Assembly (NCBI GenBank): GCA_963580285.1
Contig: CAUZLF010000728.1
Coordinates: 124,127 to 188,126, forward strand
Direction of reading: 5' to 3'
Length of the DNA stretch: 64,000 bases
DNA from: Lucinisca nassula
Lineage: Eukaryota; Mollusca; Bivalvia; Lucinida; Lucinidae
Shown here: positions 1 through 64,000 of the stretch, piece by piece
Position numbering within the stretch: position 1 is the first letter of the stretch
How the letters are laid out: each line of letters begins with the position of its first letter
Made by a program: the position numbers and the translations under genes
The notes under the pieces: model-generated
The model's database searches: none
What the model saw: the letters and a program-made list of their open reading frames with translations, nothing else
Told to the model about the DNA's origin: nothing

Positions 1-84
1 GGCACCCACACTTTCAGTGCGGGGCCCTAATAACAATCTTTTTTAAGCAGATTTTTTTCCAATTTTTTTATTTGTGACTTTTTT

Positions 85-215
85 CCTGTGACATTTTTTC
101 ACGCATCAAAACATGACCCTGGTTGAAAGCCGCATCCGAATGTCTGGATCAGAAGAATTAGGCTCAAAATCAAACCTGAGGCAAGAAGCTTAACCACTAC
201 ATGACAGTGCCTTTT
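85..215 (-). mobile_element. degenerate SINE (family D)
   Basis: Read on the minus strand, this shows a tRNA-like box A region (GTAGTGGTTAAGC), a decayed box B, and the family-D stretch resembling 'CCAGACATTCGGATG...CTTTCAACCAGGGTC'. It aligns by eye with the better copies at 23,517 and 29,073. No target duplication was seen. It is old and diverged. Confidence 0.5.
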
Positions 216-299
216 CCTGGATGTTACCACTTATATAAAAAAAATGTAAATGTTATAAGCTTGAAAATTCCATAGCTAAAAATAGGGAAAAGAATTATA

Positions 300-400
300 A
301 CTGAAATTCCAATAGCCCACTTATAAATATGGATAATTGTGCATTTAACTCTTAAATTATCTTGCTACAGATACAGTCTGATCTGGGTCTACATTGACTG
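300..400. repeat. dispersed repeat shared with 15,850-15,940
   Basis: The stretch starting AACTGAAATTCCAATAGCCC and containing 'GTCTGATCTGGGTCT' recurs at about 15,857-15,930. A shorter relative of the 'CTGATCTGGGCCTGCACTG' part occurs at 28,180 and in the MITE at 32,957. Family unknown. The remainder of 216-584 shows nothing recognisable. Confidence 0.55.
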
Positions 401-584
401 ATTAGGCCTATCTGTCCCAATACACAGGATCAATAGGGTATATGAACACATTGGTGTATGAGTACATGTACAGTAGAATTAGGGGAGGAACTTATGTTGG
501 CAGAACTTGTGGCCCGACCCTAGACTAGCTACTAGTCGGATATCATATTTTAAAGTTAACTAGAGCTATCACTAAAGGTGATGA

Positions 585-2577
585 ATACCCCCACAAAAAC
601 TGCCTTGATAGTACAACAGCGCCATTTTGCAATTTTTTAGCTCACCTGTCACGTAGTGACAAGGTGAGCTTTTGGGATCACTTTTTGTCCGTCGTCCGTC
701 CGTGCGTGCGTCCGTGTGTCCGTCCGTAAACTTTTTCTTCAAACAACATCTCCTCCAAAACCACTGATTGGATTTTGACCAAACTTCACAGGAATGATCC
801 TTAGGTGGTACCCTTTCAAAGTTGTTCAAATGGTTCCGGTCTGTTGCACATCTAGGTCACAGGAGCTAAAAATAGATTTTTTTACTGAAAACTTTAAAAA
901 TCTTCTTCTCTGAAACCGCAAGGCCCAGGTCTTTGATATTTGGTATGAAGCTTCATCTAGTGGACCTCTACCACGATTGTTCAAATTATAGCCCTGGGGC
1001 CAAAAATGCCCCCGCCCCGGGGGCCTTTGATTTTACATATAGGCTTATATAGGGAAAATCTTTAAAAATCTTCTTCTCTGAAACCGCAAGGCCCAGGTCT
1101 TTGATATTTGGTGTGAAGCTTCATCTACTGGACCTCTATCAAGATTGTTCAAATTATCGCCCTTGGGCCAAAAATGCCCCTGCCCCGAGGGCCTTTGGTT
1201 TTACATAGGCTTATATAGGGAAAATCTTTAAAAATCTTCTTCTCTGAAACCGCAAGGCCCAAGTCTTTGATATTTGGTGTGAAGCTTCATCTAGTGGACC
1301 TCTATCAAAATTGTTCAAATTATAGCCCTAGTGCCAAAAATGCCCTCGCCCCAGGGCCCTTTGGTTTTACATAGGCTTATATAGGGAAAATATTTAAAAA
1401 TCTTCTACTCTGAAACCACAAGACCCAGGTCTTTAATATTTGGTATGAAGCTTCATCTAGTGGACCTCTACCAAGATTGTTCAAATTATAGCCCTGGGGC
1501 CAAAAATACCCCCGCCCTGTGGGCCTTTGGTTTTACATAGACTTATACAGGGATAATTTTTAAAAATCTTCTCCGAAACTGCAAGGCCCAGTTCTTTAAT
1601 ATTTGATGTGAAGCTTCATCTAGTGGACCTCTATCAAGATTGTTCAAATTATAGGCCTAGGGCAAAAAATGTCCCCACCTGCAGGCCCTTTGGTTTTACA
1701 TTGGCTTATACAGGGAAAGTCATTAAAAAGCTTCTTCTCCAAAACCGGATGGCCCAGTTCTTTGAAATTTGGTGTGTAGCTTCATCTAGTGGACTTCTAC
1801 CAACATTGTTCAAATCATAGCCCTTGGGTCAAAAACTCCAACGCCCCGGGGCCCTTCGTTTTTAGAGTGACTTATATACGGAAATTTAAAAAAAAATCTT
1901 CTACTCTGAAACCGCAAGGCCCAGGTCTTTGATATTTGGTGTGAATCTTCATCTAAATTGTTCTAATTATAGCCCTAGGAAATAGAAGTCAAGGCAATGA
2001 AAACCTTTGAAAATCTTCTTGTCTGAAAGCAGATGGCCAAGGTCTTTGATATTTGGTATGAAGCTTCGTCTTGTGGATTTCTACCAAGATGGTTCAAATT
2101 ATAGCCCTGGGGGCAAAAATGGCCTGCCGCGGGGACCCCAAGTTTTATGCAGACTTCTTTAAGGAAAACCTTTAAAAATCTTGTCTGAAACCAGAAGTCT
2201 CTGTTCTTTGATATTTGGTATGAAGCTTCACCTTTTAGACCACTACCAAGATTAATCATATTATAGCCCGGGGCCAATAATGGCTCTCCCAGGGGCCCAC
2301 TTGATACCCTATGGATCAGGTGAGCGATCCAGGGCCATCATGGCCCTCTTGTTTCACTTGAAAGGGGCCATAACTATGTCGAAAATTGATGAATTGTAGT
2401 GGAAATCGAACTTGACCTATATTTTATGATGTTACATCAGTGTACCAAAAATTATAAAAATCGGTGAAGCGCTTTTTGAGTTATCGTCTGGAAACCAAGT
2501 CAACAGACCGACCGACCGACCGACCGACCGACAAGCTCACTCCTATATACCCCCCCAAATTTCATTTGTGGGGGTAT
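585..2577 (+). mobile_element. hairpin-ended element, outer copy (ATACCCCC family)
   Basis: The left end is ATACCCCCACAAA (585-597). The right end is a hairpin (2,546-2,578) whose arms are TATACCCCC and GGGGGTATA, so one hairpin arm is repeated inverted at the opposite end. Just inside the right end is a (CCGA)n run (about 2,504-2,531). The element's own body is short (598-638 plus 2,352-2,545) because a second element (639-2,351) is inserted in its T tract. No coding capacity. The layout resembles non-autonomous Helentron-like (HINE) elements; that placement is inference. Confidence 0.6.
639..2351 (-). mobile_element. hairpin-ended element with ~166-bp tandem core (AGCTCACC family)
   Basis: The hairpin at 639-670 has arms AGCTCACCT and AGGTGAGCT, each extended by GTCAC/GTGAC with one unpaired base. 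It is followed by CCGTCCGTCCGTGCGTGCG. The opposite end (about 2,314-2,351) carries CAGGTGAGCGATCC, the short palindrome GGGCCATCATGGCCC, then CTCTTG. Between them lie about nine imperfect units of roughly 166 bp, each with 'TTTGATATTTGG' and 'GACCTCTACCAAGATTGTTC'. It sits in a T tract of the outer element with no long target duplication. Non-coding and non-autonomous. Best relative in this window is 34,749-36,520. Confidence 0.7.
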
Positions 2578-3080
2578 AATAATTAATAAGTAATATTCTT
2601 CTTCTATATATATATTTTTTTTTACTTCTTTTTCCCTCTCTGATAGCAACTTGTTTTATCTTGCTAGTATACCCCTACAAGTGATAGGCATTTATTGCTT
2701 TCTTAATGACCCTTATCTGATTCCACAGGTTGTTAAAATTTTGGTTTCTGCAGTGTTTGTTTACATAGCTGTATTCTGAAAGATGGGATTCTGAGTTTCA
2801 GGCATATTTACACATCAAGCATTTTAGAAGTAATCTTGAGTTGTAAAGAGACATCAGTCTCTGTATATATTTTGATAGCAATATAGTTTTTAACTTGTGA
2901 AAAAGTTGTGTTTTCAGATTTATATTAATATTTAATGTACTGAGATAATTGCATCACATTTATAACAAGTCTGTGTAGTGTGAACCATTTTCCTTATTTT
3001 TTCTGCTCCAAACACCTCAATTATTATTAACATTTGGTGAAGGGTTGTGTGGTGTGTGTGTGTGTATGTGTGTGGAGGGG
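2578..3080. other. unannotated AT-rich interval
   Basis: No gene was found. It contains a TATATATA run (about 2,606-2,616), a fragment of the fold-back repeat near 2,996-3,035 ('TTTTTTCTGCTCCAAACACC') and a GT-rich simple repeat at about 3,045-3,075. Confidence 0.6.
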
Positions 3081-3270
3081 TTACGGCCCTTGCAAGATTA
3101 TTTCACTCATAACCAGCCGATCGTTAATCAGGGGGAAGGGGGGGTGAACAGCAGAGTACCCCGAGAAAAAAGAAAACATCTGACCTTTCGTTGAGCAAGG
3201 CTCGAACCCACAGCGATGAAAGACCTAATGAGTAAGAGTCAGCGCTCTTATCCACTTGGTCACATAGGCC
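3081..3270 (-). mobile_element. tRNA-derived SINE (family E)
   Basis: On the minus strand it begins 'CGGGCCTATGTGACCAAGTGG', continues through 'GAGCGCTGACTC', has a box B-like GGGTTCGAGCC, and ends '...AAGGGCCGTAA'. It matches the copy at 37,017-37,232 throughout. The head resembles a type II (Ser/Leu-like) tRNA, but the region does not make a tRNA gene. Confidence 0.7.
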
Positions 3271-3321
3271 CGTTCTAATTATTATACAAAACTGTATTTG
3301 GAACAAAAGTAACATAATTTA

Positions 3322-3420
3322 TTCTCATTCCTGCTCCAAACATTATATATATCTTAAGATTGTGGGTACTTGTTAGGACCACCTCAACGGTTTCAGGTGT
3401 TTCTAACAACAATTATACAT
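3322..3420. repeat. fold-back repeat copy
   Basis: Carries 'CTGCTCCAAACATTATATAT', 'TTGTGGGTACTTGTTAG' and 'GACCACCTCAACGG', the signature of the fold-back family best seen as a palindrome at 7,282-7,350. Only one arm is recognisable. Confidence 0.5.
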
Positions 3421-3526
3421 AACGAAAACAAGTCTATATAATTTTTCTCCCTTAAACCACACTTCTATATGTTAAAACTAGTTTACCTTTGGTATACATT
3501 ATTTTTATTCAACACCATATATTACA

Positions 3527-4142
3527 ACCGCCTTGGCAAGGCGATTCTTATAAGTTTCCCAGATTCTAAATTTTTATGCCCTGCCTATTCGAGTACATAC
3601 ATCCGTACGTGCATACGTCCGTCCCACTTCGTGTCCGGGCCATAACTCCTAATCCTTATGGAATATATTTGTGAAACTTTACATGCTTGGCATTCAGACA
3701 ATGTGTCATGAACAAGGAAGACAACTCTTGCTTTTTTGGTTTTTGAATTATCTGCCCTTGACTTAGTTCCTTGTAGTAAACTGTGTCCGGGCCATAACTT
3801 CTAAATTGTACGGAATATATTTATGAAACTTTACAGGTGCATGCATGGCTTGGAGTCGATGTGTCATGAACAAGGACGACAACTCTTGCTTTTTTGGTTT
3901 TTGAATTAACTGCCCTTGACTTAGTTCCTTATAGTAAACTGTGTCCGGGCCATAACTCCTAAACTGTATGGAATATATTTATGAAACTTTACAGGTGCAT
4001 GCATGGCATTGAGATGATGTGCCATGAACAAGGAAGACAGCTAACTTTTGTGCTCTTGAAAATGATATCTACCTACATGTAGATAATAACTTCATGATTG
4101 CATATATACTCTTTTTCTGAATGGCATTTTTGGCGGGGGCAT
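3527..4142 (+). mobile_element. hairpin-ended element with ~160-bp tandem core (CGCCTTGG family)
   Basis: Begins near the hairpin CGCCTTG-GCAAGGCG, then 'ATGCCCTGCC' and a CCGTACGTGCATACGTCCGTCC cluster split by a few bases. The core has three units opening 'GTGTCCGGGCCATAACT' (about 3,632, 3,784 and 3,942). The right end has GGCGGGGGCAT (about 4,132-4,142), inverted relative to ATGCCC-GCC at the left. No coding potential. Confidence 0.5.
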
Positions 4143-4284
4143 CCGTGTCCTATTGACATTTTTTCAAGTTAGCAAGAATATGATTCATGAAAATTATGAA
4201 AAAAAAATTCTGAAAATTATTTTAAAGTGGTAAAATTTTCAATTTATTTGAATAGGCATGTATTCGTAATGGACAACTCGGTTT

Positions 4285-4610
4285 CGAACAGAAATAACAT
4301 TTTCTTTTTTTCTGCTTCAAACATAGATTGTGGGTACTTGTTAGAATCAGCTCAATGAGGCGATTTTACCAATTATACATTCTACGGTATGTTTGGAACA
4401 GAAATAAAACTATTTTTCCTTATTTCAGCTCCTAACATTTATTGTGGAATTTGTGAGAACCATCTCATTAAGTCAGTTCTAATAAGGTTTGGAACATAAA
4501 TAACATTATTGGTTCTAACATTTATTTTGGTATTTGAAAGAACTGTCTCATTGAGTCGATTCTAACATGTACACAAAATCTATGTTTGGAACAGAAATAA
4601 CATTACCGGT
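4285..4610. repeat. tandem fold-back repeat arms
   Basis: Several partial units of about 85-95 bp with 'GGAACAGAAATAACATT', 'CTTATTTCAGCTCCTAACAT' and 'AACC(A/G)TCTCATT'. These are arms of the fold-back family. The DNA transposon at 4,611 is inserted in the last unit, whose other part resumes at 6,283. Confidence 0.5.
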
Positions 4611-4833
4611 CAGGGTTCGCACTAGCGGTCGCCAAAGTCGCCAAATGCGAAAAGAAAATAAATCTGGCGCAAATCTGTGTCATTTGGCGAAAACTAGTGG
4701 CGAAAAAAAAACTATAAAAAAGAAACAGAAGTCCCATCCCGGTTATTGCCGACTTAAAGCCGTTTACTGACACGTGTATTTTACACCTTTTCTTCCACCT
4801 ATTTAATAGACGACAGGACTGACAAATCCTTTT

Positions 4834-4985
4834 TTGGGCTGGAGCCGAGCGATGGTCTCCCCATTCACCGGCAACGTAGAATGGGGATACCACCGAACGG
4901 CTACGGTGTAGTGCCAGAATGAATTCGTTCCCTGGGACCCCACCAGCTGACGACCCGTGACACGGGGAAACTGGAAACAACAACA
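4834..4985 (+). mobile_element. short nested insertion with 12-bp TSD (SINE-like)
   Basis: About 152 bp beginning GGGCTGGAGCCGAGCGATGG and ending in an A/C-rich tail (GGAAACTGGAAACAACAAC). The 12-bp duplication ACAAATCCTTTT occurs at 4,822-4,833 and 4,986-4,997. Size, tail and duplication fit a SINE. I see no clean tRNA boxes. Confidence 0.6.
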
Positions 4986-5706
4986 ACAAATCCTTTTCCC
5001 GGCTGACCGGGCAACTGCACTTTGACCTTATGACAAGTGCAAAAAAAAAAAAAATCGTCTATAACTGCCAGTCTTTTTGTGTCCTTAAATCCGGTAAAAC
5101 TATAAGAGTAAGTAAATCGCTATAATTGCTGCACTTTCAATTCAAAGACAAACCATTTGTGTATTTATTACGGTTCAAGTATGACACTATTGTTAATCCC
5201 TTTAATATAATTGCCACCCTGCGGTGCGTGTCGATAAGGTGTGAAAATATGGTCAAGTTTCGTCAATCATAAAATTTAATCCACAATCAATGTGAAAATG
5301 ATTTAATCGCTCCTCAAACAATTAGCTATATCTAACGGTAATAAAAATGGACTTTTCTACGATCTCATGTATGGTTACGTTTTGGCGCCAAATAGCAGAC
5401 GCTGAGCCGGAAAAGTCGAACGCTGTTGTTGGTTATTGACACTGAGATTCTGGGGATAATTCGGGAGCTGTGCAAAGCGCTGGTTTTCTATCCACCTCTA
5501 TTCACAACCGTTTAGCTATCGAGAAAATATTTTTTACCCTGTTCCTAACGGTTTTTTTAATGAAATAGATACACACAATGACATTAAATACGTGTTGGGG
5601 TGCTGTAGTCGGATGACGTCATTTACCGATCCTGTGCAGTTAAATGGTAGCGGTGGTTTGTGGCAATCGCCGGACATTGCCGGAAAAAAGCATGCAGTCC
5701 ATGACC

Positions 5707-5772
5707 TCGGCTATAAGACGGGGCCATTTTTGAGGCCCATTTTGGAGGGAAAAATCCTCGTCTTATAGCCGA
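5707..5772. repeat. short inverted repeat (MITE-end-like)
   Basis: TCGGCTATAAGACG (5,707-5,720) is perfectly inverted at 5,759-5,772, around a 38-base spacer. The adjacent 'TTTTTACGGTAA' resembles the CCGTAA-type outer end of small fold-back DNA elements. Confidence 0.5.
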
Positions 5773-6282
5773 ATTTTTACGGTAATGTGACCATGTGATC
5801 AACCAAAATGGCAGCCTCCATGACCTAACAACGCTTACTTGTTGGAGCAGAAACAAAAGCATTCAAGCAAGGTTTTGTTGCATTTTAGGGAGAGACGGTA
5901 ATGCCGCTGGAAGTCGGAAAACTCAAGCTATCTAAATGATTTTGGTCTATGGATTTTGCTAAGCTATCTGTCGGTAGGACAGCATAGATGACTGGTTTGA
6001 CGTGTGACCGTGTTGGTTTGATCGAAAAACCTGGGGTCTTTAGGCGCACCTACAGCCCATTACACACGTCCATAAAGGCCACAAAAGGAGAGTCTGTGCA
6101 TTTAAGCTTCAACCCTTTAAGCGCCAAAGAAAATTGTACAGCAGATCTTTTTTATCCATGTTCTGCATTTTGCGAAGAAGTTTCTTCAACTGGCTCAGGT
6201 TTTAAGATTTTGGCTAAAAAAAAATTAGATTGGCGAAAGTGATGGCGAAAGAAAAAAAAATCCTAGCGCGAACCCTGCCGGT

Positions 6283-6560
6283 AGTTCCTTTATTTCTGCC
6301 TGAAGCGTGGATTGTGGATACTTCTTAGTAGAATCAAAATAAGGCGGTTTTAAAATGAGTGAGTGTTTGAGTTTTACATCCCACCAACAGCTAAGGTCAT
6401 ACGGAGACGGGACCTCGGTTTAAAGACTCATCCGAAAGTCTGCAGAAGCCCGGGATCGATCCTGCGATCCCTCACGGTTTTAAAATTCTAGCAAGTATAT
6501 GCAATTTATGATTGGAACTGAAATACCAGCTTTCCTTATTTCTAATGTAAACGTAGATTT
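6283..6560. repeat. fold-back repeat arms interrupted by a SINE
   Basis: 'CCTTTATTTCTGCCTGAAGC' and 'ATTGTGGATACTT' (6,283-6,344) and 'CTTTCCTTATTTCTAATGTA' (to 6,560) belong to the fold-back family. The SINE at 6,357-6,474 separates them. Confidence 0.45.
6357..6474 (-). mobile_element. 5'-truncated tRNA SINE (family D)
   Basis: On the minus strand it carries GGGATCGATCCCGGGCTTC-like box B sequence, then 'CAGACTTTCGGATGAGTC', 'CATGACCTTAGCTGTTGG' and a (CACT)n-like tail. A perfect 12-bp target duplication, CGGTTTTAAAAT, occurs at 6,345-6,356 and 6,475-6,486. Confidence 0.75.
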
Positions 6561-6561
6561 T

Positions 6562-6871
6562 CCCGCCCCCGCTCATCAGGGCTTGGAGAAATAGATTGGG
6601 CTGCGCGATGCTTCCATGCAGAGCTGATACCAACCGCATATGAGTACTGGTAATCCCCTTAGAACATCTAAGCTGGCCCAGGAAAATTGCTGCGAGTCGA
6701 CCCGTCCATGCTTATAAACCCTTTTGGTTTCATTGGGCGGCTGGGACTGAGATGTCATTTCATCTCAATGTCGGGTAAAAGTCCCACAAAATTGGAAGCA
6801 AAGTCTCAAAATGACCTAAATAGTGTTGATAGGGATGTTAAACCCCAAATCAAACAAAGTTTAACAAACAA
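6562..6871 (+). mobile_element. SINE (family A), full length
   Basis: About 310 bp. The head resembles 'CCCGCCCCCGCTCATCAGGG', the centre has 'GTCATTTCATCTCAATGTCG', and the tail is 'GGGATGTTAAACCCCAAATC' plus AAACAAA. Target duplication is AC(G/A)TAGATTTT at 6,551-6,561 and 6,872-6,882. The head is not obviously tRNA-like. A reading frame across it is incidental. Confidence 0.7.
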
Positions 6872-6882
6872 ACATAGATTTT

Positions 6883-7254
6883 GGGTACTTGATAGAGTGA
6901 CCCAGTGCTCTGAAACAGGTTGTGGGTTCTAAGATCCATGACATGATGCTAAAACATTGATCTTTGGTTCTGTTCAGGTTGTACATGGTATGTTTGAAGC
7001 AGTAAATAGGCAACGAAACTCTTAAATCGTCATCTAAACATAAAAAGAATGTCTCCTATAAATATGGAAGTGCCTGTCTTCATGCAAACAGTGCAGACCT
7101 TGGTAAGACGCTGATCTGAGTTTGTACTATATTATTCAGTCAATTTCCAATTTCATAAAAATTTTCAATCTTATCATCACGAAAACATGCCAATAAATTT
7201 TTGACCCTTAAACCCCACTTTTATATAGTAAAACTGGGGTTTACAGGGGGTATA
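6883..7254. other. no recognised feature
   Basis: AT-rich. A fold-back repeat remnant ('GGGTACTTGATAGAGTGACC') lies at its left edge. Nothing else was recognised. Confidence 0.5.
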
Positions 7255-7370
7255 TATTATTTCTCTTATTTCTGCTCAAAGACATAGGTTGTGAGTGCTC
7301 GTTAGAACCACCTCGGCGAGGCGGTTCTAACGAGCACCCACAACCTATGTTTTCAGTGAAAAAAAAAAGA
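7255..7370. repeat. palindromic fold-back repeat, best copy
   Basis: Arms at 7,282-7,315 and 7,317-7,350 pair with 2 mismatches in 34 around a single central base. Each arm reads outward-in as ACATAGGTTGTG, GTGCTCGTTAGAAC, C(A/G)CCTCG. Partial copies occur at 2,996, 3,322, 4,285, 6,283, 19,836, 22,975 and 29,335. A non-coding fold-back or MITE family. Confidence 0.75.
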
Positions 7371-7423
7371 AAAAGATCACTATTTTTTTTCTTCAGAAAA
7401 GGAACCAATCAAGAGATGTGAAA

Positions 7424-8034
7424 CAAGAGGCTCAATGAGCCTAAACCGCTCACCTGAGGAACTTAAGTTTTAACAATTCACAGACTTGACTACTAAATCT
7501 GCTAATAGAATCCAGCCCATTGACCCTTACAGGATATAAGTCATCATTATTGCATTGCATTCCAAGTTTGAGACTTCTAGCTTCTATAGTTCCTGAGAAA
7601 TCTTTGACAAAAATTTAACATTGGTCAAAATGGAGAGAAAGAAGAATGAAAGAACAGATGAACAAATAAGCTGAGAAAGCCCAATGTCTCTTACACAAAA
7701 TAAGTCATCATTATTCTATTGAATACCAAATTTGATGCTTCTAGCTTTTATAGTTCCTGAGAAATCTTTGATTAAAAATTTAACATTGGTCTATTATCTC
7801 TATATGGAGAGAAAGAAGAATGAAGGAACAAATAAACCAGACTAGCTCCAAAACCTAATGCAGCCTTTCCCCTTGCCCAATGGTGCTACACATAAAATTT
7901 AAACAAGATTGGTCAACTGCCTTCTGAGATATGCTTCATTGAAAGTGTGGACGACGGATGGACGGACGACAGACGACGGACTCCGGAGCCTTGGTATACT
8001 ATCAGCTCGCTGGAGCCTTTGGCTCAGGTGAGCT
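7424..8034 (+). mobile_element. hairpin-ended element, short form (AGCTCACC superfamily)
   Basis: Starts CAAGAGGCTCAATGAGCC (GGCTC/GAGCC hairpin) followed by CGCTCACCTG. Ends GGAGCCTTTGGCTCAGGTGA and GCT, preceded by GACGGATGGACGGACGACAG. The core has two diverged ~115-bp units ('CCTGAGAAATCTTTGA'). The array at 8,041 begins directly after it. Confidence 0.6.
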
Positions 8035-8040
8035 AAAAAT

Positions 8041-9007
8041 TGAAGTCGCTATTTCTGTCACAACATTTTCCCTACGTTAAGTCTATGGGCAAATTTTTTT
8101 GTCTCTCAAGGTCACGTAACTCCGAGGTCAATATTCCGATTCGGCCCAAAATCGAACTTAAACGAGATTTTATGCCTGTCCTCGTTACCTGCAAGTTTGA
8201 AGCTGATATGAATAAAAATAAAGTTGCAATCGTGGTCACAACATATTTTTTTATGCTCAAGGGCAGGTAACTCCAAGGCAAATACTCCGATTCGGCCCAA
8301 AATCGAACTTAACCGAGATTTTATGTCTGTCCTCGTTACCTGCAAGTTTGAAGCTGATCTGAAAAAAATTCAAGTCGCTATCGTAGTCGCAACATTTTCC
8401 CTAATTAAGTCTATGGGCAAATTTTTTGTCGCTCAAGGTCACGTAACTCCGAGGTCAATATTCCGATTCGGCCCAAAATTGAACTTAACCGAGATTTTAT
8501 GCCTGTCCTCGTTACCTGCAAGTTTGAAGCTGATATGAATAAAAATAAAGTTGCTATCGTGGTCACAACGTATTTTTTTATGCTCAAGGGCAGGTAACTC
8601 CAAGGCAAATAATCCGATTCGGCCCAAAATCGAACTTAACCAAGATTTTATGTCTGTCCTCTTTACCTGCAAGTTTGAAGCTGATCTGAAAAAAATTCAA
8701 GTCGCTATCGTAGTCACAACATTTTCCCTATGTATGTCTATGGGCAAATTTTTTGTCGCTCAAGGTCATGTAACTCTGAGGTCAATATTCCGATTCGAAC
8801 TTAACTGAGATTTTATGCCTGTCCACGTTACCTGCAAGTTTGAAGCTGATCTGAATAAAAATAAAGTTGCTATCGTGATCACAACGTATTTTTTTATGCT
8901 CAAGGGCAGGTAACTCCAAGGCAAATAATCTGATTCGGCCCAAAATCTAACTTAACTGAGATTTTATGTCTGTCCTCGTTACCTGCAAGTTTGAAGCTGA
9001 TCTGAAA
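8041..9007 (+). repeat. minisatellite array, ~328-bp dimers of ~164-bp units, left part
   Basis: Alternating units carry 'CACAACATTTTCCCTA' and 'TATTTTTTTATGCTCAAGGG'. Both share 'CCGATTCGGCCCAAAATCGA' and 'TACCTGCAAGTTTGAAGCTG'. The dimer repeats at about 8,042, 8,368 and 8,699. The array is cut at 9,007 by the element 9,008-12,248 and resumes at 12,249. Overlapping frames on both strands are repeat artefacts. Confidence 0.75.
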
Positions 9008-9049
9008 CAAGAGGGCCCACAGGGCCCTGGTTCGCTCACCTGTGTGTCA

Positions 9050-9600
9050 CTGTCTCGAGTACATTCTAATTTTAGCTATAGTGGCCATCTTGTTCATCAG
9101 CAGAGTGATTTTAGCTTATTTGGTAGGGAGTAACCTAGGCAACATTCCAGTGAAGTTTGAATCAAATTGGCCTTAGGGTTTAGGAGGGGTTCACGTTTGA
9201 ATCAGATTTACAATATTTTTCTATTTTTAGCTCCGGTGGCCATTTTTTTCATCAGAGCGGGATTGTTTTAGCCTTTTTGGTAGAGGGTCATCTAAGCAAC
9301 ATTACTTCGCAGTTTGAATGAAATTGGCCCAAGAGTACAGAAGGAATTGTCGTTGGAAGATTTCTTTTATTTTCAGCTCTGGCAGCCATCTTGTTCATTT
9401 GAGTGGAATGAGTTTTAACTATTTTGGTAGGGAGTCACCTAGGCAACATTCCTGTGAAGTTTTAAATCCAATTGGCCCAATGGTTTAGAAGGAGTTCGCA
9501 TTTGAAGCAAATTTACAATGTTTTTCTACTTTTAGCTCTTGTGACCATTTGTTATGCTATTTTCCTAGAGGGTCATCTACACAACATTCCAATGAAGTTT
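9050..9600 (+). repeat. ~150-bp tandem core
   Basis: Four diverged units with 'TTTTAGCT', 'GGCCATCTTGTTCATC', 'GGTAGGGAGT(A/C)ACCTAGGCAA' and 'GAAGTTTGAA'. Confidence 0.6.
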
Positions 9601-9602
9601 AG

Positions 9603-9768
9603 AAGCCTTCATGGTGAAGTGGTCATGCTACTTGCCTTGTAAACCAGGGGTAGCAGGATCAATCCCAGGCTTCTCCAGACTTTCAGATTGGTCTTTAAAC
9701 AGAGGTCCCATCACTGTATGACCTTAGCTGTTGGTGAGACTTCAACTAAAACACTCACTCCTATGAAG
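9603..9768 (+). mobile_element. tRNA SINE (family D)
   Basis: Head 'CATGGTGAAGTGGTCATGCT' (box A region), box B-like 'GGATCAATCCC', then 'CTCCAGACTTTCAGATTGG', 'ATGACCTTAGCTGTTGGTGA' and an ACACTCACTC tail. It lies inside the composite element. I did not resolve a target duplication. Confidence 0.7.
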
Positions 9769-9769
9769 G

Positions 9770-10090
9770 AACCTATATGCCAAATATGAAGGCTGTATCT
9801 TAAATGCTCCAAAAGTTATGACAAAGTAAGTCAAAGGTCAAGGTCATGGCTCAAAAGTTTTGAATGGTTGGGAAAACTTTGTCACAAGGAACATACATGC
9901 CTAATATGAAGGCTCTATCTCATATGGTTCAAAAGTTATGATAAAGTAGGTCACAGGTCAACGTCACAGGTCAAATCTTTATATGAGTGGGAAGTCCTCG
10001 TCACAAGGAACCTACATGCCAAATATGAAGGCTCTATCTCAAACAGTTCAAAAGTCATGACAAAATGACCTACTGATCTACTTTTTGATT
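9770..10090 (+). repeat. ~115-bp tandem core
   Basis: Three units of 'GGAACCTACATGCCAAATAT', 'GAAGGCTCTATCTCA' and 'AAAAGTTATGACAAAGTA', ending in AAGGTCA-like steps. Confidence 0.6.
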
Positions 10091-11285
10091 TGACATGACC
10101 CATATTCGAACTTAACTGAGATATTGTCCAGATGATCATTCTGAGCAAGTTTTATGATGATTTACCTAAAACTGTGGCCTCTTAGAGTGTTCAAAACGTT
10201 TTTCTATGATTTGACCTGCTGACCTACTTTTTGACCCGACATGACCCATATTCAAACTTGACCCAGATATTGTCAAGATGATCATTCTGAGCAAGTTTGA
10301 TGATCAGACCAAAACTAGGGTCTCTAGTGTGTCCACAAGGTTTTTCAACAATCTGACCTACTGACCTACTTACTGGCCAGATATGACCTATATTCGAAAT
10401 TAACTGAGATATTGTCAAATGATCATTTTTAGCAAGTTTGATGATGATCAGACCAAAACTGTGGCCTCTAGTGTGTGCAGAGGGTTTTTTCTATGATTTT
10501 ATCTACTGACCTACTTTTTGGACCGACATGACCAATATTCTAACTTGACTCAGATTTGTCAAGATGATCATTCTGGGCATGCGTGATGATGATCGGACCC
10601 AATCTGTGGCCTCTAGTGTGTTCACAAGGTTCTTCTATGATTTGACGTACTGACCTACTTTTGACCTGAAATGACCCATATTCAAACTTGACCGAGAGAT
10701 TGTCAAGACTATCATTCTGAGCAAGTTTGATGATGATTGGACCTAATCTGTGGCCTCTAATGTGTTCAAAAGGTTTTTCTCTGATTTGACCTACTGACCT
10801 ACTTTTTGACCTGCCATGACCCATATTCGAACGTGACCAAGATATTATCAAGATGATCATTCTGAGCAAGTTTGATGATGATCGAACCAGAACTGTGGCC
10901 TCTAGTGTGTTCACAAGGTTTTTCTCTGATTTGAACTACTGACCTACTTTTTGAACCGACATGACCCATATTCTAACTTGACTCAGATATTGTCAAGATG
11001 ATCATTCTGGGCAAGTTTGATGATGATCGACATAAATTGTGGCCTCTAGTGTGTTCAGAAGGTTTTTCTATGATTTGACCTACTGACCTACTTTTTGACC
11101 CGACAACACCCATATTCTAACTTAACTGAGATATTGTCAAGATGATCATTCTGGGCTAGATTGATGATGGTCGGACCAAAACTGTGGCCTCTAGTGTCTT
11201 CACAAGGGTTTTTTCTGATTTGACCTACTGACCTACTTTTTGACCCAACATGACCCATATTCGAACTTGACCGAGAAATTTTGTG
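10080..11285 (+). repeat. ~147-bp tandem core
   Basis: About eight units with 'CTGACCTACTTTTTGAC', 'ATGACCCATATTC', 'GATATTGTCAAGATGATCAT' and 'GTGGCCTCTAGTGTGTTCA'. Minus-strand frames through it repeat with the unit and are artefacts. Confidence 0.75.
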
Positions 11286-12145
11286 GTGGTACAAAATGTG
11301 TGCAAGTTTAGTTAAAATCAAATCATAAATGAAACGGCTATCATGCAGACAAGATCAAAATAGGCAATTTTTGCCATTTCAGGGGCCGTAACTCCATAAC
11401 GCATGATGGGATATGGCTGGAAAGGAACCCAGATCTCATGGAGGTACAAGTTGTGTGCAAGTCTGGTTAAAATCAAATCATAAATGAAGATGCTATCGTG
11501 CAGACAAGACCAAAATAGTCAATTTTTGCCATTTCAGGGGCCATAACTCTGTAACACATGATGGGATATGGCTGGTTCAAGAAAGGAACCCAGATCTCAT
11601 GGTGGTACAAGTTGTGTGCAAGTCTGGTTAAAATCAAATCATAAATGAAGATGCTATCGTGCGGACAAGACCAAAATAGGCAATTTTTGCCATTTCAGGG
11701 GCCGTAACTTCGTGACACATGATGGGATATGGCTGGTTCAAGAAAGGAACCCAGATCTCATGGTGGTACAAGTTGTGTGCAAGTCTGGTTAAAATCAAAT
11801 TATAAATGAAGATGCTATCGTGCGGACAAGACCAAAATAGGCAATTTTTGCCCTTTCAGGGGCCGTAACTCTGTAACACATGATGGGATATGGCTGGTTC
11901 AAGAAAGGAATCCAGATCTCATGGTGGTACAAGTTGTGTGCAGGTCTGGTTAAAATCAAATCATAAAAGAAGATGCTATCGTGCGGACAAGACCAAAATA
12001 GGCAATTTTTGCCCTTTCAGGGGCCATAACTCAGTAACACATGATGGGATAAGGCTGGTTCAAGAAAGGAACCTAGATCTCATGGTGGTACAAGTTGTGT
12101 GCAAGTCTGGTTAAAATCAAATCATAAATGAAGATGCTATCGTGC
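11285..12145 (+). repeat. ~162-bp tandem core
   Basis: Six units, spaced 161-162 bp where measured, with 'GTGGTACAAGTTGTGTGCAA', 'TCAGGGGCCGTAACTC' and 'ATGATGGGATATGGCTGG'. High similarity between units indicates recent amplification. Confidence 0.8.
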
Positions 12146-12248
12146 GGACAAGAAATTGTTTACGCACGGACGCACGCACGCACGCATGAGGACGACGGAC
12201 AAAATGTGATCACAAAAGCTCACCTTGTCACTACGTGACAGGTGAGCT

Positions 12249-14045
12249 AAAAAATTCAAGTCGCTATCGTAGTCACAACATTTTCCCTATGTTAAGTCTA
12301 TGGGCAAATTTTTTGTCGCTCAAGGTCACGTACATGTAACTCCGAGGTCAATATTCCGATTCGGCCCAAAATCGAACTTAACCGAGATTTTATGCCTGTC
12401 CTCGTTACCTGCAAGTTTGAAGCTGATCTGAATAAAAATAAAGTTGCTATCGTGGTCACAACGTATTTTTTCATGCTCAAGGGCAGGTAACTCCAAGGCA
12501 AATAATCCGATTCGGCCCAAAATCGAACTTAACCGTGATTTTATGTCTGTCCTCGTTACCTGCAAGTTTGAAGCTGATCTGAAAAAAATTCAAGTCGCTA
12601 TCGTAGTCACAACATTTTCCCTATGTTAAGTCTATGGGCAAAATTTTTGTCGCTTAAGGTCACGTAACTCCGAGGTCAATATTCCGATTCTGCCCAAAAT
12701 CGAACTTAACCGAGATTTTATGCCTGTCCTTATTATCTGCAAGAATGAAGTCGATCAGAAAAAAATTGACGGAGCTAGAGTGATGACAAGCTTTTTCCTA
12801 TGTTAAGTCTATGGGAGCTATATGTTGCCATGGTAACCAGAGTTCCACTCATATCTGCATGAAAACCTTATGCAGTCTTTCCACTTGCCCAATAATGTTA
12901 CACATGAAATTTGATCAAAGTCGGCCAAGTAGTCTTCAAGATATACATTTTTGAAATTCACATTAACCCTTATGCAAAAATGCACAAGGGCAGGTAACTC
13001 CTAAGTGTATGATCCGATTCTGCCAATTATCGAACTTGACCGAGATTTCATGGCTGTGCTGGTTATCTGTAAGAATGAAGCCAATCCGAACAAAATTGAA
13101 GCAGCTACAGTGATGACAACATTTTCCCCATGTTAAGTCGATAGGCAATTTTTCGGGCGCTCAAGGGGACGTAACTCTTGAGTGAATTATCTGATTCGGC
13201 CCAAAATCGAACTTGACCGAGATTTTATGCCTGTACTGGTTATCTGCAAGAATGAAGTCGATCAGAAAAAAAATGACGGAGCTAGAGTGATGACAAGCTT
13301 TTTCCTATGTGAAGTCTATGGGAGCTAGATGTTGCCATGGCAACCAGAGTTCCACTCAGATCTGCCTGAAAACCTAATGAAGCCTTTCCACTTGCCCAAT
13401 AATGCGACACATGAAATTTGATCAAAGTTGGCCAAGTAGTCTTTAAGATATACATTTTTGAAATTCCCATTAACCCTAATGCAAAAACACACAAGGGCAG
13501 GTAACTCCTTTAGACGTGAATGATCCAATTCTGCCAGTTATCGAACTTGACCGAGATTTCATGGCTGTGCTGGTTATCTGCAAGAATAAAGCCAATCTGA
13601 AAATAATTCAAGCAGCTACGGTGATGACAACATTCTCCCCATGTTAAGTCAATAGGCAATTTTTTCAACGCTCAAGGGCACGTAACTCCTGAGTGAATAA
13701 TCCGATTCAGCCCAAAATCGAACTTGATCGAGATTTCATGCCTGTCCTCGTTATCTGCAAGAATGAAGTCGATCAGAAAAAAATTGATGGAGCTAGAGTG
13801 ATGACAAGCTTTTTCCTATGTTAAGCCTATCCATGGGAGCTCTTTGTTGCTGTGGCAACCAGAGTTCTCATCCGATCTGCACGAAAACCTAATACAGCCT
13901 TTCCCCCTACCTGATGATGGTTCATATGAAATTTGATCAAGGCCGGCCCACTGGTTCCAGAGATATACTTCGTTGAAAGTGTGGACGACGGACGCCGGCT
14001 CGTGGTATACTAATACCTCACATGAGCCTTCGGCTCAGGTGAGCT
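12249..14045 (+). repeat. minisatellite array, right part, ending in hairpin terminus
   Basis: Continues the 8,041-9,007 dimers, then passes into longer units with 'GAGCTAGAGTGATGACAAGC', 'GTTGCCATGG(T/C)AACCAGAGT' and 'TTTCCACTTGCCCAATAATG'. Ends (about 13,985-14,045) with GGACGACGGACGCC and GAGCCTTCGGCTCAGGTGAG plus CT, a terminus homologous to that at 8,034. Confidence 0.7.
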
Positions 14046-14555
14046 AAAAATGCACTATGTTGCATGGGTGTGTCAACGTAATGTATACATACTTTATTTT
14101 GTACAAAAATCACTTTTTTCTGCATTGTGATATTTTGTTCATTGAATTTTGGTGTGTGTGGCACAGTGACCTTGGACTAAAATGCCAGTTTGTCTTATCA
14201 GTAGGTAAAGGGTACAGAAAAGCAATAAACATTTCATGACTGCAGCTGTAATCAATCATTTACCAAGAAGAACCTTGCGAGGTAAAATTAGGGTAAAATT
14301 TGCATTGTACTAGACCTTGATGTCTGAGACAAGATTAAAGTCTAACAAGGTATCATATTTGATAAAACACACAGGAAGGTTAGCCATTGGCCAATATGAC
14401 ATTAAGGTCTAGGAGCTAGACTAGCCCGACCCTGTTGCTTGATTTATGATGCAATAAAATATGTTTATACTAATTCTGCTTACAGAACCACCCCTATATT
14501 TGAACCATTATGCTATTTAGAATACTTTTTGCTAGACTCAAACTGTTTCCTATAT
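14046..14555. other. no recognised feature
   Basis: AT-rich. I see no coding region or repeat signature. Confidence 0.5.
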
Positions 14556-15538
14556 ATAGAACAGAACAGAACAGAACATAACTTTATTGAAGATAAACTC
14601 AGGCCACACACAGGTGGCGTAAGAGCATATTATACAAACAGGTGACATGTAATAAAAGGACATATATAAACAAGCAAATGCAACAACAAAAAAGGAAGCA
14701 AATACTTCACATTACCATGCCTATGCAAAAAAAGATTTTTAAGGCCATTAAAAACAGACAGTGGATCTCACCAAGTCTGTCAGATTTGGGCAGTTCTATA
14801 AGGCAGCCATAGCAGGAACAGGAGAAATGTGTATCCCCGAAAATACACCTCCTTCCTACATGAGACATGAGGTAGGGTTGTCGGAGACTTGGTCACATAT
14901 CACATAGACTTGTTAATGTGATGAAAGTTAGAAAAAAAAAAAAAAAAAAAAAAACATAATGTTAAGAACATGTATATAGTGTTAAAATACAGACAACTTA
15001 ATTAGCATTTGAAAATTTCTTCATAATGATTTCTATAAAACAGGATAATTTGATAAGAAGAGTTTTATCTGCAGTAGATAATAACTCCTTGAATTTAATT
15101 ATATTGGGACGTTTGTAAAAATATGAGGGTAAATACTTTTTTCGGTCTGATTTGAAATGATTGCATATAAGAAGAAAGTGAAATTCGTCACCAATATCGT
15201 TTTTCTCGCAAAGGACACACTTTCTTTCCTCCAAAGGAATGTTTTCCCAGCGGCCAGTCTCAACTGGGAGCCTATGGTTACTTAATCTGAATTTAAGCAA
15301 TGTTGAGTAGTGTTTTTTAGTCAATTTGGTTAAATAATTTTCAAAATTGACATCATGTTTGAAAAGATTATAATTTTTTCCTTTAGAGGATGATGATACT
15401 TTTGTATGCCACTCTTGGATATAAAGATCAGAAAGAGTTTTAGAAATTTGCATTTTGATCAATTTAGGGTTTTCAATGACATCTTTATGTAACAGGTCAA
15501 CACGTCCTACACTTATTAGGATTTCTTTTATAGTATAT
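14556..15538 (-). pseudogene. LINE 3' fragment: RT C-terminal domain and 3' UTR
   Basis: An open frame on the minus strand from about 15,538 to the stop at 14,998 encodes the C-terminal end of an APE-type LINE polymerase. Motifs include HRLPVETGRWENIP, the zinc-knuckle-like CVLCEKN...DEFHFLLIC (C-x2-C...H-x4-C), and YLPSYFYKRPNIIKFKELL. The RT core and endonuclease are absent, so the copy is 5'-truncated. The 3' UTR runs down to 14,556. It has CAATAAAGTT next to a (TGTTC)n tail seen on the plus strand as GAACAGAACAGAACAGAACA (14,559-14,578). A poly-A run on the plus strand (about 14,933-14,954) lies within the UTR. The same C-terminal module occurs in the 59-64 kb LINE. Clade CR1/L2-like is inference. 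Confidence 0.75.
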
Positions 15539-15584
15539 AACTAACTGTCATTTATTAAGATTAAAACCACCCAGCTATTCAGTA

Positions 15585-15811
15585 TTGACCCTTTTTGTAC
15601 CAAAAAGAATCTTCCTCCTTATATATAGCAGGAGTCCATTTTAAAATTTAGGGGAGTCAGGTTTTGTTTTCTTCAAAATTTATTTAGAAATGACTGAGCT
15701 TTTAGCAAACAGTGAAGCCCTGATCAGACACCGCGTTCTGCGGCGTCTAATCAAGGCCTGTGCTATTTGCCAGGGTACCTGTTTGGGGGTTTCTGGTACA
15801 AAATGGGTTAA
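15585..15811. mobile_element. MITE with TTAACCC termini
   Basis: About 227 bp bounded by TTGACCCTTTTTGTACCA (15,585-15,602) and TGGTACAAAATGGGTTAA (15,794-15,811). The interior has 'CTTATATATAGCAGGAGTCC', 'CCCTGATCAGA' and 'GTTCTGCGGCGTCT'. A second copy lies at 32,957-33,184. TTAA at the ends suggests a TTAA-targeting family (inference). Confidence 0.7.
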
Positions 15812-15849
15812 GACCACTTTTAAAATACGAAATCTGTCATAACTGTTTG

Positions 15850-15940
15850 CTCTTGTATAACTGAAATTCCAATAGCCCACTAATTATATATGCATGATTA
15901 TGCATTTAACAGGTAGTCTGATCTGGGTCTGCATTTGGTC
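15850..15940. repeat. second copy of the 300-400 dispersed repeat
   Basis: AACTGAAATTCCAATAGCCC and 'GTCTGATCTGGGTCTGCATT' match 300-400. Confidence 0.55.
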
Positions 15941-16868
15941 AATTTTTTTAAATTTTATAAGGTCATTTAAAATTTTTTGGTCAAGTCAATTTTCCAAATT
16001 TTTTTTCAAAAAGGTGTGAAAAACATCAGTTTGCATACAAGTACTTATTATGAATCTGTGTTTTGGGTGCCACTGGCTTTATCTTAGGAGGATTAAAATA
16101 CAGTTTTCATAATTTTGCAATTTACCATCTGAATTTCCTCAGATATTTAAGAAGATTATGTTGGAACAATCGAATATGATATAATGTTATTTATAAAGCA
16201 ACATAATGTATAAATACTTAAAGTATAATTTATTATTATTGATGTGCTTTTCAATGCTTTATGTAGCCTTAAAGACTTGTCTTATCTTCAAGACTTACAT
16301 ACAGATTTTACAAAAATATGAAAAGAATGAACACCACTTTAACCCTTTCCCACTCAGATACATGTTTTTACGTGTCTGCACTCCCCCTCCCCCATTTTAA
16401 GCCCCAGAGCACCTAAAATGTGCATTTCCTACCCCTGAATAGTTATGTTTGCTTTACGATTTAGTGGCCTAAAAAAGTGACCTGTTTTTTGCATGTCTCC
16501 CCAGTAAGATTATTCTGGGGGATTGAAGGGGGTCACATCCGAAAAATTTTGGGTGTATGGCCCAACCGGCCGTTAAAATTTATATCTGAGGGTGTCTGGG
16601 GTCAAAAATGCCTCAAAATTGATGCTGATAAAACATGCTGCAAACAGTGAAAATGGCCAGTGCCAAACCCCTTAATTGTTGCCTTTACAGCTGTGTGAAG
16701 AGTAAGATTTGGTCAAAAATTCATCTGAAAGCACACTTTTTGCCAACTTTGAGATGCCCCCTCATTACCACGACACCAATGATCAGATCATGAAAGGTTG
16801 CATTTGACCGGCTACCTCCCAATGAACAATCATGCCGAGTTTGGTGTAAAACAGACCATCCATTATAA
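15941..16868. other. no recognised gene
   Basis: AT-rich to 16,340. Then there is a moderately GC stretch with 'CCCTTTCCCACTCAGATACA' and 'TGGGGTCAAAAATGCCTCAA' that looks like a decayed mobile element with unclear ends. Confidence 0.4.
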
Positions 16869-17711
16869 TCCCCACGCTTTTCGAAGAAAAAGTGGGGATA
16901 TTGTAATTGTCTCCGTCGTCGTTCGTATGTACGTCTTACCGGACAACTCCTCCCATACTTTTACAGCTAGAAACTTAAAACTTTGGGAACTGATAGGTCT
17001 TTGGTCTAAGAGTGCATGACACTTTCGGAATTTTGATCCTACCCCTAGGGGCCAGGCCAGGGGGTGGGGTGCCCCGGGGATAAAAAATCAAAGTTTTCAG
17101 AACCTGGTTGTGCGACATATCAAATCGATGAGTAGAATACCTAACAATCAAAATTTGACCTAGGGTCAGGTTTGAGGTCACCAGAGGTCAAAAACTTGGA
17201 TTTTCACCCCCATAACCCCCTTTTTAACGATTGCCGGATAACTCCTCCTACGCCGTTTCAGATAGAAACATGAAACTTTGGGAACTGATAGGTCTTTGGT
17301 CTGAGGAGTGCATGACACTTTCGGAATTTTGATCCTACCCCTAGGGGCCAGGCCAGGGGGTGGGGTGCCCCGGGGGTAAATAATCAAAGTTTTCAAAACC
17401 GGGTCGTGTGACATATCAAATCGAACGGCATAATGAGTAGAATACATAACAATCAAAATTTGACCCCTAGGGTCAGGTTTGAGGTCACCAGAGGTCAAAA
17501 ACTTGGATTTTCACCCCCATAACCCCCTTTTTAACGATTACCGGATAACTCCTCCTACGCCGTTTCAGATAGAAAAATGAAACTTTGGAAACTGATAGGT
17601 CTTTGGTCTGAGGAGTGCATGACACTTTCGGAATTTTGATCTTAAGATTGGGTGGGAGTTGCAATTGAGAACTTATATAGTGGTGTATCTTTAAAAAAGC
17701 GTGGGGATATG
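16869..17711 (+). mobile_element. hairpin-ended element with ~308-bp tandem core (CCCCACGC family)
   Basis: The left hairpin (about 16,870-16,900) has arms CCCCAC-GCTTTTTC and GAAGAAAAA-GTGGGG. The right end (about 17,695-17,711) is AAAAAGCGTGGGGATA, repeating one arm. CCGTCGTCGTTCGTATGTAC follows the hairpin. Core units carry 'CCGGATAACTCCTCC', 'CTGATAGGTCTTTGGTCT' and 'GGCCAGGCCAGGGGGTGGGG'. A truncated relative is at 28,215-28,450. Confidence 0.65.
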
Positions 17712-18017
17712 CGATGATGTGCCATAGACTGCGCGATTCTAGTGAAACAATGGCATTTGAAGTGATACATGTATATTGGGCATAATTACATGTATCAAAA
17801 GAATTTAAATCATTCTTGCAAACAGAATTTCATTCACAAGTTCAATTATTAGTCCTGAGCGCTAATTAGGTTACCTTATGGGAGTCTAGAAAGTAGTCTC
17901 AATATCGGAATTTCACTGTATAAGACACATTTTCATCTGGAAAAGAGACAGATTGGAAGCCACGAAAGTATGCAGTAATCCATTTAGGCGCTTTTAAATT
18001 TCCTGTTAGTTTTATTC
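17712..18017. other. no recognised feature
   Basis: AT-rich intergenic-like sequence. Confidence 0.5.
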
Positions 18018-18295
18018 TTTGTGTGATTTGTGGTTTAACATCCCTGTCAACACAGTAAGTCATTTTGGAGATGTTGCTTCACATTTTGTGGGACTGTTTA
18101 CAGACACTGAGATGCAATGACATCTCCAGCCCTGTTGCCTAATGAAACCAATAGGGTTTATAAGCATGGACGGTCTGACTCCACCGCTTTGCCTGGACAG
18201 GCTTAGATACCCTAAATGGTTTTCCAGTACTCGTGTGCGGTCAGTTTCAGCTCTGTGTGGAAGCATCGTGCAGCGTATCTTTTTCTTCAAGCCTG
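18018..18295 (-). mobile_element. SINE (family A)
   Basis: Read on the minus strand, it ends '...GGATGTTAAACCACAAATCA'. The centre has 'GGTTTCATTAGGCAACAGGG' and the head 'CCAGGCTTGAAGAAAAAG'. Similar length to the other family-A copies. Confidence 0.65.
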
Positions 18296-18749
18296 GATGT
18301 CTTTCTATATGTTTTGTCGGATACTGCATAGGCTCCATGTTTTTAAACTCGGGAACTCCAACTTTTCACAATGAAGGATTTTTCGGTTTCGATCAGAAAT
18401 GTGTCATGGACTGTCATACATTTATATTATACCGGGGTATTTCTTTGTAAACACAATGTATCCACAATCTGCTAGTGAGCATACTGCTGTTGAAACATTT
18501 GATCAAGGCAACTTATAATGATTCCTTCTAAGGCCTGGGTAGATACAAAAATTTTGAAATTGCATGTTATGTTCAAAGTGCACAACTTGTGACAAGGCTT
18601 AATCCAGATTAATCCACATGTATTGAAATCAGCTTAATCCTTACACAGTACTTTAAGTCTTATTCACTGGAAAAAGCAGACTGATGACAGAGTGTCAATG
18701 CAAATTTTAAGCAGATAACAATCTGAATCTCGTCAATTTACAAAGAAAT

Positions 18750-19056
18750 TGTTTGTTTGTATTGGATTTTAAAGACCCAGCCAACGCTATTTAGGTCATT
18801 TTTAGTCGACCAATTTACCTAACCACATTTTTCCTGGGCAGGCTTACCGGCCGTTAACCAGTAGAATGCACATTCTTTCACCAGAAACTGACAACTGCCC
18901 TTCTTGAAAAAGCGGAAGGGACAGAATTACCGTAGAAAAGATTTCCTAATCAATCTCCACGAAAGAATGTTGCCGACCCCGGCAGGTATCGAACATGCAT
19001 CCGCCTGCTGATCACCAGTCAGACGCACATCTGACTGAGCTACAGAGACCGGCTTC
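18750..19056 (-). mobile_element. tRNA SINE (family B) with family-A tail
   Basis: On the minus strand the head is GAAGCCGGTCTCTGTAGCTC then AGTCAGATG (box A region), with 'GTTCGATACCTGCC' as box B. The 3' end, 'AAATGACCTAAATAGCGTTG' then CAAACAAACAA, matches the family-A tail. An imperfect target duplication, AATTTACA(A/G)A(G/T)AAA, lies at about 18,735 and 19,057. Confidence 0.7.
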
Positions 19057-19326
19057 AATTTACAGATAAAATCAGTCCCAGTATTTCATATGAATCAGTC
19101 ACAAAGAGATGGTCACTTGGGCTCTTAAGTAATGGGGCTGTCTCCTTTTAAGCCCAACGTTGTTGTGGACTTGTTCAGTCACTTGTACTCAAATGAGTTG
19201 AAAAGCTGTGTACTTAAAACTTGCATAGCATGATTAGCATCCATTTAAAACTTAGAAATTCATTGAAATATGTAATTGCCACATATTACTGGTATTTAGT
19301 ATCTTTGATTGTAATCATTAACATCC

Positions 19327-19477
19327 TTTGTTTGTTTGTTTGATTTGAGGTTTAATGTCCCCGTCAACGCTGTAAAGGTCATTTTGGAGATGTTGCTTCC
19401 AATTTTGAGGGATTTTACCCGACATTGAGATGAAATGACATCTCAAGCCCTGTCGTCCCAATGAAACCAATAGGGTT
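19327..19477 (-). mobile_element. SINE (family A), 5'-truncated
   Basis: Contains the tail and centre of family A ('TCAACGCTGTAAAGGTCATT', 'GAGATGAAATGACATCTCAA') up to 'CCAATAGGGTT', then stops where CAGAGCTACAGATAAGGCGC begins. Confidence 0.65.
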
Positions 19478-19835
19478 CAGAGCTACAGATAAGGCGCATA
19501 TCCGCGTAAATACGCATTAATTTTCATTAAAAACGCATTGAAAATCAATTTTTGGCGTACCGATACCCACTGTAAAAAACGGGTTACGTCATGGTCCTGA
19601 TGGGTGCAAAGTAAAAGTTGGAGTAAACCGACTTCGTTTCGGTAATTTCACTAAATCGAGCAACCCAACTTCATATCCGGTTCTACCAAAAGCCGCTGTA
19701 TAATACCTTGTCTGATTGGTACTTTCGTTTTCGTTAGGCCAATCGTGATTAGAATAACAGGTCGGCAAGTGAAATCACTCTGTTGGTTTCCAATGCAAAC
19801 AAATGGAGGAGAAATCAAGAGGGGATATCTACATC
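19478..19835. other. possible DNA-transposon end (CAGAG), unresolved
   Basis: Begins CAGAGCTACAGATAAGGCGC, similar in layout to CAGAGTTCTCGGAAACGCCG at 24,095. Both are followed by 'ATCCG-CGTA', and later by similar 'GGCCAATC' and 'CAGGTC(G/A)' stretches. No partner end or duplication was found. Confidence 0.3.
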
Positions 19836-19961
19836 TTATTTTTTCTTATTTCTGCATGAAAACATAAGTTGTGGATATTCATTAGAAGCGCCTCAGTAAG
19901 GCACTTCTAATGACCACCAACAACATAATTATGTTTATGTGCAGAAATAAGAAAAATATAT
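19836..19961. repeat. fold-back repeat copy
   Basis: 'CTTATTTCTGCATGAAAACA' at the left and 'TATGTGCAGAAATAAGAAAA' at the right pair imperfectly. The centre is 'GAAGCGCCTCAGTAAGGCAC'. Confidence 0.65.
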
Positions 19962-19968
19962 GTACTTT

Positions 19969-20962
19969 AGTATAAAAATAGGGTGGTGTATGGGGGTTCA
20001 ATGTCTTGAAGGCTTGCTTTCGTGATGATATACCACAACTTCAACTCAGGATGTAAAAGAGGCAGCATATAAAGGTCTTGTTCGCCCAATCTTGGAATAT
20101 GGTAGTTGTATCTGGGACCCCAGCAGAGTGGTCCTTAACAATGAAATTGAGAAAGTTCAGAATAGAGCTGCTAGATTTGTAACAGGCAATTACTGCTTTG
20201 AAACTGGGAGCATGACTGGAATACTTGGAAAATTAAAATGGGAGTCTCTCAAGAAAAGGAGAAAAGACAATAGGCTAATCCTTTTATACAAAGGTCTAAA
20301 GGGTGCTGCCAGCATTCCAACAGATGACCTTAATCCCCCTGCTAGACACTGTAGAAATCACCATTCGTTGGCGTTTCAGACCCTAAGCGCAATAACTGAC
20401 ATTTATAAAGAGTCGTTCTTCCCCAGAACCATAAGAGATTGGAATGCCCTTCCTGATTCGATTATTTCGACAGCTGAAGGTGCTGATGATTGTGTAGCTA
20501 AATTTACCTCTTTGGTTAGAGCTAGGGACTAACTTCCCACATCACAGGTCCTGGTGTATGAATGTCATTTGACGTGTCACCAGTAACAATTCTGATTCTG
20601 ATTGTACAGTATGTAATGGAGTGTAACCCGGAGTTTATGTAATGTACACCTGCATGACACCCTCGTGAGGTGGTGTTACAGTGTATTATTATAGAACGAA
20701 AGAATAGTACACCACAACCTCTTTATAACTCTATTGTTGGGGTCCAAAGCAGAAATTGTATTACTTAAACAACCGTGTTATAGCCAAACAAAAATGTATA
20801 GATTATACAGAAAAATGACCATCATTTTTGGATCCATCTTGAAACCGTGTAATATCCTTAACCATGTTATAATGAACCATGTTATAATGAAGTTGTGGTA
20901 TATCATCACGAAAGCAAGCCTTCAAGACATTGAACCCCCATACACCACTCCGTTTTTATACT
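19969..20962. mobile_element. element bounded by near-perfect ~75-nt inverted arms
   Basis: The 61-nt arms at 19,983-20,043 and 20,888-20,948 are exact inverted copies. AGTATAAAAA / TTTTTATACT pair again just outside. Between them lie a LINE 3' fragment and about 280 bp of sequence with 'CCATGTTATAATGAA' repeated twice. No transposase was seen. Perfect arms imply a young insertion or recent conversion. Confidence 0.7.
20044..20603 (+). pseudogene. LINE 3' fragment (CR1/Jockey-type RT C-terminus)
   Basis: Open from the left arm to the stop at 20,530-20,532. The frame reads AAYKGLVRPILEYGSCIWDP, then IEKVQNRAARFVTGNY, LKWESLKKRRKDNRLILLYK and FFPRTIRDWNALPDSI. This is the region that follows the RT domain in CR1/Jockey-type LINE polymerases. 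Endonuclease and RT motifs are missing. The 3' UTR is short and ends in GATTCTGATT-type repeats near 20,603, as in the second copy at 29,572. The fragment starts immediately at the inner edge of the left inverted arm. Confidence 0.8.
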
Positions 20963-20984
20963 AGAGAAAGTGCCCAGTGGGTCA

Positions 20985-22101
20985 CGTTTACCCCCGGCCA
21001 GAGCCATCCCCTTTTAGTGGAAAATTACAATTTGTCTGTAGCATTGAACCTTTCCATATAAACTTTCCATTTAGTCCACTGAGAATAAATATTGCATTTC
21101 AACAACAAGGAGTATAATGAAAACAGTTAACACAAAACTTGGGAGGTAATCAAAATGCCAAAGTCTTAATTATTGACACCTAGCCCCACCCAGGGGCTTG
21201 ACCCAGGAGCTTAGATATTCCATATGAAAGTTAATACTATAGCTATTTTCTGTACCAAATATGAAGAGAATCTAACATGAGGTTACAGAGATACGAGCAA
21301 TCAAAAAGGTTTAACACAAAACTTTGAAATAAAAGTTGACAAATGGACGGACAGCCCATCCAGGGGCTTGACTCAGGGGCTTAGATATTCCATATGAAAG
21401 GTAATGGTAAAGAGATATCCTTTACCAAATATGAAGAGAATCTAACTAAGATGTGGTTACAGATATATGAGCAATCAAAAAGGTTTAACACAAAACTTTT
21501 ATATGAAAGTTGACAAACCCAGGGGCCCACCCAGGGGCTTAGATATTCTATATGAAAGGTAATGCTAAAGAGATATCCTTTACTAAATACGAAGAGAATC
21601 TAACATGTGGTTACAGAGATATCAGCAATGAAAAAGGTTTAACACAAAAATTTGACGTAAAAGTAGATGAACAGACAAGACGGACAGACAGCCCACCCAG
21701 GGGCTTAGCTATTTCATATGAAAGGTAATGCTATAGAGATATCCTTTACCGAACATGAAGATAATCTAACATGTGGTTACAGAGATACCAGCAATGAAAA
21801 AGGTTTAACACAAAACTCTGACGTAAAAGTAGATGAACAGACAGACGGACAGACAGCCCACCCAGGGGCTTGACCCAGGGGCATTGCTATTCCATATGAA
21901 AGGTAATGCTATAGAGATATCCTTTACCAAATATGAAGAGAATTTAACATGTGGTTACAGAGATATGAGCTATCAAACAGGTTTAACGCAAAACTTTGAC
22001 GTAAAGGTTGACAAACGGCGAGACAGATGGAAGTACGAACAAACAAACGGAAAGACGAAAACTATATACCCCCTGACATACTTCGTATGCCCGGGGTATA
22101 A
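20985..22101 (+). mobile_element. hairpin-ended element with ~155-bp tandem core (ATACCCCC-like)
   Basis: About six units with 'GAGATATCCTTTACCAAATA', 'GTGGTTACAGAGATA' and 'AAAAGGTTTAACACAAAAC'. The right end is the hairpin ATATACCCCC...CGGGGTATA (about 22,065-22,101), preceded by GACGGACAGAC-type steps. The left end, near 'TTTACCCCCGGCC' (about 20,988), is less certain. Confidence 0.65.
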
Positions 22102-22114
22102 TAAACTGGGGTAA

Positions 22115-22388
22115 TTTGTTTGTTTAAGGTTTAATGTTCCCGTCAACACTGTAATGGTCAATTTGGAGACATTGCTTCCAACATTGAGATGAAATATCTC
22201 AAGCCCTGTCGCCCAATGAAACCAATAGGGTTTATTAGCATGGACAGTCAGCCTCGCAACGCGGTTCCTGGACAGGCTTATAATATCCTCTAAGCGGTTT
22301 ACCAGTACTACTGTGCGGGCCAGATTCAGCTCTGCGTGGAAGAATCATACAGCCCATATATTTCTTCAAGCCCCTATGGGCGGGGGCC
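22115..22388 (-). mobile_element. SINE (family A)
   Basis: The tail (minus strand) is 'GACGGGAACATTAAACC'. The head is 'CCCCCGCCCATAGGGGCTTG'. A short internal deletion removes part of the centre. Confidence 0.7.
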
Positions 22389-22461
22389 TGGTTAATAATA
22401 TTATTTACCGACCCCCTTAGGTCAGAAGTAGAGGGTCCCCTTCAAGAATGGGTTCCATCCA

Positions 22462-22749
22462 TTTTTTTTTCGTTTGATTTGATGTTTAATGCCCCATCAA
22501 CACTGTAAAAGGTCATTTTGGATACATTGGTTCCAATTTTATGGGACTTTAACCCGACACTGAGATGAAATGATATCTCAAGCCCTGTCGCCCAAGGAAA
22601 CCAATAGGGTTTATTAGCATGGACGGTCCGCCTCGCACCGCGGTTCCTGGGCAGGCTTAGATCCTCTAAGCGGTTTACCAGTACCAGTGTGCAGGCTGGA
22701 TTCAGCTATGCAGCCCATATATTTCTTCAAGCCCCTATGGGTGGGGGCC
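22462..22749 (-). mobile_element. SINE (family A)
   Basis: Near full length, sharing 'GGTTTACCAGTACCAGTGTG', 'TTTCTTCAAGCCCCTATGGG' and the TTTGATTTGATGTTTAATG tail region (as written on the plus strand). Confidence 0.7.
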
Positions 22750-22835
22750 GACGGGTTCGATCCACAGCCACGCCATACCAAAGACGTAAAAAAATGGTAC
22801 TAGGTTCTCCTTTGGCTTACAGTTGCATTATCAGA
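22750..22835 (+). mobile_element. SINE fragment (family C)
   Basis: 'GACGGGTTCGATCCACAGCC' (box B) and 'CATACCAAAGACGT', then 'AATGGTACTAG', match the family-C copy at 38,357-38,740. The box A part is missing. Confidence 0.5.
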
Positions 22836-22974
22836 AGTAGTCCTATGAAGATAAATGGAAGGTAGTTGAGTATTTTTTTTAAAGCATACTTTGTCTCGAT
22901 AAAAGCTCTATAGGGCTTAATGTTATTTGTTTCGAATATGCGATGTTAAATATAGCTTCTTTATCTTTTATTAC

Positions 22975-23065
22975 TTTTCTTATTTCTGCTCAAAAACATA
23001 GGTAGACCATGGGTACTTGTTAGAACCACCTTGTCTCGGCTTTCCTAATGAGTACCCACAATCAG
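22975..23065. repeat. fold-back repeat copy
   Basis: 'TTTCTGCTCAAAAACATAGG', 'GGGTACTTGTTAGAACCACC' and 'GAGTACCCACAATC'. Confidence 0.55.
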
Positions 23066-23265
23066 CCCAGCATGCACATGACGAAATTGTGACGTATCAA
23101 CTTTGGTACAACGTCGTGACTTTTATGCAACGTGACAGCTACTTTGCACCGACGTTGATTTGACGTTGCCCTAATGACCTTTGCCTGCTAGGAGTGTTTT
23201 CAACCGAAAAATGAATCAGGATTTTTCATATGAAAATTTTCATTTTTTGTTGTTATTTTTTTAAC

Positions 23266-23745
23266 TGTTTGTTTGATTTGAGGTTTAACATCCCCCTCAA
23301 CACAGTAAAGGTCATTTTGGAGATGTTGCTTCCAATTTTGTGGGACGTTTACCAGATGTTGAGATAAAATGACATCTCAAGCCCTGTCGCCCAATGAAAT
23401 CAATAGGGTATATAAGCATGGACGGTCCGACTCGAACGGCTTTGCCTGGGCATGCTTAGTTCCTCAGTTTACCAGTACTTGTGTGCGGGTCGGACTTAGC
23501 TCTGCATGGAACAGTGAGTGAGTGAGTGTTTGAGTTTTACGTCTCACCAACAGCTAAGGTCATACGGAGACAGGACCTTGGTTTAAAGACTCATCTGAAA
23601 GTCTGGAGAAGCCCGGGATCGATCCTGCGACCCCTGGTTTACAAGGCGAGTAGCATAACCACTACACCACGGAGGCTTCTACATGGAACAGTGGAAGCAT
23701 CGTGCAGCCCATCTATTTCTTCAAGCCCCGATGGGCGGGGCCGTT
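23266..23745 (-). mobile_element. SINE (family A), interrupted by a family-D SINE
   Basis: Two parts (23,266-23,516 and 23,682-23,745) of one family-A copy, separated by the insert at 23,517-23,681. The shared CATGGAACAGTG is the target duplication of the insert. Confidence 0.75.
23517..23681 (-). mobile_element. tRNA SINE (family D), full length, nested
   Basis: Minus strand: GCCTCCGTGGTGTAGTGGTT (box A region), GGGGTCGCAGGATCGATCCC (box B), then the family-D body and CACTCACTCAC tail. A perfect 12-bp duplication CATGGAACAGTG occurs at 23,505-23,516 and 23,682-23,693. This fixes the relative age: D inserted after A. Confidence 0.85.
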
Positions 23746-23919
23746 TTTTTTTTTGTTTTTTTTTTATTTGAATATATGTGTTTTTTGTTTCTATAAATAA
23801 CGGCATAAATGGAAAACTGCGATCCTTACCTGGATTTTCTTCATGTCGACTGACAATGACTAAATACAATGTTCACATTTTGGGGTTCTCGGTTATAAAT
23901 TTTAGTGTACGCCGAGTTC

Positions 23920-24005
23920 TACAAGAGAATAGAATAGAATAGAATATCTATCTATCTCTATATACTGCCTCACGCCCTCGCGGGCATTCTAGGCAGGTGT
24001 GCGCT
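23920..24005 (-). repeat. possible LINE 3' tail with (TTCTA)n
   Basis: AGAATAGAATAGAATAGAAT (about 23,925-23,944) is followed by a GGCAGTATATAGAG-type stem on the minus strand, 'CACGCCCTCGCGGGCATTC'. This resembles the short-repeat tails of the LINE fragments at 14,556 and 20,603. No coding part is attached. Confidence 0.35.
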
Positions 24006-25300
24006 GTCGTGCTGAAATAAGAAGGAAAATATAGACAAAAGTTAAGAGGATAAAAGATGATTCTTATATTCTACAATAAGGACAATAAACATCTCAGAGT
24101 TCTCGGAAACGCCGAATCCGGCGTATTTTTACGCCTGTTTTTTCTTTTGTACGCATAAAAATTCCTGTCGTGGATTCTTAATTACGCCAATTGTTTTTCG
24201 CCTGACGCGTCCGTAATCCCGTGTAAAAATGACCTCAATCACATCAAAAGATGACAGCGGGTGTCCAATTGATCTCCAAATTTAGCTACCGCTTTCGGAT
24301 CAAAAGTTTACCGTTAATCGTCGCCGCCAGGCTTGTTCAAGCATTACCTGGCAAGGACAGTCGTCTGTATTACTCTCTCGGCCAATCAGAGCGTCACGAC
24401 TAGAAGATTGGCAGGTCAGTCTTGCAGTTTGCGAGATGCAGCAATATCGTGGCTGATTGACATTAATTGACTGTTTTATTTCCGGATACTTATATACACA
24501 GTTGGATTATCGGTAATTTGATTGTTGAAAAAATGCATAGCTCCAGATAATTTTTTATCCTCACTTCGTATTTACTTATCAAAATTAAAACCTTTTCAGT
24601 AAACTGAAAAAATGGGTCAGTAAATATACTGATCAAATCGGGAGGTCGTTTCGTATTTTTATGAACCTGGTTAACTACCGATTCATTACAATTTAAGCTA
24701 GTTAATAGTTCACTGATACTGATTATAAAGACATATCAAGCCAGTAAACCGAATCACCCTTATGTTTCTGGACAGATGTCTTAGCAAACAGCACACACCC
24801 AGATCAGACTACACTTTCTGAACATATTATGCTCAGTGTTTGCGCTAGCCGGAAAGTGGGAGTGGGGCACTCGATATCAGTAGCGTAGACGCGAATAAAA
24901 ATACCGTCTGTGTCGTAGGACGCTAAGAAACTTTTATGATGCACTGCCAGTTTTTCTGCGTTCATGTTCAAAGACGCCGACGAGACATCTAAGAAGCTTG
25001 ATAGGACGATAATTCTATTTTCAAATTGAGATGAATAGTTGTAAATAAGCATGCACTTCGTGCTGGCCTGGCCACCTGCGATTCACAGATCGATATATGC
25101 AGGAAAACCAAAGTATTACAAGTTGATCCTACTAATTGTATTTTGGTTAAATGTGGTATAGAACACGGCAGACAAAGAGATCAGTCTGTGCAGCGATAAA
25201 GAGTGAAAAAACGGTTCCGTTTGAACTAAAATGTAATAGCACACAACCGTGCATTGATGACAATGTTGTGGGGAAAAAAGCGTCAGAATGATAAAAATAT
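24006..25300. other. unassigned region
   Basis: Starts with a CAGAG end-like sequence at 24,095 (see 19,478). A minus-strand frame at 24,804-25,052 (82 codons, starting MLIYNYSSQFENRIIVLSSF) has no family I recognise and no supporting signals. Confidence 0.35.
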
Positions 25301-25306
25301 GAATAT

Positions 25307-25351
25307 GGGTCACTGATGAGGCCTAATTGGCCTAAACTAGCTAGTCTGGCC
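25307..25351 (+). ncRNA. hammerhead ribozyme motif, degenerate
   Basis: GGGTCA (25,307-25,312) is followed by the core CTGATGA (25,313-25,319) and stem II GGCC-TAATT-GGCC (25,320-25,332). Then comes TAAA where an active core needs GAAA, stem III ACT-AGCT-AGT (25,336-25,345), C at 25,346 as the cleavage-site base (GTC), and TGGCC (25,347-25,351), which pairs back with GGGTCA including one wobble. The layout is a type I hammerhead. The G-to-T change at 25,333 is expected to abolish or strongly reduce cleavage. Confidence 0.6.
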
Positions 25352-25867
25352 ATGAAAACATGTACACTCCATACGTTTCAGTTCTGTGGTATATTCTTTG
25401 CTTCCAAAGGATAACCCTTTTATAGTACATATTTATTTAATTGTTTCTTTTATCTTCAGAAAAAGATTTAATAAATTTTAACTGTTTCAATTATAACATA
25501 CATTACATGCGCTGCATCAAATTTATATGAATAAATACTGGTAATCTCGTGCAAATCCGCTATTATAACCGAGATGTGCGATCATAGCATGCCGGAAAAA
25601 CTTTATTAACACCTAATACGCCAGTCAATTTACAGGTTTGTGACAAAAATATATATTTTTTAGTGAATAGATACTTGAACCGTATCAGAAGTAAACAACC
25701 ATCATGATTCAATAATCAAAGGCATTGGAAAACGGCAAGAAACACGTTTTTAAGCGATATGAAACCTTGTGAACAGTGACTGCACATTCAAAGATTTTCA
25801 GGAAGACATTTCATGTGAGAGATGTTGAACAGTCTGATCCAAGTACCTATTCACTTACAACGTAATA
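25352..25867. other. no recognised feature
   Basis: AT-rich. It might contain the remainder of the element carrying the ribozyme motif, but I could not define ends. Confidence 0.4.
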
Positions 25868-27397
25868 CAGGGTCCGAACTTAAGCATTTTTGCCACAAGC
25901 AAAATTTAGCTTGCTAAAAAAAGATCTACTAGGTAAAATGAAAATCAACTCGATTTTTTCAAAAAACCCTTTAATAAGAGCGGAAATTTTTCAAGAACAA
26001 CTGCTACAGTAATGATTAACTTGTATGGGTAGTATTAATGCAAATAAAAAAACTGATGAGTTAGTCTAGGGCTGGGTACCGCCTTTGGAAATTGTACCGT
26101 GGTAACCACATGTTTCAAACACCAGGTGTTTGTACATCGTAAAATAAAACAGACAAGTAAACAGAGACTCATTACGCGTTTTCTAGGTGTTTACGGTCGC
26201 GAAAAATGTGACATTGGCAATAATAGTCTTTGCAGTTTATCTGGATGCGATCTTTACTGATTGCTATTAATCTGTCCTTGACCTATCACTAATCTTATGC
26301 CAATAAATTAGTTAATCCTGTTAACAAATAAGACACGATGTTTTTTTTTCCAAATTGCTATGGGATAATGAGCGTAAAGTAAGCCAAGATTGCAAGTCAT
26401 TCTTTTCATGTGTCACTTAATATCAATACCTGCTGGTTCAGGACATGACCACGCCTGATGTTCAACCCGCCGATATATAGCGGTTCTTTTGATATTGCGT
26501 GAATGGCTTTAGTTGGCTAAGTATTGAGCATATTTTATAATTATTGACCACATTAATAGGATTAAAGACGTCGGGGTTTTTCAGAAGTCGCCACATGCTA
26601 TCTACCTGCATTATCCATTTGAACTGTCTCTGGGCAATTGCAGATAAAATTATTTATTCACAGTTCGACACAGCGCTACACAGACTGATCAACATACATG
26701 CTGTCTTGCAATGTCATCTTTGTCAGTCGTGTTCCGACAAGCAGTGCATATATATGCTACAAAGTTTTCACGCAATATTACTTTGAGCCCCAATTAGCAG
26801 GATTAAACTGTTAGGTTTTGATTAGAAATTTATTACCTATTTATCTGTGTTAATCCCAAGTGGCCGGCATGCGGAGCATGCTCTATTAGTTATTACCGCT
26901 ATTCATCTCAAGTATCCGATAATTTTCGCGCCCTATCGGTCGCGTCGGCGTCTTTGAACTTAACAGTGCTCAGCATGACTAGCGGCGCATTATAAAAGAT
27001 ACTTTACGTCCCTGCGAGGGTTTTTTTCGCAGCCGACGCTAGTGAAATCGTTTTGCAAACATATTTTTGTTCTTTCGCAAACATTGAATTAAATGATATA
27101 AAATTTCCGATAAAATCCGTCACTTGCCAAAAGTACCGATACGGCAAAGAAGAAAGAAAATACCGCGGTTTACCGGTGCACCGGCCTTACGTGCTACGCC
27201 TCCTGACCTCTGCAAAGTTTATAATCTAAATTTAACACGGAAATGGCGAGTTATTATTGTCGTCTGTATTATTACTATTATTATTTTTTACCGACGATCG
27301 GACACTCGCGAAAATTTTCTAGTACAAATATTTTGGCCTCGCATTTTGAAATTCTCACTCGCATTTAGCGTAAATGCGAGCTTAATTTCGGACCCTG
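25868..27397. mobile_element. non-autonomous DNA transposon, CAGGG termini, 5-bp TSD
   Basis: Left end CAGGGTCCGAACTTAAGC, right end GCTTAATTTCGGACCCTG: inverted, one mismatch in 18. TAATA flanks both sides (25,863-25,867 and 27,398-27,402). It is 1,530 bp with no recognisable transposase. Frames in its right part run through the terminus and look incidental. Ends and duplication length match the 4,611-6,277 element, though the interiors differ. Confidence 0.75.
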
Positions 27398-27402
27398 TAA
27401 TA

Positions 27403-28208
27403 GTTTGCATTCAGGCGCATTCTGCGGTCGAAACAAACAAGGTTAATGAGTCTACGAACAGCCAAAAATTTGTTACTTTTTTACAAAAGACCAGATTAAC
27501 TAGTGAGTCTAGACAACCCGCGTGCTGCTGTTTTAAAACACCAGAGGCATAAAAGGAGTGTACAGACAGATCAGACTGCACAGGCTTGTCTGTTTTCACC
27601 TATCCCACAGTCATATTTTCCGCTAAAGTATTAATGCAACAAACGTACATGCGGGAAATTATGTGCACGGAAAAAAAAAGCAAAACATTTGTGAGACCAG
27701 TGAAGTGACTAACTACAGCTGCAGGTGTGAAAACACGTTTCGGATTCTTCTTCTTATTTCTAATCACAGCGGATAGCCGTCGGGTAGAGGAAGGGTATTA
27801 ATTACATACCCTTTCATTGTCTTTGAGCTGACAATTGTAGATGGTCATGTTACGAAACGTTATGCAAGGATTACTGCGTAAATACGCGCCATATCATTGT
27901 CTCCTTCGTAACCTAAGAAAGGTCTACCGTAAATGGTACGATTTAAATTTTCAACCACTTCGTATTTTGCATTTTTTAATCCGTAATTTACCTATCTGGC
28001 TCTCTGAAATGTCGGAGGCATAATTAAAGGATGCGATAATCTAATGTATAAATCGTTTTTATTACGATTAAAGAAAATTATGACTCGAGTTTGTCGCATT
28101 ATCACTATCTGAATGAAAGAAATTAATTATCACGTGTTGAACTGCCTGCTAATAGTGCAGGTCCGGAACAGACACCTGTGGCATCTGATCTGGGCCTGCA
28201 CTGTTGTT
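27403..28208. other. unassigned region
   Basis: No gene. It ends with sequence containing 'CATCTGATCTGGGCCTGCAC', shared with the MITE at 32,957. Confidence 0.4.
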
Positions 28209-28214
28209 TTTTTT

Positions 28215-28450
28215 TCTGTCCCCACGTGGGGCTATTGTAACGGTCTTCGTCGTCTGTCCGTCCGTCTTACCGGATAACTCCTAGACGGTGATAGATAGAA
28301 ACCTGAAACTTTGGGAACTGACAGATCTTTGGTCTGGGGAGTGCATGACACTTTCGGAATTTTGATCACGCCCTGGGGGTAGGCCCGGGGGGGGGTAGGG
28401 CCCGCGGGGGTCAAAAATCAAAATTTCCAGGACATGGTCGTGAAACATAT
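28215..28450 (+). mobile_element. truncated hairpin-ended element (CCCCAC family)
   Basis: CCCCACGTGGGG palindrome, then 'CGTCGTCTGTCCGTCCGTC' and one core unit with 'CCGGATAACTCCTAGACG' and 'ACAGATCTTTGGTCTGGGGA', related to 16,869-17,711. The right end is lost. Confidence 0.6.
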
Positions 28451-29061
28451 CAAAGAATCCAAAAGTATCATATGCCATTTTATGTACTAGGATGTAGTGC
28501 ATGGCCTGAACAGACTTGTCCTGTTGGTGCAGCCTGATCAGAGCCTGTACGACTGTTAACTGCTCACACTCAATTTAAACCCATATCCTGATGAATAAAT
28601 TAATTTACCCAGTCCACTCATGACTTTCAAAGCCTAATGTAATTTATCCATTCAAATTCACAATCTGAGTGACAGTGTAAATCCTGATTAGATGGAAGCC
28701 ATCTGATCTGGATCTCCACTGCAAGAAAAGGGTTTGTCTTATTAAGCAGAATAAGGGTTAAAGCCCCAAAGTCTTTTGGAGTCGCACTCTACAGCCGTAC
28801 ACATTAAGCCATAATTGACACACGTTTTTAGGGTCTAACTCCAACTTTTCAAAATTTGACTCCAACTTTTCAGAATTGAATCCAACTTTTGCCATGGATG
28901 GATTCTTAAACTCCTGTTTTCAAAATCCTAGTGAGAACTCTGCATCTTATCACCAATAAATCACGGTCTGACAAATTTCAGATCATGGGGTAACAGACAG
29001 GTATGCCTTGTGTTAATATAATCGGAATAGGCCAGGTAGCTCCTCTGTTTATCTGCCCTTA
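28451..29061. other. no recognised gene
   Basis: Contains decayed 'GCAGCCTGATCAGAGCCTGT'-type repeat sequence and a local near-repeat of 'CTCCAACTTTTCA' (about 28,839-28,895). Nothing coding. Confidence 0.4.
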
Positions 29062-29072
29062 CACTGTGGGTA

Positions 29073-29240
29073 TTGGAAACCTCCGTGGTGCAGTGGTTAC
29101 GCTACTTGCCTTGTAAATCAGGGGTCGCAGGATCGATCCCGGGCTTCTCCAGACTTTTGGATGAGTCTTTCAACCGAGGTCCCGTCTCCGCATGACCTTA
29201 GCTGTTGGTGGAACGTAAAACTGAAACACTCAATCACTCA
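29073..29240 (+). mobile_element. tRNA SINE (family D), full length
   Basis: CCTCCGTGGTGCAGTGGTTA (box A), GGATCGATCCC (box B), family-D body, and tail AACACTCAATCACTCA. A perfect 11-bp duplication CACTGTGGGTA occurs at 29,062-29,072 and 29,241-29,251. The target is a fold-back repeat ('GTGGGTACTC'). Confidence 0.85.
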
Positions 29241-29334
29241 CACTGTGGGTACTCTTAAGACAGCCCCAATCGGAGAATTATAAGTAGCATTCGCAATCTG
29301 TGTGTGTTTGAAAAGAGGTGGTTTACAAGGGTAT

Positions 29335-29460
29335 ACTTTACTTTTCTTATAGCTGTTTAAATACATAGACTGTAGTTTCGTACTCTTTATTCCTGCTTAA
29401 ATACATAGACTGTGGGTACTCTTTATGACCGCCTCAATTATACGATCCTATGGAGTACCT
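29335..29460. repeat. fold-back repeat arms
   Basis: Two partial units with 'CTTAAATACATAGACTGTGG', 'GTACTCTTTATGACCGCCTC'. Confidence 0.5.
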
Positions 29461-29571
29461 GCATCTAGGTAACTGAATGATTCGTGGAGTGTTGGGGCGG
29501 GGTATATGAAATATTTTGCGAAAAATATACAAAATTTGATTATATCCTTAGCTTAAAACACATTAGCTCCA

Positions 29572-29702
29572 ATGGCTATATTAGAACCAGAATCAGAATT
29601 GTTACTGGTGACACGTTAAATGACATTCAGAATACACCAGGACCTGTGATGTGGGAAGTTAGTCCCTAGCTCTAACCAAAGAGGTAAATTTAGCTTCACA
29701 GC
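29572..29702 (-). pseudogene. LINE extreme 3' end, same family as 20,044-20,603
   Basis: On the minus strand it encodes the last residues KFTSLVRARD and the stop, then the same 3' UTR ('CTTCCCACATCACAGGTCCT', 'GTGTCACCAGTAACAATTCT') and GATTCTGGTTCT-type end. It is heavily 5'-truncated. Comparing the two copies fixes the LINE's 3' end. Confidence 0.8.
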
Positions 29703-31505
29703 TTAGATTTTTTAGCATGTAGCAACGGCAAGTGATCACCTACATAATTCCTGCCAATCATGCCACTGGGGTCCAAATTGACCACGCCCCGGGGCCCCTT
29801 AGCTCCTATAGACTCATAATGGAAAAAGCTTAAAAATCTTCTTCTCTGAAAGCCACAGGGCCCAGAGCTTAGATATTTAGCATGTAGCAAGGGCACGTGG
29901 TCACCTATATAATTCCTGCCATCATGCCCACGGGTTCCAAAGGGCCATGCCCCGGGGCCCCTTCGCTCCCATAGACTAATAATGGAAAAAAGCTTCAATA
30001 ATCTTCTTCTCTGAAACCATAGGGCCCAGAGCTTAGATATTTAGCATGTAGCAAGGGCAAGTGGTCACCTACATAATTCCTGCCAATCATGCCCCTGGGA
30101 TCCAAATGGGCCATGCCTCGGCCCCCTTCGCTCCCATATACTCATAATGGAAAAAAGCTTCAAAAATATTCTTCTCTGAAACCACAGGACCCAGAGCTTA
30201 GATATTTAGCATGTAGCAACGGCAAGTTGTCACCTACATAAATCCTTCCAATCATGCCCCTGGGATCCAAAAGGGCCACGCCCCGGGGCCCCTTTGCTCC
30301 CATAGACTCATACTGGAAAAAAGCTTCAAAAATCTTCATCTCTGAAACCACAGGGCCCAGAGCTTAGATATTTAGCATGTAGCAACGGCAAGTATTGACC
30401 TACATAGTTCCTGCCAATCATGTCCCTTGGGTCCAAATTGGCCACATCCCGGGACCCCTTAGCTCCTATAGACGCATAATGGAAGAAAAAGGTTGAAAAA
30501 TCTTCTTCTCTGAAACCACAGGGCCCAGAACTTAGATATTTAGCATGTAGCAACGGCAAGTGGTCATCTACATAATTCCTGCCAATCATGCCCCTGGGTT
30601 CCAAATTTTTAGCATGTAGCAGGGGCAAGTGGTCACTTACATTATTCCTGTCAATCTTGCCCCTGGGTTCCAAATGGGCCACGCCCTGGGGCCCCTTCGC
30701 TCCCATAGACTCATAATGGAAAAAAGCTTCAAAAATCTTCTTCTCTGAAACCACAGGGCACAGAGCTTAGATATTTAGCATGTAGCAACGGCAAGTTGTC
30801 ACCTACATAATTCCTGCAAATCATGCCCCTGGGGTCCAAATTGGCCACGCCCCGGGGCCCCTTAGCTCCTATAGACTCATTAAGGAAAAAAGCTTCAAAA
30901 ATCTTCTCTGAAACCACAGGGCCCAGAGCTTAGATATTTAGCATGTAGCAACGGCAAGTGGTCACCTACATAATTCCTGCCAATCATGCCCCTGGGTTCC
31001 AAATGGGCCAAGCCCCGGGGGCCCTTCGCTCCCATAGACTCATAATGGAAAAAAAGCTTCAAAAATCTTCTTCTCTGAAACCACAGGACCCAGAGCTTAG
31101 ATATTTAGCATGTAGCAAAGGCAAGTAGTCACCTACATAATTCCTGCCAATCATAGCCCTGGGTTCCAATTGGGCTGTGCCCCGGCGGCCCTTCGCTCCA
31201 ATAGACTCATAATGGGAAAAAGCTTCAAAAATCTTCTTCTCTGAAACCACAGGGCCCAGAGCTTAGATATTTAGCATGTAGCAACGGCAAGTGGTCACCT
31301 ACATAATTCGCGCCACTCATGCCCCCGGGGTCCAAACGGGTCACGCCCCGGGGCCCCTTAGCTCCTTTAGACTCATTATGGGAAAAAAGGTTCAAAACTC
31401 TTCTCTGAAACCACAGGGTCCTGAGCTGAGATATTTAGTATGTAGCAAGGGCAAGTGGTCACCTATATAAATCCTGCCAATAATGCCCCTGGGATCCAAA
31501 TGGAT
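29703..31505 (-). repeat. ~166-bp minisatellite array
   Basis: About eleven units with 'TAGATATTTAGCATGTAGCA', 'TAATTCCTGCCAATCATGCC' and 'TCTTCTTCTCTGAAACCACA'. It is a diverged relative of the cores at 639-2,351 and 34,749-36,520, which share 'TCTTCTCTGAAACC' and 'GGCCCAG'. One unit near 30,607 is only about 66 bp. Terminal hairpins were not found. Stop-free minus-strand frames repeat with the unit. Confidence 0.75.
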
Positions 31506-31580
31506 CAGACATTACAGCAGACCGCAGATTTGTTTAGATTCTGGTGACCTTTACCTTTTTTTCAAGGTCACAACCCCCGC

Positions 31581-31596
31581 CCCCCCCCCCCCCCCC
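31581..31596. repeat. poly-C tract
   Basis: A run of 16 C after CACAACCCCCG. Confidence 0.8.
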
Positions 31597-31675
31597 ACAA
31601 ACGGTCAATTTTTTGCCCAAAATGGTTTGTATACACTCTATCACATTAACGAGTTGATTAATTTTATTCAAACTT

Positions 31676-32085
31676 TGCGGACTGAACAAATTATTTGTCT
31701 AAATCGCGACAGAAGTAAGGGCGAGGATTGTGGCCACGTGAAATCGATTTAAGCCCCCCCCCCCCCCCACCACCACCACCACCACCCGTGGAAATCTTTC
31801 CACTGTCCGTTCCATAGTGGTTCTTCTGTGGCGGTTTATTTATGTTGTTGTTTGTTACTTACTGTGTGTATCTTTTGTGTCTTTTTATTTTGGATGGCCA
31901 TATGGCCATTTTGTGGGAAAGTGACTGTCCTTATGGCCTTCATTTGTTTAGGTTTCCATTATGGTCTGGTCGCTTAATGTTTGTGTTTCTTTCCCTTTGG
32001 TGTCTTTGATGGGTGGAGTTAGTTAATTGTATCGATTTCTGATCTTTGTTTTACTTCTACTTGGTACTATGTATCATTACAACAT
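31676..32085 (+). mobile_element. Penelope-like element 3' UTR, 5'-truncated copy
   Basis: GCGGACTGAACAAATTATTT to about 'GATCTTTGTTTTACTTCTAC' matches the minus strand of 43,339-43,692. The palindrome ATGGCCATATGGCCAT is at 31,894-31,909. A C15 tract plus an (ACC)n run (31,754-31,786) replaces the short CCCCCC of the other copy. Confidence 0.7.
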
Positions 32086-32219
32086 AATACAGATTTGATT
32101 GGATATTGGATGACCTTGACCTTTTTTCAGATCACATGCCCCCCAATGGCTTCAGGTCACAGGCCCCCCAATGGCTTGTCTGCACTCTTATCTTGTTAAC
32201 GAATTGATTAATATTTATT

Positions 32220-32940
32220 GTCGCGCCTGCTATTAGGATGGCGCGATATAGGCGTCACGTTTTCTGTCCGTTTGCCAAGGCGTCAACATTTGAGACCACC
32301 CTAGCGTTCACGCAAAGGTTCAAGTTTATTTCTTAATAACTATAAGAGCTTCATCAATGACACTTGGCACAAACTTGTATCTGGGGATAGCAACTTAAAT
32401 GCAAGCATCCATATTTGACCTAGCGTTTACCCTAAGGTACAAGTTTATTTCTCAAGAACTATAAGAGCTTTATTAAAGATACTTGGTACAAACTTGTATC
32501 TGGGGATGGCAACTTAAATGCAAGCATCCTTTTTTGACCTTGACCTACATTTTATTGTTCACTGACTTTTTAAAATATTGCGACCTCCCTAGCGTTCACC
32601 CTAATGGTCAAGTTTATTTCTCAAGAACTATAAGAGCTTCATTAATGATATTTGGTACAAACTTGAATCTGGGGATAGCAACTTAGATGCAAGCATCCAT
32701 ATGTGAGTTTGACCTAAATTTTATCGTTCACTGACTTTGTAAAATATTACGACAACCCTAGCATTCACCCTTATGGTCAAGTTTATTTCTCAAGAGTTAT
32801 TGCAGCTTAATTAATGCTACTTAATGCTACTTAGTACAAGCTTGCATTTAAGAATGGCAACTTTTATGCAAGGTTCTATGTTCGACCTTGGCCTAGATGT
32901 CATGGTTCGCTGACTGAAGGACCTGAAGTCTGATGTTCTT
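32220..32940 (+). mobile_element. hairpin-ended element with ~140-170-bp tandem core (TCGCGCC family)
   Basis: Hairpin TCGCGCC...GGCGCGA (about 32,220-32,246), then 'CTGTCCGTTTGCC'. Four units follow with 'CAAGTTTATTTCTCAAGAAC', 'CTTGGTACAAACTTGTATCT' and 'GGGGATAGCAACTTAAATGC'. The right end is unclear. Confidence 0.6.
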
Positions 32941-32956
32941 ACATTGTTCTTAAATT

Positions 32957-33184
32957 TTAACCCTTTTTGTACCAAATGGAATCTTCCGCCTTATATATAC
33001 CAGGAGTCCATTCCAAAATTAAGGGGTGTCAGGCTGTGTTTTCTTAAAAACTTACTTTGAAAATATCTTAACTTTTCACAAACCATGTAGGCCCTGATCA
33101 GATGCAGCGTTTTGCGGCGTCTGATCTGGGCCTGCACTGTTTGCCAGGGTCCCATTTTGGGGTTCCTGGTACAAAATGGGTTAA
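32957..33184. mobile_element. MITE with TTAACCC termini, second copy
   Basis: TTAACCCTTTTTGTACCA (32,957-32,974) and TGGTACAAAATGGGTTAA (33,167-33,184). 228 bp. Shares the interior with 15,585-15,811. Confidence 0.75.
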
Positions 33185-33224
33185 CAGCCAAAGAAGAAAA
33201 CAAAAGAAATAAAATAATCCCATC

Positions 33225-33805
33225 CCACAGGATTTAAATCCTGTGCTCTGAAATGGGATAAAAATCCCGCGGGAGTTAATTTCAATGGGGCCAATATTAG
33301 TTACTTTAAACCAATAAATTATGCATGTTTTATACATAAATTCACAAAATTATTATAGCTTTGGCCAAACAAAGCAGATTTATTGGAAATTAGTGAAATC
33401 ACACGGGAGAAAAATCCCATTTTCGATTATGGGATAAAAATCCCATGGGATTAAAATCCCACGGGTTTTTTTTTTAAATAGTTATATTCATGCTTTACTC
33501 ATTGTAAGCTTCTCTAATTGAGAAAAGAGATATTACACCTTCATTCCAGAGCATTTTAAAAAATAAAAAAATCCCATAGGAGAAAAATCCCGCGGGAGAA
33601 ACTGAAATTAGAGCTGGAGCAGCCATATTTTTTGTGCATATTTTTAATGTTAAGTAGGTCCATTTTGATTTTGAAATTCTCCCGTGGGAGAAAAATCCCT
33701 GGTATTTTATGGGATTTTAATCCCGCGGGAGTGGAGAAAAAATCCCACGGGATTATTTTAAACCCGCGGGATTTTAAAAAATCCCGTGGGATTTTTACCC
33801 TTTCA
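33225..33805. repeat. cluster of ATCCC-NN-GGGAT palindromes
   Basis: At least eight near-palindromes of the form (A/C)TCCC(A/G)(C/T)GGGA(T/G), e.g. ATCCCATGGGAT, ATCCCGCGGGAG, CTCCCGTGGGAG, ATCCCACGGGAT and ATCCCGTGGGAT, spaced irregularly in AT-rich DNA. No coding frame of note. Confidence 0.7.
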
Positions 33806-33980
33806 CCCCGGTTTGCTCAGAAACCGTTATGTATATCTTCACCAAAATCATATAGAAACAATTTGTATAGATCTAAGCTATTACATAAATTCATTGAAAG
33901 CCACCTAAAAGTGTTAGAAAGACTAGGTGAGTTTGCCTAATTTCTGGTGAGGCAAAAAAAAAAAAAAAAAATGGTGGCTG

Positions 33981-34062
33981 TTTTTGTTTGTTTGATTTGA
34001 GGTTTATCGTCCCCGCCAACACTGTAAAGGTCATTCTGGAGACGTTAACAACTTTTCTGGGA
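33981..34062 (-). mobile_element. SINE tail fragment (family A)
   Basis: 'TTTGATTTGAGGTTTATCGT' and 'CAACACTGTAAAGGTCATTC' are the family-A tail only. Confidence 0.6.
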
Positions 34063-34137
34063 TACTTAATTTCAGCAATCTTACTCTCATTGTTTCTTTT
34101 TTATTTTATTCCCTTAAATGCAAGCTTTTACCGGAAT

Positions 34138-34247
34138 GTTTTGATTTGAGGTTTAACGTCCCCGTCAACACTGTAAAGGTCATTTTGGTGACGTTGCTTC
34201 CAATTTTGCAGCCCATATATTTCTTCAAGCCCCTATGGGCGGGGGCC
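34138..34247 (-). mobile_element. SINE (family A) with internal deletion
   Basis: Tail and head are joined directly: 'GTTGCTTCCAATTTTGCAGC' leads into 'CCATATATTTCTTCAAGCCC'. About 200 bp of the body is missing. Confidence 0.65.
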
Positions 34248-34423
34248 GATTTACCGGAATGTAAAGTTGTTGTTTTTTTCTGTTGTATGTACAGAAAAAC
34301 AAGAAATTCAGAGGAAACATTTGGATAAATTGTGTCTTTTCATGGCGTTAGGCATGATGACATTTTATTACAAGTACTTTGATGAAGTATCGGCGAACAT
34401 TAGAATTTAAAGAGATATTCTGA

Positions 34424-34504
34424 GTGAGTGAGTTTTACGTCCCACCAACAGCTTAAGGTCATACGGAGTCGGGACCTTGGTTTAAAGACTCATCCGAAAG
34501 TGTA
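34424..34504 (-). mobile_element. SINE fragment (family D), 5'-truncated
   Basis: Tail and distal body only. Imperfect duplication AGAGATA(T/C)TCTGA at about 34,411-34,423 and 34,505-34,517. Confidence 0.65.
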
Positions 34505-34614
34505 AGAGATACTCTGAAAGTTTTCCCACGAGTGAATGTATCAAAATGGCAAAAGTCAACGTACTTTTAATCGCAAAACATGTTTCGCTGAAATACAGGA
34601 TCTTACACGAGTAG

Positions 34615-34680
34615 TCATTTCATATGAAATTTATTATACGAGCCTCTGGTGAGTTTCAAACATTTCATATGAAATGACCA
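34615..34680. repeat. palindromic pair ATTTCATATGAAAT
   Basis: GTCATTTCATATGAAAT and ATTTCATATGAAATGAC are inverted to one another, and each contains a 14-nt perfect palindrome. Probably a small fold-back element. Confidence 0.5.
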
Positions 34681-34748
34681 CGAGTGCAGGATTCTGTTTA
34701 TCATATAACGAGTGACCATGTGTTATTACACGGCTGGTCATAATTTTT

Positions 34749-36520
34749 AGCTCACCTGTCACGTAGTGACAAGGTGAGCTTTTATGATGCCTTTTAGTCC
34801 GTCGTCAGTGCGTGCGTCCGTAAACAATTCTTCAAACGACATCTCCTCCTAAACCACTGATCAGATTTTGACCAAACTTCACAGGAATGATCCTTAGGTG
34901 GTCCCCTTTCAAAATTGTTCAAATGGTTCCGGTCTGTTATACATCTAGGTCACAGGAGCTAAAAAATTTTTTCACTGAAAACTTAAAATATCTTCTTCTC
35001 TGAAACCGCATGGCCCAGGTCTTGGATATTTGGTATGAAGCTTCATCTAGGGAACCTCTACCAAGATTGTTCAAATTATAACCCTGGGGCCTTTGGTTTT
35101 ACATAGGCTTATATAGGAAAAATCTTTAAAAATGTTCTCTTCTGAAACCACAAGGCCCAGGTCTTTGATATTTGGTATGAAGCTTTATCTAGTGGACCTC
35201 TACCAAGATTGTTCAAATTATAATGCTGGTGCCGAAAATGTCCCCGCTCTGGGGGCCCTTTGGTTTTACATAGGCTTATATAGGGAAAATCTTTAAAAAT
35301 TTTCTTCTCTGAAACCGCAAGGCCCATGTCTTCGATATTTGGTATGAAGCTTCATCTAGTGGACCTCTACCAAGATTGTTCAAATTATATCCCTGGGGCC
35401 AAAAATGCCCCCGCTCCGGGGCCCTTTGGTTTTACATAGACTTATATAAGGAAAATCTACAAAAAAATCTTCTTCTCTGAAACCACAAGGCCTAGGTCTT
35501 TGATATTTGGTATGAAGCTTCAACTAGTGGACCTCTGCCAACACTGTTCAAATTATAGCCCTGAGACCAAAAATGCCCCCACTCCTGGGCCCTTTGGTTT
35601 TACATAGACTTATATAGGGAAAATCTTTAAAAATCTTCATCTGTGAAACCACAGGCTTAGGTCTTTGATATTTGGTGTGAAATTTCATCTAGTGGACCTT
35701 TATCAAGATTGTGCAAATTATAATCCTGGGGCTAAAAATGCCCCCGCCCCGAGACCCTTTGGTTTTACATAGACTTATATATGGAAAATCTTTCAAAATC
35801 TTCTTTTGTGAAACACAAGGCCTAGGTCTTTGAAATTTGGTGTGAAATTTCATCTAGTCGACCTTTACCAACATCGTGCAAATTATAGCCCTATGGCCAA
35901 AAATGCCACCGTCCCGAGACCCTTTGGTTTTACATAGACTTATATAGGGAAATCTTTAAAAATCTTGTCCTCTGAAACTGCACGGCCCAGGTCTTCGATA
36001 TTTGGTATGGAGCTTCATCTAGTGGACCTCTACCAAGATTGTTTAACTTATAGCCCTCAAGCCACAAATGCCCCCGCCACGGGGCCCTTTGGATTTACAT
36101 AGACTTATATAGAGATAATCTTTGAAAATATTCTACTCTGGAATAGCAAGGCCCACGTCTTTGATATTTGGTGTGAAGCTTCATCTAGTGGACCTCTATC
36201 AAGAATGTTTAAATTATAGCCCTTGGGCCAAAAATGCCCCCGCCCGGGGTCATTTGGTTTTACAAAGGCTTATGTAGGGAATATCTTAAAAAAATCTTCT
36301 TCTCTGAAACCGCAAGGTCCAGATCTTCAATATTTTGTGTGTAGCTTCATCTAGTGGACCTTTGCCAAGATTGTTCAAATTATAGCCTTTGTTGATATTT
36401 GATATGAAGCTTCACCTTTTTAGACCTCCCTCAACATTATGCACATTATAGCTCTGGAGCTAATAATGGCCCTCCATGGGGCCCACTTGTTACTCTATGG
36501 ATCAGGTGAGCGATCCAGGG
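34749..36520 (-). mobile_element. hairpin-ended element with ~166-bp tandem core (AGCTCACC family)
   Basis: Same hairpin (34,749-34,780) and layout as 639-2,351: CCGTCGTCAGTGCGTGCGTC, nine to ten core units with 'CTTCATCTAGTGGACCTCTA', then 'GGATCAGGTGAGCGATCCAG'. It stops at about 36,520, before the terminal GGCCC...CTCTTG hairpin, so the far end is truncated. It lies in a T tract (ATAATTTTT). Confidence 0.7.
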
Positions 36521-37003
36521 CGCAATACCACAATCAGACATTCCAGTAACCTAATAAAGGGGGGTCGAATAACTGCACGGACCTATAATACCTTCTACTG
36601 ACCTATAATACGTCTAGTGACGTTTATAGACCGGGCCTATTTTTCAGTCACTAATTTACAAGTGCAAACAATAACATGCAACCTTTTATACATGGGAAAA
36701 CAACGAACCTGAGGTAATGGCCAGATATGACCGACTCAGTATAAGAAGATAGGTAGATAGAAACTGCAAGTTAAAATCTTTGCAATATTTATTTGAACAG
36801 ATTTTCAGAAATTTCAGCTAAATTCTTACTTTCTCTGACTTTCCTGGTTTGAATGGCCTGTTGGAATAACTGCGCACTGCTACTGCAGTTGAGCCTCAAC
36901 CTCGAAAATAATTTCCAAAGTTAAAATAAACTTTTCATTCGCAGATTTTCATACAGAATGTAAGGCGCTGTGAAACTTTTACTCGAGCGCCCATGTTGTT
37001 TCC
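36521..37003. other. no recognised feature
   Basis: Ordinary AT-rich sequence. Confidence 0.5.
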
Positions 37004-37016
37004 AATGTCTTTGTGG

Positions 37017-37232
37017 AGGGCCTAGTGGTTAAGAGCGCTGACTCTTGATCATTAGGTCTCTCACCGCTGTGGTTCGAGCCTCGCTCGGGTCACATGTGAG
37101 ACGCCAAGTTCTGCAACGGAAGGTCAGGTGGTTTTTCTCTTGGTACTCCGGTTTTCGCCCACCTCTGATTAACGGTCGGCTCGATATGAGTGAAATAATC
37201 TTGAAAGGGCCGTAAAACCAAAACCAAAAAAA
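37017..37232 (+). mobile_element. tRNA SINE (family E), full length
   Basis: Box A region CCTAGTGGTTAAGAGCGCTG, box B GTGGTTCGAGCC, then 'TGATTAACGGTCGGCTCGAT' and tail GGGCCGTAAAACCAAAACC plus poly-A. A perfect 13-bp duplication AATGTCTTTGTGG occurs at 37,004-37,016 and 37,233-37,245. Confidence 0.85.
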
Positions 37233-37408
37233 AATGTCTTTGTGGTGTGGTAACGTGCGAAACTTTGCACTCGTTTACGTCACGTTATCCTACGTGTGCG
37301 CGCCATGGCACTGAATGTCATCAACATGCAACACTTTCTGCTGTATTTTCTGCCTAGATTTACTAATTTATTGCAAAATCCCTTGATTGTTTTGAACTGC
37401 GATATAAA

Positions 37409-37563
37409 CTAAATACATGATCATGATCAGTATCTTTAATAGTAAAATAAAATCGATTCGCCGTGACAATTTTATTGGGGCTCGCTAAAGCTCACCCCTA
37501 TAAAATTGTCTAAGGCTCACCGATTATATTCTATTATTAAAGATACTAACCATGTATTTACTA
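37409..37563. repeat. nested imperfect palindrome
   Basis: The outer arms contain CAGTATCTTTAATAGTAAAA and its approximate inverse 'CTATTATTAAAGATACTAAC'. The inner arms contain 'GACAATTTTATTGGGG' and 'CCCCTATAAAATTGTC', with GCTAAAGC at the centre. Confidence 0.6.
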
Positions 37564-38009
37564 TATGGCATGACGTTATCAACGAAATAACCGCGCGACG
37601 TTCTATGATAAATCTAGATATTTGCCGGCTGAAATGCTAATCTTGCAAAAATTATAGTATTTTTTTGACGCTGTACATCCTGGTAACGTCACTTCTTGAC
37701 TTCATTTAAATAGGTGACGTTACATCAAACTAGCGGTGTTAAATAGAACGTATCGCGCCCTAATGTTACGGGGGTATGAGGTTGTATATAATCAAAACAA
37801 GTTATTTTTGTCCTTTGTCCTTTGGTGTGATCCTTTACTCACCATGTGAAATAAAAAAATAAAATGTTTATAGCCGATTCGTGCACTCATGAACTTTAAA
37901 TATTTTCCATTTCACTCGTTGATATAAAAGTCATACTCAAAAATACTCTGTGGTGCTTCGCATATTTCTGCCCCAAACAGATTCTGTATTAAATATTTAC
38001 TCTGCTATT

Positions 38010-38674
38010 ATGGGAGTCCATGCTGCACCAGTAGAATACCAGGATCAGGCCTGGGAGACCATGCTGCACCAATAGTATACCTGGATTAGACCTGGGAGAC
38101 CATCCTGCACTAGTAGGATGCCAGGATCAGGCCTGGGGGACCATGCTGCACCCGTAGGATACCTGGATTAGGCCTGGAAGAGTATGCTACACCCGTAGGA
38201 TACCAATATCAGGCCGGGGAGACCATGGGGCACCCGATGATACCTGGTTTAGGCCTGGGAGAGCATGCTGCACCCGTAGGACACAAGGATAAGGACTGGG
38301 AGACCCTGCTGCACCAGTAATATACCAGGACCAGGGCTCTGAGACAATGCTGCACCTACCGGCCCCGATAGCTCAGTTGGTAGAATGTCCGCTCCGGGCA
38401 ACGGGAGGTCACGGGTTCGATCCCGGGCCGCGACATACCAAAGTCGTTAAAATGGTACTAGCTGCTCCTCGCTTGGCACTCAGATTTACGGGGTAGAGCT
38501 AGGACTGGTTGACCCAGTGTCAGGATAATGTGACTGGGTGTGGTATCATGTAATGTGTCTGGGACATGATAATTCCGTGAGGCAGCACTATAAAAGTGAG
38601 CATTGAGCTCCCTGTCGCAACCAGACACCGTCGTGATATGACTGAAAAATTGTTGAAAGCGACGTTAAACCCGA

Positions 38675-38743
<69 letters not shown>

Positions 38744-41700
38744 GCTGCACCATTTGGATTACATGATCGGGCCTGAGTGACCATGCTGCACCAGTATGAT
38801 ACCTGGATCAGGCCTGGGAGAGCATGCTGCACCCGTAGGACACAAGGATCAGGCCTGGGAGACCCTGCTGCACCAGTAATATACCAGGGCCAGGCCTCTG
38901 GAGACAATGCTGCACCATTTGGATACCAGGATCAGGCCTGAGTTACCATGCTGCACCAGTAGGATACCTGGATCAGGCCTGGGAGAGCATGCTGCACCAT
39001 AAGGATGCCAGGATCAGGCCTGGGACCGCATCCTGCAACCGTGGGATATCTGCATCAGGCTAGGGACCATGCTGTATCAGCAGGAAAAGATGACCAGGCA
39101 TAGAAAATAATGCTGCAACCGTAGGACACCAGAATCAGGCCTGGGGGATCATGTTGCACCCAGAGGATACCAGGATCAGGCCTGGGAGACCGTGCTGCAC
39201 CAGTAGGATACCAGGATCAGGCATGGGAGACCAGGCTACACCAGGAGGATACCTGGATCAGGCCTGGGAGACCATGGTTAACGAATAGAATACCTGGATT
39301 AGGCATGAGAGAACAAGGATACCAGGATCAGGCCTGGGACATCATGTTGCAGCCGTAGTATACAAATGTAAAGCCTGAGAGAACATGCTGCACCAGTAGG
39401 ATACCAAGATCAGGCCTGGGATAGCATGCTGCACCCTTAGGATACAAGGATCAGGCCAATGGGATTCGAAAAACCAGTCTGGGGACATAGCTGCACCTGT
39501 AGGATACCAAGATCAAGGCCTGGGAGAGCATGCTGCACCAGAAGGATAATAGGGTCACGCCTTGGATACCTTGTTGCACCAGAAGGATAACTGGGACATA
39601 CCTGGAGGACAATGAAGCACCCGTAGGATGACAGGGTCAAGCTTGGGAGAGCATACTACACCCGTATTATACCGGGACAAGGCCTGGGTGAGCATACTGC
39701 ACCAGTTAGATACCAGGGTCAAGCCTGAGAGACCATGCTGCACTAGTAGGATACCTGGGTCGGGCTCGGGAGAGCATGCTGCACCCGTAAGATACCAGAA
39801 TCAGCCTGAGAGGGCATGCTGAACCCGTAGGATACCAGCGTCAAGCCTGAGACAAAATGCTGCACCAGTAGGATACAATGATCAGGCCTAGTAGAGCATG
39901 CTGCACCAGTGGGATACCTGGGTCAGGCCTGGGGGATCATGCTGCACCCGTAGGATACCAGGAACAGGTATGGGATACCATGCTGCACGCGTAGTATACT
40001 AGGGTCAAGCCTAGGAGAGCATGCTACACTCGTAGGATACCAGGATCTGACCTGGGAGAGCATACTGCACCCGTGGGATACCAGTTTCAAGCCTTAGATG
40101 CCATGCTGCACCAGTAGGATACCTAGCCAGGCCTGGGAGACCATGTTGCACCCGTAGGATACCTGCATCCGTCCTATGAGAGCATCCTGCACCCTACACA
40201 CTGCACACTTGTAGTATACGAGGACCAGGCCTTGGAGAGCATGTGCACCAGAAGGATACCAGGATCAAGCCTTGGAGATCATGTTGCACCCTTAGGATAC
40301 CAGGATCAGGCCGGGGTGACCATCAGGCACGAGTTGGTTACCTGGATCAGGCCTGGGAGAACATGCTGCACCCGTAGGGTATCAGGTTCAGGCATGGGAG
40401 AGCATGCTGCACCAGTGGGATACCATGATCAGGCCTTTGAGAGCATGCTGCACCAGAAGGATAACAGGATCAGGATTGGGTGACCATGCTGCAGCCGTAG
40501 GACCAGGCATCAGAGAGCGTGCTGCACCCGTAGGATACCAGGGTCAAGCATAAGAATACCTGGATTAGGCCTGGTAGAACAAGGATACCAGGATCAGGCC
40601 TAGGACAGCATGCTGCAGCCGTAGAATACAAGTGTTAAGCCTCAGAGAACATGCTGCACCAGTAGGATACCAGGATCAGGCCTGGGAGAGCATGCTGCAC
40701 CATTAGGATACAAGGATCAGGCCAATGGGTTTCCAAAATCCGGTATGGGGACGAAGCTGCACCTGAAGGATTCCAGGATCAGGCCTGGGAAAGCATGCTG
40801 CACCAGAATGATAATAGGATCCGGATTGGGAGACCATGCTGCACCCGTAGGATACCAGTATCAAGACTTAGAGACCATGCTGCATCAGTAGCATACCTGG
40901 ATCGGGCCTGCGAGAGCATGCTGCACCCGTAGGAGACTTGACTCAGGCCTGGGAGACCCTGCTGCACCCGTAGAAAAACAAGGGTCAAGCATGAGAGACA
41001 ATGCATCACCAGAGGGATACCTGGATTAGGCCTTGGAGGCCATGCCTGCGAGAGCATGCGGCACCGGTAGGATAACGGGATCATGCCTGGGAGACCATGC
41101 TGCACCCCTAGGATTCCTGGATCAGGCCTGGGAGACCATGCTGCACCCGCAGGCATAAGAGACAATGCTGCACCAGTGAGATACCTGGATCAGGCCTGGG
41201 AGGCAATGCTGCAGCCGTAGGATACCAGGATTAGGCGTGGAAGAGCATGCTCCACCAGAAGGATTACAGGGTCATGCCTGTGATACCTTGCTGCACCAGA
41301 AGTATAGCTGGGTCATGTCTCGGGGACCATGCTGCACCAGTAGGATAACAAGGTGAAGCCTGTGAGAGATTAGTGCACCCGTAGGATACCAGGATCAGGC
41401 CTGGCAGAGCATGCTGTGCCAGTAGGATACCAGGATATGGCATTGGAGAGCATGCTGCACCAGAAGTATACCTGGCTCAGGCCTCGGAGAACATTCTGCC
41501 TCAATAGGATACATGTATCAAGCCTGGGTGAGCATGTTGCATCCGCAATACATGCTGCATCAGTCGGATACCAGGCTTAGGCTTTGGAGAGCATTATGCA
41601 CCCGTAGGATACCAGGATTAGGCATCTGGAGACAATGCTGCACCAGTGGGATACCCGGATCAGTCCTGGGAGACCATGCTGCACCAGAAGGATTCCCATA

Positions 41701-43336
41701 TAAGGCCTGGGAGAGCATCCTGCACCAGTAGGATGCCAGGATCAGGCCTGGGAGAGAAACCTGCCCCCGTAGGATATCTGCATCAGACTTAGGACCATGC
41801 TGAACCAGTAGGATACCTTGATCAGGTCTGGGGGAGAATGCTGCACCCGTAGGTTACCAGGATTGTTACTGGAAGAGCATGTTGCATCAATAGGATACCA
41901 GGATCAGGCCTGGGAGATCGTGCTCCTCCAGTAGTAAAACAGCATCAGGCCTGGGAGAACATGCTGCACTAGGATGATACCTTGTTCAGGTCTGGGGGAG
42001 TATGCTGCACCAGTAGGATACCAAGGTTAAGCCTGAGAGACCATGTTTAACCAGTTGATTATGCCTGTGAGAGCTTGCAGCACCCGTAGAAGAGCACGCT
42101 GCACCCGTTGGATACCAGGGTCAAGCCCGAGGGACCATGCTAGGAGAGCCTGTTACACACCATGGATACTAGGGTCAAGCATGTTATACCATGCTGCACC
42201 AGTAGGATATCAGGATCAGGCCTGGGAGAGCATGCTGCACCAGTGGGATACCAGGGTCAAGCCTGAGAGACCATGCTGCACTAGTAGGTTTACAAGATCA
42301 GGTCTGGTAGACGATGCTGCACCCGTAGGATATCAGGACCAGGCATTGGAGAGCATGCTGCACCAGAAAGATAACAGGGTCATGCATGCGATACCTTACT
42401 GCACCAGAAGGATAACTTGGTCATGCCTGAGGGACCACGATGCACCCGTAGTATAACAGGGTCAAGCCTGGAAGAGCCTCCCCTACCCGTATTAGACCGG
42501 ATCACGCCTGGATGAGCATTCTGCACCAGTAAGATTCCAGGGTCAAGCCTGTGAAACCATGCTGCACTAGTAGGATACAGGGATTAGGCTCGGGAAAGCA
42601 TGCTGCACCCGTAGAATACTAGGATCAAGCATGAGAAACCATACTGCTCCAGTAAAATAGCAGGATCAGGCCTGGGAGAGCATTAGGCACCCAAAGGTTT
42701 CGATGATCAGGCCTGGGAGACCATGCTGCACCCGAAGGATATCAGGGTAAAACATTGGAGACCATGCTGCACCAGTAGGATACTAGGACCGGGCATGATG
42801 CAGCAGAACATGATTAGGCATGGGAGACCATGTTCTACCCGTAGGATACCAGGATCAGGCCAGGGAGAACCCATGCCTGTTTACCTGGATCAGGCCTGGG
42901 AGACCATGCTGCACCGGTATGGTACCTAGACCTGGCCTGGGAGAGCATGCTGCAACCGTATGATACCAGGCTCAAGCCTGCGAGACCATGCTGCATCAGT
43001 AGGATACATTGATCAGGTCTCGGAGAGCATGCTGCACCCGTAGGATACCTGGATCAGGCTTGGGAGAGCATGCCGCACCGGTATGATACTTGGATCAGGC
43101 TTGGGATACCATGCTGCACCGGTAGGATACCAGGCTCAAGCCTGAGAGACCATGCTGCACCAGTAGGATACCAGGTTCAAGCCTGAGGGACCATGCTGCA
43201 CCATAAGGATACCTGAATCAGGCCTTTGAGAGCATGCTACATCCGAAGGATACCTGGATCAGGCTTGGGAGACCATGCTTCACCCGTGGGATAGCAGGAT
43301 CAGGCCTGGTTGCTACCCTAGGATACCAAGCTCAAA
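38010..43336 (+). repeat. 41-bp satellite, plus-oriented part 1
   Basis: Tandem units of about 41 bp, built as GGATCAGGCCTGGGAGA, then (G/C)CATGCTGCACC, then CGTAGGATACCA. Units often alternate between GAGAGCATGC and GAGACCATGC forms, giving an 82-bp step, and each holds AGGCCT and GCATGC palindromes. Larger repeats are visible: 39,287-39,510 recurs at about 40,549-40,770. A SINE interrupts at 38,357-38,740. Since 41 is not a multiple of 3, stop-poor frames repeat every 41 codons; I treat them as artefacts. Confidence 0.9.
38357..38740 (+). mobile_element. tRNA SINE (family C) with (CA)n tail
   Basis: The tRNA-like head is well preserved: TAGCTCAGTTGG box A at 38,369-38,380 and GGTTCGATCCC box B at 38,414-38,424. 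The body ends 'GAAAGCGACGTTAAACCCGA', followed by a (CA)n tail of 63 nt (38,678-38,740). A perfect 11-bp duplication AATGCTGCACC (38,346-38,356 and 38,741-38,751) is satellite sequence. The intact boxes and long simple tail suggest a young copy. It is not a tRNA gene: the acceptor stem does not close. Confidence 0.9.
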
Positions 43337-44597
43337 GTAGAAGTAAAACAAAGATCAGGAATTGATACAATTAACTTACTCCACCCATAAAAGACACCAA
43401 AGGGAAAGAAATACAAACATTAAGCGACAAGACAATAATGGAAACCTAAACAAAGGAAGGCCATAAGGACAGTTACTTTCCCACAAAATGGCCATATGGC
43501 CATCCAAAATAAAAAGACAAAAGTGATACACACAGTAAGTAACAAACAGCAACATAAATAAATCGCCACAGAAGAGCCGCCTTGGAACGGTCAGTGGAAG
43601 ATTTCCACTGGGGGGTTTAAATCGATTTTACGTGGCCACAATCCTCGCCCTTACTTCCGTCGCGATTTAGACAAATAATTTGTTCAGTCCGCATGAAGGC
43701 CTCCTAACTCATCAGTGCAACATCTCCGTGAACACAAAAATCAAAGAACCACAGAGGTGAGACAAAGGTGAGGACTCGACAGCAAGAAACCACTGAAATG
43801 CTGGAGCAAAAGAAAACCAACAGTTAGACTCCGATGAGCCCGACCAGAGACAGAACATCAGGCACCAACCAACATTACCTTGAATTAGATCTCTCTAATT
43901 CTCAATAAGCCTTTACGTTGGAGCCGTCATAGAATCTGAGGCCTGACCCACCGGCGTGCAATTAAAGAGGGAAGCAAAGTTGCCAACCGTGATTGGGTTA
44001 ACTACCATGCATGCAGTCTGTCGTATAATATCCATGTTGTACCCAATCTTTTTATATCGAAGAATGATTTTACGAAATTGGGTGCTGAAGTCATTGCGGT
44101 TAAATATTTTTCTGAATTTATATACTAAGTCACCATAAAATTCGGGTTCCGATAGACCTTGTTGCAGAAGAGATTTAAGTCCAATATTGAATTTTGAAAT
44201 TAAATCAGAATGGCGTCTATAAAATTTTGAAAAGGCTTTGCGTAGTTTATGGTACCGATAACCTTGATTAAGGAGCCTAGCCGTCAACAATTTATTACGA
44301 GTGTTGAAGTCAGTTACATGACTACACACTCTAGCAAATCGAACCAACTGCGAAATATAAACGCCATAGGATGGCGCACGAGGAACATCACCATCCAAAA
44401 AAGGAAAATTTACAATCTCAAAATCAAAGTCATCGCGTTTATCATAAATTTTGCACGAAACAAATCCATCTACAATAGATAGATGTAAATCCAAAAATGG
44501 GGCCTCGGTATCAGAAGAATTTGCTTTATTTAACTGAAGCTCTGGGGGGTAAATCTGACTGATCAAACCATCAAAATAGGTATTATCAATGGAGACA
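43337..44597 (-). mobile_element. 5'-truncated Penelope-like retroelement copy
   Basis: Inserted in the satellite (left flank '...ACCAAGCTCAA', right flank 'ACAAGCCTGGG'). On the minus strand it holds the end of a polymerase frame (43,913-44,594) and a 3' UTR of about 570 bp. Its distal part (43,339-43,692) matches 31,676-32,085. ATGGCCATATGGCCAT lies near 43,488-43,503. The corresponding place in the inverted satellite copy (about 51,720) is empty. Confidence 0.7.
43913..44594 (-). pseudogene. reverse transcriptase C-terminal fragment, Penelope-like
   Basis: Open from the 5' truncation (reading SIDNTYFDGLISQIYPPELQ) to the stop at 43,913. Visible motifs are EAPFLDLHLSI, KIYDKRDDFDFEIVNFPFLD, SYGVYISQLVRFARV, GYRYHKLRKAFSKFYRRH, GLSEPEFYGDLVYKFRKI and VVNPITVGN. 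From memory these belong to a widespread invertebrate RT family, in which this segment follows the catalytic aspartate pair directly. The FLDL motif after the catalytic core suggests Penelope-like elements. The catalytic residues themselves are lost to truncation, so it cannot be active. No GIY-YIG domain is seen. Class assignment is moderately sure; that it is an RT tail is surer. Confidence 0.65.
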
Positions 44598-47500
44598 AGC
44601 CTGGGAGACCATTCTGCACCAGTAGGATACCTTGATCAGGCCTGGTAGAGCATGCTGCACCGTAGGTTACCAGTAAAACCTGGGGGACTATGTTGCACCA
44701 TGAGGATAACAGGATCAGGCCTGGAACACCATCCTGCACCCGTACGATGTCAGTATCAGACCTGGGAGAGCATGCTACACCCGTAAGATACCAGGGTCAA
44801 GCCTGAGAGACCATGCTGCAGCCATGGAATACCTGGGAGTGCATGCTGCACCAGTAAGATACCAGGATCAGGCCCTAGAAAGCACGTTGCTCCAGTAGGA
44901 TACCGGGGTCAAGCCTGAGAGACCATGACTGGGAGACAATGCTGCATCCGTAGGATACCAGGATCAGGCAAGTGAGAGCATGTCTCACCCGTAGGATACA
45001 AGGGTCAAGCCTGAGAGACCATGTCGCGCCAGTAGGATACCTTGGTCAGGCCTGGGAGAGGATGCTGCAGTCGTAGGATTTGGACACCATGCTGCAATGG
45101 TATGATGCCTGGATCAGGCCTGTGAGAGTATGCTGCACTCGTAGGATAAGAGACCCAAGCCTGAGAGACAATGCTGTCCCTGGTTGGATACCTGGATTAG
45201 CTGAGAGAGCATGCTGCACCGGAAGGATACCAACATTAGGCCTGGTATACCATGCTGCACCAGTAGGATAACAGGATCAGGCCCGAGATGCCATGCTACA
45301 CCTTGTGGATAATAGGATCAGGTCTGGGGGAGCATGCTGCATCTTGGGGATATCGGATCAGGATATGTAAAGCATGCTGCGCCGGTAAGATACCAGAATC
45401 AAGCGTGGGAGAGCATGATGCACCCGTAGGATTCCAGGGTCAAGCCAGAGAGACCATGTTGCACACGTAGGACACCAGGATCAGGTGGGAGACCATGCGG
45501 CACCAGAAGGACGCCAGGATCAAGCCTGAGAGAGCCTGCTGCACCCGTAGGATATCAGGATCTGGCTTGGGTAGCATGCTGCACCCGTAGGATAACAGGG
45601 CCAAGAGTGAGAGGTGATGCCGCACCAGTAGAATACCTGGATCATGCCTAGGGGACCATGCTGCACCCGTAGGTCAAAACTGTGAGAGCATGCTGACCCC
45701 GTAGGATACCAGGATTTCGCAAGGGAGAGCATGTTGCACCAGTAGCATACCAGTGACAAGCCTGAGAGGCCATGTTGCACCAGTAGGATACCTGGATCAG
45801 GCCTGCGAGACCATGCTGCACCCTAAGGATACCTGCACCAGTACCTGCACCAGGGCTGTGACAGCATTATGCACCCATAGTACAGCAGGATCAGGCCGGT
45901 GATACTATGCTGCACTAGTAGGATACCACGATCAGACCTTGGAGAGCATGCTGCAACCGTAGTATACTAAGATCAAGCCTGGGAGGGCATGCTGCACTAG
46001 AAGGATAACAGGATCAGGATTGGGAGAAGATGCTGCTCCCGAAGGATACCAGGATTAGGCCTGGGTGAACATGCTGCACCACCAGGAAACCGGGATCAGG
46101 ACTGGGAGAGCATGTTGCACCCATAGTACATCAGGATCAGGCCTGTGATACCATGCTGCACTATTAGGATACCAGGATCAGACCTTGGAGAGCATGCTGC
46201 AACCGCAGTATTCTAAGATCAAGCCTGGGAGAGTATGCTGCACCAGAAGGATATCAGGATTGGGAGAAGATGCTGCTTCCGTAGGATACCAGGATCAGTC
46301 CCAAGTGATGGTGCTGCACCACCAGGAAACCGGGACCAGGCCTGGGAGAGCATGCTGTACCCGTAGTATATTATGATCAAGCCTGGAAGAGCATGCTGCA
46401 CCAAGAGGATAACAGGATAATGCTTGGGAGACCATGCTTCACCCGTAGGATACAAGGATAAGGCTTGGGTGACCATGCTGCCTCACTAGGATACCTGCAT
46501 CAGGCCTGGGAGAGCACACTGCACCCGTAGGAAAACAGGATCAGGCCTGGGAGAGTATGCTGCAACAGTGGGATACTTAGGATCAGGCCTGGGAGAGAAT
46601 GCTGACCCCGAAGTATACCAGGATCAGGCCTCGGAGAGTACGCTGCACCCGTAGGAGTCGATGGTCAGGCCTGGGATACCATGCTGCACCTGTAGGATAC
46701 CTGAATTAGGCCTGAGAGAGCATGCTGCACCTGTAGGACACTGGGACCAGGCCTAGGAGAGCATGCTGCACCCGTAGGATACCGGGATCAGGCCTGGAGA
46801 CCATGCTGCAACGGAGGTTCCCTGGATCAGGACAGGGAGAGCATGCTCCATCCGTAGGATACCGGGATCTGGCCTTGGAGACATTCCTGCACCCGTAGGA
46901 TACCATGGTCAAGCCTGAGAGACCATGCTCAACCAAAGAATAACAGGATCATGCCTGGGAGTCCATGCTGTACCCGTTGGTTACCAGGGTCAAGCCAGAG
47001 AGACAATGATGCACCAGTGGGATAACTGGATCAAGCCTAGAAGACCATGCTGTACCTGCAGGGTACCAGGATCAGGCCTGGAAGAGCATGCTTCACTAGA
47101 AGGATAACCGGGTCATGCCGCGGATAACTTGCTGCATCCAAAGGATAACTGAGTCATGACTGGGGGGGGGGGGGGTCATGCTGCACCCGTAGAATAACAG
47201 GGTCAAGCCTGGGAGAGCTTGCTGCACCCGTAGCATACCAGGATATGGCATTGGAGAGCATGCTGAACCAGTAGTATACCTGGATCAAGCCTGGTAGACC
47301 ATGTTGCACGCGTAGGATAACTGCATCAGGCATGTGTGAGCATGCTGCAACCACAGGACACCAGGATAAGGCCTATTAAATTATGCTGCACCAGTAGGAT
47401 ACGAGGATCAGGTCTGGGAGAGCATGCTGCAGCAGAATAATAACAGGTTTAGGCCTGGGAGACCCATTTAGCATCCGTAGGAGACCAGGATCAGGCCTAG

Positions 47501-47810
47501 GAGAGCATGCTACACCCGTAGGATACAAGGGTCAAGCCTGAGAGACCATGCTGCACCAATAGGATACCTGGACCATGCTGCACAAGAAGGATACCTGAAC
47601 AGGCCTTGTAGAGCATACTGCCTTCGTAGGATACCTGACCCTTGCTGCACCGGTATGGTGCCTGGGAGTGCATGCTGCAACCGTAGGATAGCAGGCTCAA
47701 GCCTGGGAGACCATGCTGCACCAGTAGGATACCTTCATCAGGTCTTGGAGAACATGCTGCACCCTTAGGATACCAGGATCTTGCCAGTGAGACCATTCTG
47801 CACCAGCATA
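44598..47810 (+). repeat. 41-bp satellite, plus-oriented part 2 (left arm of inverted duplication)
   Basis: Same units as part 1. Landmark variants read on the minus strand reappear in order from 47,975 to about 51,710. For example, the rare 'AAAACTGTGAGAGCATGCTG' variant at 45,666 matches 50,580-50,640, and the 'CTTGGGGATATCGGATCAGG' variant at 45,344 matches about 50,940. A G13 run lies at 47,163-47,175. Confidence 0.85.
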
Positions 47811-47974
47811 TACCCGATCCAGGTATACTACTTGTGCAGCATGGTCTCTTAGGCTTGATCCAGGTATCCTACAGGGTAAGCATGCTCTCCCAGGCCTGAT
47901 TCTTGAATCCTACTGGTGCAGCATGCTCTCCAAGGCCTAATCCTGGTATCCTACGGGTGCAGCATGGTCTCACA
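47811..47974. repeat. satellite orientation switch (axis of inverted duplication)
   Basis: At about 47,811-47,820 ('CCAGCATATACCCGATCCAG') the units change from plus to minus orientation. About 160 bp of minus-oriented units form the spacer before the arms pair. Confidence 0.8.
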
Positions 47975-48890
47975 TGCCTGATCCTGTCATCTTTCTGGTG
48001 CAGCATGGTCTCCCAAGCCCGATCCTGGTAACCTATGGATGCAGCATGCTCTCCAAGACCTGATCAAGGTATCCTTCTGGTGCAGCATGGTCTCTCAGGC
48101 TTGAGCCTGGTATCCTACGGTTGCAGCATGCACTCCCAGGCCTGATCCAGGTATCATACCGGTGCAGCAGGGTCTCCGTGGCATGAGTCAGGTATCTTAC
48201 GGGGGCAGTTTGCTTTCCAAGGCCTGATCCAGGTATCCTCCTGGTACAGCATGGTCTCTCAGGCTTGACCCTGGTATCCTTCGAGTGTAGCATGCTCTCC
48301 CAGGCCTGATCCTGGTATCCTACCGGTGCAGCATGGTCTACCTGGCATGTTCTCTCAGGCTTGACCCTGGTGTAGCATGCTCTTCCAGGCCTGATCTTGG
48401 TATCCTACGGGTGTATCATGCTTTCCCAGGCGTGATCCAGGTATCCTGTCTCACAGGCCCTATCCTGGTATCCTAAGGGTGCAGCATGCTCTCCCTGGCC
48501 GTGTCCTGGTATCCTACTGATGCAGCATGGTCTCACAGGCCTTTTCCTGGTATCCTACGGGTGCAGCATGCTCTCCAAGGCCTAATCCAGGTATCCTACT
48601 AGTGCAGCATGGTCTCTTAGGCTTGACGCTGGTATCATACGGGTGTGGCATGCTCTCCTAGGCCTGCTCCTGGTATCCTACGGATGCTAAATGGTCTCCC
48701 AGGCCTAAACATGTTATTATTCTGCTGCAACATGCTCTCCCAGACCTGATACTCTTATCCAACTGGTAGCATGATTTCATTGGCCTTATTCTGGTGTCCT
48801 GTGGGTGCAACAAGCTCTTCCAGGCCTGATGCAGTTATCCTACGGATGCAACTTGGTCTCCCAGGCTTTATCCAGGTATACTACTGGTTT

Positions 48891-49196
48891 TGTTTGATTT
48901 GTTTGATCTGAGGTTTAACGTCCCCGTCAACATGTAAAGGTCATTTTGAGGACGTTGCTTCCAATTTTGTGGGACTTTTACCCGACATTGAGATGAAATT
49001 ACACCTCAAGCCCTGTCGTCCAATGTAACCAATAGGGTTATTGGCATGGACGGTCCGCCTCGCACCATGGTTCCTGGACAGGCTTAGATCCTCTAAGCGG
49101 TTTACCAGTACTAGTGTGCGGGCCGGATTCAGCTCTGCGTGGAAGCATCATGCAGCCCATATATTTCTTCAAGCCCCTATGGGCGGGAGCTTATAG
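48891..49196 (-). mobile_element. SINE (family A), full length
   Basis: Minus strand: head GCTCCCGCCCATAGGGGCTT, body as in other A copies, tail GACGTTAAACCTCAGATCAA plus ACAAATCAAACA. A 9-bp duplication TACTGGTTT occurs at 48,882-48,890 and 49,197-49,205. The same site is empty in the other satellite blocks (about 47,275 and 53,560). Confidence 0.85.
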
Positions 49197-52100
49197 TACT
49201 GGTTTAACATGCTCTCCAATGCCATATCCTGGTCCCCTTTTGGTGCAGCATGCTCTCCAAGGCCTGATCCTGGTATGCTACGAAAGCAGCAAGCTCTCCC
49301 AGGCTTGACCCTGTTATTCTACGGGTGCAGCATGGCTCCCAGGCATGACTCAGTTATCCTCCTGGTGCAGCAAGTTAACCCAGGCATGACCCTGTTATCC
49401 TTCTGGTGAAGCATGCACTTCCAGGCCTAATCCTGGTACCCTGCGGAGGCAGCATGGTCTCCTAGGTTTGATCCAGTTATGCCACTAGTGCAGCAGTGTC
49501 TCTCTGGTTTGATCCTGGTATCCTACGGGTGCTGCATGGACGCCTAGGCATGGGCCTGTTATTCTTTGGTTAAGCATTCTCTCAGGCTTGACCCTGGTAT
49601 CCTACGGGTGCAGCATGATCTCCAGGCCTGATCCCGGTATCCTACGGATGAAGCATGCTCTCCCTGGCCTGATCAAGGGAACCTCCGGGTGCAGCATGTT
49701 CTCCCAGGCCTTATCCCGGTATCCTACGGGTGCAACATGCTCTTTCAGGCCTGGTCCCGGTGTCCTACAGGTGCAGCATGCTCTCTCAGCCCTGATCAAG
49801 GAATCCTACTGGTGCAGCATGGTATCCAAGGCCTGATCTACGAATCCTACAGGTGGCGAAAGCTCTCCCAGGCCTGATCCTGGTATCATACTGGTACAGC
49901 ATGGTCTCCCAGTCCTGATCCTGTTACACTTCTGGTGCTCTCCCAGGCCTGATCCCGGTATACTACGGGGACCGCATGCTCTCCCAGGCCTGATCCTAAG
50001 TATCCCACTGTTGCAGCATACTCTCCCAGGCCTGATCCTGGTATCCTACGGGTGCAGCATGCTCTCCCAGGCCTGATTCAGGTATCCTAGTGATGCAACA
50101 TGGTCACCCAGGCCTAATCCTGGTATCCTACGGGTGCAGCATGGTCTCCCAAGCCTTATCCTGTTTTCCTCTTGATGCAGCTTGCTTTTCCAGGCTTGAT
50201 CCTAATTTACTACGGGTGGAGCATGCTCTCCCAGGCCTGATCCCGGTATCCTAATGTTGCAGCATGATCACCTGGGCGTGACCCTGGTATCCTACGGGAG
50301 CAGCATCTTCTCCAAATTCTGATATTCTTGTGGTGCAGCATGCTCCCCCAGGCATGATCTTAGTATACTACGGTTGCAGCATGCTCTCCAAGGTATGATC
50401 CTGGTATCCTAATAGTGCAGCATGGTATCACAGGCCTGATCCTGATGTACTATGGGTGCAGCATGCTCTCTCAGGCCTGATGCAGGTATCCTTAGGGTGC
50501 AGCATGGTCACGAAGGCCTGATCCAGGTATCCTACTGGTGCAACACGGCCTCTTAGGCTTGACACTGGTATCCTACTGGCGAAATCCTGGTATCCTACGG
50601 GTTCAGCATGCTCTCACAGTCTTGACCTACGCGTGCAGCATGGTCCCCTAGCTTTGATCCAGGTATCCTACTGGTGCGGCATGATATCTCACTCTTGACC
50701 CTGGTATCCTACGGGTGCAGCATGCTAACCAAACCAGATCCTGATATCCTACGGGTGCAGCAGGCTCTCTCAGGCTTGATCCAGGCGTCCTACTGGTGCA
50801 GCATGGTCTCCCTTGCCTCATCAGGCGTCCTACGTACGCAACATGGTCTACCTGGCTTGACCCTGGAACCCTACGGGTGCAGCATGCTCTCCCAGGCTTG
50901 ATTCTGGTATCTTACCGGCGCAGCATGCTTTACATGGCCTAATCCGATATCACCAAGATACGGCATGCTCTCCCAGGCCTGATCCTGGTATCCACATGGT
51001 GTAGCCTGGCATCTCGGGCATGATCCTGTTATCCTACTGGTGCAGCATGGTATACCAGGCCTAATGTTGGTATCCTTCGGGGGCAGCATGCTCTCCCAGG
51101 CCTAATCTAGCTATCCTACTGGTGCAGTATTGTCTCTCAGGCTTGGACCTCGTATCCAACGAGTGCAGCATACTCTCACGGGCCTGATCCAGGTATCATA
51201 CCGGTGCAGCATGGTGTCCCAATCCTACGACTGCAGCATCCTCTCCCAGGCCTAACCAAGGTATCCTACTGGTGCGGCATGGTCTCTCAGGCTTGACCCT
51301 GGTATCCTACGAGTAAACATGCGCTCCCATGCCTAATCCTGGTATCCTACGGATGCAGCATGGTCTCCCAATCATGATCTCTCAGGCTTGACCCCGGTAT
51401 CCTACGGGTGCAACATGCTCTCCCAGGCCTGATCCTGGTATCTTACTGGTGCAGCATACTCTCCCAGGCATGGTCCTGGTATTCTATGCGTGTAGCATGG
51501 TCTCTCAGGCTTGACGCTGACATATTACGGGTGTAGCATGCTCTCCCAGGCCTGATTCTGGCATCGTACGTGTGCAGGATGGTATCCCAGGCCAGATCCT
51601 GTTATCATCCTCTTGCTGCATAATCTCCCAGGCTTGATACTGGTAACCTACGGTGCAGCATGCTCTACCTGGCCTGATCAAGGTACCCTACAGGTGCAGA
51701 ATGGTCTCTCAGGTTTTTGCTTGGTATCATAGGGTAGCAGCATGCTCAGCCTGGCCTGATCCAGGTATCCTACCGGTGCAGCATGGTCTCCCAAACCTGA
51801 GCCAGGTATTCTACGGGTGTAGCATGCTCTCCAAGGCCTGGTTCCGGTATCCTTCTGGTGCAGCATGGATTCTCAGGCTTAAGCCTGGTAACATACGGGT
51901 GTAGCATGGTCTCCCAGGCCTGATCCTGGTATCCTACTGGTACAGCATGGTTTCTCAGGCTTGAGTCTGGTATCCTACCGGTGCAGCATGGTCTCCCAAG
52001 CCTGATCCAAGTATCATACCGGTGCAGCATGGTCTACCAAGCCTGATCCAGGTATCTTTCGGGTGCAGAATGCTCTCCGAGGCCTGATCAATGAATCCTT

Positions 52101-53375
52101 CTGATGCAGCATGGTCTCTTAGGCTTGAGCCTGGTATCATACGGTTGCAGCATGCTCCCCCAGGCCTGGGCTAGGTATCATACCGCTGCAGCATGGTCTC
52201 CCAGGCCTGATCCAGGTACCCAGGCATGGGTCTCCTGGCCAGATCCTGGTATCCTACGGGTGGAACATGGTCACCAAAGCCTAATCCAGTTCCTCAGCAT
52301 CATGCTCTCACAGGCCTGATAAGGTATACTGCGGGTGCAGCATGCTCTCCTAGGCCTGATCCTGGTATCCTACTGGTGCAACATGGTCTCACATGCCTTG
52401 TCCTGGTGTCCTGTGGGAGCAGCATGGTCTCACAGGCCTGATCCTGTTATCTTTCTGGTGCAGCATGGTCTCCCAGGCCCGATCCTGGTAACCTAAGTGT
52501 GCAGCATGCTCTCCAAGACCTGATCCAGGTATCCTACTGATGCAGCATGGTCTCTCAGGTTTGACCCTGGTATCCTACGGTTGCAGCATGGACTCCCAGG
52601 CCTGATCCAGGTATCATACCGGTGCAGCAGGGTCTCGCAGGCATGATTCAGGTATCCTACGGGGGCAGTATGCTTTCCAAGGCCTGATCCAGATATCCTC
52701 TTGGTGCAGCATGGTCTCTCAGGCTTGACCCTGGTATTCTTCGGGTGTAGCATGCTCTCCCAGGCCTGAATCTGATATCCTACCGGTGCAGCATGGTCTC
52801 TCGGGCATGTTCTCTCAGGCTTGACCCTGGTGTAGCATGCTCTCCCAGGCCTGGTCTTGGTATCCTACAGGTGCAACATGCTTTCCCAGGCCTGATCCAG
52901 GTATCTTACTGGTGCAACATGGTCTTCCAGGCCTTATCCTGGTATCCTAGGGGCGCAGCATGCTCTCCCTGGCCTGGTCCTGGCATCCTACTGATGCAGC
53001 ATGGTCTCACAGGCCTTTTCCTGGTATCCTACGGGTGCAGCATGCTCTCCAAGGCCAAATCCAGCTATCCTTCTAGTGCAGCATGGCTTGACCCTGGTAT
53101 CATACGGTTGTAGCATGCTCTCCTAGGCTTGTTCCTGGTATCCTACGGATGCTAAATGGTCTCCCAGGCATAAACATGTTATTATTCTGCTGCAGTATGC
53201 TCTCCCAAGCCTGATACTGGTATCCTACGGGTGCAGCATGCTCTCCAAGACCTGATCCTCGCATCCAATTGGTCAGCATGATTTCATTGGCTTTAGACTG
53301 GTGTCCTGTGGGTGCAACATGCTCTCCCAGGACTGATGCAGTTATCCTACGGGTGCAACAGGGTCTCCCAGGCTT

Positions 53376-53541
53376 ATTCGAAAATCGCAAAATTGCAGTA
53401 TGTTTCCTCTGGCTTTCTTTGCCGGATCATTACAGGGTCACTGATGATGCTTTATTAGCCGAAACTACGAAGTATGACCCATCTTCTTTCTTATGAATGT
53501 TTTCATTGCTCTTAAAGGAACTCATTTTTTGATTTTTATTT
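53376..53541 (+). mobile_element. 166-bp insert with hammerhead ribozyme: candidate retrozyme
   Basis: Non-satellite DNA between 'CCCAGGCTT' and 'GATCCAGGTATACTACTGG'. The homologous places in other blocks read straight through, so the insert is precise. It is AT-rich, has no coding capacity, and carries the hammerhead at 53,435-53,480. Small non-autonomous retrozymes of animals are known as short monomers with type I hammerheads, spread by other retroelements. Membership here is inference. No clear target duplication was seen. Confidence 0.65.
53435..53480 (+). ncRNA. type I hammerhead ribozyme
   Basis: Stem I GGGTCA (53,435-53,440) pairs perfectly with TGACCC (53,475-53,480). Core CTGATGA is at 53,441-53,447. 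Stem II GCT-TTATT-AGC lies within 53,448-53,460, with a T/C mismatch at the core-proximal pair. Core GAAA is at 53,461-53,464. Stem III ACT-ACGA-AGT runs 53,464-53,473. The cleavage-site base is A53,474, in an allowed GTA triplet. All core bases are present. The mismatch in stem II may slow it. Predicted cut: between 53,474 and 53,475. Confidence 0.8.
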
Positions 53542-56500
53542 GATCCAGGTATACTACTGGTTCAGCATGCTCTCCAATGCCATATACTGGTACCCTATTG
53601 GTACAGCATGCTCTCTAAGGCCTGATCCTGGTATGCAACGGATGCAGCAAGCTCTCCCAGGCTTGACCCTGTTGTTCTACGTGTGCAGCATGGCCCCCAG
53701 GCATGACTCAGTTATCCTTCTGATGCAGCAAGTAATCCCAGGCCCTGTTATCCTTCTGGTGAAGCATGCTCTTCCAGGCCTGATTCTGGTACCCTGCGTG
53801 TGCAGCATGGTCTCCTAGGCTTGATCCAGGTATGCCACTGGTGCAGCATTGTCTCTCTGGCTTGACCCTAGGATCCTACGGGTGCAGCAAGGACTCCTAG
53901 GCATGAGCCAGTTATTCTTTGGTTGAGCATTCTCTCTGGCTTGACCCTGGTATCCTACGGGTGCAGGATGTTCTCCCAGGCCTGAGCCCGGTATCCTACG
54001 GATGTAGCATACTCTCCCTGGCCTGATCCAGGGAACCTCCGGGTGCAGCACGGCCTCCCAGGCCTTATCCCGGTATCCTACGGGTGCAGCATGCTCTCCA
54101 TGGCCTGGTCCCGGTGTCCTACAGGTGTAGCATGCTCTCTCAGCCCTGATCCAGGAATCCTACTAGTGCAGCATGGTATCCCAGGTCTGATCTTCGAATC
54201 CTACAGGTGGCGAATGCTCTCCCAGGCCTGATCCTGGTATCCTACTGGTGCAGCATGCTCTCCCAGGCCTGATCCTAGTATACTACGCGGACCGCATGCT
54301 CTCCCAGGCCTGATCCTAAGTATCCCACTGTTGCAGGCCTGATCCTGGTATCCTACGGGTGCAGAATGCTCTCCCAGGCCTGATCCAGGTATCCTAGTGA
54401 TGCAGCATGGTCACCCAGGCCTGATCCTGGTATCCTACGGGTGCAGCATGGTCTCCCAAGCCTTATCCTGTTTTCCTCTTGATGCAGCTTGCTCTTCCAG
54501 GCTTGATCGTAATATGCTACGGGTGCAGCATGCTCTCCCAAGCCTGATGCCGGTATCCTAATGTTGCAGCATGTTCACCCGGGCCTGATCCTGGTATCCT
54601 ACGGGTGCAGCATCTTCTCCCAATCCTGATATCCTTCGGGTGCAGCATGCTCTCCCAGGCTTGATCTTAGTATACTACGGTTGTAGCATTCTCTCCAAGA
54701 TCTGATCCTGGTATCCTTATAGTGCAGCATGGTATCACAGGCCTGATCCTGATGTACTATGGGTGCAGCATGCTCTCTCAGACCTGATGCATGTATCCTT
54801 ATTGTGCAGCATGGTCCCGAAGGCCTGATCCAGGTATCCTACTGGTGCAACACGACCTCTCAGGCTTGACACTGGTATCCTACTGGTGCAACATGCTCTC
54901 CCATGCGAAATCCTGGTATCCTACGGGTTCAGCATGCTCTCACAGGCTTGACCTACGGGTGCAGCATGGTCCCCTAGGCATGATCCAGGTATTCTACTGG
55001 TGCGGCATGACCTCTCACTTTTGACCCTGGTATCCTACGGGTGCAGCATGCTACCCAAGTCAGATCCTGATATCCTACGGGTGCAGCAGGCTCTCTCAGG
55101 CTTGATCCTGGCGTCCTACTGGTGCAGCATGGTCTCCCATGCCTGATCCTGGTATCCTACGTGTGCAACATGGTCTCTCTGGCTTGACCCTGGAATCCTA
55201 CGGGTGCAGCATGCTCTCCAAGGCTTGATTCTGGTATCCTACGGATGCAGCATGGTCTCTCTCTCAGGCTTACAATGGTGTCCCAGGCCTGATCCTGTTA
55301 TCCTCCTGGTGCAGCATAGTCTCCCAGGCTTGATACTAGTAACTTAGGGTGCAGCATGCTCTACCTGGCCTCATCAAGTTGCCCTACTAGTGCAGAATGG
55401 TCTCTCAGGCTTTAGCGTGGTATCATAGGGTAGCTGCATGCTCAGCCAGGCCTGATCCAGGTATCCTACCGGCGCAGCATGGTCTCCCAAGCCTGAGCCA
55501 AGTATCCACGGGTGTAGCATGCTCTCCCAGGCCTGGTTCAGGTATCCTTCTGGTGCAGCATGGTCTCTCAGGCTTAAACCTGATAACCTACGGGTGTAGC
55601 ATGGTCTCCCGGGCCTGATCCTGGTATCCTACTGGTGCAGCATGGTCTCTCAGGCTTAAGCCTGGTATCCTACCGGTGCAACATGGTCTCCCAAGCCTGA
55701 TCCAAGTATCATACCGGTGCAACATGGTCTCCCAAGCCTGATCCAGGTATCCTTCGGGTGCAGAATACTCTCCGAGGCCTGATCAATGTATCCTACTGAT
55801 GCAGCATATTCTCTCAGGCTTCAGCATGGTATCCTACGGTTGCAGCATGCTCTCCCAGGCCTGGTCCAGGTATCATACCGGTGCAGAATATTCTCCCAGG
55901 CCTGATCCAGGTACACAGGCATGGGTTCTCCTTGCCTGATCCTGGTATCCTACGGGTGGAACATGGTCACCCAGGCCTAATCCTGTTCTGCTGCATCATG
56001 CTCTGGCAGGCATAGGCCTGATACAGGTATCCTGCGAGTGCAACATGCTCTCCTAGGCCTGATCCTTGTATCGTACTGGTGCAGCATGGTCTCACAGGCC
56101 TTGTCCTGGTGTCCTGCGGGTGCAGCATGCTCTCCAGACTTGTTGCAGTTATCCTACGGATGCAGCATGGTCTCCCAGGCCTGATCCAGGTATACTACTG
56201 GTGCGACATGCCCTCCCATGCCATATCCTTTTATCCTTCTGGTGCAGCCTGCTCTCCCAGGCCTGATCCTAGTATCCTGCGGGTTCAGCACAGTCCCCAA
56301 GGCATGACCCAGTTATCCTTCTGGTGCAGCAAGGTATCCCAGGCATGACCCTGTTATCTTTCTAGTGGAGCATGTTCTTCGATGCCTGATCCTAGTATCC
56401 TTCGTGTGCAGCATGGTCTCCCATGCCTAATCCACTGATGCAGCTTTGTCTCTCAGGCTGGTATCCTATGGGTGCAGCATATTCTCAAAGGCCTAATCCT

Positions 56501-59463
56501 GGTACCATACGGGTGCAAAGTCTCTCAAGCCTGATCCCGGATACAGCATGATCCTGTAATCCTACGGGTTTAGCATGGTGTCTTATGCTTGACACTGGTC
56601 TCCTTCGGAGGCAACATTTTCTCCCAGGCCAGATCTCGATATCCTACGGGTGCAGCATGCTCTCCCTGGCCTGACACAAGTGTCCTACGGGTGCAGGATT
56701 GTCTCAAAGGCCTGATCCCGGTATCCTACGCGTGCAGTATGCTCTCCCAGGCCTGATCCCGGTATCCTACGGGTGCAGTACGCTTTTCCAGGCTTGATTC
56801 AGGTATCCTTCTGGTGCAGCATGGTCTCTCAGACTTGACCCTGGTATCCTACGGGTGCAGCATGCTCTCCGAGGCCTGGTCCTGGTATCCTATGGGTGCA
56901 GCATGGTCTCCAAGGCCTGATCCTGTTATCCTTCTGGTGCAGCATGCTCTCCCAGGCCTGATCTGGAATCCTACGGGTGCCGAATGCTCTCTCAGGCCTG
57001 ATCCTGGTATCCTACGCGTGCAGTATGCTCTCACAGGCCGGATCCCGATGATCTACGGGTGCAGCATGCTCTACCAGGCTTGATCCAGGTATCCTACTGG
57101 TGCAGCATGGTCTCACAGACTGGACCCTGGTATCCTACGGGTGCAGCTTGCTCTTTGAGGCCTGACCATGGTATCTTATGGGTGCAGCATGGTCTCCAAG
57201 GCCTGATCCTGTTATCCTGCTGGTGCAGCATCTTCTCCCAGGCCTGATCTGGAATTCTACGGGTGCCGAAAGCTCTCAGTGACCTGGTCCTAGTATCCTA
57301 CTGGTGCAGCATGATCTCTCATGTTTTACCCTGATATCCTTCTGGGCAGCATGCTCTCCTAGGCCTGATCATCGAAACCTTCGGGTACCTAATGCTCTCC
57401 CAGGCCCGATCCTGCTATCTTAATGGAGCAGTATGGTCTCTCATGATTGATCCTAGTATCCTACGGATGCAGCATGGTCTCCCTGTCCTTATACTTTTAT
57501 CCTTCTGGTACTGCATGCTCTCCAAGGCCTGATCCTGGTATTTTACGGGTGCAGTATTCTCTCCCGACCGTAGTATCCAAAAAGTGCAACAGGCTCTGCT
57601 TGATCGAGGTTGTCCTGATGAAGCATGGTCTGTCTCCTTAGGGTGCAGCATCGTCTCTCAGGTCTTATCCCGGTATCCTACGGATGTAACATGCTCCCCA
57701 AGGCCGAATCCAGGTATCATACGTATGCAGCATAGTCTCTAAGTCCTGATCAAGGTACCCTTCTGGTGCAGCATGGTCTCTCAGGCTTGATCCTGGTATT
57801 CTAAGGTTGCAGCATGCTCTAAAGTCCTGATCCTGGTATCCTACGGGTGCAACATGGTTTCCCAGTCCTGATCCTGTTACCCTTCTGGTGCAGCATGCTC
57901 ATCCAAACCTGATTATGGTATTCTACGGAGGCCGCGTGCTCTCCAAGGCCTGAAACTGGTATCCTTCTGGTACAGCATGCTCTCTCAAGCCTGGTTCTGG
58001 TATTCTATGGAGGCCGTATGCTCTACCATACCTGATGCTGGTATCCTCCTGGTGCAGCAGGGTCTCATCCTGGTGTTCTATGGGTGCAGCATGCTCTCCC
58101 AGGCCTGATCAAGGTATCCTACTGCTGCAGCATGGCCTATCAGGCTTGACACTGGTATCCTACTGGTGCAGCATCCTCTCCCATGCCAGATTCTGGTATT
58201 CTACGGTTGCACATGGTCTCCGAGGCTTGACCCTGGTATTCTACCGGTGCAGCATGGTCTCCCATACCTGCTCCTGGTATCCTACCGATGCAGCATGCTC
58301 TTCCGGGCCTCATCCAGGTATTCTACTGGTGCAGCATGCTCTCCCGGGCCTTATCCTGGTATCCTACTGGTGCAGCATATTGTCTCAGGCTTGACCCTGG
58401 TATCCTTCGGGTGCAGAATGCTTTCCCGAGCCTAATTCATGTATCCTACTGGTGCAGCATGATTTCACAGGCTTGACCCTGGTATCTTACTGGTGCAGAA
58501 TGTTCACCCAGGCCTGATCCCGGTATAATACTGGTAGGGGATGCTCTTCCAGGCTTGACCCTGTTGTCCTACGGGTGGTCCCTCTGGCATGGCCAAGTTA
58601 TCCTTCTGGTGCAGTAAGGTATCGCATGCATGACCCTGTTATTTTTCTGGTGCAGCATGCTCTCCAATGCCTGATCCTGATATCTTACGGGTGCAGCAAT
58701 GTCTCCAAGACCTGATCTTGTAATCCTACTGGTGCAGCATGGTCTCTCAGGCTTGGCCTAATATCCCACTGGTACAGCATGCTCTCCAAGGCCTGATCCA
58801 TGTATCCTACGAGTGCAGCATGCTCTCCCATGCCTGATCCTGATATCCTACTGGTGCAGCAAAGTCTCACAGGCTTGACCCTGGTATCCAACGTGTGTAG
58901 CAGGCTCTCCCAGCAGGGTCCCTCAGGCTTGACCCTGGTAGTCAACGGGTGCAGTATGCTCTTCTACGGGTGCTGCAAGCTCTTGCAGGCATAATCCAGG
59001 TTTTCAACTGGTTCAGCATGGTTTCTAGGGCTTAACCTTGGTATGCTACTTGTGCAGCATACTTTCCCAGACCTGATCCAGGTATCATGCTGGTGCAGCA
59101 TGTTCTCACAGGCCTGATGCTGGTTTACTACTGGAGGAGCACGATCTCCCAGGCCTGATCCTGGTATCCTATAATAGTGACAGTTGCAGTTGTACCGGTT
59201 AAATTCATTGTTTACATCGAGGATAAAATATATAAAAGATAATATATTTAAAGATCTTTTTCCGTGAATATGAACACTGAATAATGTGGAGATATATTCG
59301 TTATTTTGCATGTCTGGATACGATTATGTCAGAGGTCTGTGATTTTCGATATTTTTTATATGATTAATAACTGTTGGAGAATATTTTGAACTGTGTGTCG
59401 ATGAATTTATCCAGGTGTTCATGACTTAACTGTGTTTACCTGCCTGAGATAATAACTTCTATT

Positions 59464-60057
59464 ATGTTGGTCTATTGTTTTCATCTATTGTATGGTCTAT
59501 GGTCGATAACAGAATTTCGCTGCCAGCAACAACTACTTTTTGTGACGTGCCTTCTATTAACCAGTATACTATTCATTTGTCAAAGGACACTAGTAATGGG
59601 ATTGCAGAATGATAACGTATCCGTTATGCTTGGCCATGATGAATATAGTTGCCGGAATACCCTGGGTATAACAACTGTAGTACCATCGATTTTCGATGGT
59701 ATTTTATGCCAGGATATGGTCCCTGTTTTTTTTTTTTGGCGTCTACAAAGCACATACATCAACGGAGCTTGTTTTGAATTTACGAATAGTTGTATGTGTG
59801 AACACTTATTAGTCCTTTCAGCTGATGTTAAATTAAATCCGGGACCGACAAGTGAAGAAACGGAGAGATTATTAAATTCGAAAGCAGCAAGCGAAAGCAG
59901 GGTCCTAGGAGAAATTAGATCGGCGAAAGACGACATGGCGGTCATCAAAACTGAAATAGTATCAATAAAAGAAGATTGTGTAAAAACAAAACTGGAGGTG
60001 AATGAAATCAAACAAAAGCAATTGAAAAACACGACGAAGATAGATAAAGCGATATAA
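59464..60057 (+). pseudogene. LINE ORF1, N-terminal part with 2A-like motif
   Basis: 197 codons. Residues 1-40 are hydrophobic (e.g. LLFVTCLLLTSILFIC). Residues about 114-128 read HLLVLSADVKLNPGP, in which DVKLNPGP (59,824-59,847) fits the D-V/I-x-x-N-P-G-P core of 2A ribosome-skipping peptides. After it come about 65 residues of heptad-like, charged sequence (ETERLLNSKAASESRVLGEI...), a likely coiled coil. Published work reports 2A-like peptides at the N terminus of some invertebrate non-LTR elements; that this one is functional is untested. A stop at 60,055-60,057 ends the frame. The ORF1 sequence continues in another frame from 60,063. Confidence 0.75.
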
Positions 60058-60062
60058 ACGAG

Positions 60063-60680
60063 ATGTATGGGTTGCAGGATCAAATGCAAATGGATATAGA
60101 TCAACTGCACGACGACTCTCTAGCCAAGATTGATTTAATGGAAGGTATTGGGGAGGAATTAGATACACTCGATCCCCGTACTCGAAAAGATACTATGAGG
60201 ACATTCGGTCTGCAAGAATCTGATTATGAATCATTCAATGAGTTGCGTGCATATATTGTAGATCAGGTTTTAAAAGTAGATTGTCCCGACAAAAAATGGG
60301 AATCGGATGACATAAAAACAGCGTTTGGGACTGGTTATTATGAAATTCAGACACGATGATGATAAGTATGGGATATATAAGGACCGTGACGCACTCCGGC
60401 CATGTGGCATTAGGGTGGGAAATGATCTAACCCGCCGTTAGCGAGAAAAATTAAACGCTATTAAGGAACAAGGGAAGATGGGTTATTTCCTTAATGGAAA
60501 ATTACATTTGATTACAAATGGTCCAAATCAGCAATCGATTAGACAGGAAACCAACCGTAGGAAATTAAATGAGGATACAGATAGAAACGAACCAATCAAC
60601 ATGGTATTAGACAATCCAGATGAGGTTACGACAGATCACGATACTGTCTTCCGTGATTATAACGCTGATACAAAATAGGA
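60063..60680 (+). pseudogene. LINE ORF1, C-terminal part, broken
   Basis: Resumes as MYGLQDQMQMDIDQLHDDSL, then TRKDTMRTFGLQESDYESFN and a region 'DIKTAFGTGYYE'. A shifted frame gives YGIYKDRDALRPCGIRVGND before an in-frame stop at about 60,438-60,440. It continues as REKLNAIKEQGKMGYFLNGK and ends at about 60,678. The order (coiled coil, then an RRM-like nucleic-acid-binding region, then a short C-terminal domain) resembles L1-type ORF1 proteins. At least one frameshift and one stop. Confidence 0.65.
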
Positions 60681-60718
60681 TGCTGGCCAAAGCCCAAATA
60701 ATGATACAGAACTTAGAT

Positions 60719-61541
60719 ATATGGTTTGGAATATTGATGACTTATTATCAATATCAAAAGTGGACGACTTAGAACTAACGAATTATTTGTACACATTTTA
60801 TATTATCGGACTTGTTGAAACATGGGTTACTGATATGTCAAAGGTGCACAACTTACTCAACAGTTATCACTGTTATTTTTGTAGCGCCATAAAAAAACTC
60901 AAACTACGGCCGTCCAATGGCTGGAATTATTGTCTACATTCGAAAATCTATTTCGAAGTTGATCACAACGTGTAGGTTGTTATGCAACATTCGGTGTTTT
61001 TCTTGTAACAGACAAAAGATTATTAAATTGTGAAAAAGACGTGGTGCTCTTCTGTATACTTTATTTGCCACCAGAAAGATCACCATTTTATTCGAACTTA
61101 CCATATGAAGGTATTAAACTTTTAGAAGATCTTTTATTGAACCTTGATATAAATATAGTTGAGTTTTAATTGGTGATTATGGGTAATTTAAATGCTAGGA
61201 CTTCCAAAGAAGACGATTTTCTTTCAATTGATAAACTTGTCCCCGAGTTAGAGGAATATCGTGAAATTTTGAACGATAACTGTCCCAAAAGGGTATCTTC
61301 TGACCAAATGGTAAATAATTTTGGTGCTGACTTATTAGATGTCTGTAAAACTTACTCTGTACGTATATTAAATGGACACACATGTGCGGATTCCAATGTA
61401 GGCGAATTTACCTTCATAGGTCCCTCTGGTAGTAGTGTGATAGACTTCGCTATATGCAGCGAGTCCCTTCGCCAGAGAATAAAGGCATTTGAGATAGGGG
61501 AGGGACAGAATCCACCCATTTCCCAGTTTTATTAAACATTG
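60719..61541 (+). pseudogene. LINE ORF2, AP-endonuclease domain, broken
   Basis: MVWNIDDLL holds the N-terminal W-N-I motif. GLVETWV (Glu at 60,817-60,819) is the catalytic Glu region. After frameshifts at about 60,900-61,165 comes MGNLNART (61,179-61,202), where the expected catalytic GD(L/F)N has Asp replaced by Asn (61,185-61,187). GEFTFIGPSGSSVIDFAICS matches the family's S-x-IDF/Y stretch. The final SDH segment is lost after a frameshift near 61,500. Confidence 0.75.
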
Positions 61542-62270
61542 CTGCAAATAAAGAGGTAAACAGTAAACACATAGACAATACATTCACGCAGACTTTCACA
61601 CGATATTCTTTCGACGACACAAATAAAACCACGTTTCGGGAACTATTACAAAGTGAATTGAACGGAGGTAAATTTGTTGAAGTTATACATGGAATAGAAT
61701 CAAATGGGTCCGATATCAATGGTATAATTAATAAATGCCAAAATTTGCTCCTAGAAACCAGTGAATGTTGTAGAAAGCGTTATACTAAGTGTGCTACAAA
61801 AGACGAACCGTGGTTTAATAAACAGTGTAAAATATTAAAAACAGAAACGAACAAGTCACTGAGGGACTACAGAAGGACAAGGACAGTCAATAATTTTCAA
61901 AAATATAAACAAGATAGGAATCATTTTAAACAGGAATGTAATTCGGCGAAAAACAAATTTAAACGTGATAAACTAGAATGTTTGATCGAGTCTTTGAGTA
62001 GCCCAAAATCATTTTGGAAAAAAGTTAAAATTATTGTTTAATAAGAAAACTAATGTTGAAAGCAATATAAATATTGATCAATGGAAAGACTATTTTGAAA
62101 CACTGTTTGAGTCCGATAATTATTCCGAGGAGGAAAATACTAACACTATATTCGAGGATGAACCCGAGGTTGACGAAATAGAGGAAATTCTACGAGATGT
62201 GCGCACATTGAAAGAAATAAGTCCGCGGGACCAGATGATATAGTTCTGGGCTTATTTATTTATTGTATAG
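61542..62270 (+). pseudogene. LINE ORF2, linker between endonuclease and RT, broken
   Basis: The frame at 61,658-62,041 reads MNGGKFVEVIHGIESNGSDI, then DEPWFNKQCKILKTETNKSL and NHFKQECNSAKNKFKRDKLE, typical linker motifs. It shifts at about 62,036 to 'WKDYFETLFESDN' and stops at 62,241-62,243. Confidence 0.7.
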
Positions 62271-63683
62271 ACATGATTCTCCCAATGTTACATAAACTAT
62301 GGAATCGTCTTTTTTCAACCGGAGAATTTCCTGAAGATTGGTCAGGATCTATTATTGTCCCCTTACATAAGCGTGGTGATGTAAATGACCCTGCAAATTA
62401 TAGGGGTATTTCACTTCTAGATAAATTTGAGAAGCTATATACGAGTATACTGAATAGACGAATAACTTTCTATGTAAATATATACGATAAATGATCAGAA
62501 TCCCAATCCGGATTTAGAGAGTCTTATTCAACAACCGATAACGCATTTGTTTTGCAAGCATTGATAAACAGACACATTTCACCAAAAAGGCCGAAAACTC
62601 TATGTAGCTTTTGTTGACTTTAAACAGGCCTTCGATAAAGTGAATAGGAACAAATTATAGTCTGTTTTATAAAAAGCTGGATTTAAAGGTAAACTTTACA
62701 GTGCGTTGACAGAGATTTACAAACAGGTTAAAGCGAAAGTACGTGCCTGTGGTGGACTAAGTGAGAGTTTGAATTGCCCTACCGGTTTGCAACAATGTTG
62801 TATGTTATCGTCGGCTTTATTTACATTGTCCATTAATGAATTCGCTGAAATAATTGAGAATAGTGGAACACAGGGTGTACAATTATTCCCAGAGGAGATT
62901 CAAGTCCTCATATTGTTTTGCCGATGATATAGCTTTGATTAGTGAACCTGTAATAGGGCTTCAGAGACAGTTGAATCTGTTACTATCATACTGTAAAGAA
63001 AGCAAGTTAATCGTAAATATTATAAAAACAAACATTATGATCTTTAGAAATGGAGGCCGTATCTCCCGACTTGAAACGTGGTATAATGATGGTAAACTAT
63101 TAGAAGTTGTTAACTGTGTCTCGTATGGTGGGCTTGCGTTTTCCACTACAATGTCATTCAACCGTATGTGTTCAGAACTTTCCAAAAAAAAAAAAAAACA
63201 TGTTTTAGTGTCGCTTCCGTCTTCCCTATATGAATATGGTCAGTTACCTAAACATACCTTCTTCAAGTTGTTTGACACAAAAGTTTTACCGATTTTAGTG
63301 TATGGTTCAGAAATATGGGGATTCACACTAAATTACGCGTTAGAACAAGGTCATCTGTATGCAAGTAAAAGTTCCATGTGCGTAGGTATAAAATCATGTA
63401 ACGCTGTGGTTCTTGGTGACTGTGGTCGATGTATTCGAAAATTTCTCCATGCGCTTAAGCAAATGAGAACTGGACACCATGACTTAGAAATAGAAAGGGG
63501 CGTTATAGAAACATCCCAAGGCAACAAGGACTTTGCAAGTTATGTGTAACAGATGTTGAAGACGAGTACCATTTTATAATGCATTGTAAAACATATGGTG
63601 AACTGCGAAAGCCATACCTACCACACAAGTTTTATAACATACCAATGATACATAATTTCAATAAGCTGATGTGCTCTAAATGA
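62271..63683 (+). pseudogene. LINE ORF2, reverse transcriptase and C-terminal CCHC, broken
   Basis: First RT motifs at 62,273-62,494 (PEDWSGSIIVPLHKRGDVND, PANYRGISLLDKFEKLYTS). 'SQSGFRESYSTTDNAFVLQA' follows in another frame. Motif A, VAFVDFKQAFD, has catalytic Asp at 62,616-62,618, then a Trp-to-stop change (62,658-62,660). 'TGLQQCCMLSSALFTLSINE' has QCC in place of the usual QGC. FADD is intact (Asp pair 62,923-62,928). 'KVLPILVYGSEIWGF' follows. After a final frameshift near 63,530, the last 49 codons give CKLCVTDVEDEYHFIMHC (C-x2-C...H-x4-C) and the stop at 63,681-63,683. At least five lesions, so no active protein. Confidence 0.8.
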
Positions 63684-63873
63684 GCAGGTACAATCCAATT
63701 ATTAGCGTTGTTTATATAATATGCCTTCAAAAGACGATCTGAACTTCTTTAACACCATAGTCTAACAGTCAGTAACCGGTATACTGTATAATTATGTATA
63801 TTTTGTATGCTTGTATTGTTGTTATGGGCCAAGGGCCTAGATCAGAAATAAAGTATCAGGTCAGACATCAGAT

Positions 63874-64000
63874 TCCTATCGGTGCAACATGCTCTTCAGG
63901 TAACAATCCTGGTAACCTATGGATGCAGCATTCTCTCCCGAGCCTGATCGTGGTATCCTGCTGGTTCAGCATGGTCCCAAGTCTGATGCAGATATCCAAA
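63874..64000 (-). repeat. 41-bp satellite resumes
   Basis: Minus-oriented units ('GGTGCAACATGCTCTTCAGG', 'GATGCAGCATTCTCTC') continue to the window edge, so the array extends beyond it. Confidence 0.85.

Follow-up and report, generated by a model that had tools for sequence, protein, structure and literature searches.

A Lucinisca nassula satellite holds a dead, 5'-truncated copy of a retrozyme that has its boundary module and insertion points in common with an abundant Penelope-like element, its likely helper

How does a hammerhead ribozyme come to lie inside a satellite of the lucinid bivalve Lucinisca nassula, and what copied the small insert that carries it into DNA? Animal retrozymes give rise to abundant circular RNAs, and the helper that copies them into DNA is an open question. 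Metazoan non-LTR retrozymes have been described from, among others, the mussel Mytilus galloprovincialis, with units of ~350-390 bp and two hammerhead families (Cervera and de la Pena 2020, PMC7229834). The available text of that paper and of PMC7761336 contains no motif indicating the helper and names LINEs or Penelope-like elements (PLEs) as candidates; in the accessible portion of a 2024 review (PMC11722881) the helper is still given as LINEs or PLEs. We analysed a stretch of 64,000 nucleotides, here called the window, and searched the genome to which it belongs. We consider the insert to be a dead, 5'-truncated copy of a retrozyme whose boundary module and insertion points recur in an abundant PLE; the protein of this PLE likely copies retrozyme RNA into DNA, and we put the probability of this reading at roughly 0.7. 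If a PLE is indeed the helper, the open question would be answered.

The insert splits a monomer of a 41-bp satellite at CCCAGGCTT^GATCC, GATCC being its 3' flank from position 53542 (Table 1). The initial annotation was right that the satellite is interrupted here, and its bounds, 53376-53541 (166 bp), shift slightly to 53377-53541 (165 bp). The insertion recurs within a ~3 kb duplicated piece of the satellite on two other chromosomes (L002, 97.6%; L003, 98.6%). The hammerhead reads GGGTCA-CTGATGA-TGC..GCC-GAAA-CTACGAAGTA/TGACCC, where the slash marks the cleavage site predicted by reading the letters, between 53474 and 53475. The parts listed earlier are all present, namely a 6-bp stem I, CTGATGA, GAAA and a 3-bp stem III with a 4-nt loop, and so is the stem II mismatch near the core, a T-C at the stem base (T53448 versus C53460) at a position that is G-C in most relatives. 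Because both duplicates keep a G at the position of T53448, the mismatch is most simply read as a later mutation. With stem II damaged, activity of the window copy is unsupported.

Table 1. Features of the window, in window coordinates
Feature	Position	Strand	Support
5'-truncated family B retrozyme copy (unit 132-260 of 261)	25307..25435	+	91.5% over 129 bp
Family B hammerhead, core damaged (GAAA to TAAA)	25307..25352	+	R1 62.6 bits, E 1.3e-16; Rfam 13.9 bits, type III
Second PLE fragment, 3' untranslated part only	31680..32062	+	86.7% over 383 bp
41-bp satellite	38011..59171
5'-truncated PLE in the 41-bp satellite	43334..44590	-	97.3% and 98.6% to other copies
C-terminal part of the PLE reverse transcriptase frame	43913..44590	-	genome matches
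Satellite target site CCCAGGCTT(A), the 5' flank ending at the insertion point	53367..53376	+
Family A retrozyme copy, 5'-truncated, covering 220-384 of the 384-bp unit	53377..53541	+	98.8% to L008 unit over 165 bp
Type I hammerhead	53435..53480	+	letters; 44.7 bits and E 4.5e-11 with R1 over 64 kb
Fixed 3' boundary of family A, directly after TTGATTTTTATTT; also end point of the window copy	53529..53541	+
LINE-like element frames	59425..63549
RVT_1 match in the LINE-like element	62854..63549		E 0.00038, below the curated cut-off

A search of this one genome (2.93 Gb, 696 contigs; best-scoring copies only) for further copies of the insert, as the initial annotation had advised, found many, dispersed and including tandem arrays. 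They are 97-100% identical to the insert among the best 40 of 1497 candidates, a figure that is not a copy number, and define a family, A, with a unit of 384 bp that often stands in head-to-tail arrays (4.8 copies with a 384-bp period and 98% matches in L008). With loci that overlap in the same array merged, and L002 and L003 likewise as duplicates, the 30 fetched loci reduce to 21 distinct sites on many chromosomes; 15 of the 21 hold more than one unit, up to 5.8 head to tail, and insert lengths range from 165 to 2232 bp. The arrays have no LTR layout, and the longest ATG frame overlapping one unit encodes 58 aa on the opposite strand. Since the unit is 384 bp, any circle would be 384 nt long; a circle of about 166 nt, as envisaged before, is unsupported, the window copy being a truncated monomer. 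The suggestion that the insert is a candidate retrozyme, by contrast, holds up: family A combines a type I hammerhead layout with 384-bp tandem units, a GC content of 38% (0.380), no frame above 58 aa and a spread over many chromosomes.

A second family, B, came to light just under the cut-off in a genome search with the Rfam type I hammerhead family; the search for B loci covered the best 40 of 4667 candidates, again not a copy number. Its GC content is 0.414, and in the majority of arrays its unit measures 261 bp, as against about 262-266 bp in L034. Units of both families thus lie within about 150-450 bp and occur as dimers to multimers, with GC below 50%. A truncated B copy is also present in the window at 25307-25435, where the initial annotation had none, and stops at the fixed 3' boundary of its family. 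Units within an array resemble one another more than units of different arrays do, differing by 1.2% (14 arrays, 45 units) versus 2.9% in A and by 1.1% (15 arrays, 44 units) versus 3.4% in B, and none of 300 label shuffles gave values as low. One circle feeding one array could explain this similarity; homogenisation after insertion or tandem transcripts could do so too.

How were these arrays made? Their ends are informative. The 3' ends of A lie at unit position 383-384 at 20 of 21 distinct sites, and the query reached unit position 384 plus 9 nt, so that arrays could have extended past the boundary and did not. At the remaining site (L013) the array stops 12 nt early, at 372, possibly a second start point; two adjacent start points are reported, in the accessible part of the paper, for a PLE of Anolis (PMC11167929). 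The B ends fall at 258-261 at nine of ten sites and at 252 at one, and all 15 complete B arrays among L077-L092, including those whose 5' end lies beyond the fetched DNA, end at 256-261. These B counts are biased, because the loci were partly picked by alignment end: 14 of the 16 new loci were chosen for a last alignment piece ending near the same place and two for ending elsewhere, and of these two L092 proved to end where the others do, L091 extending beyond the fetched DNA. The 5' ends, by contrast with this fixed 3' boundary, fall at any unit position. Three A inserts with a start near unit position 1-3 begin a few bases before the end of the preceding unit, and no mapped insert starts at the predicted cleavage site, in numbers too small to mean anything. 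The 3' ends carry no poly(A). A fixed 3' end together with variable 5' ends fits copying that sets out from one position of the RNA and breaks off randomly, be it within the first lap or after several. A Pol III terminator, a candidate cause of the fixed end in view of the T-runs in A, was set aside because runs of five T are missing from the ends of B and the PLE.

The Penelope-like remnant that had been pointed out 9 kb from the insert turned out to be the key lead, because the element it belongs to has the boundary module and the insertion points of the retrozyme. The element is very abundant: matches to its reverse transcriptase (RT) frame in its own genome are 96-100% identical among the best 150 of 126520 first-look candidates, a figure that is not a copy number. 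Copies have variable 5' ends, with 5' truncation. In 28 of the 29 copies set against the reference L041, common sequence ends 582-585 bp beyond the last codon; one of the 28, L064, is a tandem junction, and the exception, L062, stops at 556. The second fragment in the window stops at this same PLE boundary (query 642 of 645). Five head-to-tail pairs, 4.15-4.4 kb apart, were found among the best 150 matches. We label the element Penelope-like, with a Naiad-like N-terminal endonuclease, on the strength of weak profile matches and architecture: RVT_1 matches 6 of 15 homologues (best E 0.0067) and GIY-YIG 2 of 15 (best E 0.01), neither profile matches the copy from its own genome, and an endonuclease-like frame lies upstream of the RT in L071, L093 and L076. 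GIY-YIG features are conserved in that region (QYVGQT, R20, E77/E79, N95). Naiad elements, the subject of a 2021 paper, reportedly carry an N-terminal endonuclease before the RT. In a fold comparison of the RT with the PDB, the seven best matches were telomerases (best E 3.6e-3, from a poor model with a mean pLDDT of 51); the endonuclease model was too poor for comparison, and PDB sequence searches returned nothing relevant. Many copies (e.g. L041, L076) have one open frame of 499 aa after the same stop, the endonuclease-like part standing in a separate upstream frame. Close homologues of the RT (P0025, P0033) are filed under genomes of Candidatus Thiodiazotropha, symbionts of lucinid clams, and may be host DNA contaminating symbiont assemblies. 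We also noticed a recurrent CACTGATGAG stretch in the 3' untranslated part of the PLE (L039-L068; 31680-32062 in the window) that looks hammerhead-like by eye; neither Rfam (one locus) nor R1 (11 loci) scored it. PLEs characteristically have a hammerhead motif in their pseudo-LTR.

What do retrozyme and PLE have in common? Past the boundary, which directly follows GATTTTTATTT in A and ACTTCTACTTT in the PLE, both contain the same 38-nt stretch, starting at the 22nd base after the boundary in A and at the 23rd in the PLE. This module is present in all five fetched tandem PLE junctions and in L064, with an identity to A of 36/38 in four junctions and 35/38 in one (L071), and at almost the same offset family B carries a diverged form of it. 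Outside the module, A, B and the PLE are unlike one another. The ungapped score of the module is 31, compared with at most 14 in 40 Markov shuffles. Searched with up to 5 mismatches, the 322 kb of fetched DNA gave 115 matches to its motif, every one of them within A, B or the PLE, a count in which overlapping loci figure more than once and five assignments were made by eye; prokaryote and viral contigs gave 0 matches to the pattern. In single-sequence folds, most A and B rows show a hairpin whose closing pairs are CTGCA:TGCAG in A and CTACA:TGTAG in B; two B rows have G-U intermediates. A conserved module hairpin is only suggested by these folds, because the consensus has no compensated pair: RNAalifold on 51 rows, in which the families are out of register, gave six pairs, none compensated, and an energy of -3.65, where column shuffles averaged -0.74 and went as low as -5.30. 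That the module sits immediately 3' of the start point in the PLE as well as in the retrozyme agrees with the scheme of PAc, a PLE of Anolis in which, according to the sections available, reverse transcription starts within the RNA and needs RNA 3' of the start (Frangieh 2024, PMC11167929).

The insertion points tell a similar story. For 23 A, 11 B and 17 PLE sites we joined the 40-nt flanks and compared them with one another, a comparison confined to these three and therefore one-sided as to LINEs; two A sites (L044 and the stub in L040) and one B 5' flank (L091) were added to the set, and 17 of 30 loci supplied the PLE 5' flanks, the rest starting beyond the fetched DNA, being nested or serving as reference. 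Retrozyme-PLE pairs with similar flanks (E<1e-4) define five targets, and the insertion points coincide at four of them. One is a point inside the PLE reading frame (A in L017, PLE in L061); another is a dispersed repeat hit twice by A, once by B and once by the PLE, within ~1 base (L026, L028, L080, L056); the third is a 42-bp minisatellite in L040, with a PLE and a 23-bp retrozyme stub in adjacent monomers; and the fourth is the 41-bp satellite of the window, where the PLE at 43334-44590 is flanked 5' by CCCAGGCTT plus 6 extra nt and 3' by GAGCTTGG. At the fifth target (A in L014, PLE in L044) the points do not coincide. CTT occurs in the last 6 nt of the 5' flank at 12 of 23 A sites (background 0.050, p 2e-10) and 8 of 17 PLE sites (background 0.084, p 3e-5), and at 2 of 11 B sites, which is not significant (background 0.053, p 0.11). 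Where the uninterrupted site is known (L017, L019, L014, L061, L040, and L026 from a search covering the best 40 of 655 candidates, not a copy number), the junctions show neither duplication nor deletion, within 1-2 ambiguous bases.

Because module and insertion points are common to retrozyme and PLE, the PLE is the likely helper. Conceivably, the helper is instead a different but related PLE family, and the abundant one has the module and the target preference by descent only. A loci do have at least one other PLE-like subfamily, distinct in its 3' end, as a neighbour (L010, L029), and a module 36/38 identical within elements that are otherwise unlike would suit this scenario; yet the coinciding insertion points involve the abundant family itself (L061, L056, L040, L039), which is recent and very abundant, and we regard a different PLE as unlikely, though the most serious of the alternatives. 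Could an ordinary LINE-type retrotransposon copy the retrozyme RNA, the likeness to the PLE reflecting an origin of the retrozyme from PLE sequence? LINE copies, too, have fixed 3' ends with 5' truncation, and the window holds LINE remnants (RVT_1, E 0.00038), but the 3' ends lack poly(A), the known empty sites reveal no target duplication and, within a test one-sided as to LINEs, insertion points are common to retrozyme and PLE, which makes a LINE improbable. Marginally less credit still goes to a spread by DNA only, through satellite-like recombination and segmental duplication, in which the hammerhead would be irrelevant. The window copy was duplicated along with its satellite (L002, L003), and homogenisation could yield the similarity within arrays; against this stand 3' ends that are fixed and 5' ends that vary across many unrelated sites, the existence of empty sites and the retention of the core in most copies of two families that differ in unit length.

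Is the hammerhead itself real? Rfam, the means of verification proposed at the outset, misses the window A copy: the whole window has 0 matches at gathering scores, and a search of 53200-53700 gave no hammerhead at E<=5. Intact A copies reach at most 20.3 bits, with the type III model (E 0.18), and Hammerhead_1, whose cut-off is 34, gives B copies 30.3-32.3 bits (all three L034 copies, with E between 5.4e-6 and 2.5e-5 over 851 bases). We therefore rely on a covariance model, R1, trained on nine family B hammerheads, whose E-values are rough; on A loci it gave 29 matches in ten of ten loci, with up to 52.1 bits. CTGATGA and GAAA are retained in 58 of 61 A hammerhead rows (two of them B-like), 52 of the 61 also having the G10.1-C11.1 pair at the base of stem II, and the core is kept in 45 of 54 B rows; covariation among the nine B hammerheads carries no information, since 131 of 500 shuffles reach the same level. 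A chance resemblance is scarcely credible, for although the window has no Rfam match at gathering scores, the genome none at the cut-off and 11 of 14 control genomes sub-cut-off RF00163 matches too, a model trained on the other family scores the window copy at E 4.5e-11, the core persists in those 58 A rows, and stem II pairs in both A and B despite its different sequence. Weak Rfam matches also came from L036 and L037; the one in L036 (1501-1566), below threshold and hammerhead-like, has a strong stem II and differs from A and B. Near position 1501 of L031, L032, L033 and L035, B-like hammerheads lie within long common flanks, as if a larger repeat had captured B.

How might the PLE act on the retrozyme? 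We infer ribozyme cleavage, circles and PLE action on retrozyme RNA from sequence, and envision the following scenario. Transcribed arrays would be cut by the hammerhead, at GUA/UGACCC in A and GUC/UGGCCC in B, into monomers of 384 or 261 nt, and the monomers closed into circles by a cellular ligase; cleavage and circular RNA have been shown for other animal retrozymes, according to the available text of PMC7229834. The PLE protein would then recognise the boundary module on the circular (or multimeric) RNA and cut DNA after CTT-like sites, with CAGGCTTGATCC as its predicted target sequence. Reverse transcription would begin internally, beside the module at the boundary, and run for 0.4 to 5.8 laps before it stops, so that 5'-truncated concatemers are inserted. 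The window copy would represent a 0.43-lap insertion into the satellite that was later duplicated with ~3 kb of satellite, its stem II mutating afterwards. More broadly, and with somewhat less assurance than for the window insert, we lean towards the view that animal retrozymes are parasites of PLEs that need only a hammerhead and a PLE start module, the protein docking on the latter, starting at one fixed base, rolling round the circle and pasting blunt, 5'-truncated concatemers after CTT.

As far as the accessible text of PMC7229834, PMC7761336 and PMC11722881 goes, type I animal retrozymes, including those of the mussel, are already known, and PLEs have been proposed as helpers. The families described here resemble the metazoan retrozymes of PMC7229834, as presented in its available parts, in having a type I hammerhead, tandem units that are short and low in GC, numerous dispersed copies and two related families per genome; unlike those, they have one fixed 3' boundary, a module common to a PLE, insertion points coinciding with it and no target duplication. 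The fixed boundary, the common module and the coinciding insertion points appear to be new: in the literature available to us, mostly outside subscription journals, we found no report of a boundary module or insertion points common to retrozyme and PLE. Plant LTR retrozymes, to judge from the accessible sections of PMC4918200 and PMC7761336, are likewise hammerhead-bearing and non-coding and are thought to spread via circular RNA, but have type III hammerheads, LTRs, a primer binding site and 4-bp target duplications; here we find a type I hammerhead, no LTRs and no target duplication. The PLE shares with PAc, as described in the portions of PMC11167929 at hand, in which retrozymes are unmentioned, a tandem organisation and a start point marked by the ends of genomic copies, an internal RT start being predicted here. 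It differs in that the endonuclease of PAc follows the RT, PAc cuts AT-rich sites and its start lies within the reading frame, whereas here the endonuclease-like region precedes the RT, insertion is often after CTT and the putative start point lies before the PLE frame.

If the PLE reading is true, this would be the first animal genome in which the helper of a retrozyme, its docking module, its start base and its target site are all identified, candidates for each being named by sequence alone. The internal RT start of one Anolis PLE would be extended to another kind of PLE, and it would become apparent that a PLE demands very little of an RNA it copies. As to the surroundings of the insert, the 41-bp satellite is composed of two inverted arms that meet near 47.8 kb, where both the orientation of its units and the GC skew flip.
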